A stretch of DNA of 64,000 nucleotides from Climacium dendroides (lineage: Eukaryota; Streptophyta; Bryopsida; Hypnales; Climaciaceae): contig OX467088.1 of NCBI GenBank assembly GCA_950106755.1, positions 16,414,001 to 16,478,000 of the forward strand. Direction: 5' to 3'. Both the position numbers and the translations under genes were made by a program. This document shows, piece by piece, positions 1-64,000 of the stretch. Numbering within the stretch: the first letter of the stretch is position 1; each line of letters opens with the position of its first letter. The notes beneath the pieces were generated by a model. That model saw only the letters and a program-made list of their open reading frames with translations. It did not search any database and was not told the DNA's origin.

Positions 1-163
1 ACACAAATTTAATCATGAATTGAATTTGTCTAACAATTTATATTTTGTATTAATAACAAAAAAAGAACGCTTCAAGATAATGTTTTGATTAAATAGCTTG
101 TTAGTCATCTAAAAAAGTGCTTGAATCTTCTCAAGAAAAACTTATGATTCTACTAACTTGATG

Positions 164-234
<71 letters not shown>

Positions 235-2229
235 CAAAGATAAATGCAAATGTATGCAAAATATCTAAATTAGACATGGGAATTGGGATTAAAGTTTAAT
301 TGTCCTCATACATTGATTAGATGTATCACTTTAGTGTAAGTGTCTAATCTAAAAACCCACAAACAAAGTATCATACATCATAGTTAGTTATAGATAGTGG
401 GGTGACAAAATAACCATTATTTGAGGTGTTTAGTAGGATTTAATATCTAAAGACCTAGGAATTTAAGACAAAATACAAATATATTATGAATTATAAGTTT
501 CATATTTTTCTTGAAATTTGCTTAGAAGGAGAGAATGTTAAACATCAAGCATAGAAAGTATCTTCATGATCCAAATTTTAAATTATTTATAGATTTGCTT
601 CAAATGAATTTTAAAGATTTAAGTTAGTACATCTTATATATATAATTCGAAAAGTTGTGTGATTGGTGAAAATTATAGCTTCAATTAATTTATAGGAAAA
701 GGCAAAAGATTTAGTGATGAAAATACCAACACTTTTTTCAAATATTAAACTTTCTAAGACTAGGCAAATACCAAACACTTTGTTCTATATTTTTTATAAT
801 ATTTGTTTGACCGTGGCAATCTTGTTTTTAAATGTAAAGATAGAAAAACAACCTAATTTAGTTTATATAGAAAAAATAAAATTTTCCTCCCAAAAACATT
901 GTTTAAAGTTGGATGGTGATCATAAAGTAGTTGATTGGGAATTTAAGGGTTAAGAACACTTTCCTCTACTACCAACATGCCATGTAACACTAAAAAATTT
1001 AAGCCTTTATGAAATTGTCCTAAATTTAGAGTATAACAATCAATTATTTACTCTTGTGGTAGCAAGTTTCAATACCTAAAAAATTGAGAGTAGAATAAGA
1101 TGCTTTAATGAAGTTACGATAAAGTAAGTGCACCCATAATTGACACCAATAGCAAATGAGCATAGTTTTTGTTATTAAACATAATTATTTTTACTTGATT
1201 AAACTAGCAAGTGAAGGACGATTCCTATGCACTTAAGCTTGCATTATTTGGATACTATATGAATAGATTTTGAAATAGTTTGTAGGTGTATAAAAAATCT
1301 ACACTACATTCAAATGTTTAGATCCAATACATCTTGTTTCATCAAATTTTAGTCTCACTTTTTGGTCCAAATGTAGGTATTACGTATTCAATAGTCGTGA
1401 TTACATGTGTATGTACCTTAAAATAGAAGGTCCATAAAGAAATTGTTTATGAGTTGAATTACAATTTTGAGGAGTTTGACTTCTTGAAATGAATTTTTCA
1501 AGTAAATTTTCCTTGAAAGCTAAATGGAATTGGCATCTAATGCAAGTCACTTCATATTTTTTGGATCTTCATGGATTTAGATATGAATTTTTGAGGTTAA
1601 AATTACATAAAGGTCTCAAGTTGTCCACCCCTAAAATGTTCACAATTAGTACATTGAAAAAAGCAATATAGACTTCTTTGCTGAAGAATGCTTTTTTAGG
1701 TTGGTCTCTTTATGGACCTCCAACCTCATGTAGTTATACCCTTCACCCTTCACCCCCTCTCTATTTTTGTCAAATAGGTGTCTATTGAAGTATCACTAAT
1801 ATGACCTCAAACCACTTGCTTTAAAGGGCTCTTACTTTACAAATAGCACTTCATGGTTGTAAAATAACAAGCTTTAGTGAATGGGTTTGGATATTTCTTA
1901 AAGCATTTCGAACATGCATGTATTGAACATTTTGAAGTCTCTTTCAATCTTAATTTTGAAAATTTATAAAAAAAAGCTCTCTAAATTTTAATTTTTGATT
2001 TTTTTGGTATTACTAATTTTTATTTGTCTATAGAGCAAAAATAACACCTAGCTATGATTTTCACTCCATCTATACACAAGATTAAATGAATGGTTATAGA
2101 TCTTCCTACCTTAATCCTTAAAAGACATTTGAGGTCATGGACTCCAACTTCAATTTCAAGAATCTTTAATCTCTAAAGTCCAAAAGTCCTTGCAAGGGAC
2201 TCTTGGAATTTTGGATAGGCTTTTATGAT
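1..2229. other. AT-rich intergenic DNA
   Basis: No gene is supported here. The few short open frames (for example at 714-953 and 1489-1671) have AT-driven composition, no recognisable domain and no splice context. Apart from the TA microsatellite I see no transposon end in this stretch. Confidence 0.6.
168..231. repeat. (TA)n microsatellite
   Basis: An uninterrupted TA dinucleotide run of about 64 bases. Runs like this are polymorphic in length and often mis-sized in assemblies. Confidence 0.95.
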
Positions 2230-3000
2230 TTTAATTTTACAAGTATCTTGAGGTATAGCCCAAAAAAAACATAAAAAATTGAATTTTGTTAATTTTTATT
2301 TTTTTTCTCAAAGATTATATTTAAAAAAAAATTTGAATCTTTGATTCATTCTATCTGGACTAGTGATGAGAAAGTAATGGACAATCTTGTTTTTTGGTCA
2401 ATCTAAGCATCTTCTTGAAAATATAACTTATAGAATTCATTTTTTAATGCAATTTTTATAATTTTCAAAAATTGTTAAACATGGTTAAATTTTCTTGCTA
2501 GAACAATCTTACCGTTTGAAATTATTGTGTTTCAATTCCACCTTTAGTTAGAGCTACTAGTGATATAGTTTTTCCTCTAATCTTGAATGTACTTCAATTT
2601 AACAATTTTTAAATGACTGCAAATTAAATATTTTTTCGTTGAATTTTTGAAAATTTTCAACTCAATTCTTCACCATAATAAATTAGAGAATTAAAATAAG
2701 TAGTACAAAAATTTTAAGTTAAAAAGAATTAAAGTCAAAGAATGTAGTCAAGCATGGAAAGGAACTTGGTTTTTTCATTTTAAATGCAAATACCTTGCAA
2801 TCTACGTGGTCAAAGTTTTTAAAATTTCTTCCACATTCTTATTCCAATCTAGTGCAAGATCCTATAGTTAGATATCCAAAAAAAATCCTTTTTCTGGAAC
2901 ATTCCACTTTATTAGGCATTCATCTAATTCTCCTCATGCCCCAAAAGCTTGCTTTACAAAAACCAAGCCCCTCGGTTTGAGTTATCATTTAATCCTAGGA
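2230..3000 (+). repeat. Dispersed repeat family R1, copy 1
   Basis: This segment is a diverged copy of the sequences at about 28975-29690 and 29775-30400. Shared blocks include 'aaatgcaaata' followed by 'ctacgtggtcaaa' or its variants, then 'agatccta', and a 'ttgattcatt...agtgatg' block. No open frame survives across copies, so it is a non-coding or fully decayed element of unknown class. Confidence 0.6.
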
Positions 3001-3059
3001 CATGTCCATGATCTTAAATTTTCAAGCCTCACTACGCCATTTTGCAACTAAATATGAAT

Positions 3060-6000
3060 GAAATTTTTTATATTTATTTTTCAGAGTATGGTATTAAAGA
3101 ATGGATGATTTTCATCCAATATTAGTATGTAACTTTATTGACGCTTTATCCACATCATTGAGTTTAATTTAAGGCATTTATATTTATTTACAACTATATA
3201 TAAGGTATTATTTTTTTAAAAAGATACACCTACACTTCATATTTCAATATTTTGACCTTTCTAAGCTAGAAACTTCATTTCAACATTCAAATTATTTCAC
3301 TTACATTTGAGTAAATCTAAAAATTGCAACTTCCAAAGTGTAGTTTCTACTATGCTTGAAAATTTTGATAATATTTGGAAAAATAAGCATTCTTTTGAAG
3401 TTTGAAGTTGAAGACCTACAACCATGTTTCAAAGTATAGAATAACACATAAATTTACTTATACCACAATATTCTATATCATAATACACCTTTAATATGAA
3501 AATTTTAGATTTTAAAATTGTCTTTTGTATTTATATGAGTTTTCTTCATTTTTCTCCAAAAAATTAGTAGTAGTAGTAGTAGTAATATGTAATTTTCACA
3601 AAATAACCTAAATGTTTATTAAAATTTGACACAATTCTTTTGGGATTATTCATGTCATAAAATATTTAATTTAATTTATAAAATTTCCAAATTATCAAGA
3701 ATTTTAGAAAAAGAAGCATCTTGAATTGTAATTATATTATTTACCTCTTGATTCTTGAAAGTTCTTAAAATATTTTTTATTATCAATCACTATAAAAATT
3801 TTAATATTTTAAAAATACTAATGAAGATAAATACAAGTCTAAATGATTTTAGGTACACTTGAATACACCTCAAGGCATTGTCAATTCTATAGAGGCAATG
3901 GAATCCATAATTACCTCCTTCTATGACATTGTTTGACATCAACCAAAAAGCCACATCAAAATATATAAGTACTTAATGTGTCTTGAATTTGCATTCACCT
4001 TGTTGTTTCCTAATTGTAATTTTGATCTACTTGAATTGATGCTAACACTTTCCTATGTAGTTTTTGTCATTTTTTTTATAGTTGCAATAAGGTTTCAATG
4101 AATGCTACGGAAATAATCCAATCATGGCTTCAATTTAATTTTGTGGCCAAAACCTTGTCTAATTTAGTCATACACCTCATCTTTATTTTTTTCAATGCAT
4201 TCACAAAGGTAGCCTTGAAATAAAAATCTATATGTTTGTTTTAGCATTGCCTTTTATGTCTCCTTGATTTTGGCCCAATAGGTGAAAATCTTTTGAATCT
4301 TATACCCACAACAATAAATGAGCCCATATCTTGTTTGGGCAAAACCACAAACATATTTATCCATTCACCACACTTACCAATTGTCACATTTACTTGTCAA
4401 TACATTGCCAAAGGTCATCTTAATTACAATTGCATTAGAATCCAAAATCCAAATGATGGAAAATCAAATATGTCAATGATATAACTTACGCATTTTCAAA
4501 ATGAAAGTTTGGAGAATATAAAATATTAAGCATGTTTCAATGTCATTATGATTTTTTTCTCCTAGTATTGTTATAACTAATTTTTGTTATGACTAATTTT
4601 CACTAGATATCTATTATAGAAGATGATAGCTAGAAACACAATCTCTCCCAATCATTGCATTTTAGAGATAGTATTGACAAACATTGGTTTTGTTCAAGGT
4701 AGCAAGAAAAAAATTACATAATTTTGAGACATTACACCTAAAGCTAGATTTCTAAACATTGAGTGCCTCTACATCATTAAAGCATCATGATTTTGAGGCA
4801 CCACGACAGAAGTGACAAATTGAAGCCAACAACTACAATTTTGGAGCCATTTTTGTCTATCCTTTCATCTTCATTTGGGCCTTCATTAATCACGTACACC
4901 ATGAAAACTTGGCACTTATTAGATCAAAAGAACTTTCAAAATTAGAAAAATACTTTATATTAAGTTTGAAGATTTACTTTTAATTCTTTTAAGTTTTATT
5001 TAAGATTCTTTCTAGATTCCATATGACAAACCATTAAAAAATTTTAAACTTCAAGTCTCAAACCTTCAAACTTTATTAACCATTGATAGCGCAAAGAGAA
5101 GTGGAATTGTAGTTTTTAAAAATGTTATGATTTTAACTATTAACTTAAAATAAAATATATTTTCCAACCAAGTTATGATATTTTACAATGCTACTAGTAA
5201 TAAATTTTATTTTCAAAGATTTGATTTTAACTTAGATTGATTAGTACAAAATATAAGCATTGCATCATTCTAATATAAACACGAGCATAAATAAACACCT
5301 TTAAATTGTTACAAAAACGCTTTAATTGTAAAGTATTAGTCTACAAGCCTAAATGTTGAAATGAAGCAATTGTTGTACTGGGCCTATATAGTAAGAATAA
5401 TTGAATTATTTTTTTGTAAACAATGTGGTCATCAAAAATATTTTTTAGGATATTAAATTATCAATATATAATTATATATTTATTTTAAAATTTGATCACA
5501 ATCATTCAAAATTAGTACATGTGAAAACATGTTAAACTAAAGTTGTTAATTTATTTCATGTCATCTTGACTCCCTCCTAAAAGATACATCAATTTTTCGT
5601 GTATTTTGATGTGTCACTTTCAACCTATATGGAACATCTTGAGGCATTTATTAAAATGATGAAGATAAAATAAGTTAGAATTTTATGAAGTTCTACTCAC
5701 ATCTATTTGTTGAAGTTGATTTATACATGTACTTGATGTATATAGTGTTTTTTTGGTTGGTTTTGGAGTGTTTACATGGTCTTCTTATTGCTAACACCTA
5801 TGATTGTTTTAAGAGAATTGCCCACTAGTAGAAAATTTCAACAGAAATTTCAACAGTTAATTTCAACAAAAATTTGTTGTTCAATGACCAAAACAATGCG
5901 ATCGAAACAACAGAATTCTGTTGAAATTCCTGCATTTTCTACTAGGTGCCTAAAAGTTACATCTATTTTATATGTCCTTTGTCTTTTTAACCTCCATAAC

Positions 6001-6100
6001 TTAAGAGAACTTAAGAGAATGTTTTGCATGTTGTTGAAATTTTTGTGTGACTTTTTCATCCATGGTGTCTTTATTGTCAAGCATTGCCGTTGCTTCTACA
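3060..6100 (+). repeat. Left arm of a long inverted duplication
   Basis: The arm reads, in reverse complement, as 25530-28160. Matched blocks are 3090-3180 with 28060-28150, 3550-3620 with 27640-27710, 3850-4130 with 27060-27350, 4200-4590 with 26600-26960, 5350-5600 with 25580-25800, and 6056-6095 with 25536-25560. The left arm has extra DNA between about 5600 and 6050, including a small MITE. A further direct copy of 4040-4600 lies at 22005-22690. The arms are diverged, so this is an old repeat family rather than a recent palindrome. The TAG-triplet run at 3565-3585 lies within it. Confidence 0.8.
5823..5948. mobile_element. CACTAG-ended MITE candidate
   Basis: The left end reads CACTAGTAGAAAA and the right end reads TTTTCTACTAGGTG, which are inverted copies with one extra base. 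Inside are inverted 'tttcaacag' and 'ctgttgaaa' blocks. The segment lies in the part of the left repeat arm that is missing from the inverted copy near 25560, which agrees with a later insertion. I could not define a clean target duplication. The open frames over it on both strands are by-products of the inverted repeats. Confidence 0.55.
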
Positions 6101-6249
6101 TTAATGATCAAGTTGATTAACAAAAGAAGGATTGTTTGTACAAGAGTTTTCAAATTATTTCTTCACTTATCATAGCAAAAGGTTTGATAAAAATGTTTCT
6201 TTCATGACAACAGACAATCACCAAATATGACCCATTAAAATTACAATAT

Positions 6250-7926
6250 ATACTTTCAAACACTCAAAGGCTTGAGTGCTTGCATATGGTGCTTGGTGGT
6301 GTGCTTTGAGGTGCTGAGTTTGGTAGGTCACATGCATGTCTTAGAATAAATTACCATTGTGGCCTAGGTTTGTAGTGACAATTTGCCATTTGTTTGAACT
6401 AAAGCACCTAGAAAATCATTTTTATTTTGAAAAGGACTTAAACTTGCTAAGAGACTTTCTACTTCTACATGCCTTAATTCCACCTTTAGAAGGCAAAAAG
6501 AGGTAGTCCTTGCCTACCCATGTCCACAAGGCATGGCTAGTGGAACTACCTCCAAATGACTCTTTATCTCAATAATGGTGTCCACTTAGTTGTTCTTAGG
6601 GGCTGTTTCCATTGACGTGCTAGATGTTCAGGCCTAGAGGAGTCCAGTCCCTTTCCATTGCAAAAGGAAGGGGGGCTAGACCTCCAATTGGACATCCAAG
6701 CGTCCAGGTCACATCAGGTTCAAATGCAGACTTGGAGGGCCTGGACCCCCCAATTTGAGTAAATGGACAAATTGAGGCTACAAGACTTGTTCCAAATTAG
6801 CAAGTTACTGTACTATGTCAAGTTACTGTACATGTCAGCATTTATGGATTCTTAATTCCGATTATAGGTTTACATGAAAAAAATTAAAAATTAAAACATA
6901 TTTGAGTAAAAGACAATAATTAAAAGCAATAAACTAAAATCATGAATTAATAACAATAATTATTGATAATAATGAATAACAATAATGAATAACTATAATT
7001 AATAAAATTAATTAGTAACAATAATTAACAAAATTAATTAAAAACAATATTTAATAGCAGTAATGAATGACAATAATCAAGTGCTTCATTTTTATTTTTT
7101 TAAAGTTCCCCTTAGTTGTCCAAAGTCCCTTCAATTCCCCCCATTGAGTTCACTCATTCAGTTCATCTCATCACTTTTTCAGTAACTTAAACGTTCCCCA
7201 AATTGGTAAAGTCCCCTCTAGGCCTTGAAAGTCTGGCTTCCAATGGAAAGTTGGACCCCCCTCCAGCCAGTCTAAGCCCCATCCAGCCCTCTGTCTAGGC
7301 CCTGGACATCCAGCACGTCAATGGAAATAGCCCCTTATTATGTACTCCTCGATGCTAAAGTAATTTAATCTTAATTATGAAACATGTGTTTTTTCATGGT
7401 GACAATTTGTTCCTTCATGCTTTGGGGAGCACTATAGATGCATGCATGAAGGTGATGAGTTGAAATTGAAAGGTCCCACCAAGAACATGTTAGAAAAGAC
7501 CTACAATAAATAGGTGTAAAAGGTTTGTCTCAAGCACTAAAATTGGAAAACTTTCCTTCTTGCCAACAATCTTGTAATTGGTGACATTTTGAAATTTTCC
7601 TTCATTGCCAACTCAAGCTTTACATTGTCATGGTGGAGTGGATGGAAAACCATTAAGTGAGTGAGCAAGTATATATGCTAAAAAGTAATGATATAATTAT
7701 AATCTAGTGAGTTCTTTTGAAGAGTATGAAAGAATTTAATGACATGGTTATGGTTATTGCATTGAATATTCTATGTCTCCATATAGATGTAGATTTTATT
7801 TTATGAATAGTGCTAACTTATATGAACACTGAGATTATATTTATTTGAACATCAATGTAAATATTAGTTAAAGGACTTATTGTGTTGTTGCATGTTTTTT
7901 CAGTTTTCACGCTTTTGCTTTCACTT
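6250..7926 (+). repeat. Repeat family R2, copy 1 (interrupted)
   Basis: Homologous to 20240-21300 on the same strand, and in part to 22690-23005 inverted. Shared landmarks are 'gaggcaaaaagaggtagtcc'-like sequence, 'tgctttggggagcactatag' and the 'gttaaaggacttatt' block near 7870 and 21230. Two insertions interrupt this copy: the element at 6599-7334 and the CACTA element starting at 7927. The sequence resumes at 19070. No coding capacity is evident. Confidence 0.8.
6599..7334. mobile_element. PIF/Harbinger-like non-autonomous element
   Basis: A 736-bp insertion with long imperfect terminal inverted repeats. The left end is GGGGCTGTTTCCATTGACGT and the right end, reverse-complemented, is GGGGCTATTTCCATTGACGT; the similarity continues for about 40 bp through a GGATGTCCAGGCCTAGA-type block. 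It is flanked by TTA on both sides (6596-6598 and 7335-7337), as expected for PIF/Harbinger (Tourist-type) elements. The related copy at about 20640-20690 lacks the insertion and reads continuously across the site. There is no transposase frame inside, so it would need help in trans. The class rests on the end sequence and the 3-bp TTA target, not on a protein. Confidence 0.8.
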
Positions 7927-8169
7927 CACTACAAGGAAAAGGGGTACAAAATGATAGTAATTTGACATGGATTTGTCTGAAATGACAACGGCCATATTTT
8001 TTTAGTCATTTGATTGGAGCTTGTTAGTTTTTTGTCAAGTTCTTGTCAAATCTTTTTGTTCAATTCCTCTTGTTTTCAATATTGTTTACTATAGCAAGAG
8101 AAGAGAAAACTTGCAGTCATTGGATTTAAGTATTGTCAACGTGTAATTGCAATAGAAATTTGTCAACTT

Positions 8170-10440
8170 GAAAACAAATAAAGGCATTGTCGAGATGACA
8201 AACTTGCCTAGCTTCGTGTGTAGTTGTAATGAAAGTCTTCTACACAACATACTTTCCAAAATAAATCCTGCCATGTATAGAAAGGTCTCCGAATAAATAT
8301 ATACAAAAATCACTCATGATGTTTTGTAAACACCCATCGTAATTCCATTGCAACATGGCTTAGCAACAACTTCAATGAATACACTTCTTCAAGATTAGGC
8401 ATATTGCACCTATGGATATGACAAGTGCAGCAATAGTTGCATTGCATATCAGAATGAAAACAATATGAAAAAAAATCAATGCTCCCATTCACTAGCAATT
8501 CCATTTGAAGCAGTGTTAAAACAAACCCAGAGAAGCTGGTTTTATCATTGCCAACCAATACAGAAATACAAGAAGCTTGGTCTATTGACAAATGATAACC
8601 TTTATTTCAAAAATAGTAACTAAACAACATAGTTAATTCACTCTTCATTCCTGCATGCTAGCCATCTTCCACTTACAAAATTTTCTACTTTTACTTTGTT
8701 ACAATAACTGAAAACGGTGTTTAGCAACTCCTATACTCTCTCACTCATTGTTCATTTGCCAACCACTCTTAAATTGCATCTTAAAACCTAGTATTTTTAT
8801 AAGAAAGGTGTTAGTAAGACAATTGATAAGCTATTGTACTTGATGAAACTGCTTTGTTGAAATTTTTTTTTTCAATTTCATAGAGTATAGACGTGATCAC
8901 AAATTAAGAATCCAGAGTTACTACATGTTTGTCTCCGAAGAGTAGTGAAGTTGTAAGGATTTTATGCTTATTGAAGATCTCAAGTGTACTAGGCACTAGA
9001 CATTAAGTTTTGAAAAAACACTAGAAGTTGAGGTTCACTTCATGATGAAAATGATGTATTTCTTTAAATAATAATTATGAATTAAAAAAAAAGACTATTG
9101 CATCCCTTTTAGTTTTCTGTTTAAAGTTTGTTCATCAAGTTGGAAAATTACATGTGTGAATTAATCATGGATATGTATTGTTTTTGATAGGTTGTCAGGA
9201 TGCAAATACATGTAGAAGTCCTAAAATGATTAATTTCATTGTTCATTATTGTTTTGTAATACTGTAGGGTTGTAGATTGCACTGAAATGCATAAACCGGT
9301 GTCGTGTTGTTTATACGTACATTATGTAAAAATAAATACTTCTTGTTTAAATAGAGGGTTTTTTGGAGAGCCTAATCCATCCAAACGGATTGAACTCAAC
9401 CTTTTTTACTTCTATTAAACAATTATTTGGGTTTATAATGTTTGTTTTTACACTTGAAGTCATTTGGTATTTTTTAGTTTGTATTTAAAGTTGTTTAAAT
9501 GGAAAGGTGAAGCTTGTTTGACCTTTCTATTGACTTTTAGAAGATTAGAAGGCCACGTAGGAGATAAAAATAGGGTTATAGGAGAAAAGAAGTGACCAAT
9601 GGACAAATTGTGGTCCATATGACACTTGTAGGGGTTTAATCCACTAGCTTAGGTGGAAAGTATGGAGGGTGAGGTGGAGGATAAGGTGGAAGGTCTTCTT
9701 CTTCCTCCTCAAGATTTGCTTGGAAAAAACCGTGACTTTAGAGGGTTATTGTGTTTTCTACAGGAAGATTTTTGGCTATGAAATTTTGAAAGGTTGTTTT
9801 TCATACTTTTGTCTTTCCAAAATACTATCACTCGCTCTATTTGGAGTTTTTGTGCAAAAGTTATGCTTGAGGAAGTGAGGGAAAGATGTTTGCCATGGAG
9901 AATGGAGGCTGAACTTTTGAGGGTTCATAACTATGTGATGAGAAAGTGTTTTCTTATGATACTTAGTGAAGTTGTTTATTAAGATGTTATCTTCCCATAG
10001 AGATACCATTTTTTCAATTTGAAGCTAGCATGAGGAAGTTATGAACTTGGAAGCAAAGTAGTGAGGAGTTGCCTTTGAATTGTGAATAGTAAACTTTGAA
10101 CGACTGTAGAATTCGGAAAGTATCTTAGTTTTATTTGATATTTTCAGGGTTTGTAGATATTTTTATTAGCTTTCTAAAAAGATATCATACTCTTGATTTG
10201 GAGTTGAAAAGCTTCTGTGGCATTCATTTTTGTGTCGGGTATTCTTTTAAGAGAAGTTATAGAGGTTTTGGTGTATCTTCTACCATTTTCTACAAACATG
10301 TGAAACTTTCTTACACACTATAGCATATTATGGGAGTTATATGAGAATAGGCTACTCTACTTGGCCTATATATCATTATATGGGGCATTTGTGAGTATAT
10401 ATATATGATGAGAGTATTTGATTGGGGTTCTTTCATTATT
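8170..10440. other. Left internal part of the CACTA element, no gene recognised
   Basis: Open frames such as 8310-8591 minus and 9669-9878 plus are short and unrecognised. No TNP2-like domain is visible in any frame I read by eye. This is probably non-coding sub-terminal sequence plus decayed DNA. Confidence 0.4.
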
Positions 10441-10445
10441 CCGGG

Positions 10446-10668
10446 CCAAATCTAATTGCAGCTAGAATCCCCGCGATTTCCCAAGGCAAGGCCTCTCTAC
10501 CCGACATTGGTCTCCTCACTTGGCATGTCACCATGCCAATTATTTCATGATTGTAATTGTCTTCAGAAAACTTCTATAGTTGTGGATTCAACAAAATCTG
10601 GCAATCAATTCTTTGCACAAGTGAGAACAACGGTGAATGCTACAAGTGGACAAAAGCAAAACCTTTAG
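10446..10668 (+). pseudogene. Possible exon or captured gene fragment inside the CACTA element
   Basis: An open frame of about 70 codons with higher GC than its surroundings begins after 'ctaattgcag', a plausible splice acceptor at 10460. It contains Pro- and Cys-containing sequence without a domain I recognise. It may be a 5' exon of the oxygenase gene downstream, or a captured host fragment, a known habit of CACTA elements. The next likely exon in the same direction is 11179-11288. Confidence 0.3.
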
Positions 10669-10915
10669 TTTGGAGGTAGAGTCAACAGTGGAGACGGAAT
10701 AAGGTATTTGTGGATAGAAGAAACACTATGGACACTAAGCCAGTGATTAAGATGTACGTACGTTGGTTAAATTGTAATCCTCTTATTTTAATGTTTAGAC
10801 ATTATGCTAATTAGGCCTCAAGACTTCTATTTTTTATGACTTTGTTTGTTGCTTGATACGAAAAATATAGAAAACCAATAGGCCTTTATATACTTGCAAA
10901 TATGTTTATGTTGTT

Positions 10916-11098
10916 ACTAGGATTGGGGAATAAGAAAGGCAATCGGCTTTTAAGATTTCCCATCCTAAAAGTGTTTTTCCTTAGAAAATAGTGAGATTAT
11001 TTTGTTTACTAGGATTGGGGAATAAGGAAGGCAATCGGCTTTTAAGATTCCCCATCCTAAAAGTTTTATTTCTTTGGAAAGTAGCAAGAGAATTAACA
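10916..11098 (+). repeat. 92-bp tandem duplication in the CACTA element
   Basis: Two adjacent units begin 'actaggattggggaata' at 10916 and 11008, and each contains 'ggcaatcggcttttaagatt'. The units differ by a few substitutions. Confidence 0.9.
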
Positions 11099-11178
11099 AA
11101 TCCAAGTAGGCATACAAGAATTCTAATGTTTGCTTTACCTTTCTAATATTTATGTTTGAAAATGATTGTTTCTTGCAG

Positions 11179-11288
11179 AAAAGAAAGTAAAGAAGCTAGA
11201 CTACAAAAAGAGGATAAAGAGTATATTAAAGCTACTAAGAAGGCAAAGAGGACGAGACAATTTCAAGGAGTTAAATCCAAAATTACAG
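11179..11288 (+). pseudogene. Candidate lysine-rich exon inside the CACTA element
   Basis: A 110-bp interval open in two frames, bounded by 'tttcttgcag' and 'attacag|gtatat', both good splice signals. One frame gives a charged Lys/Glu/Arg-rich peptide that could be coiled coil or a nuclear/DNA-contact segment. It sits upstream of the oxygenase-like exons and may be part of the same transcript. This is inference from splice sites and composition only. Confidence 0.4.
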
Positions 11289-11409
11289 GTATATTGCAAG
11301 AAATTTAAATTCTTTTGGTGCTCATACAATGCTCATTGATTTTTATACATTTTATTTCTTTTGAGGGTTCTTTTATTTATTGTGGTATCAAATTTTTTTA
11401 TATAGTTTT

Positions 11410-11410
<1 letters not shown>

Positions 11411-11475
<65 letters not shown>
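11411..11475. repeat. (TA)n microsatellite
   Basis: A TA run of about 64 bases within the putative intron between the candidate exons at 11179-11288 and 11660-11966. Confidence 0.95.
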
Positions 11476-11478
<3 letters not shown>

Positions 11479-11659
11479 CATAGGGATCGAAGATGTGGTG
11501 TTTTTTTATGTCACAAATGATGTCTTTTTGTAGCTTTTAGGAAGTGTTTTCTTTAAATCGTACAGGGTTATATTTTTTTTGTTTGAAGATTCAAAAAATA
11601 CATTCTTGAAAGATAATTTTGTACATGATTTCTTATTAATGTAGTAATAACTCAATGCA

Positions 11660-12783
11660 TGATATGCAAGAGCTTTTGTTGTTCAAAGAAAGCAGAACTC
11701 TAAAGACCTTGAAGATAAGTACCCAAATTGTATTCCTGACAAATTTTTTCGTATTAACTATGGCACACTTGCTATTCAAGACAAGGATTCCAAGGACATT
11801 GTACTAATCGTTAAATGCTATCATTTTCAAGAAATGCCACTTGAGGAGTATGAGGAGTACCAAAAAATAACTTCGACGCTCATTAGTATGAAGAGGGGTG
11901 CCAGTTTAGTAAAATCGAATTATGCGCAAAAGACTGGTGATATGTATGCACTCGGTTGGAGACCGGGTGAGTTTTTTAAATATGATTCTCCATGTACATG
12001 TCTCTATGGTTGCATACATATTTTTTATGTTATACACAATAGTCTTGGCTTATTATATATATTTCATAAGGATTTTTGACAAGTAATAAATTTATTTTTT
12101 GTTTTTTATAGGTTTAAATAAAGGCTTCACTTTTGGGCGTTATGTTCTAGACAAGAAGATGCAAGGTTCTGTTTCAAACCTGCAAGAGTGAAAAGAGCAA
12201 CAAGCCACCATATCAAAGATATCTTATATTTACAGGAAGAGATTTTACAGTCTAACGCCATCTCTTTTTCAGCAGACAAAAGTGGAAGTAGCGGTGGGAA
12301 AAGTATTAAGTTTATCCACCATAGAATTCAAAATCTTGCAATTACAGGAAGGTGTGTTTTGTAGTAATTTGACGTATATCATGAATGACTTTAGCAATGC
12401 ATATCATCGAGATCGAGATTACAACACATATGCTTTTGGCATGCGGGCTCCGATATACTTTGACACTGGAGGTCTATTGCACAAGGACAATGGTTTGAAG
12501 AGGGAGGAATGAGAATTTATACTTGGGAGTTATAATGTGTGCGTGGATTTCAACGGCTGTGATGGAGTTGTTGAAATAATATGGCATGGTAAATTAGATT
12601 TCCACCGGACCATCTAAAATGAGTTCACAGTATACAAGGATTGTGACATCCGTGCAAGTTAGTGATGCTCTGGTTAAGAGAGTCAAGAAATTGACTAAGT
12701 TACATATGATGGGTGAGAACATGCAAAAAATAATTCGAGGTGTTGAAGAAATAGTGTTGTCCAAAATGGAGAAAGCTAAGTAG
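11660..12783 (+). pseudogene. TET/JBP-like 2OG-Fe(II) dioxygenase relic in the CACTA element
   Basis: The translation fits the TET/JBP-type (2OGFeDO) oxygenase fold. Members of the family oxidise 5-methylpyrimidines in DNA. Exon a (about 11660-11966) holds MYALGWRPG before a phase-1 donor at 11967. Exon b begins at 12112, continues with LNKGFTFGRYVL, and carries an HRD iron-ligand motif at 12405-12413 in the context FSNAYHRDRDYNTYAFG. It then has VDFNGCDGVVEIIW, a second histidine in DFHRT (12603-12605), and YTRIVTSVQ (from 12631) supplying a candidate 2OG-binding arginine. Two in-frame TGA codons (12189, 12510) and a frameshift near 12612 break it. All three catalytic positions are still readable, so decay looks limited. 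Family assignment comes from remembered motif patterns of fungal TET/JBP proteins; another DSBH oxygenase is possible. Confidence 0.65.
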
Positions 12784-15460
12784 TTCTTTGTACGAGATTA
12801 TGATTTCAGTAGAGGCATTTGTAGGAGAGTAGTTTGAACAATTGAGATGAAGGTCAATGAGTTTATAAAATACTTTAACAAGCAGACTTCTGTCTTTTGG
12901 AAATGTATCTACCTTTGTTATGAAACAATGATATTAATATTTGCATTTTTCAATTTCAATCTTAAATTTTTTTTATGTTTTTGTTGATTATATGTGGAAA
13001 TTTATGTGCACATGGTTTTTTTTCAATGATTATTTTACGGTTGTTGTAAAAGAGTTACAATTGTAATTGTATATAGATATATTGCAGGGATCTACATACT
13101 AAGAACAGAAGAGAATTTTGTAGGACGAATTTGGTCAAAGAAAATGTTGGTGTAGAGGTTTAGAAGATGTTGAATTCATGATTACAGAAGAAGAATTTTT
13201 TTCTATTATTCAAATTCAAAATGGGCCTACATATATTGATTGCCTTCTTGGTATATAGAGAATGATGATGATGGTAATATTCGAATACGAAGTCTTATAA
13301 TTGTTAAGCTTCAAAACTGATGTCCCATAGTGGTTAAACCATGATTGTTTGGATTGTTTGAAGAGAAAATTTTGCATAGCATAAGTAGTAATAACCATTA
13401 CAAGTATTTCGACAATATTCTGGAATTAGTGTAGATTTTATTCAATTACAAGTAGTAATTGAGGTATGTGCCACTCTTGTCCTTTGTTCTTTTTGACATA
13501 GATTTTATATATTTAGTAAAAAAATTCTCTTGGTCTAAATCTATATTTAAATGAGATGAAAGAGATAAATATCTCATTTTCTAGATTGTGAATGTAGAAC
13601 TTGGATGCTAAAGATGCATTTTGTAGAGAGCGTGCTGACATATCTTATTGAAAAATCAATTATATAGTATCGTCCAACAAAAGAAGTAGGAAGGACTTCA
13701 AAAATAATTTATGATTTAGTATACAAAGAACATACTCTGTACATTGGATGCTTGCTAGTTTAGATTGGAATTTTAATAGTTTTTTCCTATAACTTGAAAA
13801 ATAGATTCTATTGTTTTATATTTGAGGGCGTATATTGAGAATCTTGTTGGTTTGATTTATTATCATGTCTGAACTATTCTATGCAAACTTTTCTTGTAGC
13901 TATGAAATGTGGATTGGTTGAAAATATAGGATTTCTTAGAAATCTACTAGCTATTTTAAGTTCAATTATTTATTTTATTGGTGAAGCTTTGAGATTGGTT
14001 CCATTGTACATGAGGTTATTATAGAGGCATTCTAGAAGTTAAAATGATGGTGTCAATAATGCAATGGAAAAACATGTAGACAATCTCAAACAATATACTA
14101 CAGGTCATCAAATTTCATGGTATACATTAAGATTGGGTAATTTTTTAATTAAGAAGAGGTCAATATTTAATGCATTGTTACAAGACGTTTTAGGGACATG
14201 TGCCTAAATTTCATGACTTCCCGGCGGCACCGTCTAGTTCCACAGGCTATTGATAGTTTGTGATGTCTTGTCTCTTATTTTTTTCATAAACTATGCTATA
14301 CAGATATACGATTGACAACGTAGAATTGTTTGAGGATGTTTAGAATAGCGCGCTCACTAGGGAGAATAGGAAATGTTGAGGGAATACTTTCTATTATAGA
14401 GGGAGAGAAATAGGGATTCATTGATGATGTTCTGAAGACAATTTGCTCACCATCGAACCAAGCGGCAAGAGCTACAAGCATAGAGAGAGAAGAAGGTGAA
14501 ACCAAGAGAAGTGTACCTCTGATGATGGCAAAAGTGAAAACATGGAAGAGTAGAAGTCCTTTTTCAACAAAGATAGTGACTATAAAGATTACAACAACAA
14601 GGATGTCGATGGAGTACTAGAAGAATCAGCATTAGAAGAATTATCACCAGTAAGAAAGTTAATTCTAAATTTTTTTAGGTTTCAATTGTAGTAGCAATAG
14701 AAGAACTATATTTAATCTTATGATGGTAATACTAGTGATGTTGTTCCGTTAGCAACAATAGTTCTGTTGATGCTGAGACTTCATCATAATCAAATGCTAG
14801 TGAAAAGCAAGTAAGGAAGATGCATTTGGGATTAGAGACATCATTACAATTTACAAAAAAGAGTTGTAAACAGAGGATGATAAGATTATGCCATTGTACA
14901 CCAAGAATTTGAGAAAAGTTGTGAGTTGTAAACCATCAATCATTTTCAAATGCAGTAGTTTGTATTCCAATAAAATATATCTGCAATGGAAGCACAGATA
15001 TTGATTGTGTTAAAAAAAAAGTTAGAATACATATCTTGTGCCTTTGTAGTTGTTGATTTCATATGTCTTGTTTGATATTGATGTTGTTTGTTTATTGATG
15101 TGTTCTTCTTTAGAGGATGTAGACAAACTTTCTAATTTTATTGAGGCACTCATAATGTATATTTGTGCTTGTTATTATCATATAATATGTATTAATGGAT
15201 TGAAGTTCAGCTGCACTATGAGCCGTATAATATTATAATGTTTTGAACTTCTAGATTTGTATGTATAGAAGGTTTTATAGTCATTTACTAATGGACTAAA
15301 ATGCAAGTGTAATGATGTAGATGCGAGGAACAAAAACTTCAAATACTATTGACAAGATATGTTTTACATGGCTGTATTATGGAATGAAGGGGATGTTGGT
15401 TTTCTACCATGCAGGTTTCTATGGCCTTATGAGTTTTTATGTGTGGTATGAAATTAAAAT
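12784..15460. other. Central CACTA interior, decayed
   Basis: No continuous coding frame is present. An acidic, Asp/Glu/Ser-rich reading near 14560-14660 on the plus strand could be a remnant of transposase-region coding sequence, but it is broken by several stops. I see no TNP2 landmarks here. Confidence 0.35.
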
Positions 15461-15892
15461 ATGTTGAATATATTCATTAGTCCAATTTGTGACTTGTTCA
15501 TGCATTGTAATAAAAAACAGGCTGTTAGAAATGAAGAAGTTAATAGAAAACGACAAGAAGAATTTGTTCCTTGGAAAAAACCTACTACTTCAGGGGGACA
15601 ACAAGCAAGTGCCTGTACGATACACTACACATCCCAAGAGAGGGGGAAAAAAACAACACTACCCATGTTTTCAAAGTCCACCAACTTACAATCAACCGAT
15701 ATTTTTGTAGCAACATTTGTTTCAGCAGGAGAAGGATGTGTGAATGGTGCACCTAGATTTGTTGAAAAAGAAGGACGACAATCAATCACCTCAACACGTG
15801 TAGTGCATGGTGATGGCAACAGGTTTGCAAGTAGATCTCAAAATAAAAAGTACATGGAAATGTATAATTTTGTTATGGCTATAAATAATTGA
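15461..15892 (+). pseudogene. Hypothetical ORF in the CACTA element
   Basis: An open frame of 143 codons, the longest uninterrupted frame in its part of the element. It lies about 0.9 kb upstream of the TnpA-like relic and in the same direction. The N-terminal third is charged (Lys/Arg/Glu) and the rest is mixed. I do not recognise a domain. It could be an upstream exon of the TnpA-like gene. Overlapping frames on both strands make chance openness possible. Confidence 0.35.
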
Positions 15893-16797
15893 TTTTGTAT
15901 TTGAACTTCGTTAGTATAGTAGAGGACAATTAGCAGAATTGATGATTAGACTGAAAGAATGACAATGACAAAGTAAGTGTATGATGTAAATGGGAAGGAA
16001 AGGAACACATTCAAGATAGTCATCAAAGCTATCATTGTTACTATATATAGATGAAGGAACAATGTCCTTTTTTTTAAAGGAAGGCCCTACATCAAAAAAC
16101 ATATTCAACTGAAATGTATGTCAATTTTCTTGTCACCATAGAATTTATAAGCAAACTACAAAGAATTATACCCTCTCATGAACTTCTATAGTTATATATG
16201 TTCATTTTGAAGTTGCTTTGATGTTCTTGCTATTGAATATTATAGATCATCTTATCAGGAATGCATTAATGGAAAGAAGTGTTTATGTATATAGTAGAAG
16301 AGAAGCGGTGACAAGTATAGAGTATTCTTCAAAAGGTCAGATGCCAAGTTCCATACAAACTACACCTTAAAAAAATTTCAATTACAACAAAGAACATCGA
16401 TTATCCCTTTTGCAAGGTTCACAAAGGAGACAAGAAGTTCTCAGTGAATACAGTCCGACCATGGCACATGCAAAAAGGATGCCATCATCTTCTCAACAAA
16501 AATGTCTTGAAAAACAAGATAGTTGTCAAAAATATGCAAAGGCTTCGATTGTGCAAGATGAAAAAGATATAAGTTGTCTTAAAATTACCTAGTTCATGCA
16601 ATCTAGAAATCGTGTGGTAGTCATAATTTATTCATGTAGGCAGTCATTTTTGTGACTTTAAATTTGAAGGATGTAGCCATACTATTTGTTTCCTAAACAC
16701 TTTTTGACCATACTAGAAATGATAACAGAGAGTTTTAACCTTTGCAAACGAGGACGTTCAGAGCAAGTACAAGGATGAAGATGTATAGGATATACTT

Positions 16798-18232
16798 CAA
16801 AATTGTAGAACAGAAGGAGAATTTGGAACACATGCAGTTGACTTCTACGATAAGGACCTACATGAGAATGGTATGACATACAATGATCGCGAAGATGACG
16901 CGTATGACCCAACTCAACAACCACATATCAATGATGCAGATGAAGACAAAGATGTTGAAGAGTTATTATATGCAACTCCAACAGAAAGGAAAAAAGAGAG
17001 GAGACAAGAAAAAGCTTGCTGTGAAAAAGAAGGTAATAAACAGCAAAAGGAAGGTTTACCAAGGAATTTTCTCCTAGTGGATGAGTTTACAAAGCGACCT
17101 TATGGTGTGAGAGTGGGAAATTGGAGAAAGGAATTGATGTTGCTGTCTAGAGATTTGAACTCATTGATTGGAAACATCAATAACCAACTAGAAGGCGATG
17201 TTGCACAAATAGTAGAATGGATTCAACATACATGGAAGTATAGCTCCTCAGTAAAACATGAATACGTGAAGGAAGTGATAGTCCGTGGGATCACATTGAA
17301 ACGTGTTGATTTGTAGAAGAAAATACATAATGGAGAGCCGAAGTTGAGTGAAATTTCTGATCAAGCATGGCGAACACTAGAGAGACAATTGGACAATCCA
17401 ACATCAATAAGGAAGTCTGAAAATTGTCGAAGAGCTAATGCAAGTAGGGTGAATTTTGGTAGAACAGGGCCTTCAGGTGAGGTTGGAGTACGTCAAAGGC
17501 TGAGGAGGATTCTACGGAGGTCACTAGATCCAGAAGAAATCAGGTTTGAGATGACTCGTGACAAAGGTTATGGTGAGAGTCAACAAAAAAAATGAGAATT
17601 CAAATGTCATGTATGGAAGTGGGGGTCGACGGCTATTATTCATAGATGTGGCAGAGATGAGTCCATCGATTGATAATTTGCAAGACAAGAGAAATATGGA
17701 AAATCAATACAAGGAGCCTACGGAGAATAGAAGGAACGAAATGAATGTGGAAGACCAAATACTTCAAGAAAAGGAAGGAAAGGTGGTAGAAGAAACCGTT
17801 TCTTCAATGTCGGCTGAACAAATTTTTCAGCATCCATTAGTAGTTGTAATGATGCGACGGCTAAAAGCATTAGAAGGTAAATAAATTGAATCTCTGTTGG
17901 AGGATCAACATCAATCTGCTGAAGACGTCCCCAATGCACGTGAGAGAGTTCAAGAAACGAAAGAAAAACACATTTTGCAGCAATCACAAGTAAGTTTTCA
18001 AGAAACGAGGGAAGCATAAGGATTGCTAGTGAAGTGGTGAAATATGGTGGAGGATACTTTAAAACTATTAAGTTGTAATGTTTCATGGAATGTTGAAGGT
18101 CAAGCAAGATAGTAGAATTTATTTTAACTAATCATCTCAACTTTTGTAGGGTCTTCGACGAGATTTGGAATCAGACAGAACTACAAAAATTTCTACATCA
18201 GAGAGGCAAAAGAAGAAAGTGAAACATGGATG
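16798..18232 (+). pseudogene. TnpA-like plant transposase (Ptta/En/Spm, Transposase_24-type) relic
   Basis: One frame runs from 16798 to 17595 with a single TAG at 17314. It opens with an acidic Asp/Glu-rich segment, then a Lys/Arg-rich run, then a segment holding RPYGVRVGNWRKE. After the TAG it contains an 'SENCRRANASRVNFGRTGPSG' block, with W at the front and a Glu-Glu-Ile plus DKGYG ending. This is the layout I associate with the plant transposase Ptta/En/Spm family (PF03004), where conserved 'SExN..NR....TG' precedes a Gly-containing tail. A shifted frame (17558-17884) carries the C-terminal helical tail, and a possible last exon follows 'cttttgtag' at 18149, ending in a basic QKKKVKHG peptide. 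In En/Spm, TnpA binds the subterminal repeats. Confidence 0.65.
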
Positions 18233-18750
18233 ATCAACTGACAACAATGTTGGGGCTTCTATGATAATTCTACAGCAACCGTCATAATTTACTATGACGT
18301 GTGTACCAGGTGTTGTGGTTGAAACAAAAGTTTGTTAAATTGATGTCTATGATGTTTTGGTTAGGTTTGTATGGTATAGTGTAACAACAATGTGTGAGAA
18401 TGGAGACTGTACAAGAAATCATATCAATCATGTTTTCTAGTACAAGCTATTACAGTGCAATATAGTGCCTAATTTTGATGTTGACACTGTATATAGTATA
18501 TAAATAAGCACACTAGTAAGAACTCTGGAGAATATTCTGTAATACAAGCGTATAGAATTTGTATATTATCTACTTTATGTTGAATAGTATGTAGGCTTAC
18601 AGAGTTGGTGGCAAGTTGAGGTACCTCATATATGGAATGTCATGTACTATTGGCTACTAATAACATGTGGACTTCAGATGTTCACAATTTTGAAAACATG
18701 TTCTTGTATACAAATTGGGCTCATAAAGTACATTTTCAGCAACTAGTCTA

Positions 18751-18778
18751 AATATATATATATATATATATATATATG
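18751..18778. repeat. Short (TA)n run
   Basis: A TA run of about 26 bases near the right end of the CACTA element. Confidence 0.9.
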
Positions 18779-19069
18779 CCTAAATTTCTATATGTTAATT
18801 TCTCTATTTTGCACATGCATGTCAGCACAAACAAAGCCCACTATCTTTTCCTAAAGAGATAACAGTTGTTATTGATGAGTAGGCTATGCGAAGGCATTGT
18901 AGTTTTCCACTCTCAAAAATTGAAGTTGACAAAATTTATGTTCAAATTGACACAACTAATGACAAAATTCTATCAACTAATTGGCCAAATCAAGACGTTC
19001 CTACTGACAAAGCAATTGACAAATTTTTGTTAATTTGTTGTCAATAAGGACACAGATATCCTTGTAGTG

Positions 19070-20239
19070 CTTTCTATAAGATTTTATTTCCTACTTCCCT
19101 TCTCCATCAATGAGCTTGAGGCATCATGTCTCTTTAAAGGAATCCTCTTGAATTATAAGAGGAATCAACACCTATTGGTTGCCTCCATGAATTCTTTAAC
19201 CTCTAAATGCCCAAGGTCTTTTTTAAGATTTCGAAAAGAATGTATTTAGAGTAGATGTAATGTTTTCCAATACTTTGACAATGACATGAATTGAAGTTTC
19301 TTTAGCCTATATGAACCTAGGGTAGTCAATTTTCAAATCTTTGACTAAATGTACAATATTTGATATTTTTGATATTTTGATAGACCTTTGGGAATAAGGA
19401 AATGAACATTTATAAATGGATTAAGACTACAAATTCAAAAAATAATAAGGAAGTTTATGAAAGTTTTTTGTAATACTCCATTTGCAAATTGTTACAATGT
19501 AGGTAATCTTTTTTGAAAATTAAGAATTAAGTCATTATGCCATGTTTTTAAGGCCTTGTGATAGCAAGAGACTATATGGAGCCAATCAATCAATCAATTT
19601 CACATTCTAAATCAATATTATTTGACTAGATTTGGCTTAGTGTTTTTGATATATTTAATATTTGGCTTTTCAAATTGGCCTATAGTGTATTAGAACCAAA
19701 AAAATGAAATAAATCTTAAACACATATCAATGACTATAAGTATCCACCATTGAGTGAGTTTGTCAAACTTGATACATCTTTTGATTGAAAATACTCTCAT
19801 TTCTATCATCAAAAAATCTTACAATCATAATTGGAATCTATTTAAATTATGTATTATTGTAATCATTGTTATTTTATATATTTTGTTTGTTAAAGACAAC
19901 AATTGACATTCATTGAAACTTTACATTATTTGTAACATTCAAATTACATAAAAAAAAAAAAAGCCTTTAGTCTAAACTAATAAATAGACATAGTAAGACA
20001 AATAAATAGCAAGTTTTCCATGCCAACTCTCCATATTTCATAATTATATAAGACTCTGTAAATCATTCATTAAGACTAATATTATGAAATTTATGAAAAT
20101 AATGAATATATTTGGAAAAAAATGATATTTTGATTCTAATAATAAAAAATGTCAATAATCAAGGTTTATCAAATTGAAAATATCATTTATTCATGAGATG
20201 GTTGAAAAAGAATATAATGTCCTATAAGTTGTTTACAAA
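19070..20239. other. Right flank of the CACTA insertion, repeat-derived, no gene
   Basis: From 19070 the interrupted R2 copy resumes; 'ttctccatcaatgagcttgagg' near 19100 matches the 21330 region. Beyond about 19400 the sequence is AT-rich with no gene or element end that I can support. Confidence 0.5.
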
Positions 20240-21340
20240 AATAAATAATGATCTTTTACTCATATTTATCACTCTTCTCTTCTCTTCAAATTGATGTGAT
20301 TTTTGCACTTTGAGGTGTTTTCTTTGGTAGGTCATATGTTGGATCCACTCACATAATGACAACAATGTAGGCCAAGATAATGCAAACCAAGTACTAGTTC
20401 CATGCATGTCTTAGAATAAATCACCATTGTGGCTTAGGTTTATAGTGATGATTTGCCGTCTGTTTGAACTAAAGCATCTAAAAAATCATTTTTATTTTGA
20501 GAAGGACTTACGCTTGCTAAGAGACTTTTCACTTCTATATATCTTAATTCCACCTTTTGGAGGCAAAAAGAGGTAGTCCTTGCCTACCGATGTCCACAAG
20601 GTATGGCTAGTAGAACTCTAAATGACTCTTTATCCCAATAATGGTGTCTATTTAGTTGTTCTTATTATTATGTACTTCTCGATGCTAAATCGATTTGGTC
20701 TTAATCATGAAACACATGGTTTTTCTTGATGACGGTTTGTTCCTTCATGCTTTGGGGAGCACTATAGATGCATGCATGAAGGTGATGAGTTGTGATTGAA
20801 AGGTCCTACCAAGACCATGACAATTGTGAATTTAGAAAAGACCTACACTACAATAAAGAGGTAGAGAAGATTTCAAGCACTAAAACTGAAAAACTTTCAT
20901 TCTTGCCAACAATCTTGCAATTGGTGACGTTTAAGAATTTTTCTTCATTGCTAACTCAAGCTTTACATTGTCATGGTGAAGCGAATGGAAAACCACTAAG
21001 TGAATAAGTATATATGCTAAAAATTAATTATAGTCTAATGAGTTCTTTTCAAGAGTATAAAAGAATTTAATGACATGGTCATGGTTGTTGCATTTAGTAT
21101 TCTATGTCTTTAATATGTCTTTAATGTCTTTGATGTAAAGTAGTTGCTAGCTTTTTGAATTTATCTTGTGGCTAGTCATGTTTATGTAAACACTGAGATT
21201 GTATTTATTTGAGTATCAATGTAAATATTGGTTAAAGGACTTATTATATTGCTACATGTTTTTTCAATTTTCACACTTTTACTTTCACTTTCCATAGAAT
21301 TTTATTCCCCAATTCCCTTCCCCATCAATGTATGGTGAGT
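20240..21340 (+). repeat. Repeat family R2, copy 2 (uninterrupted)
   Basis: Direct homologue of 6250-7926 plus the start of 19070. It retains the empty target sites of both the 736-bp Harbinger-like element (near 20665) and the CACTA element (21288-21290), which makes it the reference for dating both insertions. No gene was recognised; short open frames over it (20222-20407 minus, 20792-21007 plus) are not conserved between copies. Confidence 0.85.
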
Positions 21341-22004
21341 TTAAGGCTTTAAAATCCTAGACCAATTGAAAAACCATTTGTAGCACATGTATAATAGCAC
21401 AAATGAAAGGTCATAAAATATAGCTACATTTGCAACAAAATGGTGAATAGAGTCCAATTGACTAGTGTCATAAAGCAACCAAAGTGTGGACAATAATAGA
21501 ATTGGATTTTGTTGTAGTGAGTAATGAGAGAATTAAATTAAATTAAATTTTATAAATGACCAAAGACTCAAAGAATATAGTAGTACTTTTGGACATATTT
21601 TACAAATATTGTGACTTTGCTAATGTATTAGTATCTTGTTCACTAATTGATTGTTCTATGAGCATAGACCTTTAGATGCCTACTTTATATTATATAAATC
21701 ATCACATGAGGTTTTGAAGAGTTTCTCTTAAATCATTTGGATCACAGTGAACCCTATTTGATTGTTAATGGAGATTTCTTAGTATAAACAATATCAATTT
21801 TCAGCATAGATATCTAGAATAGATGCCTAAACTTTACTTAAGGTCACATATTGACAATTTTTGTCAATTTATAGATTGGTGTCAAAACCTTATTACTCAT
21901 ATAGATACTCTTGATATATGAGCATTTAAAAAATAATTTTTTTAAAGTCAAACATTTGTGAGTAGTAATAAATCCATACAATATTATAATTATTGTAAAA
22001 GTAA

Positions 22005-22690
22005 TGAAATGTCATCCTCAATTTCATAGTTCTTTGTCATTTTCTTTTCTATAGTTGCGATAAGGTTTTAATGAATGTTAGGGAAATAATCTACTTACAT
22101 AAGGTTTCAATGATTGCTAGGGAAATAATCTAGTCACAACTTCAATTTAATTTTATGGCCAAATCCTTGTCTAATTTCACTAGAAGGAGCTTGACGGATT
22201 TTGTTAGACATCTAATGTAACATGTTCATGTTCTAATGCATGTTCATGTTCTATTGGTGGTCATTATTGACATAAAAACAAGGTTGTTACATTGGATGTT
22301 TAACAAAATCCGTCAACTTAAACATGGGCTTCTACTAGTGTTTAAAAACTATATATTAGTTTTAGCATTACCTTTTATATCCTCATAGGTAAAACCTTTT
22401 GAATCTTATACCTACAACAACAAATGAGTCGATATCTTGGTTGGGTGAAACCACAAATGTACTTGTCCATTCACCATACTTAACAATTGCTACATTTACT
22501 TGTCAATATAGTTGCCAAAGGTCATCTTAATTACAATTGCATTATAATTCAACATTCAAATGATAGAAGATCAAATATGTCAATGATATAGCTTACACTT
22601 TTTTAAAGTGAAAGTTTGAGGAATATATAAAGCACATATCAATGTCATTATGATTTTTTCCTCTTAGTATTGTTATGACTAATTTTCGGG
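22005..22690 (+). repeat. Partial direct copy of the left repeat arm
   Basis: Homologous to 4040-4600 ('agttgcgataaggtttta', 'cacaacaacaaatga'-like and 'acttgtcaatat' blocks), and therefore also to 26600-27130 inverted. A 163-bp MITE is inserted at 22178. The copy stops abruptly at about 22687, where an inverted R2 fragment begins. Confidence 0.8.
22178..22340. mobile_element. CACTA-like MITE, 163 bp
   Basis: The ends are CACTAG...CTAGTG. Both arms contain GACGGATTTTGTTA, followed by 'gacatctaatgtaac' on the left and the matching 'gttacattggatgt' on the right. A TTT duplication flanks it (22175-22177 and 22341-22343). The related sequence at 4156-4170 lacks the insertion. Such elements would be moved in trans by an autonomous CACTA transposase. 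Confidence 0.85.
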
Positions 22691-23005
22691 CATCGCTAGG
22701 CAAGAACTACCTCTTTTTGCCTCCAAAAGGTGGAATTAAGACATGTAGAAGTGGAAAGTCTCTTAGCAAGCGTAAGTCCTTTTCAAAATAAAAATGATAT
22801 TTTAGATGCTTTAGTTCAAACAGACGGCAAATCGTCACTACAAACCTAAGCCACAATGGTGATTTATTCTAAGACATGCATGGAACTAGTACTTGGTTTG
22901 TATTATCTTGGTGTACATTGTTGTCATCATGTGAGTGGACCCAACACATGACCTACCAAAAGGAAGCACCTCAAAGTGCAAAAATCGCATCAATTTGAAG
23001 ATGTG
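22690..23005 (-). repeat. Inverted fragment of repeat family R2
   Basis: The reverse complement matches 20290-20590 and 6290-6550 (the 'cctctttttgcctcc' and 'tttgtctgaactaaagca'-type landmarks on opposite strands). It abuts the direct fragment ending at 22687, showing a rearrangement junction between two repeat families. Confidence 0.8.
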
Positions 23006-23040
23006 TAGACACATTTTTATTTTTGTTTTTGTTATCTTTC

Positions 23041-25311
23041 AAAGTAAAAGACTAATGGTCCAGCGAGTTAGCTTTAAAAGCTGTTCTGAGTAAGAACTAA
23101 GTCAAATAGACATAGTAATGTGGAAAGGACCATTATACAGCCGGAAGCGTAGAAGGAAACAGTTAAGACTAATAGACAGGCCGTAACCACAGATTGGTTA
23201 AGGGCCAAGAACTATAAGACTAATTGGTAGGAGCATTTCTCTCTTTCTCTCTCAGGCGTTTGCAGTGATTGCCGCCTTGTCTATTGTACTTGTGCATTCC
23301 TTCAATAATATAGTCTATTCGTCTTATTTTCTTTGTTGTCTAATTGTCGATTAGCCAGGGATTGGCTTCGGCATTTTGTTGTTTTTTTGGAGCAGTTGCC
23401 AATGATTGGCTTTGTCTCCTTGTTCTTTTGTTTCTTTTGAATCTTACTAATTGTAGTGAGCTGTTATCTTGTCAAATTGTCTTTGTGTTTGGGAGTGCAG
23501 TGAGTCATCAGTAAAGGCGACAAGTAGACAGTTAGCGAGTATCGAATTTGTCCAATTGTCTCTGAGGTTGTCTGTGAGAAGTGGTGAAATCAGAGAGGAA
23601 GTTGAAATTGTCAAGTCAGTGAGTGTAGTTGTTCTTGTTTATTCTGTTTAAGCGTGATGCAGTGTGTGTGTAATGTCAAGTAATCTTTGTTATTTTGATA
23701 CAGAGGGTATCTGCATGTGTATGTCAAATAAACGTTTAAGCCAGTGATTGGTAGTCAAGTTAGGAGAGCATGACAATTAGCCAGGGATTGGCGTTGTCCA
23801 TTATCTAAACAGTCTATTAGCCTTGCTACGAGAGCATTGATTAAAGTTTAATTGTTAAAGCTGTGAGAGTTTATTTGATGAAGGATGCTTATACTTGAGT
23901 CAATTAGCCAGTGGGTGCTGATTGTATATGAAACCAGTGATTGGTTATATATGTTCTAATTGTTGTCTACTTGTCTATGAAGGAGAGTAGTCGGGAGAGC
24001 CAGTGATTGGCGATATTAAAAATTAAAAATTAAATCAAATAGTCATGTCAAATGGTAAGCCTGGGTAAGGCTGAGTGTGTTAATTGTGAAGTCAATTAGA
24101 CAGTTTAAAAGAGAGCAGTAGAAGACGAATAGCCTTTGAAAGTTTATAATTAAAATTAAACAACTAGTGAGTGGTTGGTGAGATGTCAAATTGACAGTTT
24201 ATGTAGGCGGATGGAGCCTAAGTTATCAGCTGTGTATGAGCTGATTTTGTGAGGACAAATAGACAGTGAATCATGAGAGGAATTAGCCAGGGATTGGCGT
24301 ATGATTCTTTAAAATTGTCAAGTCTAGTAGTCTAGTGGATGTAACTGAGATTAAGTTTGAAAGGTACTGATTGTCTAATTGTCTGGTTCGTGATTACAGT
24401 GAACAATATCTCATCGTAGGTCTAGGCAGTTAGTGAAATAAAAGTCCAATTGTCTTTGAGAGAAGGTGTAATCGATGTCGTTGAAGTCCAATTGTCTTCA
24501 TTACTAAAAAGAAAATTAAGTTGGAGATTAGTGAGACAGTCATTGACAAATTGTTATATGTTTTAACTTGTGGTGATGTCGTTATCAACCTTGGACAAAT
24601 TGACTTATAGAGAAGGAGTATTATGTTGGTGAAATACAAGACAATTAATCTGTCCTTGTTTTTTTTTTATTGTTGGTTGTTGAGATGTCAAGTAGTCAAA
24701 TTGAGATATTAGCAAAGTTATAGAACATTTGTATAAGCTGTGAGTAGTTATGTGTCATTAGAGCAGGAAGACCAATTGACTGATAGGTTGATAGGAGCCT
24801 TTGTGCTTGACCATTTGACCTTACTGATGATAAGCAGTAGAAATGTATAGAAACATGGAAGATATAGAATTATTAGCAAGTTCTATTTAGTTGTGATATA
24901 AAGATATAAGCTGTTGAGCATGACAAATTGACTTGCTAAAGCGGATGGAGTTGGAACGGGAGAAAGCTACAAGATAAGTCTAATTGTCTGGAGTGAACTA
25001 CATATAAGCTTCCTTACCTTCGCATACTCCGCATACTGGGACCAATTGACAATTACAGACTTGTGATTTTGCATTTTGCATAAGTAGTAATTAGCGGTAG
25101 CTAAGTAGCTTACTGGACCAATTGACCAACTGCCAAATAATTTAACTAAGGAATAATTAAAGAAGATGGCATATCTATATATTATATGTGGCTATTTGAT
25201 TAGGTCGATAGAATGCATTACAGGGCATGAGACTATTTGATCCACCTCGACTATTTGACACACCCAGTCTATTTGACATTAGCACACTAGAATAAGACTG
25301 TACAGCATATC
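23041..25311. repeat. Motif-saturated non-coding region (GCCAGTGATTGGC and CAATTGTC arrays)
   Basis: At least eight copies or variants of GCCA(G/A)(G/T)GATTGGC occur in 945 bp, at 23354, 23398, 23740, 23780, 23906, 23933, 23999 and 24286. A second word, CAATTGTC/GACAATTG and the related CAATTGAC, is scattered through the whole interval to about 25300. The spacing is irregular, so this is not a simple tandem repeat. The frames are all short. The start (pyrimidine-rich 'tctctctttctctctc' near 23240, then 'caataata' near 23305) resembles the regulatory end of a retrotransposon LTR, but I found no matching partner LTR. Function unknown. Confidence 0.6.
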
Positions 25312-25335
25312 ATGGAGTCTGCATTCATTGGGTTT

Positions 25336-25461
25336 GAGTGTTTGAAAATACGTATTGTGATCTTAATGGGTCATACTTTGTGGTTGAATGGAGCCTTTGA
25401 GTGTTTGAAAATACGTATTGTGATCTTAATGGGTCATGCTTTGTGGTTGAATGGAGAAGTA
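25336..25461 (+). repeat. 63-bp tandem duplication
   Basis: Two units start 'gagtgtttgaaaatacgtat' at 25336 and 25399. They are nearly identical and remain open in one frame, giving a repeated peptide in a 75-codon frame that I do not regard as a gene. Confidence 0.9.
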
Positions 25462-25529
25462 ATTTATAAACTCTTGTGCAAAAATCTGTCTTTTGTTAAT
25501 CAATTTGATCATCAATGTAGAAGTAATGA

Positions 25530-28160
25530 TAATGCTTGACAATAAAGACACCATGGATGAAAAATCACCTCAAAATTGGTATGTCTTTTAGGAGGGAATC
25601 AAGATGACATGGAATAAATTAATAACTTTAGTTTAACATGTTTTCACATGTATTGATTTTGACTAATTTTGACTAATTTTTAAATAAATATATAATTATA
25701 TATTGATAATTTAATATATTAAAAAATATTTTTGATGACCACATTGTTTACAAAAAAATAATTCAATTATTCTTACTATATAGGCCTAGTACAACAATTG
25801 CTTCATTTCAACATTTAGGCTTGTAGACTAATTCTTTTACAATTAAAGCATTTTTGTAACAATTTAAAGGTATTTATTTATGTTAAGATGATGCAATGTT
25901 TTCATTTTGAACTAACTAGCTTGAGTCAAATCAAATCTTTAGAAATAATTTATATTACTAGTAGCATTGTAAAATATCATAATTTGGTTGAAAAAAATAT
26001 TTTATCTCAAGTTAATAGTTAAAATCATAACATATTTAAAAACTATGATTCCACTTCTCTATTTGCTATCAATGGTTGATAAAGTTTGAAGGTTTGAGAC
26101 TTGAAGTTTAATATTTTTTTAATGGTTTGTCATATAGAATTTGTAAAGAATCTTAAATAAAACTTAAAAGAATTAAAAGTAAATCTTCAAACTTAATATA
26201 AAGTATTTTTCTAGTTTTGAAAGTTTTCAAACTTTCAATAATTTGAGTGTCACAAAACTCTTTAACTTTCATTGAGTACTCTTGATCTAATTAGTGCCAA
26301 GTTTTCATGGTGTACGTGATTAATTAAGCCCCAAATGAAGATGAAAGGATAGACAAAATGGCTTTAAAATTGTAGTGGCTTCAATTATGACACTTTCATT
26401 GTGGCACCTTCAAATTATGACACTTTAATGATGTATAGTCACTCAAAGTTTAGAAATTTAGCTTGTAGTTGTAATGTCTCAAAATTATGTTATTTTTGTC
26501 TTGCAACCTCAAACAAAACCAATGTTTGTCAATATTGTCTCTAAAATGCAATGATTGGTACAAATTGTGTTTCTTGCTATCACAGACATTTAATGAAAAT
26601 TAGTCATAACAATATTAGGAGGAAAAATCATAATGACATTGATACGTGCTTTATATATTCCTCAAACTTTCACTTTAAAAAAGTGTAAGCTATATCATTG
26701 ACATATTTGATCTTCTATCATTTGAATATTGAATTTTAATGCAATTGTAATTAAGATGACCTTTGGTAACTATATTGACAAGTAAATGTAGCAATTGGTA
26801 AGCATGGTAAATGGACAAGTACATTTGTAGTTTCACCCAACCAAGATATGGACTCATTTGTTGTTGTAGGTATAAGACTCAAAAGGTTTTACCTACAAGG
26901 ATATAAAAGGTAATGCTAAAACTAATATATAGTTTGTTTGTTTTAAATTTCAATGGCTACCTTTGTCTGAATTAGCCAAGGATTTGGCCATAAAATTTAA
27001 TTGAAGCTATGACTAGATTATTTACCTAAATTAAATAAGGATTTGGCTATAAAATCAAATTGAAGCCATGCCTAGATTATTTTCCTAGCATTCATTGAAA
27101 CTTTATTGCAACTAAGTATAGAAAAAGAAAATGACAAAAACTACATAGGAAAGCATTAGCATCAACCCCAACAGATCAAAGCTACAATTAGGAAACAATA
27201 AGGTGGATGCAAATTCAAGAGACATTAAGTATATATATCCTTTGGTGTGACTTTTGGTTGATGTCAAACAATATGATAGAAGAGGTAATTATGTGTTCTA
27301 TTGCTCCTATAGGATTGACGGTGCCCATAATATATAGTGAGGAGTATTCAAGTGTACATTTTGATTGCAACTATTAAAACACTTGTTTTTCATTAGACTC
27401 TTATTTATATTATTTTTAGAATATCACATTTCTCATAGTGATCGATAATAAAAAAAATATTCTAAACACTTTCGAGAGGTAAATAACTTAATTATATAAA
27501 TAATATAAGTATACAAATAATATAATTACAAATTTAAGATGCTTCTTCTTCAAAATTCCTAAGAAATTTGGAAATTTTATAAATAAAATTAAATATTTTA
27601 TGACATGAATAATTCCAAAATAATCATGTCAAATTTTAATAAAAAATTTAGATTATTTTGTGAAATTTCCATATTAATTATTGTTGTTTTTTTTTGGAGA
27701 AAAATAAAAAAGTTCATATAAATATAAAATACAATTTTAAAATCTAAAATTGTATTATTAAAGGTACATTATAATATAGAATACTGTGGTATAAATAAAT
27801 TTATATATTATTTTATATTTTGAAATATGGTTTAACTTCAAACTTCAAAAGAATGCTTATTTTTTCAAAAATTATCAAACATAGTAGAAACCACACTTTG
27901 GAAGTTGCAATTTTTTAGATTTGCTCAAATGTAAGTGAAATAATTTGAATGTTGAAATGAAGTTTATAGCTTAGAAAGGTCAAAATATTGAAATATGAAG
28001 TGTAGGTGTACTTTTAAAAAAAACACTTATATATAATTATAAATAAATATAAATGCCTTAAAATTAAATTCAATGATGTGGATAAAGTATCAATAAAGTT
28101 GCACACTAATATTAGATGAAAACCATCCATTTTTTAATACCACACCTTCAAACCCTTAGG
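25530..28160 (-). repeat. Right arm of the long inverted duplication
   Basis: Reverse complement of 3060-6100 with the block correspondences listed for the left arm. It is shorter because it lacks the 5600-6050 insert and several small stretches. Together with the left arm it encloses about 19.4 kb containing the CACTA element. No genes are present. Confidence 0.8.
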
Positions 28161-28599
28161 CATAGTTCAATGCTTTTGCCAAATAATTACTTAAAGATGG
28201 TAGGTATCAATTTTTTTGGTCTATACAAAAAATATTTAATATTATTTCTTTTAAATGTTTTGTAATATAGTTTTACAAATAATTTTTGCCAATCCTTGCC
28301 ACTAGCTATATATACACAAGCTTCTTTGACCTTAGAAAGAAAATTTCTAATCCTCAATGTCCTTTCAAGGTTAATGAGTTATAAAGTGTAAAATGCATTT
28401 ATGATAATTGATTAAAAAATTGAATTGAATGATTTCAAGTTTTCAAAATATTATATACTATCAAACTTTTAAAATGTAATTTTAAAAATATTCAACATAT
28501 TTTGGCTTGTAGTTTTGTTTGAAAATATTAAAATATTCTTTACTACAATTACTTTAAATTGGAATAAAGTCAAGAGTCATCTTTTATTTTGTTTAGTGC

Positions 28600-31220
28600 A
28601 CATGTAATGAAAAGTTGTCCCTATTATTCTATTCAACACATGCCCAGATGCCATGAAACAAAGCCTTTGGCCTCCTTTACGCATCAAGCTTTCTATTTGT
28701 GCCAATTTTATAGTGTTTGGAGTTATAGTGTGAAGGTTGTGGATATTTTTAAATTAAAAATTGAATTAAGTCATCTTTTATTTTGGATAAACCATAACTT
28801 TTACATGGCATGTCCAAATGCCACAAAACAAAGTCATTGCACTCCACTGTCATAAGGCTTCCTATTCATACCAAAAATGCAACCAAAAATGACTGAGTTT
28901 AAAATTTTAATGAATTAAAAATCAAAAAATTATTTCTACTTTTATTTTGGTTGTAGCAATGGCACAGAGCGCATTAACCCCTAAAGGACCATTGTCCCTT
29001 TGGGGGACAAATTGGATTTCGGGCAGGTTGCTGAAATTTTGTCATGATTTTTTGAAACTTCTTTTAAAGATAGAAAAATTGATGAGCTTCATGGAATTTT
29101 TTTTTTCAGTTGATGCCTGGGAATGAAAGTTATGCCCAAATAGGCTCAAAATAGGGGAGAGGGGGCAGTAAAAAAAAATTCAAAAATTTGAATTAAATGT
29201 TTTTTTCCTCATAGATTATATTTTTGTCTATATGGTAAGCTTTGATTCCTTAATACTTAACAATTTTATTAAGCATGAAAATTAAGTTTAAAAAAAAAAA
29301 AAAATCCCTAGACTCTCAACTCAATTTCACACAATAAGGATTTAAAGCTCAAAACTCTATAATGCAAAAATTTTAAGTTAAAAAAGTTCAAATTCAAATA
29401 ATCCAGTCCTGCAAGATACTGAAGACATTGTTTTTTTCACTTTAAATGCAAATATCTTTTAATCTATGTGGTCAAAATTTCTGAAATTTTTTCCACACAT
29501 TTTCATACTAGTAAGGTATAAGATCCTATGGTTGGATGTGCAGAAAAAATAATTTCAAACTGTAGGATCTTATACCTTAGGACCTTATACCGTAGGACCT
29601 TATACTGTAGGATCCTACGGTTTGAAATGGCAATTTTGAATGTTTTTTGGCAGAAATAGGCCTTGGTGCTTTAGGGATTAATATAGTGTGAAAGTTAGGT
29701 TGTTTATTTTGTTTGATATGCTAACATCTAAGAATCCGTGAGGTGCTCGGTGGCATTCTAGGTATTGTTGGAAAGATCTTAACCCCTAAAGTTCCATTGA
29801 ACGTATGGGGGACAAAATGGATTTTGGACAAGCTCCTATGATCTCAACTTTTGCTAAATTTTTTTTGAAATTTTCCCATAAGATAGCAAAACTTATGAGC
29901 TTTTGAGGAATATAATTTTTATTTCAATTGGTGTCCAGGAGCAAAAGTTATGCTACATTCCCGGCTACATTAACCTCAAAACAAGGGAGATTGGGCAACA
30001 AAAAAATGCACAAAAAATTGAAATAAAAATTTTAATATTTTTTCATGTAGATTTCTTGTAGATTATATATTTTTTCTAAATGTGAAGCTTTAATTCATTC
30101 CATTTATATTAGTGATGTGAAAGTTATGGAGTTTCTTGTTTTGCAGGCAATCATAGCAACTTCTTGAAAGAATTTATTTTCTTTCGCTTCAAATGCTTAA
30201 ATCTTTTAATCTATACGGTTAAAATCATAAAAATTTTAACATGTAATCTGAGACAAGTGTAGAACAAGATCCTACATTTAGATTCTAAAAATATTTTTTA
30301 AATTTATTTTGTAAGTGAACATAGCAAAAGTAGTAGTTTTAAGTGTTTTTGACAAAGGAATGGCCTTGGGACTTTAAAGATTAACAAAGAGGGATGCATG
30401 AACTTTGTTTTGTGGTGTTTAGATCTACAATGTGAAAGTTATTGAATCTCAAAGTTTTTATAAATTTGGAAATTGATTAAAACTATCTATTTTTTGAAAA
30501 AATCATAATTTTCACATTGCATGTCTAAATGCCATGAAACAAAGCCCTTCCACTCCTTTGTGCATAAAGCTTTCTATTCATATCAAGAATGCAATCTCTC
30601 ACACTACAAACAAAGCTTTTGTATTCCTTCATGCATAAAAGATAGTAAATTTTAATTTTTTTATAAAATAAAGAATTAGAGTTTTATTTTTATTTTTATT
30701 TTTATTGTGGCAATAGTACAAGGTACACTAGTTTTCATTAAGATATGCTCCTTCAAAGTGCAATGCCCTATTTTTCTATGAATCAAAATAAAACTTCAAA
30801 CTTAAATGTCTATTAAGCTATAGGGTCAACTAATTTGAATTTTTATTCAAGAGCACACTCTCAATGTAAACTTCAAGATCCTATGGTTACAATCTATCCG
30901 ATTCCAAGAAGAAAATAAGAAACAAATTGCTCAAGTTTCTTGATAGTTTTGGCCCATTTTGAAAGTACCGCCCCTTGAATCATCCATACCTTAAGTTAGG
31001 CTATTTGTTTGTTTTGTTATTGCAGTGAGACCTCATGGACCATGCATCCCCCAATCGCATTCTTCTTACTGTCAGAAAGCCCTCGTCGAAGAGGGGTGCA
31101 CGGGCTTTATTTCATGGCATTTGGACATACATCATAAAAGTTATTAAATATAAAAGTATTTATGAATTAAAAATAAATAAAAAATTACTTTTTTTAATCA
31201 TGATTGTAGCAATGGCCAAG
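28600..31220. repeat. Composite repeat block (family R3 and R1 copies)
   Basis: A short module, 'cat(g)ccatgaaacaaagcc...ctcctt...cataaagctttctattcat', occurs at 28610-28720, 28795-28890 and 30490-30600, with a fragment inverted at 31110-31150. A second module beginning 'taacccctaaag' and 'gggggacaaa' occurs at 28975 and 29780, each leading into an R1 copy (28975-29690 and 29775-30400). The copies are diverged and non-coding. Confidence 0.65.
29552..29628. repeat. 15-bp tandem repeat inside a small inverted repeat
   Basis: Units of the form GGACCTTATACCGTA start at 29565, 29580, 29595 and 29610 (the last is degenerate). They are enclosed by the inverted pair ATTTCAAACTGTAGG (29552-29566) and CCTACGGTTTGAAAT (29614-29628), so the block can fold into a hairpin. 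Confidence 0.85.
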
Positions 31221-31224
31221 GCAC

Positions 31225-31433
31225 ACTACACAAAATAGGGGTATTAAAGAGACTAAAAAACTGAAGGGACTTATTGTAGAAAACTATAGATGTTTGAAAT
31301 ATGATGTACAACCCCCAAACACTTCAGTAACTGTAGATGTAACTATTGATGTACAAAAAATGTAGATATTTATATAGTGTATAATGTCAATTAATTAGTA
31401 TGGGTCCCCCTAAAAAAACCTATTTAGTGTAGT
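31225..31433. mobile_element. MITE-like element, about 209 bp
   Basis: The terminal sequences ACTACACAAAATAGG (31225-31239) and CCTATTTAGTGTAGT (31419-31433) are inverted copies with one mismatch. No clear target duplication is seen, so the class is undetermined. Confidence 0.5.
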
Positions 31434-31504
31434 TAAAGATATATTCCAATTTTGCACTTTTGCCAATTCACACAAACAAAGCATTTTGAGTTAAGTTACT
31501 TGTA

Positions 31505-32022
31505 GGACACTAAAAGCTTGCCCACGAAGTGAACCCAATAAGGTAATTTGGGATTCTTTAGGATAAAAGTAAAAACATGCCCCCTATTTTGAGTTGTGTC
31601 TAGGATATGTCTTAGACCTCCCTTGGTTGATTTGGGATCTTTGCATTAGAAGACATTTCAGGCCTCTATAGGGCCATTTCAGGCTTGTTCCCCCCGCAGC
31701 AAGGGAACGGTCAACTATCAGGGAAATTTAAAAAAAAAAAAATTTAGTTCTTAGAAGGCCAGAAAAAGTTGATTTAAAAAAAAAAAGTTCCAAAAATGAC
31801 ATTAGCCTGCTGTGTTGTCACTGCTGTAGTGCACTACGGGGAGTTCCCTGCCATGATAACTTGCGACCCTATAGAAGCCTGAAATGTCTTCTAATAGATT
31901 GCAAATAGGAATTCAAAATTTGAAAAAAAAAAAAATGGAAAAAAAAAAGTTCATGCGTTTTCCGCCGGGGTAAATCCAGCCTTGCTGGGCCTATTCAGTT
32001 CGTGGGCAGTATTTAACGTCCC
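31505..32022. mobile_element. Foldback element upstream of the phospholipase D gene
   Basis: The outer inverted repeats contain GCCCACGAAGTGAA (left) and TTCAGTTCGTGGGC (right), with similarity extending outward for about 28 bp. An inner inverted pair, ATTAGAAGACATTTCAGGCC (31645) and its near complement ending at 31895, runs about 29 bp each side. The nested symmetry suggests a foldback-type element or one MITE inserted in another. It ends about 70 bp upstream of the TATA box of the next gene, so it could influence that promoter. Confidence 0.7.
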
Positions 32023-32094
32023 CTATTCAAGTTACTCCAGTTATTTGCTCCAAATTGGGGGGCCCCGAACCTTTACGTTGCTTTATCGTTTCCT

Positions 32095-32100
32095 TATATA
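32095..32100 (+). promoter_or_regulatory. Probable TATA box of the phospholipase D gene
   Basis: TATATA sits in the context CCTTATATAGCC, at the point where base composition shifts from AT-rich repeats to gene-like sequence. Transcription would start roughly 30 bases downstream, giving a leader of about 0.9 kb, possibly shortened by a leader intron. Inferred from sequence only. Confidence 0.5.
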
Positions 32101-32388
32101 GCCAGAACGCTGACATTGTCAGAGCCCAGTTCATAACCTACTAGTCACTTACTATCTGTGATGCCAAAGGTACTGCCTGCCCTGTCTTGTAGTAAGTTAT
32201 TAACAGCACCACCGTAGTGTAAAGTCACTAAACTTGTACGTCCTGGTACACCGAAGTAACTCTCCCCAAGCCCTTAAAGGACAGCTGAAAATGCAGCACG
32301 TACCTACCAAGCACTTCCCGCTTCCCAAGGCACCAACCACCCAGTAGGAAATTCGTAACTCACTGGGGTCTGCCTGCTGCTATCTCGA

Positions 32389-32589
32389 ATGAAGCTCCGT
32401 CCCCAGCCTAAAAAGCTTTCTGTCAGTAGTACAGTAAGCTTAAGAACACCAGAACAGCCAGGCAGCCAGGCTCCTCCATCACCGACCCCACATGAAACCA
32501 TCATCATCAATCTCTCGCTCGTTTCGGACACGAATCGAGCCTCGAAATCCAGTCTGAAATCCTTGGAATCGTCGTCGAGAGATTTTTGA
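32389..32589 (+). other. Upstream ORF in the putative leader of the phospholipase D gene
   Basis: An open frame of 66 codons, Ser/Pro/Lys-rich at its start, lies between the TATA box and the main start at 33063. Such uORFs can reduce translation of the main frame. The leader also contains CT-rich microsatellite (32656-32680), a polypyrimidine tract near 32830-32865 and an AG|GTAAGT donor consensus at 33022-33028, so it may be spliced out in some transcripts. Confidence 0.35.
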
Positions 32590-33062
32590 GGTCTGGTGAG
32601 AGGATGGGTTGAAGAGATAGCTCCCTATTGTAGAGGTTTCATCAGCTTCTGGATCTCTCTCTCTCTCGCTCGCTCTTTCTGAAAGTTGTAAGTGCCAGCG
32701 GCGTGAAACTTGTTTTGGTTGGGAACTTGGGATACGTCTCTCTCTTTAAAATAATGGTTTGATCTTCTTTTTGCTACTGGTTGAATGTGAATCTACTTTT
32801 GGAAAAGCTTGGGAGTTGATAGATCTGAGTCTTTTTTTTTTTTCTTTTTTTTTTTTTGCCCCCCCTTGTCAAGGTGTTGTAATAACCCCGCTCTTTCCAG
32901 TTTTTCGTTGCATTGTTGCTGGTCCTCACAGTCCTCATGTATGGTGCTCTAGCTGCTGCAGCTGAAGAGATTCTTGGCGGCAGATTGTTTTTGGGAGGAA
33001 TTTTGCTAGGAAGAGATTAGAGGTAAGTCTGGAGTAGAAAGAGTGGCTTAGGAAACGTAAGG

Positions 33063-36000
33063 ATGGCTGTGGAGGCGACTTCGGAGGAAGGGGGAGGAGG
33101 TCTACAAGAGAAACTGGCGCACAGCCATGACCATGACCATGGCCATGGCCATGAGCATACGCATAAGCATCAGGAGAAGACGCCGGTGGCGGGAATGCGT
33201 GGAGTTGGTGCGCTTGGAGGATTGACCAAGGATAGAATTGGAGGTAACGAAGCCTCGCAATGTTTACTACATTTTTCGTCATAAAATTCAAGAAATAATT
33301 TGGAGAGGATTTTTGTTTCTGCAAGTCGTGAATGCTAAGGTCTCTAGTTACAGATTTAGTGCACACTAGTGCAATCCCGATGAAACGTTTTGTAAACAAT
33401 AACATCAAGAAATGAACATTGTTCAACTAACTGGTTTGTTGAAACGTCCCTATGTTGTTTGCAGTAGTGCTATGGTTACTTTTTAGATTGAAATTTGTAA
33501 GGTTTTAGTCAAGCTTATGTTCTTGTTTGTTGACTGTGAACCGAAAAAGGAGGAGGCCGAAATTTCACCTCAACACAAGCTACATCTACAGTGTAGTGAA
33601 AGTTTGAGTAGGTTCCGACATAGGATGTTTGTTACCCTTCAAATACTGAGCCCTAGACCGTGATATGGAATAGCTTCAAATAAGATACATCTTCGTGATA
33701 GTTGATTAAAGTTGTGGCACTAGTTCCCGGTGTAGCTTATTTTACTTTTGAGTACTCATCTGGGGTTACGTTTCGGAAAGCAAGAATCAGGTCAAGAGTG
33801 CGCGTTCATGCACAACATTCTTGAACAGCTTAGCTTTTTGCTACTCTGAAGGATACTTTGATTCCTTTCTACGATTCTAGATTTGAGGGAGCTCATTTGC
33901 ATTCAAGACAATGAAATTGATTGCCCGCAGTGAAGAACATTCCAGGGATCAAGGCTTACATTCTTTGATTCAAAACAGTACATCAATTCTATAATATTAT
34001 GAGTAAGTTTTGCATCGTTGTGCTTGCTCCTGTCTTCCAGGACATGGAGGATCAGGACGAAAAGGAGACAAGCCCGCAACCAAAGGCAATCAGATCGACG
34101 TGCCAGTGGATTCAGATACAATGCAGGAGCTCGTCAAACTAAAGAAGCTCTTACACGGAACATTAGAAGTCCACATCTGGAAAGCCCGGAACCTACCCAA
34201 CATGGACATGGTCTCTGAGAAGTTGCGGCAGCTCTTCTCATGCGTAACAGTTTGCAAGACGGCCTTAGTGTCAAAAAAAGAAACCAAGGAAGGTCACCGC
34301 CATCGCCCGAAAGTCATCACAAGCGACCCTTACGCTGCAGTGAACCTCGCTGGAGCCCGCGTTGCCAGAACGAGGGTGATCTCCAACGAAACCAACCCAG
34401 ACTGGGACGAGCACTTTTCTATTCCAGTTGCACACTACGTCGATGATGTGCAGATTACTCTCAAGGATAACGACATGATGGGAGCACAATTAATTGGAGA
34501 TGTGACTGTTCCCGTGGATAAGATTTTAGATGGCGAGACTGTGGAAGGGTGGCATGATGTCATGTCCAATGGAAAAGTTGTGCGTGAAGGTGCTGCTATT
34601 TTTTTTAAGCTCAAGTTTACTCCTGTGGAAAGGAACAAGATTTATGTTGGTGGTTGTGGAGATCATGGCGTGCCGAATACGTATTTTTCTAATAAGAAAG
34701 GATGTCGGGTGACGATGTATCAAGATGCGCATGTTATGGATGGCTCCTTGCCTGAGATTACCCTGGAAAATGGCGTGAAGTTTCAGCATCGGCAAGCTTG
34801 GGAGGAGATCTGTCAGGCTATTTTGGATGCTCACCATTTGATCTATATTGCAGGGTGGTCTATCAACACTAAGGTAACCCTTAGTTTAATCAACTGAGCA
34901 CGATTACCGATATTATACTGTTTTAGTTTCAATCGTTCTCAATGGGGGATCTCTATGCTCTTGGATATGCATTATTTGGATACCTTATGTGTAAATTGTG
35001 AATTTTGGAAGTTCTAACTACTAGATTTTAAAATAATTTTGATGTTGTTGTGTTCTACATTTTGAAATGAATGTCCACTCTTTTGTTTAGATGTTGATGG
35101 ATGAGACATTCTGGGTATGTCTTCTAGGTGAAGTTGTTGCGTGATACTTCCCGTCACATACCGGAAGGGGGCAATTTGATCCTTGGGGAGCTTCTGAAGA
35201 GGAAGTCTGCTGAGGGTGTGAGGGTGCTCATGCTGGTCTGGGACGATAAAACGTCGCACAACAGCATCATCAAGACGGTTTGTTTACTTCTGGACTCCAC
35301 AACTTTGTAGAGAACCACCCTTCGCATTGGCATAGAAAGGAATACCTGATACATGAAGTCAATGAGCCATGTGAGCGTATGTCAAAGCTCTAATTTGGCT
35401 TGATTTTCTCTGATCTGGTACGACTTTGCCCTAAATATGTCTTAGTTGGCCCTATTCGCAGAAGGTTCTCTGCCACTGTACTAAATAATGCGATGCCAAC
35501 TTCATGTCTAAATGGTGAGAAGAAGGAATTCCGTTTTTGAACCTTTTTCATCGATTTCTAGAAGCTGGCTTTCGCTAGTGTTAGTTACATTTGTTTGCGA
35601 GTCAGATTATGCATTCAATGCATGATGCTCGTGAGTAGAGTTGTTGCTACAAATTTCTGAGCTGTGGTGAAGTTCTAATCATTTTTCAAAGGCTTGAGCA
35701 AAGGTTTTAGGACAGTTAGATTTTATGATTGCTGTGACCATAATGAGACTTCCATATGATCTTTGTGACCTCATCATGAAGAAGATTTCTTTATGATGAT
35801 GTGGAGAAATTCTTGACATAGAACAATTCTACTGAAAACCTATTCTTGATTTAGTTGATTAATTTCAAGCAGTTCATACATTTTGATTTTGCATATCATC
35901 TCTTATAATGTTTTTTCCCAATGTTATAGTGGATGTCTTTGACTATCGTGACGCTTTGTACGCCTTGCTCTGCAGCACAGAGTTTTGACGATCTCTTACT

Positions 36001-39000
36001 TGCTGTTGTGATATGTAGGAAGGAGTGATGGGAGTTCATGATGAGGAAACTAAAGCTTATTTTCGCAACACTGCCGTTACCTGTGTGCTAGCTCCACGCT
36101 ATGCTGATCACAGACTCAGTTGGTTCAGGCAACAGGTTCTCAGATGACAAGTTGTAGGCTGAATACTAATTTGCTATGTTATTAATGCACGCTGAGTGAT
36201 AACATTCATAATAAAAAGTAGGTAACACTACTTGATTTCGATTCTAATTTGATTTCAATGTTAGTGTGAGGTGACCAGGATTTTGTGACTTACCATCATG
36301 TTTTGTGTTGCAGGTTGTGGGAACCCTGTACACACATCATCAAAAAATTACTATTCTCGATACTCAAGGTCCAACGAACAAACGCCAATTGATATCGTTT
36401 ATCGGCGGTTTGGATCTTTGTGAAGGGCGTTGGGACACTCCTACTCACTCTCTCTTCAACACAATGCCAACGATTCACAAAAATGACTACCACAACCCTA
36501 CCTTCAGCGTAAGTTTATGCCTTCTTACCACATGCAATTTTATTATGAAATTCTTCATAACCAATGCAATTTTATTCTTGTCTGCTCAATATTAAAATGA
36601 AAGAATCAAAGTACAATAGTGGGTATCAAGTCTCAACTAATTCGACTGTGAATGGAATTTTCATTCATTCCAGGCAGCTATTGAAAGATCTCGGTGATTG
36701 GTGAACTCAAGAGGTACATTGTCACTTCACGAAATGAAAAATGTTTGAAAATTAATGTGGATCTCATAATCTTCTCTTCAGCAAATGGTTCACGAGATAA
36801 AGTCGACAGAAAGAGGTTCAAATATTCTTTAATGATTATAAAATTTACTTCCTTCACCTGGACATTTATATTCACCAGTGAATGGAGCGTGGGTGGCTCA
36901 CCATCATTTTTGGAATACTCTTGTTTGATTCATAGTACAATTAAGCGAGGTAGTATCTGTCCTTGTGGTATTTCAGTAGCCACATTTTACCCACGCTCTG
37001 TGGTAATGCTTCTGCTGCAGGTGCAAGATGAGGCGGGAGGTCCACGGCAACCTTGGCATGACTGGCATTGTAAGATTGAGGGCCCTGCAGCATATGATGT
37101 TCTTACCAACTTTGAGCAAAGATGGAGGAAGCTGCTTTCTAATATTCAGCAACAATGGAGAAAGGCTACTCACAGGGACTCGGCTGATGACCTCATCCAG
37201 ATTGAGCGCATTTCGTGGATTTTGGGTCCTAATTCCTCATCTCCTCCCGAAGGCGATCCCAAGCTTTACGTTACCAAAGACGATGACCCTGATTCCTGGC
37301 ATGTCCAGGTGAGTCACCTTCGTGGGGGTTGCTCTTTTCTTCAACAATGGACCCGAAGTTCTAAGATTGAGTCAAAAATTGAGCCATGTTAGAGTTATCC
37401 TTTCACTAAGTCAAAGTGGAAGTGTTAACTTTTTTTTTTGTGGAAGTAGGGGTCAATCTAAAATTGTTCAACATGATTGTGACCTGATTGAATCTTGCTT
37501 GTTTTTTACTTCTTTTTGAATAGGATTGAAACTCTATGAATTGAAGGATAACTCTAGTGTCGTCAATATTTAATGGCAAGAATTACAAATTTTCTTGTCT
37601 TTTGTCATGCAGACTCTTTTGTCTTCTAGTGGACCAGTGTTGAATGTATGCGTTGCGATTTAGGATGATTTGATCTTAGGTAGCCAAGCTCCAGAGGAGG
37701 TTCAATGGGATCAGAAATATAGATGTTGTACTTGATTTTCAATACTGTTTCTCGTTGAAGATCTGATTACTTCGCATTATTATTTCAGGTGTTTCGTTCA
37801 ATCGATTCTGGGTCAGTCAAAGGGTTTCCAAAAAATGTTCAAGAAGCTGAGAAACAGGTTCGTCTATCTTAAATTCTGAGAGGCTCGTCGTGCAATTCCT
37901 GGCCAAACAAATGCCTGCTATTTAGCGCTTGTAAACATTTCAAAAGTCCGCACGTCTGTTATTGCTCGCTTAGCTTGACGAGAACCTTGCTTGATTCCAA
38001 TGCGCAGCATCTTATCTGGGGAAAGAGCATTGCGATAGATATCAGCATTCAGATGGCCTACGTGAAAGCCATCCGGGCAGCTCAGCATTTCATCTACATC
38101 GAAAATCAATACTTTATTGGTTCCTCTTACAACTGGCCTGATTACAAGGATGCTGGTAAGTTCTTGACCACGTAAATAAAATTTAGATGGTCGTTATGGT
38201 ATCCTCAAGGTCACGTAGAGGGCACTATTTTCATCACTTTAAGCATTTAAACCCAAGTTAGAGTGTGGATTCTGGGAGATGCATAGTGATCTTCGGTTAC
38301 GAGAGCCAAATACTTTTAGATCAAGTTTTTATAACTGTTTGAGATTCTTATGCAGTTATACTCCTATAACATTGTAGTTTTATGGCTGTGAATTCACAAC
38401 CGCATTTTATCACTGAGCTGCTCAGGTTTCCCCTTGACAATACCACCCTTGAAGTCATTTATTTTGGGATAAAGTGCCTTATTTGAATCTTTCCCCCCTA
38501 CCAGATGCTTCTTTTAAGAATAAAAAATTTAATCTTAGCCCTGGTGAAGCATCTCATTTGAACCTCATTTGGTTCTGTGCAATATCAGGTGCGAACCAGC
38601 TGATACCAATGGAGCTAGCACTGAAAGTGGCTTCCAAGATCAGGTCAGGTCAGCGTTTTGCCGTGTACGTTGTCATTCCGATGTGGCCCGAAGGTGTTCC
38701 TGATAGTGCAGCCATGCAAGAGATGCTCTATTTTCAGGTGACTTCACTTTATCCAAGTTTTAATAGGAGGTGTCGTATACTAGTTAGTGGTCAGAGCCCC
38801 AATGGAGGGTTGAATGTAACGAAAAAAAATCTGTTCTGACCATTTATCTGTTTGAACCCCTAGCCTTTCTAACATATTTTGAATGATGAATAGATCAAAC
38901 ATGTCCCTTGAAGATCTAAACTTGATATTTTTATCCTTCCATTTTTTCTTAGATCGTGTTGATTCCTAGCATTTGTACCGTGTAACTTTAATACTCCCCG

Positions 39001-41174
39001 TTTGTAAATATTCTTTAGGACAAGTATTTTTCATAATTACTAACATGTAGTATTTCGCCTTCCTTGGTGATCTTCATTTAATTTATTTTTTTGGTAAGCT
39101 TTTGTTTTGTGGATTTGATAGTGATAGTTTGTAAAATACTTTAAAATTTTCTTGCTTGCGTGATCCAGACACAAACGATGAAGATGATGTACGGCGTTAT
39201 TGCTGATGCCTTGAGAGACGTCGGAAAGCTTGATGATTCTCACCCTCGAGACTATCTGAACTTCTACTGTCTCGGCAACCGGGAGACGAAGAGTCAAGTG
39301 GAGATTGACAATCCTCCTCCCAGTCCACCAGATAAAGACTCAAAGCACGTAAGTGAACTCAATGGCCCACAATCTCAAATTTTTTGCTGATCGTGAAAAA
39401 TGGGTGTCTGAATATTTCATGTTCACAACATACACTTCTCACATACATTTCGTATTTAACTGCATTCAGGTCATTCTAAAGAATCTTGTTTTACATTACA
39501 TTTTTTAACAATGTAAGAAGGGTTCCTTCCCACCCCAAGAATCTAGGTCCAGAATATCCTCCTAACTCTTCAAGAAACGAACTTGTGGTTTGTCCATTGG
39601 CTCTTGACCATATTTATGTCATTGAGACTTGAATTAAAGAAATTCAACGGTAATGGAGGAATATAGGATGAGTCCTTGCAACACTGTCCAAGAATACATC
39701 GAGATTTAGGATGTGGTAAATTTGATTCGTATGCTTTCTTTTTTATTGAATGGATCTAAGCCAAAGTGAAGGAGACTACATCTTCAATGAAGTGAGAAAG
39801 TTTGAGTAGTTTTTTATGTTGTAAACTTTGATACTACTTGAAAACTAAGCACTAATAACTAACATGAAATAGGCTACAGATACAGTGTAGCTACACTGTG
39901 AAATGAGCCTCTTGGAGCTTTTTAGGTGCACTACGAAAGGGGCGGAACCTCTGTTTCATTTTTATCATAGTCCACCCTTCTGAACCATGAGTATGTCATG
40001 CACTGCAGGGTCTAGTGCAGAAAACCAGACGGTTCATGATCTACGTGCATGCCAAGGGGATAGTGGTGGACGATGAGTACCTCATCTGTGGGTCAGCCAA
40101 CATCAACCAGCGCTCCATGGACGGATCTCGTGATACGGAGATTGCAATGGGAGCTTACCAACCCAACTACACCTGGGGTCACAAGGGAGGCCATCCTCTT
40201 GGTCAGGTTAGTTTAATTTTTTCCACTCTTCCCACACCAGGTGTGGGAACTCCATTATCCAATAAAATTTGTAGTAGTGGTGGAGAAGCTAGGTTGATCA
40301 AGTCTCCGCGTCCAAGATCTTCATTTGTACGGTCGAAGATAAGTGATTTTCGTAGAATGTGTGGTAAACTTCTTGCTTCTTCTTGTCCTCCACGTTTCAG
40401 TACCTCGCTATATTTAGTATGGATTGTGAAGGTACACTAAAGATGATATTTTCTAATAGTCATCCGTATTCAAGGATACTGTCATCTTACTGAACAATCT
40501 ATCCGAGGTCGCGTTATTCATATACATCCTATCCAGTGTTTACAAATTTCTAGTACTCAGTCCACTTTCAGTGTTACTAGATTGTTTATATTTAGTGTAA
40601 GTGTTCACGAACAACGAATATCAGTATTAATGTAGTGTAAGGAATTCAACTGTTTGCACTGCCAGATTCATATAACCTGTTGAAGATACGGTACGGAATA
40701 GTGTACGACTTGGTAACTAGAACTTCAAATTGTCGGTATTCCTTTTGTGGTTAGTTCCATTTGGTAGAGGTTCATTGGAACTGACCTTCCGAGCTGAACG
40801 GAATAATAAATAAATGATTTTCAAGAATCACTTTTTTGAAAGAATAGTTTCTTATTGGCTTGTTCTGGCGATTGCAGATCTATGGTTACCGAATGTCGCT
40901 GTGGGCGGAGCATTTGGGCCTTGTGGATCCCCTCTTCACGGATGCTTCAAGTCTAGAGTGTGTGAAGGAGGTGAACCGCCTGGCGCAGGCGAACTGGGAG
41001 CAGTACGTTGCCGACGAAGTGACGAACATGAAGGCCCACCTCATGCCGTATCCCATCAACGTGAACCAGAACGGGACTGTGGGCGCTTTGCCGGATCACG
41101 AAACCTTTCCAGACGTGGGTGGAAACATTTTGGGAACCAACCAAACCAATATTCCTGACAGTTTAACTACTTGA
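33063..41174 (+). CDS. Phospholipase D, delta-type (C2-PLD), 12 coding exons
   Basis: Hydrolyses membrane phospholipids to phosphatidic acid in stress and lipid signalling. Coding exons: 33063-33243, 34041-34873, 35128-35277, 36019-36135, 36314-36508, 37021-37308, 37789-37857, 38008-38155, 38589-38737, 39169-39348, 40009-40206 and 40878-41174. All junctions are GT-AG and phases join, giving 934 residues. The C2 domain lies at about 97-250 ([23 protein letters not shown]). HKD motif 1 is HQKITILD at 436-443. IYIENQYF lies before HKD motif 2, HAKGIVVD at 784-791. The C-terminus is PDSLTT. LPNMDM, the long Cys-containing first C2 loop and PDSLTT favour the delta class over alpha or beta. An in-frame stop at 33024 supports this start. 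Odd feature: nine alternating histidines at residues 20-36, which I do not recall in other PLDs. Confidence 0.95.
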
Positions 41175-41300
41175 TCTCACCCAGGTAGGGACACCCCTAC
41201 ATCTCCTCTTTTTGTTGTCGAGCAGATTTCCTATCATAAGTCTGGTCAAATTTTTATTGATGTTCTTGTTGTGATTGTCAGAAGGTTCCAACACACGATA

Positions 41301-41460
41301 GAATGCGTTATTTGGATATTGTATGCAGAAGTTGTGAAGGCTGAAGTTTTATTGATAGATCTTGTTTGTGAATGAAAGAATGAACGAGGATTCAAACGCG
41401 CCAAAGAATGCGTTATTTGGAGACAATACGCAGAAGTTAAGAAGGGTCTAAATTTTATTG
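41301..41460 (+). repeat. Tandem module downstream of the phospholipase D gene
   Basis: Two related blocks start 'gaatgcgttatttgga' at 41301 and 41406 (period 105), each with 'cgcagaagtt' or 'tgcagaagtt' following. They probably lie within or just past the 3' untranslated region. Confidence 0.75.
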
Positions 41461-41479
41461 GTAGATGTTCTGAAATTGC

Positions 41480-42660
41480 TTTATTTACATTGGCTTCTTT
41501 GAAACTAGGGACAGGGATTGATTAAGGAGGTGTACACCTGCTGAACATCTGATCAAGTGGTGCTTTGGGGTCCTTAGTAATTTTGAGTGTCTACCGAGTT
41601 TTGAACAATGTCTACAGGGTATGGGGCTGCTACAAAGGTTTTCTAGAAGTTTTAGATTCTTGTTTGGCAAAGCTTGTACTTTGCAAATTTGTGTAGCCTG
41701 CACTATTTTACTCGATTGCCTTGGTTTTGGGCTTGTAGAATATAGTAAGTGGTGAGGAGTAGTTTTCCAAAGCTCAATTGAATTGATCAGAGGTTTAGTG
41801 CACATTGTCTTGGGCCTGATAATATTTTGAATGGCATATTGACCATTGTCTTGAGAAACTTTCTTGTACATTAAGATACCATTTTTGATTCCTATAAATT
41901 TTCCTTTACTTTATCTTAGGTATTTGATTGTTCCACCATTTTCTTCACTTTTCTCTCCATCATTTTCAGTGTGGCTTCACAACATAAACTTGCATGTGAT
42001 ATATTTCAACAAGAATGATCTTTCAATTTGTTCAAGAATGACATGTTAAATGAACTTGGCATGGCTTCATATTTTTTTTTCCTATAACTTGAAAAATGAA
42101 GGCTAGAAAAGTGAATTTGAAGAAAATGGAATTCACTTTTGTGAACTCTTGACGTTTTTGAGTTCTAGTTTTATTAACTCAAGCTACAACTTATTATGAC
42201 AAGTATTTATTCATAATTTGTCCACCTAAATCTACATTTATTAAACTACTTCATTATCAACTTTAAACCATTCAAAAATAAATGTGAATTCACTATCATT
42301 CTTTGACAATAGTATCCAATGGCAAATTTGCGAAAATGGATGGAAGACTGGTGGAATTGGGTGACTAACGACAATGGTTTGATTGACTGTGCTAATTACA
42401 ACTACTCCATCTAAAAGAAGTCTCCTTGTCCTTGTCATTTGACATTGATACAACACTCATCACAATAATTTACTAGATCCAATTTGCATATGAACTTCAC
42501 ATGTTTTGCAAAAGGGTTAAAAAAAAGCTTTCTAAAATTGCAATTTTTTTATATGATGACTTTCAAAAAGTACTAAAACTTTAAATTATATTAAGTCACA
42601 TTTAGTGCGATTTTGAACTTTTAGATTTTCCTACATTTGATGGGAGCCATCCAAATTATG
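41480..42660. other. Intergenic DNA downstream of the phospholipase D gene
   Basis: No gene is supported. The 128-codon minus-strand frame at 41485-41871 overlaps the likely 3' end region, has no recognisable domain and no support from codon pattern or splice sites. Confidence 0.5.
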
Positions 42661-43226
42661 CCACTACAAAAAAAGCATATCTTTATGACTGAGGAAAGAT
42701 TGACTATTAGTTATTTCAAGATGGTTATAGTTTTATTTTTTGGGTTGAGGGTTGAAGTTGACTACTAATCATAAAGACAATCACACAAGACAAGACTTGG
42801 ATAGGAACTTCATTGGGATCATGTTCCAACAATGATCACAATAGAATCTTTTGTGTTCACATGTATATAAACAAGAAGGGTCCTTGCTTATACTTGTCCT
42901 TGCTTAGGTCCTTATACTTGTACAGTATAAATTTTAGGAACTTCTTTTTAAAATTATAAAATTGTTCATGGGTTTAGGTTCTATTAACAAATAAATTTAA
43001 AAAAGAAGTTAAAAAAGTTAATACAATTAAAACTTCACATTTGAAAGTAGGAATTTAAAATGATAAATACTCAATTTAAATGCAATTTCAAGAACAATTT
43101 TCAATTTCTAGTCTCAAATTTATTTCCAAAAAATTAGTTACTCTACATATTAATCTAAACATTTGATGAAGATCTTTTAAGGCTATAGTTTGTGTACAAT
43201 GGCAAATCAAATTTTGTTCCACATTT

Positions 43227-43453
43227 CACTAGAAGAAACCAAAATTTTCGATGTCTAAGGGAACGGATTTTAGGTGACGTTGAAGAAAACAACTTATGTT
43301 TTTCTGTCAACAATTATCTCCATTAATGTTCCATTGGACATCATTATTGACATGAAAAATACAGATTTTTTTTTTCAATGTCACCTAAAATTCGTTCCCT
43401 TTAACGTCGGCTGTTTTTTTGAATGTCACCTAAAACAAGGTTTTCTTATAGTA
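43227..43453. mobile_element. CACTA-like MITE, 227 bp
   Basis: The left end is CACTAGAAGAAACC, and the right end GGTTTTCTTATAGTA is its imperfect inverse. Both flanks are TTT (43224-43226 and 43454-43456). The arms share an inverted 'gggaacg(g/a)attttaggtgac' block, so the whole element can fold into a hairpin. Confidence 0.75.
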
Positions 43454-46400
43454 TTTGGATAGGTGGTATCACTTTTTTTATTTGAAAGGTAGAAAAAAAT
43501 GAATGCAATGCAGTCATCATTGTCACACACTATATATGTTTGGTGCAACTTCTTTGTTATTTCTTTTAGCCCCTTTGATTTTGATGCAAGGGTCACAGTA
43601 TTAAAGAACAATCTATACTCATTTGTCTTACCCCTTGAAAGGCCCTTGAGGTCCCTCTATATGACCCATATTTAGCCTTTAATTGTGCTTACTGTATGAA
43701 TTGTGATACATTGTTATTTACATACTACTATGATCATTAATTTACTTTATATTGAACAATATTTGGTCAATGTTTTTTTGGTCAAATACCATCGTGTTTA
43801 TAATATACTATATGGCCGCAAAGGGCTTTCATGCCCTTCTAGGGTTAAATGCCAAGGTCCATACAATTCATCACTAAATTTTTTTTAATAAATTTAATCA
43901 TTTTATTATTAATAATATTAAATTTTCTTTACTAATTTATTTTTTATTCTTCTTTCAAATGATCTTCTTAACAATGTGAATTGTGCCTCTTTTACAAATT
44001 CATTTGCATTTTTAAAATTTAAATTTTTTTAGAATTCCAACAAGTGCATAGTAAAGTTGCTAAATCTTTAAAATATTTGACATCCATATTCTACCCTCTG
44101 AACAAAATGCCAAGAGAGCAATTTTTTGTCCAAATATGTTATAAATCTTTCCTAGTGTGGATGAAATCTTTAAAAGATGGCTTTCATTTATGACAAATTT
44201 GGAAGATGCCTTCACTTTATAAAGATTGTACATATGGAAACCATTTTATATTTGTGTAGTATATTTAGCAACTTCAAGCTTTGACAACTATTCATGTGAA
44301 TTTTAAACTTACAAATTGTATTTTCTTTGGTTGAATCCTATTAGAGAAATGAAGTTCTTGAAGTATAGTCTATACAACAATTTCAATTTTAAAACATATA
44401 AATTAATATATTATTGTTGAAGGAACTTTGGTCTTAGAATCACAATCTACTTCCTTTCTACTTATAGAGTGTTTATTTACACTAAAATATTCTTCACCAC
44501 AACATATACCAATAGTGATGTTCTGGAAGTTTATGAGCATATTCTCTTCTACATTTGAATTTCCTTCACTTTTTTCTTTAGATAGAAGCAATTCAAATAA
44601 ATTTTAAAAAATTATTCACTAATAAAAAATATTTTTTTCATCAACAAAAAACAAATTTAAAAAATTTCAAGAATAAGTTCTAACAAAACAAGAATACATG
44701 TATAGTAAAATGGTTCTAAGGTTCATTTCTTTAATTGCCATTGAGCTTATCCTTTGGGGGTTTAGGAAACAAATTAGTTGGCAAAACTAATATGTGTATA
44801 TATCCATATATGACTATCACACCATCAAGGACTACTAACGGTCTCATGTATTATGAAATAATGCATGTGCACAGTCACAGAAAACAACATGCATGACTGC
44901 ACCAAGTTATATGTCATCATGGTATCTACCTTCACAACTATAAACAATCATGCTTCTATAGCCACAGTAATTATAATTGATGACTTCGTATAATCAAATC
45001 TTTCAAGAAAGAGACTATCATTAGTCAAATGACTCTGTCCAATGAATAAAATTTGCTATTATAACTAAAGATAGACAATAATAGAAGAAATTACTGTATT
45101 TAGTCATTGCTTGTACTTTATAATCTAAAAGTGTATAAAAACTAAAATGTCCATTTTGCTACATATTCTAGATTTTCTAGAAGGCTTTTTGTAATATAGG
45201 TTGTCATTTTACTTTAGCATACTACCCTCTCCTTGTGCTACTTTCTATACTTGTTTAGATTGTTGCTTTGTTTGAAGATTCCACGTTTTCTCTTAAACAT
45301 TTAAAATGTTTGTTGTAAGTTTATCCTTCACTTTGTGTTGTCTACATTTTTATTTTGGTTGATGTTGTTGCATTAGCAATTTAGGATACTCAAACATGTC
45401 CTTAAATTATTACATATGGATATTATTTATTAAATATCTTCTTTTATAATTGTAGTTGATAATATTGGTAGGGTTGAGGTTGCTGCAAAAGGTATGTGTA
45501 AATTTGTGATTTGAAGTTTTCATTGCCAAATGATTTTAGCTTAGTTTAGGCTTTAAGTTTCTAAATTGCAATTAATAATGCTTTTGGTAATTTTGATAGA
45601 AGTACGGTTTGAATTTAGGTTGCTTTAACAACAATTATGGAGAGTTCTTGTTGTTTTGTAGGTTTATATGAATTTGACATGGCTAAATGAGTGTGGTTCT
45701 AGTTTCATAATACAATATATACAATTTGACAATTTGACCATTACGAGGAAAATTTTGGTGCAATATGTTATTTTATTGTTGATGCATAGTATGTGTTGTT
45801 GCCACTTCTTGTAAATTGATCGGTTTCATAGAACATATTGAAATTTTTTCTCAAATTGCAGTGTCAATTTTAGTTCTTCAAAATTATGTGTATTTACTAA
45901 CTTAATGTTGCATTATTCATTTGGTTGAAATTGCAAATGTGATTGGTTTTAAGATCTTGTTTTAGATGTAGATATTGGCATGTAGTTGTAGTATATATAT
46001 TAGGGTTTCTTCCATTGGTTCAAATTGCTTTTCTAGATTCAAAGGTATTTCAAAGATTTAGTGAAGATTTCTATATATGTATAGTTATGTAATAAATTTT
46101 AGAATTTTTTTTATGGATTTAGAAATTCCTATATATATTTTTTAGATTTTTAGATTTTTGGAATTTCTATAAGATATTAGAGATGCTAGAAAATTATGGT
46201 AAATGTTACAATCTATCCAATTAGCAAAATCTACTACAAATAAAGGTCTAAAATTGCTTTTGTACATTTATAATTTATCCATTATTGTATATTTAAAAAA
46301 TCTTGTATAAGGTAAATTTCAAAATCTTCCAACTATACATTTTCTACAAACAATGTTATTTCTAGTAGCAATGATGCTATTATTATTAGTATTCATGAAT

Positions 46401-46489
46401 CTATGATTCATATAACAAAAAAGGACATACATGATTACTCATAGTAGCACATTGGGGGATGAAAATTAAGCACAATCATATGCACAACA

Positions 46490-46735
46490 CAAAAGATGAC
46501 TGTAAGTAGTTATGATGTGTTGCTAAACCTATTGATTTTGTGACTTGAAATAGTGATATTAGTGATTGTTGTTAGTTAAGATAAGCAAGACCATTATTAC
46601 TATTCTCCATTACAAAAGATGATTATAAGTATTCATGATGTGTTGCTCAACCCATTTATTTTGTGACTCCTAATAGTAATATTAGTGATTATTTTTAATT
46701 AAAGTACACAACACCATTATCACTATTCTCCATCA
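46490..46735 (+). repeat. 123-bp tandem duplication
   Basis: Two diverged units start 'caaaagatga' at 46490 and 46613. Each contains 'catgatgtgttgct' or 'tatgatgtgttgct' and ends with 'cactattctccat' or 'tactattctccat'. Confidence 0.85.
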
Positions 46736-47859
46736 TAATTATTATATGACTAATTTCAAACGACTCCAAAATTTTTCAAAGCTATTGGTTTCAAACAACT
46801 CTAAAGCATGCTAGTCATACTCTTCTTACATGCTTTGTGTGTGTGTATGTCATAAATCCAATTATAAGGAAAAGTTTTTTTTGTAGTGTTATCATGAGAA
46901 ATGAAGTTTTGGGATAATCTCAAAATGCAAGGGAAGGGGTCATGATTTGAATCTCATTTTGTTACTCTCTCATTGCTACTATCTTATTTTTTTAATACAA
47001 TATATAGGCATCAAAGTTTCTATATTGATTTTTTCTCTTGACACACCACATTAGATAATCAAAGTTCAATCTTTTGCTTCAAATTTCTAGTTTTGATGCC
47101 CACTAATATAGCCTTTTTTTTCAATGATATTCTTGAATATCCAACAAACTATTAACTCTATCATTATCTATAGCACATTTAATTCACAATCAAATTATTT
47201 GATTGTCTCTCCAAAGCCTAATTGTGACCCCCTTTTTAGAACCATTCCCTACAAATTTTTGCGTAAAATGCATTGCTTTTATTTATGAGAATCTATTAAG
47301 TTTGCTTTTGGAATAAATCCATTTTTGGTATTTTGACAATTTATAGTTTATTCATATGATATCTAAAAAGAGAATCTAAAATCCAATTGAAAAAATTAGG
47401 CAAATCAATAATTAATTGAAACAATGCACAATTACTTATTTGGATTCAACTAGGTGTAAGGTAACTACTTTTAAAACCAACACCTTCTGAAAACCAACAT
47501 CTATAGATTCTTGCCTAAAATATACTCCCACTATTCATGAGACTTTAGTATATATCAGTTTTAGAAACACCTATTTTCAACACATTGAAAATTCATAATT
47601 TTTTCATTTTGTGTCCCAAAAATGCATTTTAAGAGAATCTAGAATTCCCTTTGACTACTGACAAGATTCCACATAAATATTTTCAATGTAGTAATATAAC
47701 CATTTTGAATTGCTTATTCTATTGGTTTAGGTGTAAGATAACAATACCTATAATTGTCACCTCTAAAATCTTGGAAAATCTTGGGAAGTGAATAGATGAG
47801 ATTACAAGGATGTTCTACATCTGAAAATTAAACCTTGGTGTTGGTATTAGGTACATGTA

Positions 47860-48388
47860 AGGTAAACCAGCCCATGATAGGCAAACTTCCTAATACAAAC
47901 ATCTATCAAACAACCTATTATAGTTTTCCATCAATCTATGTCAAGTTTTTTCTAATTAATGTAAAAAAGGACTTCATTAGGTAGTTCAATGATTGAAATC
48001 AATGTTTTGCGTGATGGTGATGGAGATGTTAAAGATTATTTTAGGAACTTGCACCTTTTTAGTGTAATTCATTATATGAATTACCTTTTTTATTCCTTTA
48101 TATCATATTCATGTTAGAAAATATTTCAACCATGTTAGGAAATATTATAACTGCATTAGGTGGTTTGATGACCACTATGGATATAGTTATTGATGACTTT
48201 AGAGGTAATCTAAAGACTATTTTGAGCCATTTGGCCAGTTCACTTCAAAAATTTGTAACAAATTCATCCTTCAGTTGATCTCCCCATTTCTCATGTTTGC
48301 ATGTATATGGAAAAGAAATTAAAATTTTTCAAATATGTCAACAAGGCAAACTAGCCAATCAATCTGCCTGTCATAGGCTGGTTTACCT
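47860..48388. mobile_element. TIR element with TA flanks, about 529 bp
   Basis: The inverted ends AGGTAAACCAGCC...AGGCA and TGCCT...GGCTGGTTTACCT match over about 24 bp with two mismatches. TA dinucleotides flank both ends (47858-47859 and 48389-48390), as for Tc1/mariner (Stowaway-type) elements. There is no coding capacity. The termini do not start with the classic Stowaway CTCCCTCC, so the superfamily is a guess. Confidence 0.6.
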
Positions 48389-48617
48389 TATAGTCAACTC
48401 TTTAAAAATTCACAACTTATTCTCACATTGTCCAAATAATACATTATAAAGTGCATAGGAACTCTTTTTCTTTTTCTCTTGCTAGTATGGTCTAATAATT
48501 TGTTGGATGTCTATTAATTAATAGACATCATGTCCAAGCCCTTACATTGACGGTTATGGGTGCTCCTACTAGTTACCTCAGTGACAAGTTCCTTTTAAGG
48601 GGGGGAGGCTCACTCAC

Positions 48618-48852
48618 CCTTTGCAGAAACCCGCAGAGCTTTCATGGCAAACCTCGTGAGCATCGGAATCCGCTCGCCGGAGCTCCGCAATCGAATGACG
48701 AATTCGCAAATTTGCGCAAGCGAGATCCGAAACCCACCTTCTTTTCGACAATTGTCGAATCCCCTTTCGCACACCCACCTTTTTTTTTCCCAACATTCTA
48801 TTTCCAATAGCAAACAGTAAACCACCAGATCCCCGCCATCCACACTCCTCAA
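48618..48852 (-). other. Possible first exon of an opposite-strand transcript
   Basis: On the minus strand an ATG at 48663 begins a 15-codon stretch (MLTRFAMKALRVSAK) that ends at a strong AAAGG|GTGAGT donor at 48617. The frame is also open upstream to 48852. The peptide is basic, hydroxylated and amphipathic, like an organelle targeting presequence, and GC content is well above the surroundings. No downstream exon could be recognised between 42 and 48.5 kb, so this could be an orphan first exon, a truncated gene or a chance feature of the shared promoter region of allantoinase. Confidence 0.3.
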
Positions 48853-49249
48853 ATTTCTAATTCCTTCTCCAGTTTTCCAGCGCTCATGTGCCGCATTCGA
48901 TAGGACGAGCTCCCAATCCTGTCAGACATCCGGCTCCACCATAGCCTGGAATCTCTTGCCCCAAAAGATTTTAATTACAGCGCTTGACGCTTTGTCTCCC
49001 AGACTCCCAGAGAACAGGAAGAAAAAAATGTTAAAAGAGCATCTCGTTTGCTGCGCCTTCACTTTTAACGTCCTACCAACCGGGAGCTAGTCTTGTGGAG
49101 ATTCGTCTTGGTTCAAGCACACTCTCCATTAAGTTAAGTTATAGTCTACTTTTAAGGAAAGTGGAATAATAAGCTGATTACTCCACACTGTCCACAGTCC
49201 ACAGGACGGGCGACAGAGTTCTTTCTTGTCAAGCAGAGAATCTGGAGCT

Positions 49250-52200
49250 ATGGAGCCTGCCGATTTGCTGCGTCCTCTTTTGAAGGGATGGACTGTGCCG
49301 TTGCTGTTGTTCACGCTGGGATACACTCTTGTGTACCTTCCTCAGATGGAAAACGAGGTCAGACTCAAACCACTATCAAAGAAAGAAAGAATGGCAACAA
49401 ATTAACACACTGTTCTCTATGCTACATGCAGAGTGGTTCTTCTGGTAGTCGATTTAGTTGGCTCTAGATCTTGCTTTGGTTTCGGTTTCTGTTGATGTTT
49501 TAGCTGAAAAATAGTTGGTGTTTTCCATGGAAAGAGGGGCTTTGAGGTTGTGTTTTTGTGTGTTGTGGGACTTTGTTATGTTGTGTAGGTTAAGGTTGTT
49601 GTATTGGGAGTGGTTGTTTGAGCTTGGGATAAAAATTCGAGGTTTGGGGTTGAGGTTGATCAGGATTGGGGGGTGGGATTGGTGACTTAGAAGGCGGTGA
49701 GGCATTAGTCACCGTGGTGTACAAGTAGCGCTTGGTAGTTTGTAAGGGACTGATCGAGGATTTGGTTGTGGGTTTTTGTGTGATTCTGTGATTCTGTGAT
49801 TCTGGTTTTCGGGTATTTGCCAAACCTATTATTGTAAAATCGAGTAAGACGTAGTTTGGAAACAGAAGAACAAGTTTACATAGTGTTAGTAATGAGTATG
49901 TTGCGCAAGTACTACGTATAAAAGGAAAACAATACAACATCTCTAATGTAGACGGATTCTTCAGGGTTGATATGTTGTTGTGAGACTAGTGCTTTAGATT
50001 TGTGGTGTTGATTTGCGATGGTGTTTGTGTTTGCAGAAAGAGGAAGGATGCAGTTTATTGTCTGACACTCACTTTGTACTCTATAGCAAGCGTGTGGTGA
50101 CTCCCGACGGCATCGGCTCCTATGCAGGTAAGTTCTCTGCTGCTCCCCATCTCCTTATTCTTTTAGGGTTTAGATTTCTAACACAGAATCGTTGTACTAT
50201 CATTATTCGATTGTGTTCGATGGGAAATCATGTTGCGTCTCCTTGAAAACGATGGTGATAATAGTATTCTAGATGCTTCAGTGCTGCGAAAGGGAATGTC
50301 CGGTATATTGGCAAATTTTAGTTACAAATGGCAAAGTTCAGTACAATTGGAAACTTGCCAATTGAATTGAAACTGCCTTGCATGCACTCGTCTAGGAGGT
50401 GAGACCGATTGGGAGAGCATCCTCAATGCATTCTTTACACTTGCCCTGTAAAGCAAATCAATGGAGGACATTCCCTGTTAACTTTGTGATAGAGGTTCTT
50501 TACCATTGATATGCTTTAGCGGTCAATTGTGCAGTGTTGCATTGAGGATGCTCTTAGCGTAGCAAGAACTAATACCTACTATGTTGGTACCTCCTGGTTG
50601 CATGCATTTGGTTTCAAAAGTATGGAAAGTACTAAGACCCTGAAGATGCACCTTTGTACTTCTTTTTTCTTTTGCAGTGGAGGTGGAGGGCGAGCGGATT
50701 GTTTCCGTGAGCAAGAGAAGTGAAGCTCCGAAGAGCACGCCGGGGAAACCTCGTGTATTGGATTATGGCAATGCTGTAATCATGCCTGGGCTCATTGATG
50801 CGTACGAATATTTACTGTGAAGTTCCAGTTTCGTGTTTACTGGTTTTGCGTTTTGTTTTAGCACATGCATGCTTGGGTTTGTGGGTTTGTGCTCACCATA
50901 CATGTTTTTAACACGTTTTTCTTTAAAATCAGACTATTTCAGGAGCCTTTAGACAACATCATAAAGGGAATCTTTGATAGGGAGGTCTCCTTATGGTCAC
51001 ATGGAGGTGTATCATGGAGAAGCCTCCAAACTATCAATGTGACCATTTTGGAATCATTGTGAAGATCACCTTTTGTGGTTTGTCTAAAAGTTCTTGAAAC
51101 AATTGAATTTTATTGTTCTTACCCCCTTGCAGCATTCTTTCTGTGGCTCAAATGCAAATCTATACCTTCCTTAGTAGACATGAGTATCCAAGTCTTTGGA
51201 AGTGTGGAGATCATGCCTTTAAATGAGTTCGTTTGGGTGATGTTTGTTGCAGCCATGTACATTTAAATGAACCAGGACGCGTGGAGTGGGAGGGTTTCCT
51301 CACAGGCACCATGGCTGCAGCTGCTGGTATTTAATTTTTTCCTTTTTTTCTCGTTCGAAACGCCTGCGTTCAAATTCTGATGTTATCCTGTTGACAGTTG
51401 CCCTTTTTCCTCTTGTTCTCTCAATATGAATTTTCAACACTTTGGTTTGGGTTTCTGTTAGCTCTTGAAGCATACATGTATAATTCGGTGGTGTTATCAC
51501 AGTCTGGGACATTGTGCTCTACAGGAGGTACAACTGCTGTAGTGGACATGCCCTTGAATAGCCATCCCGTGACCACGACAAGAGAGCACCTGGAAGACAA
51601 GGTTGATCTTTCCTTCTGTATTTTCTAAATTGTTTTACTTCTCTGCAGTAAATCAATAGCAGCTCTAGTTCTCTTGTGCGATTACTAAATTGTATGTATG
51701 AGTTGCATGGATGCTGATGAAGATAGAAGCTGCTCAAGGGAAAATATATGTGGATGTTGGTAAGTTCCTTGCATGCATGTGACAAATACACTGCTCCTTT
51801 TGAAATTCTTCTGGGCTCGGCTGGGCTCCTTACTGTTATGTCCTTCTACGATAGTAGGTCTAGTGTGCGGATCAAGACTAAATGATAAACTCAGTTTGCC
51901 AATGGGGCAGGTTTTCTACTGCAATATTTGATATTTGAATTGTGCTCGTTTGGCAGGATTCTGGGGAGGTTTGGTTCCCGAAAATGCTTATAATGCTTCC
52001 ATGTTGGAGGATCTCCTAGAAGCAGGCGCCCTGGGCCTCAAGGTTAGAACATTTATTTTTGTATTTTTTGTTTTGTGGTCAATACGTTTGAAAAGATTGC
52101 ACCTTTCCTTTCCAGTTTTAGCAAGTCTCTGCAATTGTTTGTCATCTCGTTTCAGCTCAATATCTATTATCGTTTTACAAAGAGCACATGATATTCGTTT

Positions 52201-55200
52201 CTGAAGTGAAACATTTTATGCCTGTCCCTGTTATGCTGATTTTATGGTGAGTCATAGAGCCTTGCATGTTAGGTTTTGTTATTGAAGCTCATGCATGGCA
52301 AGCATGAGTTAAGATCATGAATAAGAGGAATCACTGACACAGGGTTAAATTGTTGAAGTCGTTTATGTGCCCATCAGGGATCAACGACTTTCCAGCTACT
52401 ACTGCGCAGCATATACAGGTGAGTCGCTTTTTGAAGTATCTTGTCTATTTAGTAAGTTGATAATTATACAGAGTGGTATTTCGATTTCTGTGCCTGTTAT
52501 GTTCTTGGAAATGCAATATACTGGAAAAGTGTGCAATATACTAGAAAAGTATTGACTTCATCGGTCAAATCTAAGCTATTTGCCTTCTCCTTTTTAGTGG
52601 TGACTGATTGTTTTTTAGAGTTTGACTCTTTTGGTGCAAATTTGTGACCTTGCATATTATCATCTCTAAAGACAGTCAATGTCGGTTTGTATCTGTTTAC
52701 ATATTTTATGAGGGTTCTTGTATTAAGCCACTTTGGTGTTCACTGCCTTTGGTAGGCATCTTTGCCAGTACTCGCAAAATATGGACGTCCCATTCTAGTG
52801 CACCAGGAAGTGATAGACCCGCCTGCCGTCTCCGCTCACTTGGTACCAGGGGAGCCAACCAGCAACGCTCGGAGTTACAGCAGATATCTGGAATCTAGAC
52901 CATTGTCATGGTACGTCGTCCGCTTAAATAGTTTGGTTATTGGAGCTTGATTCGATTATAGGACTTATGACTATAATTTCTACTGTTTAAAATTTAGGAC
53001 ATGATTTCTTCTGTCTTTTGGTACCAGTTTCTTACCTTGAAGCTACCTGAATGAGTCATTCCAACTCCTATAGACATAGCAGCGGTCCAACTAAATATGA
53101 TTTTTTGGGCCATTTAACCATTCCGCTTGTTAAGATAATCCTAGTTAAACCGTGACAGGATTTTCAGTTACTGATCTTCTTGTCTAGCTCTAAACTACCC
53201 GTGGCTAGGGGAGACCGAGATGTATTTTGCAGCCTTGGTGGAATGCAATTTTAATAATATCATTGTTTGTTTTTGTTGCAGGGAGCGTGTTGCTGTGAAA
53301 CAATTGATGGAGGTGGCCAAAGATACAAGGCCTGGTGGACCTGCCCAAGGCGCCCATATACATGTCGTTCATCTTTCTGATGCAGAGGATTCACTCTCCC
53401 TTATCAAGGTATCAGTTAACCCTTATAGGGGCTCTCCGAAGTCCATATATTGGATGATGAACAGATTGATGAAGTCCATATATTGGATTGATGAATATAT
53501 TGGGCATCTCTTTTGTCCAAATAGTTTCTCATTCATCCAAAGTAATGCTTGCATCTTTAAAAACATGCTTCTTTGGGGCAGGTTTGATGAGATTAAAGTA
53601 AATGTTTTATTTGCACAAAGATACAAGCAAAAATGTTACAAAATTTCAATATAGGAATTGGGCAATATATGGCTAAACATTGTCTGCCAGTTATCGGCAT
53701 CACTCACCTCCAGTACACTCGACCCTCTTTAGCCTTACCACCTGGGGTCCCAACATTTTCACTATGATACAGTTCGAATGTGTGCCGAGTATGTTGCAAT
53801 CAATGGTAGTGTTGCGATATTCTAGAATGTCATTTTTGAGTGCAGAGTCTTGACAATTCTGCGCTCTTGGGCACATGCGGTTTCATTGTGAAAGAGAGTG
53901 GTTTTTGAATTCGTTTAGGTACATTGTGACTCTAATTGCTGTTTTGTGCAGGAAGCCAAAGCAGGGGGATCTAGTGTGACTGTGGAGACGTGTGCACATT
54001 ACCTTGCCTTTGCTGCGGAAGATATACCAGAGGGTGCCACCCAATATAAATGTGCCCCGCCATTGAGAGACTCTAGTCACCGAGAACTTCTGTGGAAAGC
54101 TTTGTTGGTATGACATTGATTCACAACCCTTTTGTTCCCTTTTATGGTGGTACATGCCCAGTATATTCTCGCCGTTCGAGTTGTATGTTGTCCGAGCAGA
54201 AAACTCGTAATCACAACAAAATACCTAAAGGTAGAGAGAGAGCATTTTAACATGTGTAGGAGTGTAATTTTGGGGAGATCTTTGGGTTCAAGAGACAAAT
54301 CTGTCGAGACCAAAATTTAATCATTTTCTATTATTTCCTTACGTAATCATTCAAAGTGTGAGGTTCTAGAATACTTCGGAGATCTAGACACCTATTGAAA
54401 CCAACTTTTGATACGAGTCAACTCTTTTGATATACTATGGAATATGCATATTAGGTTAACTAACCATGGCCTCGTTCCCTCTCCCCTTTGTTCGCTCTGT
54501 GCAGGATGGTGATATTGACATGATAACAACTGATCACTCACCCTCGCCGATAGAATTGAAACTTCTAGAAGAGGGTGATTTTTTGAAGGCTTGGGGCGGT
54601 ATTTCTGGTATTCAGGTAAGGTCAACATGTCATTTCCTTGCGTACTTCTGTTGTAAATTAATCAATTATTCACATTGAAGTAAAATATCTTGGATCTAGT
54701 TCGTTTTGGAGGCAAATGAATATTAACTTGGTACAAAGATTTGCAGTGCTCGTACACACATCTGAGTTTTTTATGTTTGCAGTTTGCATTGCCGGCTACA
54801 TGGACTCATGGAAGTGCCCGCGGTTTGACCATTCAACAAATGTCAAAGTTGTGGAGCACGATGCCTGCTAAAATGGTCAACCTCCCACGAAAGGTTCTCT
54901 ACATTTCTTCCACTTCTGATTCAGATTGTTAGTTGAGTCAAAGTATTACACACGAAATCCTTCTTTTGAATAGATGTTTCTTCTGACACAGTTTAGAGTT
55001 TATGCGTAGGACGAAAACAGCATCTGAAGAGGATGAATAAGACTCCATATATGTCCTTCTAGGCAATTAGGTATTAATGCAGCTTGTTCCAGTTCCAACA
55101 TGCACAAATAGATTGAAAACGCAATAAACCTGTGGCTGATATTGTTGTGGCCCTTTGCGATGATTTGAGCAGGGATCTCTTGAGTTCGGAAAGGATGCAG

Positions 55201-55827
55201 ACATTGTTGTTTGGGATCCAGAGGCATCGTTTGTTATCGACAGTGATTATCCGATTTATTTTAAAAATAAGGTACAAATCTCCTCAATCTCGGTAATGCA
55301 GTGACTATTATAATAGACTTTCATCTTATAGTCTTTACATTCTCTCCTGCTTGAAGTTTGAAAGAGACTCAACCTTTACCCATAAGCGACCCCTACAAGT
55401 TCTTGCCAGAAATGTACACGAGATCTTGGGGTTGATTTGGGGTACACTTAAAATCAGTTCTTTGGAAATTCATAGTTTATTCATATAGTGTTCAATAAAT
55501 GCATGCGAAAATGCTTAGGAATCCTCTTTCAAATCCCAACAAGATCCAACATTAATTTAGGCAGTCTGATGCTCTGATGCTTATTTATTTGGATTCTTTT
55601 TAAATGCACATCCCGTAGTTGGGAACGTATACCTTTGGTTGATTAATTACAATTGCATTACCAACAATTGTAAACCTTTCTACTTTGATTGCAAACAGGT
55701 GTCGGCTTATATAGGACACAAGTACACAGGAAAGGTGATAACGACATTTTCTCGAGGCCGGCAAGTGTTCGAAGAAGGTCACCATTCTCCGAAGGCTTGT
55801 GCCGCACCTCTCTATCCAGTACGATAA
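49250..55827 (+). CDS. ALN: Allantoinase, 15 exons
   Basis: Opens the allantoin ring to allantoate in ureide (purine) catabolism; plant enzymes work in the ER. Exons: 49250-49357, 50037-50127, 50678-50801, 51253-51326, 51525-51601, 51723-51759, 51957-52042, 52359-52418, 52756-52910, 53282-53408, 53952-54107, 54505-54615, 54783-54893, 55173-55271 and 55699-55827. All junctions are GT-AG with consistent phase, giving 514 residues, close to the roughly 506 of the Arabidopsis enzyme. A hydrophobic segment at about 14-30 is a signal anchor. Dinuclear-metal ligands of the amidohydrolase family are present: H109 and H111 (HVHLNEPGR), the lysine expected to be carbamylated, K199 ([11 protein letters not shown]), H235 (LVHQE), H301 (HVVHLSDA) and D375 (TTDHSPSP). 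An in-frame TGA at 49175 supports this start. The first intron is about 680 bases. No disabling change is seen. Confidence 0.96.
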
Positions 55828-58379
55828 GGATTCTTACATATCGGGTAAGGATTGTCCATGTGAAGGACTGACTGATGTTCAAATCTTTGAATCTCGGTGT
55901 CCTGGCATGTTGCTGCACATATTTGGTTTGTATATGTATGAATGGAGTGAAAAAAACTTCAAAATAGAGTACCACACCACTGGTTTTTGCCTCTAGAACC
56001 AGATTTCATTAGCGCCAAACCAATAGTAGAAGTTGTGATAGTATGTCACAGGGATATCTTCCCGGCTTTAGTACAAAATAGAAGCCTGTCAGGAAATTCT
56101 ACATAAATTTCATAAGGACGTCCTATTTGTTGTACCTTTTATGTTGATTTCCATCAAGTACATCTTTTAACTGAGTATCATGATTCCTGATTAGAGTATT
56201 GTGCATATGTTGTAGTATTACCGGATGTGTTAATTTTTTCAAGGACAGGCCAAGGTAGAAGCACCAAAACCCGACACTTTTCACTGACCCTGGTTCAAAT
56301 GATGAGTTTCTTTGAAAACAATGTTAGCCTACTCAAAGTCGTTTCATAATTTTCTGGTACTCACACAATATTTTATGAATTTTCAAAGTTGAAAGCATTG
56401 GTTGCATATTCATGACCTAAACTCCCTTTAACCCTTAATTAAATGATGAGCTAGTCCCCTTTAACCCTTAAATGACAAGGTCATTGTAGAAATCACTTGT
56501 TTGGGTATTGTATGAATTGTTGGCTTAAAAAAATGAAAAAGCACTCATTGGGAGACAAGCTATTGTAGAAGACATTTCCTTTTCCCACAAAATTTGGAAG
56601 GTGAATAGTTGCACTTCTCTCCTACATGGAGAGATTCTTTGTCATTCATCAAGCTGAAAAACATTCTCAGTGTTGTTTAAGGGTTAAATAGACATCCTTG
56701 AAGCATGAAATGCTCAACTTCCATTAGTTTCTTCAAAGATTTCTTGAAACCTTGTAGTGGGTGAAGATGTGTGGCCATTCATATAGATGGTGGAATTAGA
56801 AAAGGGTTGGTTTTGGAGCCTCTTACTTTAGTTTGGTCACTTATTTAGTCCATAGTAGTATATTACTAATTGATTGTTCAGGTTTAAGAGCCAAATAAAG
56901 TGGATGAAAATTGTGTTTACATTTTCTATAATAGAAGTGATTCTACTTTACTTGTTGCCAAATCTTTGGGATCTTGACATATTGACAAAAATTCACTAGC
57001 AATTCAAAAAGATGTGCCAATTTCTAAATGAAATCTCTTGAAAGTATCTCAATTGATACATCTATTGGTCATGAACATTGAATTTTCTTTGGATCTAGAA
57101 TGTTTGTTGTTGAATATCAATTGGTATTTGTAGTTCATATTTGGTGACAAAGGAAAATACGATTTTTGTTAAAGGTCACGGATGTTACATTTGGCATAAA
57201 TACCAATGCTAAAGTAACAACACCAATGTGTATGAATAAGGTTTTGAGTATGGTTCCTATTAAAGTGTTAAAATTGTTGTTGAATTGTGTTGATAGTTGT
57301 AACGGGATTTTTGAATGCTAGTGCTAAAAATAGGTGTACCTAAAATTGAACCTAAGTTCTCATGTATGAAGGCTATACATTTTAAACAAGAACTCTCATG
57401 TATGAAGACTATAAAATTTAAACAAGAATCTAGATTTGACACATTAACAAAAAATTAAGTAAAATTACCTAGTTCTTACCATTGTTTGATGTCTTGAATG
57501 AAATTCTAGGTACTATAATCAGAAATTGCTTGTACAATAATGACCTCAACACCTTATAAACTAACAAGTTGGAATAATAATAATTTGGCAAATGGGTGAT
57601 TTGAAGAAACACCTACCGATTTTGTTGCGTTTTGAACAATACTTATGATTTTTTTTTAATATTTAAAATATATATATTTTTTAAGTTTAAAAAATATGTT
57701 TAATCTATACACTTATAAGGTGAAGGTAAGCACTGAAGGAAATGCATAGAAAAAATCTCTAAGTAGGAGAACTAAAAAGTGCCAAATCTCAAAAAAATAG
57801 ATATTTTGATGTTTGAATTAGTTAAAAATAGGAACAAAAGTTAATTAATTAATTAAATACAAAAATTCATTTGTAACAACTCAATGAAGATGGTCATTTA
57901 CCAAAAGAACCACCAAAATAATATTTTATATGTTTCAATATACAAATAGAAATAAACTCACTTTGTAGACTTCTATACTACCTGTATACAATTAAGTATT
58001 TTAAAAATTCTTTTGTACATGAAAGCTACAAGTCTACTAGAAGACCATTTCCTCCAAATTTCAACTCAAGATTCATTTTTGGGGGTACTAAATAATTCTA
58101 CCCCCAAAATTAGAAAGTGTAACATGAAATTGGGACTTATTTTTGGACAATAATTCTTTTTGAAAAATAAAAAAATTATTCAAGGTTTATAATAGTCATG
58201 AGTACCTTATCTACAAATCTTGAGTCATTTGGAACTAGAATGCAAAAGTTATGGCTAAAAAACAAATAGGACAAGTGTTTCTTGCAATCATCTAGATTTT
58301 TGCCATATGAATGCGGATTGGTATGGAGTCTCAAGTGAAAATAGTGACAACATCTTGAGTACATGAGTGAAAATTTCTA
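55828..58379. other. Allantoinase 3' region and intergenic DNA
   Basis: The 3' untranslated region probably extends a few hundred bases past 55827. Beyond it the sequence is AT-rich with no open frame, splice pattern or element end that I can support. Confidence 0.5.
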
Positions 58380-58802
58380 CATGTAAGGTAGAAGCATCAA
58401 TTGTCAACTACGCCCAATGCCCAACTTGTAGGGTGTGCTATTTCCAACCTGAGGTTAGAACTCAAGCTTGAAATGTGTTTTTTTGTCCTTTTCTAGGTTG
58501 GGGCTAATATGGTTATGACACATGTCTAAAAGCAGTGAGCAAGAAAGTAGGAAGTAGTGAATAGGAAAGTAGTTCTTCAATGATCAGAATTACAATACTT
58601 TAGACATTGACTATAGGTCAATAGTACATTTTGGCTCCTAAAATTCATTGTAACTTCAAATTCAAGAATAAAATTCTGAAAAATTAAGAATCCCCATATT
58701 TCCTATTTTCCTACATGGAAAAAATTTCCACCAGCTCAAACTCTTCACCATCTCGTCAAAATTTGCTTAAGTGATCCACTACTGGTGCTTCTACCTTACA
58801 TG
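58380..58802. mobile_element. Inverted-repeat-bounded element, 423 bp
   Basis: Perfect 17-bp inverted ends CATGTAAGGTAGAAGCA (58380-58396) and TGCTTCTACCTTACATG (58786-58802) bound a non-coding interval. No target duplication is evident, so its mobile nature is only suggested. Confidence 0.5.
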
Positions 58803-59024
58803 ACCTAAATTATGCTTGTTTTGTTTGCCATTAAGTTGTTTGGGCACGGTAGCACATCCATTAGTGCCACAACTTGGGCAACTTTCATTTTTTATTCACT
58901 TATAAGTATTGGTCAATGCTAATTTCTTAATAGATTGACATTTTAATGTACTAATGGTGCTTGATTTTTACTAATTGTATACCAAAATTCTTATTAAATG
59001 GAGATGGTTGTCTATAATTGTAGG

Positions 59025-59270
59025 GTTTTTTTTTAAAATTATCATTTTATATATTTAAAAGTCAATTTTGCTAATTTGTCACACTTTGAGGTTTAAGGGG
59101 CTAGGGAATTAGGAGTATTTAAAATTGACGATCTAGAGCTAAAATTTTGTGGCCTATTCCCAACTTAGGAAGGCATACTCCTACCAAAGGGCATAAAAAA
59201 ATATTATTTTATATCCCTCCACATTCATGCAAATAGAATTCCGCTGTCCATGCACTTTTGAACATTGAAG
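59025..59270 (+). repeat. Dispersed repeat R4, copy 1
   Basis: Direct homologue of 63590-63870. Shared blocks include 'caattttgctaattt', 'tcacactttgag' and 'cattattttata' or close variants, in the same order. Class unknown, non-coding. Confidence 0.75.
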
Positions 59271-61320
59271 ATGATTATGATGAATCAACTGCAAGGATAT
59301 CCACATTGTGCTAGTCCAACCAATTAACTTATATGATCTTAGGAGATGTTTATGTCAAAAAGAGTTTCTTTGCTATTTGTTCAATTATCCCAAGTCAACA
59401 TCCAGGTACGTCTGAAAAATTGGTGTAGAAATCCTATGTCTTCCAAAATTGTTTAAAGCATCATCATAAAGTGATTTCTATACATTTTTCTATATAGTTT
59501 TCTATTCTATTCAGTCTTTTCAATTAATGAATTATATTTGGATGGAGTAGGATCTTGTATAAAGTCTAGTGCGTTGATAATTACTTTCATATGTGACTTG
59601 TATATAGGAGTGATCTTCAAGAGACATGTAAGATGGAACCCCTAAGAGAGATATGCAAGACACAATGTGTACGATTTAGAAGAAGATAGAAGATCATCAA
59701 TTTGGCCTCTAGAATCTTTCTGAGATGAAAAACCAACACCACCAATTCAACAAAATTTAAAGAACTACTTGTTTTGTACATCAATCCATCCTATATCAAG
59801 CTTGATCAACCTGACTTGGATCTAGTAGTGCTTTAAAGATTCTACAACATGGTGCTCAAACATTCCAACATAGAGATTTTATTTGGATTTTTTGTTGGCA
59901 AGGGGATCATGAGGGTAGTCTAATAATTGTCAAAGAGTTGCTAAACGACAATTGTCTTGTACTTATTGCTACACCAACTTAATTTGAACTTGAGCAAAGT
60001 AGTGGACTTCATGTAAAAGATAGCAACCATGATGAAATATCTACACAATCAATGGATTTTCCATAGAAATTTCAAGTCCATAAATAGTTTAGTGAATGAT
60101 CTCACTATTTTGTTTGAAGTGAAGATTTCCAATTTGGTTGTCTCATAGCATTTTTATAAATATGTTGTCAATCTTGCGAGAGATCTTGACATCAATGACT
60201 AAGATGTTGATGCAAGTAAAACCAAATTGTTTAATAGCAAAGTAGGTACTCCTATGTGGATGGTGCTAGAGGTTCTTGTGTCCAATGGTAATGTACTCAA
60301 TCAAAGCCAACATGTATAGTTTTGCCATAGTTTGCATTGAGATCTTGATGGGAAAAATGTCTTATAGCTAGAGCCTAGCGAAAATCAAAGATGTAAGAGA
60401 ATATGTAGTAGATAAAGGTATACTTCCATTTTCCTTACTGAGTCATCTCTAAAAGCTCATAGATCAATGTTGGTATAAAGATATTGAACTCATGCCAAAT
60501 TTGCACTAAATTAATGGACCAAAAGAAGACTGCAAGTTCCCATGAGTTTTCAAACTATAGGGAACAATGTAAACTCTACCAAATCAACAATTTGATGTGG
60601 CCACAATTGTGCCATGTCAGATAATATTATTTAATTAATTTTTAAATTTTTAAAATAATTTTTTAGTCTTTAATAATTTAAAAAAAATTAAATTATTTAA
60701 AATTATTTAAATATTTTGACATGTTCATAGCTTAGAACTAGGCCTAAAACAACCCCCCATGTCCTAAAATCCCCACTAATGGCAATGATGCATGAACATT
60801 CTTTTTCTAGTAATCAGCTCTCTATAATATGATGTTAATAGACTAGACCTTGAAGAAAGACTAGACCCATATATGTGAGATGCTAATTAAATGATTAAGC
60901 CATGCTAGAATTACGTGAAATTTGTCTTCTTTTCTAATTTGCATATTTTAATATGGTGTGCTATACACTTTGAGATTAACATCATGAATACTTTGTAAGC
61001 AAATTATGGAAGGTTTTGAGTGTATCTCATAATGTAAGTGAAAGTTGCAATGCTATAATTAAAATTGACTTCCAAATAGGTCAAGGGCAATGCTAACCTT
61101 TCTAACAATAACTATAATTGAGGGTAAGTTGATATAATGAAGGAAATATATATATCCATACTTATCCTAAAAATTAGATCTTTATGTATATATATGTCAC
61201 CATTTTTTACACCAAAATCACACCACTTTTAATGAAATTGACATCTTAAACAACACTCTTTAACAACATTATTTTTGAGGATAGCATCTTAAACAATATT
61301 CTTCAGAAATGCTTCAAAGA
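59271..61320. other. Intergenic DNA, no gene recognised
   Basis: All frames are broken at short intervals. Composition between 59600 and 60600 is slightly less AT-rich and could be a decayed element, but I see no protein motif. Confidence 0.45.
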
Positions 61321-61740
61321 TAACATTTTAACCTATGAGCGCCCAAAAGGTCAAAATCTGGCCTTTCCATTTTCAAAAACATTCTTGTTTGACTACTATA
61401 ATCTTTTGAGTAGTACAGTCAAAGGATGTGTCCTCTTCTCCACACCTTTGGGTCTCTCTTGACTACCAATCAGTACGGTTGGATTATGTGGATCTCTTTT
61501 ACGAGAAAGCTTGAACAGATTGAAGTCAAAAAAGTTTAGATTTCACTGAATTTGCTCTGAGCACTCAGGAGTTAAACACTCTTTAAAAACGCTTCAAGGA
61601 GAACATCTTAAACAACCCTGTCCCTGTGTATCTCTTGAGAAAAACGTTTTAAGCCAAGCCTTGGAGACGTGACTCCTTGAATGCGTAGAGGTATAAACAT
61701 TCAACAATCCTTCACGTTTTGCCACGATTCAGTGACGCAT

Positions 61741-61762
61741 TAGCTTGCAAGCTTGCAAGCTA
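61741..61762. promoter_or_regulatory. 22-bp perfect palindrome upstream of a small ORF
   Basis: TAGCTTGCAAG and its reverse complement meet exactly, forming a palindrome that ends 43 bases before the ATG at 61806. The core GCAAGCTTGC is also a palindrome. Several TTGAC words (possible W-boxes) lie further upstream, near 61391 and 61459. It may be a protein-binding site or a hairpin in the leader RNA; this is inference. Confidence 0.4.
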
Positions 61763-61805
61763 GCCCGCGCAAGCTCAGCCTAATCGCACGTAACTTACTC
61801 AGTCC

Positions 61806-62279
61806 ATGGGGAAATTCTGGAAGGACAGCTACGCCAGCACGTACGCAGCCAGAAACGTAAAGGAAGCATTAGACAAGCTCATCGATGTCCTGCAATCCCC
61901 TGCGCAGGTGCGGAAGCTAGTCATTCAAGGAAGTTGTACAACTGCTGCAGGTCCTGGAAAATCAGGCTTGAAGGTGTCTGGAAACAGTAAGCTTTCTCTC
62001 GCCCCCCCTGCAAACACACCTGCAAATGCACCTCCTCTGTGCACAAAAACAAAAGCCAAGACGAAAGAGACGCGAAATGGCAGCGAAGGAGACGCTGTGG
62101 ACGTGACGGACGCTCCACCATCAAGTGGCAGCTCCATCGAGAAGAAGAAGATGACAAGGTTGAGCTCTAGTGGCAGCCGGACTTCAGAACTGGAAGGCGG
62201 TGGTGACTCCAACTCGGACCACATCCCGGTTGGGAGGTTTAGCCAGGTGATGCCCAAAAGAAGCTGTGTTGTGTGGTGA
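61806..62279 (+). CDS. Unknown 157-residue basic, disordered protein
   Basis: An intronless frame in a sharply GC-richer island than its flanks. An in-frame TAA lies at 61791, and the start context is CAGTCCATGG. The N-terminal 40 residues look folded or helical (MGKFWKDSYASTYAARNVKE...LDKLIDVLQS). The rest is Ala/Pro-, Lys/Thr- and Ser/Gly-rich low complexity. It ends KRSCVVW, with Cys four from the end as in a CaaX box, but a terminal Trp is unusual for prenylation. I do not recognise the family. An alternative is a first exon with a donor at FSQ|GTGATG (about 62247). Composition supports real coding; function is unknown. Confidence 0.55.
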   Translation: MGKFWKDSYASTYAARNVKEALDKLIDVLQSPAQVRKLVIQGSCTTAAGPGKSGLKVSGNSKLSLAPPANTPANAPPLCTKTKAKTKETRNGSEGDAVDVTDAPPSSGSSIEKKKMTRLSSSGSRTSELEGGGDSNSDHIPVGRFSQVMPKRSCVVW

Positions 62280-62355
62280 AGGCAACTTACCATGGTGCAC
62301 TGTCTCCTTATCAGAGCATCTGAAAATGAAATTGATGGGCTCTAATTTCACATCT

Positions 62356-62522
62356 AACGTCAATTTTGTTAAAGTGGTGGCATTCCAATACTTTGGGCAC
62401 GTTTCAAAACCATTGCTTTGAAATATAAATGCATATCTATGATCCTAGATTTTAAACTTATATGCACATATTAGTTACAATTTTTGGCATTAGAATCAGG
62501 CCACTTTAACAAAATTGACGTT
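62356..62522. repeat. 22-bp perfect inverted repeat (hairpin or MITE), just downstream of the small ORF
   Basis: AACGTCAATTTTGTTAAAG... at 62356-62377 is exactly inverted at 62501-62522, with weak similarity continuing inward. It lies 77 bases past the stop of the 157-residue ORF, so it could be in its 3' untranslated region, or mark a small non-autonomous transposon. Confidence 0.75.
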
Positions 62523-63317
62523 ATCTATGTACAAATATCGACAAAGTAAGCAAGTTGAGCTTGGTTTTTCTCAAATTAGTATTGGATCTTGTTGGATGTC
62601 GGTCAGAAGGGAATTTCAAGATGATCTTTGCGTGCATTTTTTGGACATTGTATGTGGAAATGATGAATTTTTAAAAGTGTTGATAATAGGTGTATTTTAA
62701 ATTGACCCTAGACTCTCATATTCATATGACTTACATTCTTGGCAAGAATCTTGATGGGATGGATTTTTTAACAACTGAGTCACAATTAGTTGTAGTTACC
62801 TTATTTTGAGGAGTTTCCCACCTTTATACACTAAAATTGTCTTTTTAACCTTGTAGTCAAAAGTTGCAGAAGTTGTTGGGCCTTAAAGCTACTCCTCATG
62901 CACATGTTGCGTAAAAATTTCAAAGAAAAAAAAATCTATACGTTTGTAGTAAGTTGGCCAAAAAAAAACCCAGTTTAGGGTATTAGGGGTTAAATAGTGA
63001 ATTGACCAATCATTAGTTGCATGTAGGATAAAGTTGAATTTGGTGGAACCCTACTTGATATGGTAAGACAAAGGCCATGCAAAAGACTACCTAGGAAGGG
63101 TTTGGAGTATATTTTTATCCAGTTTGGCCTTATCTTTGATCCTTCCATTGTGAAAGTGTGGATGCTCTTAGTCGGTGTTAGTGTAGCTAAATGATTCTTT
63201 ATTTTCTCAGTTGTTTTCTAAAGAAAAATATTTGATACTATTTTCTTTACATTCATTCACTAGTAGATGTTCCTCATTAATTTGTAGGATTTACTAAAGG
63301 CATTCATTAAAGGCATT
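62523..63317. other. AT-rich intergenic DNA
   Basis: The 61-codon frame at 62515-62700 begins within the right arm of the inverted repeat and shows no domain. Nothing else is supported. Confidence 0.5.
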
Positions 63318-63447
63318 CTATTAGAAGAAAACAATTTCTAAATGACTATCCACAATGACTACAACTTGTCCACAATGATAGCAAATGAGTCACTGTAGAC
63401 ACTTTTAAGTCATTGTAGACAATCATTTAGGACATGTTTTTCTAGTA
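63318..63447. mobile_element. CACTA-like MITE, 130 bp
   Basis: The ends are CTATTAGAAGAAAAC and GTTTTTCTAGTA, imperfect inverses of a CACTAGAAGAAAAC-type terminus. They are flanked by ATT on both sides (63315-63317 and 63448-63450). The arms share 'ctaaatgactatccacaatgac' and its near inverse. Confidence 0.7.
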
Positions 63448-63589
63448 ATTGTGGGTGATTGCAAGAAAGACTAGTCCTATTTTATGTCACATTCAAAGTG
63501 ATGGAGTTGTTTTCTACTAGGACTTTTGATGGTAGAACCTGATGAACTTGAAATTTTTATAAGAAATGGTAAGCTAAACTATAATCATA

Positions 63590-63870
63590 TCCCTTATTTT
63601 TTTAAAATTTAAATAAAAAATTAAAAAGCCAATTTTGCTAATTTATCACACTTTGAGATTTTATTAGGGTTTTTTAGTACTTGGGAGTATCCAAAATTGA
63701 TGATTAATGATCTATAGCTAAATATCTTATGGTCCATCCCAAGTACTAAAAATACATTGTGCCTACCAAAAGAAATCCAAAAATACATTATTTTATAGCC
63801 TCCATATTCGTAAAAATAAAGCTCCTTTGCATGCATGCCATATTTAACTACTTTTGGACTTTGCAAAGTC
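63590..63870 (+). repeat. Dispersed repeat R4, copy 2
   Basis: Direct homologue of 59025-59270, about 4.6 kb away, diverged by substitutions and small indels. The 89-codon minus-strand frame over it is not conserved in the other copy. Confidence 0.75.
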
Positions 63871-64000
63871 CAAAATTGGTATAGGAACATCTAAGACAAT
63901 TGTAGATTTTGATTTCTATAGATTTTAGGAATCTAGATATGATATAGATTTTGGACTAGGTGGTTTGAAAAATGTACAAAAAGTTTAGATTTTAGATATC

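Follow-up and report, generated by a model that had tools for sequence, protein, structure and literature searches.

The 64,000-nt stretch of DNA analyzed here (the window) contains a dead copy of a gene for a TET-like 2OG-Fe(II) dioxygenase that was carried as cargo by a plant CACTA transposon family, in which it probably acted against the silencing of the elements. The gene is a pseudogene with two or, more probably, three exons, belongs to the PF20515 "Tet-like 2OG-Fe(II) oxygenase" superfamily, and occupies window positions 11671–12783 together with a likely first exon at about 11180–11288. Its carrier is a CACTA (EnSpm) element of 11,143 bp (7927–19069, + strand).

All three exons lie on the + strand. 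The likely exon 1 is lysine-rich, has an unsure start, and is followed by a GT donor at 11289; it weakly resembled the stretch preceding the TET-like gene of another locus, L047 (tblastn, 37% over 49 residues, E = 1.5e−6). Exon 2 (11671–11966) has the donor GTGAGT at 11967 and was matched by tblastn in L042 (E = 6e−30), L047 (E = 5e−31), and L041 (E = 3e−24). Exon 3 (12112–12783) is joined to it in frame across a GT–AG intron (11967–12111) and carries the HxD motif as HRD (12405–12413), the distal His in DFHRT (12597–12611), and the Arg motif YTR (12631–12639). These motifs stand at the positions given for them in a first-pass annotation of the same DNA, with YTR in another frame than HRD and DFHRT. 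The damage, described there as two nonsense codons and one frameshift, lies wholly within exon 3: TGA stands at 12189 and at 12510, and the reading frame shifts between 12611 and 12631. With stops read as X, the whole frame matched PF20515 at 93.6 bits (E = 2.2e−26; Pfam cut-off, 27), and the open piece at 12192–12512 matched it at 55.9 bits (E = 7.9e−15; same cut-off); in the six-frame search of the genome, the same place scored 99.7 bits (E = 4.3e−26). The exon 2 piece weakly matched the start of the profile, at a score below the cut-off (19.1 bits, E = 0.0014). Scores so far above the cut-off agree with the earlier assignment to a TET-like family. The related profile PF12851 (Tet_JBP) had no match in the genome, and 14 control genomes were equally silent. 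In an environmental protein of 158 aa that is part of a TET-like protein (P0006), a look-alike of a BED-type zinc finger was noticed by eye before the TET-like part.

To find the carrier, the surroundings of the gene were screened for CACTA/TAGTG pairs whose 3-bp flanks are equal; 7927–19069 ranked first. The element has CACTACAAGG ends; its left terminal inverted repeat, CACTACAAGGA (7927–7937, +), is equal to the reversed right end (19059–19069, −) at 11 of 11 positions, and the last 118 bp were found at many places in the genome. Comparison of the flanks identified the target-site duplication CTT at 7924–7926 and 19070–19072, with CTT preceding CACTACAAGGAAA at the left end and CACTACAAGGATA, reversed, at the right end. 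Ends and duplication alone were equaled by 2 of 300 block shuffles, and the stronger proof of insertion is an empty site. The element interrupts a repeat, a second copy of which (20665–21330, +) is the unfilled target: the joined flanks, with one CTT kept, aligned to this copy over 100 bp ungapped with 86 identical positions and one CTT, and the interrupted repeat was 78% identical to it over 683 columns. The CACTA label was at first doubted, as there was neither a transposase nor an enrichment of TET-like genes near Transposase_21; the doubt was reversed by the ends, the duplication, the empty site, and other copies at the same right end, and the carrier is the one that the first-pass annotation had named.

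Six-frame Pfam scans of 2999–22997 and 23000–27993 detected no transposase domain, including the tnp2-type Transposase_21, and the element is therefore a non-autonomous or decayed member of its family. In its two 500-bp ends, the subterminal word TTGTCA occurs 4 and 1 times and TGACAA 3 and 4 times, against 0.15 and 0.49 per 500 bp inside the element, although these counts are small. Two further open frames lie inside it on the + strand: one of 144 aa (15458–15892) with no convincing Pfam match, and one of 175 aa (16789–17316), whose sole Pfam match, to PRP3, fell below the cut-off (20.6 bits; cut-off, 31.4) and which is perhaps a remnant of a transposon protein. On contig C2, a 59-bp match to the left end (85%) and a 118-bp match to the right end (97%) are separated by 21 kb, and Transposase_21 is matched 3.7 kb away from the former; this is probably an autonomous relative, if the two ends are correctly paired. 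Short elements with the ends of the window element occur at C38:11085849–11086755 (about 0.9 kb) and C1:15803824–15804908, and these, together with 34 places that have only the last 118–218 bp of the right end, are probable deletion derivatives. An inverted repeat at 3086–5596 and 25572–28145 (about 2.5 kb, 80% identical, with some 20 kb and the CACTA element between its arms) was considered as the ends of the carrier and rejected, since both arms fall outside the CACTA element and no clean ends were seen. In the repeat that was hit by the CACTA insertion, there is a weak match to a B3 DNA-binding domain (about 7409–7627, +; 19.1 bits; cut-off, 30.1). Scans of the window for tRNA and Rfam families found nothing.

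The TET-like gene is a recurrent cargo of this CACTA family, present in five copies. The four copies outside the window (C1:29090178, C34:5855820, C35:19779697, and C35:29446411) are near full length and 91–92% identical to the window gene over 1.14–1.19 kb; together with the window itself, one 54-bp piece, and 14 matches at 64–76%, they account for all 20 matches to the window gene. The right 1.2 kb of the element had at least 42 matches in the genome (best 40 of 105 candidates scored). Among those scored, all five non-self places with at least 589 bp of the right end stand within 12 kb of a TET match, although two of them, separated by 13 kb on C35, could represent a single rearranged place; none of the 34 matches of at most 218 bp does so, and random positions do so in 0.39% of cases. 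These counts used 66 TET places and left out those on C4, C32, and C44. Gene and right end are separated by 5.2–5.3 kb in three copies (window, C1, and C35:29.45 Mb), but by 7.6 kb in the copy at C35:19.77 Mb and by 10.7 kb in that on C34. The left 1.2 kb had 11 matches in the genome; on C34 and around C35:29.4 Mb, pieces of it match close to the gene.

One alternative, which we consider unlikely, is that the gene was a passenger, captured by chance by a CACTA element and multiplied without ever helping it. Capture of host genes is frequent in plant CACTA elements, the window element has no transposase domain, and according to the genome search, all five CACTA-borne copies now contain stops. 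The breaks were compared in two copies, those of the window and C1 (L053), and they differ: at the positions of the window's two TGA codons and frameshift, the C1 copy reads on in frame, and it is broken instead by two other stops. One of these falls within the HxD motif, which has lost its first His as well. The frame must therefore have been open before these breaks arose, which argues, against a mere passenger, that it was open when the family spread.

The window gene belongs to a large population of relatives. The six-frame profile search detected 89 PF20515 matches genome-wide, or 74 places once pieces were merged. The earlier suggestion that intact relatives may exist elsewhere in the genome was upheld, in that the HxD frame is open in 23 of the best 30 loci by our pattern; of these 23, the distal His motif is present in 20 and the Arg motif in 15. 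Open frames of relatives include one of 371 aa in L033 and one of 373 aa in L011. The HxD motif and distal His are invariant in a nine-row alignment. In a 24-row tree, the window sequence fell in a group of eight (support 100/100) that includes L042, L041/L026, and L047/L027, which show the same exon split as the window; the window branch is long and its position inside the group unsure. The NG86 dN/dS ratios of 16 pairs were 0.14–0.41 in five of the seven old pairs, rough values in that dS exceeded 1 in four of these five, with no estimate for the other two; eight close pairs gave 0.16–2.1, and the ninth gave no estimate. Roughly read, this is the pattern that a gene kept during spread and lost after insertion would show, and dN/dS between lineages well below 1 speaks against chance capture, although dS is high.

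Only 1 of 69 TET places lay within 10 kb of a Transposase_21 match (expected, 0.47; best 150 of 825 candidates scored), which fits a CACTA carrier without transposase but lends it no support. The TET lineage nearest to that of the window was observed in L047+L048 (C40:11306000–11325999), in a repeated unit at about 3619–10252 of the joined stretch that lacks both CACTA ends and a transposase; just outside this unit stands a complete CACTA transposase (PF02992, E = 1.5e−65). This transposase, 4.4 kb from the TET gene, was rejected as belonging to the carrier of that gene, as the repeated unit ends before it. A search around the TET genes of nine stretches yielded no CACTA pair that combined equal flanks with matching ends, a test limited by the lengths of the stretches.

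A second superfamily, PIF/Harbinger, also carries TET-like genes, and this again argues against a chance passenger. Two complete elements were identified, L033+L043 (10,182 bp) and L038+L044 (10,196 bp), both with GAGCATCTCCACCGTGACAC-type ends and TTA on both sides, one base being absent at the left end of L033. Each contains a PF04827 transposase, an intronless TET-like gene, and a third frame on the opposite strand; the plant-type DDE transposase (PF04827) matched with E = 2e−82 in L033, and the TET-like gene matched with E = 1.1e−44. The third frame is 495 aa long, and its larger part has a weak NAM-associated match (23 bits; cut-off, 27.7). In L033+L043, the third frame alone is interrupted, the transposase and TET frames being open; L038+L044 has an open third frame but an interrupted transposase, and its TET frame is the shorter one. 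The HxD...H...R residues are retained in intronless relatives, among them one with an open frame in a complete element of this kind. Of the 74 TET places, 12 stand within 5 kb of a PF04827 match (best 150 of 440 candidates scored), against 0.26 expected and a maximum of 3 in 2,000 random draws; these 12 represent eight sites, four of which are inverted pairs. The five Harbinger-borne rows formed one group in the tree (100/100). TET-bearing Harbinger elements were also observed as head-to-head inverted pairs, with transposase–TET facing TET–transposase, in L039 and L040 (arms 99.8–99.9% identical in these two) and at C39:16029229–16036507 and C3:4640865–4644064.

The enzymes that plants use to remove 5-methylcytosine are DEMETER/ROS1-type glycosylases. 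We propose that the TET-like protein would have oxidized methylated cytosine in DNA at the element, acting in trans on element copies, and that the oxidized base could then have been diluted at replication or excised by DEMETER-kind glycosylases of the host, so that the expression and mobility of the elements would have been relieved. In the CACTA family, the transposase would have been supplied by an autonomous relative with shared ends, and broken copies would have decayed as methylated sequence. The two Harbinger copies have CpG at 0.31–0.35 of expectation (flanks, 0.89 and 0.34) and differ by 152 transitions and 39 transversions (ratio, 3.9), and the window and C1 copies of the CACTA-borne gene differ by 71 transitions and 22 transversions. 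The CpG depletion and transition excess in the former and the transition excess in the latter indicate that these sequences were long methylated, and thus that the protection, if there was any, was not lasting.

An alternative in which the element benefits without demethylation is that the enzyme made or prepared a lasting base modification that hid the element, as by CMD1 of algae or JBP of trypanosomes. The family is far from the characterized TETs, and a sequence search against solved structures (PDB) returned no match for it; CMD1 of Chlamydomonas is, like the plant proteins, a TET/JBP-family enzyme of the green lineage, and its product is 5-glyceryl-methylcytosine according to Kojima 2025 (PMC12730594), in which hypermodification is also an option left open for the fungal PU and PE types. 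In neither the Harbinger element nor, by Pfam, the window element was a glycosyltransferase or other modifying enzyme detected, and we regard such hypermodification as quite unlikely.

It is improbable that the protein was a 2OG oxygenase acting on RNA, N6-methyladenine, or protein, with only a distant likeness to TET. The AlphaFold2 models leave room for this reading: their mean pLDDT values of 37 (window exon 3) and 46 (P0002) denote low confidence in fold and active site and are too low to support a beta-helix; furthermore, 6mA is also a substrate of CcTET (PMC12730594). Against it, the TET-like profile was the best match, and the HxD motif, distal His, and Arg occur in this order.

The assembly comprises 412.6 Mb in 123 contigs, with 11 of 12 matches to DEMETER-type domains over the cut-off and 21 matches to dynein heavy-chain domains. 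Such dyneins are not known from flowering plants or conifers, so that the host, a plant, is probably a bryophyte, lycophyte, or fern. A plant-type C2-domain phospholipase D gene in several frames was observed in the window at 34007–40437 (+; extent by eye); its first large frame (34007–34894) contains the C2 domain, and its best PDB match was phospholipase D alpha 1 (E = 3.3e−43). Although fungi have TET-bearing EnSpm and Harbinger elements (PMC12730594), fungal contamination or a fungal genome is hardly credible, given that the TET-like copies lie mostly on contigs of 28–52 Mb, that the window encodes this phospholipase D, and that the assembly contains DEMETER-type domains.

Kojima 2025 (PMC12730594) describes TET/JBP genes in 11 fungal transposon lineages, EnSpm and Harbinger included, and proposes escape from silencing as their role. 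The window family resembles the fungal TET+ EnSpm (CACTA) elements (PMC12730594) in its CAC..GTG-type ends, 3-bp duplication, and TET/JBP dioxygenase cargo; compared by description, it differs in its plant host, in the lack of a transposase domain of its own, and in the introns of its TET gene. Likewise, the plant Harbinger elements share a Harbinger-type transposase, a TET/JBP gene, and a third protein with the TET+ Harbinger (PHISTA) elements of rust fungi; PHISTA elements, however, have TA duplications and a third protein without a Myb/SANT domain (PMC12730594), whereas the plant element has a TTA duplication and a third frame with the weak NAM-associated match, as in plant PIF/Harbinger. 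This type of uptake, known from fungi, is found here in a plant, in CACTA and PIF/Harbinger elements with plant-type duplications. CcTET and the Kyakuja/Zisupton-borne TETs of mushrooms (AG type) are also transposon-multiplied TET-like HxD...H...R oxygenases, but belong to transposon superfamilies other than CACTA and PIF/Harbinger. In CcTET, Asp337, 11 residues after the first His, is needed for 5mC (PMC12730594), whereas the plant sequences aligned have Gly at that spacing. Among plant transposons, a gene of Arabidopsis Vandal/MuDR counters the silencing of its own element (PMC12730594). With the elements described here, another example of a possible anti-silencing gene in plant transposons would be added. 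The Arabidopsis gene, which we take to be VANC, is not a dioxygenase and binds sequences of its own family.

In their 2014 PNAS abstract, Iyer et al. reportedly mention the lateral transfer of TET/JBP genes to some Viridiplantae, and TET-like genes of green plants as such may therefore not be new. Among the matches listed by a full-text literature search, the titles and openings of abstracts reported no TET/JBP gene in a land-plant transposon. Two articles on oxidized methylcytosine in plants state that no TET/JBP enzyme had been identified in plants (PMC6917789) and that nothing was known of plant TET/JBP genes (PMC11233409). The genome described here, that of a plant, contains dozens of TET-like genes, some of which lie in defined transposons and have open frames; it is a candidate source of oxidized methylcytosine, and with it the proposed uptake of methyl-oxidases by transposons can be examined outside fungi. 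Judged from sequence, TET-like enzymes may have served plant transposons, as they may have served some in fungi, against their own silencing. That elements of both CACTA and PIF/Harbinger, two unrelated superfamilies, carried methylcytosine-rewriting enzymes as anti-silencing weapons in one seedless land plant is a reading to which we give slightly less than an even chance; if it is true, land plants, commonly regarded as lacking DNA-methyl oxidation, have had it as a transposon trait.

Some TET-like genes of this genome occur in other settings. Six near-identical intronless frames of 351–395 aa with no stop (L002–L007; C1:201806, C35:190848, C44:63978, C4:4725800, C40:203991, and C37:235012) lie near contig ends: four begin large contigs at a distance of 190–235 kb, one is 4 kb short of the end of C4, and one is on a 412-kb contig. 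In the two of these stretches that were followed further (L034 and L035), a tandem array of about 442-bp units stands just before the gene. The six frames perhaps form a subterminal gene family and not a transposon. Scans of viral contigs, prokaryote genomes, and phage records, which reach close relatives only, returned no relatives of the TET-like gene. L032, L036, and L037 are three copies (98.6–99% identical) of one unit, 5.9 kb or longer, the ends of which were not located; an intact TET-like frame of 379 aa is the single large frame in the part that they share.
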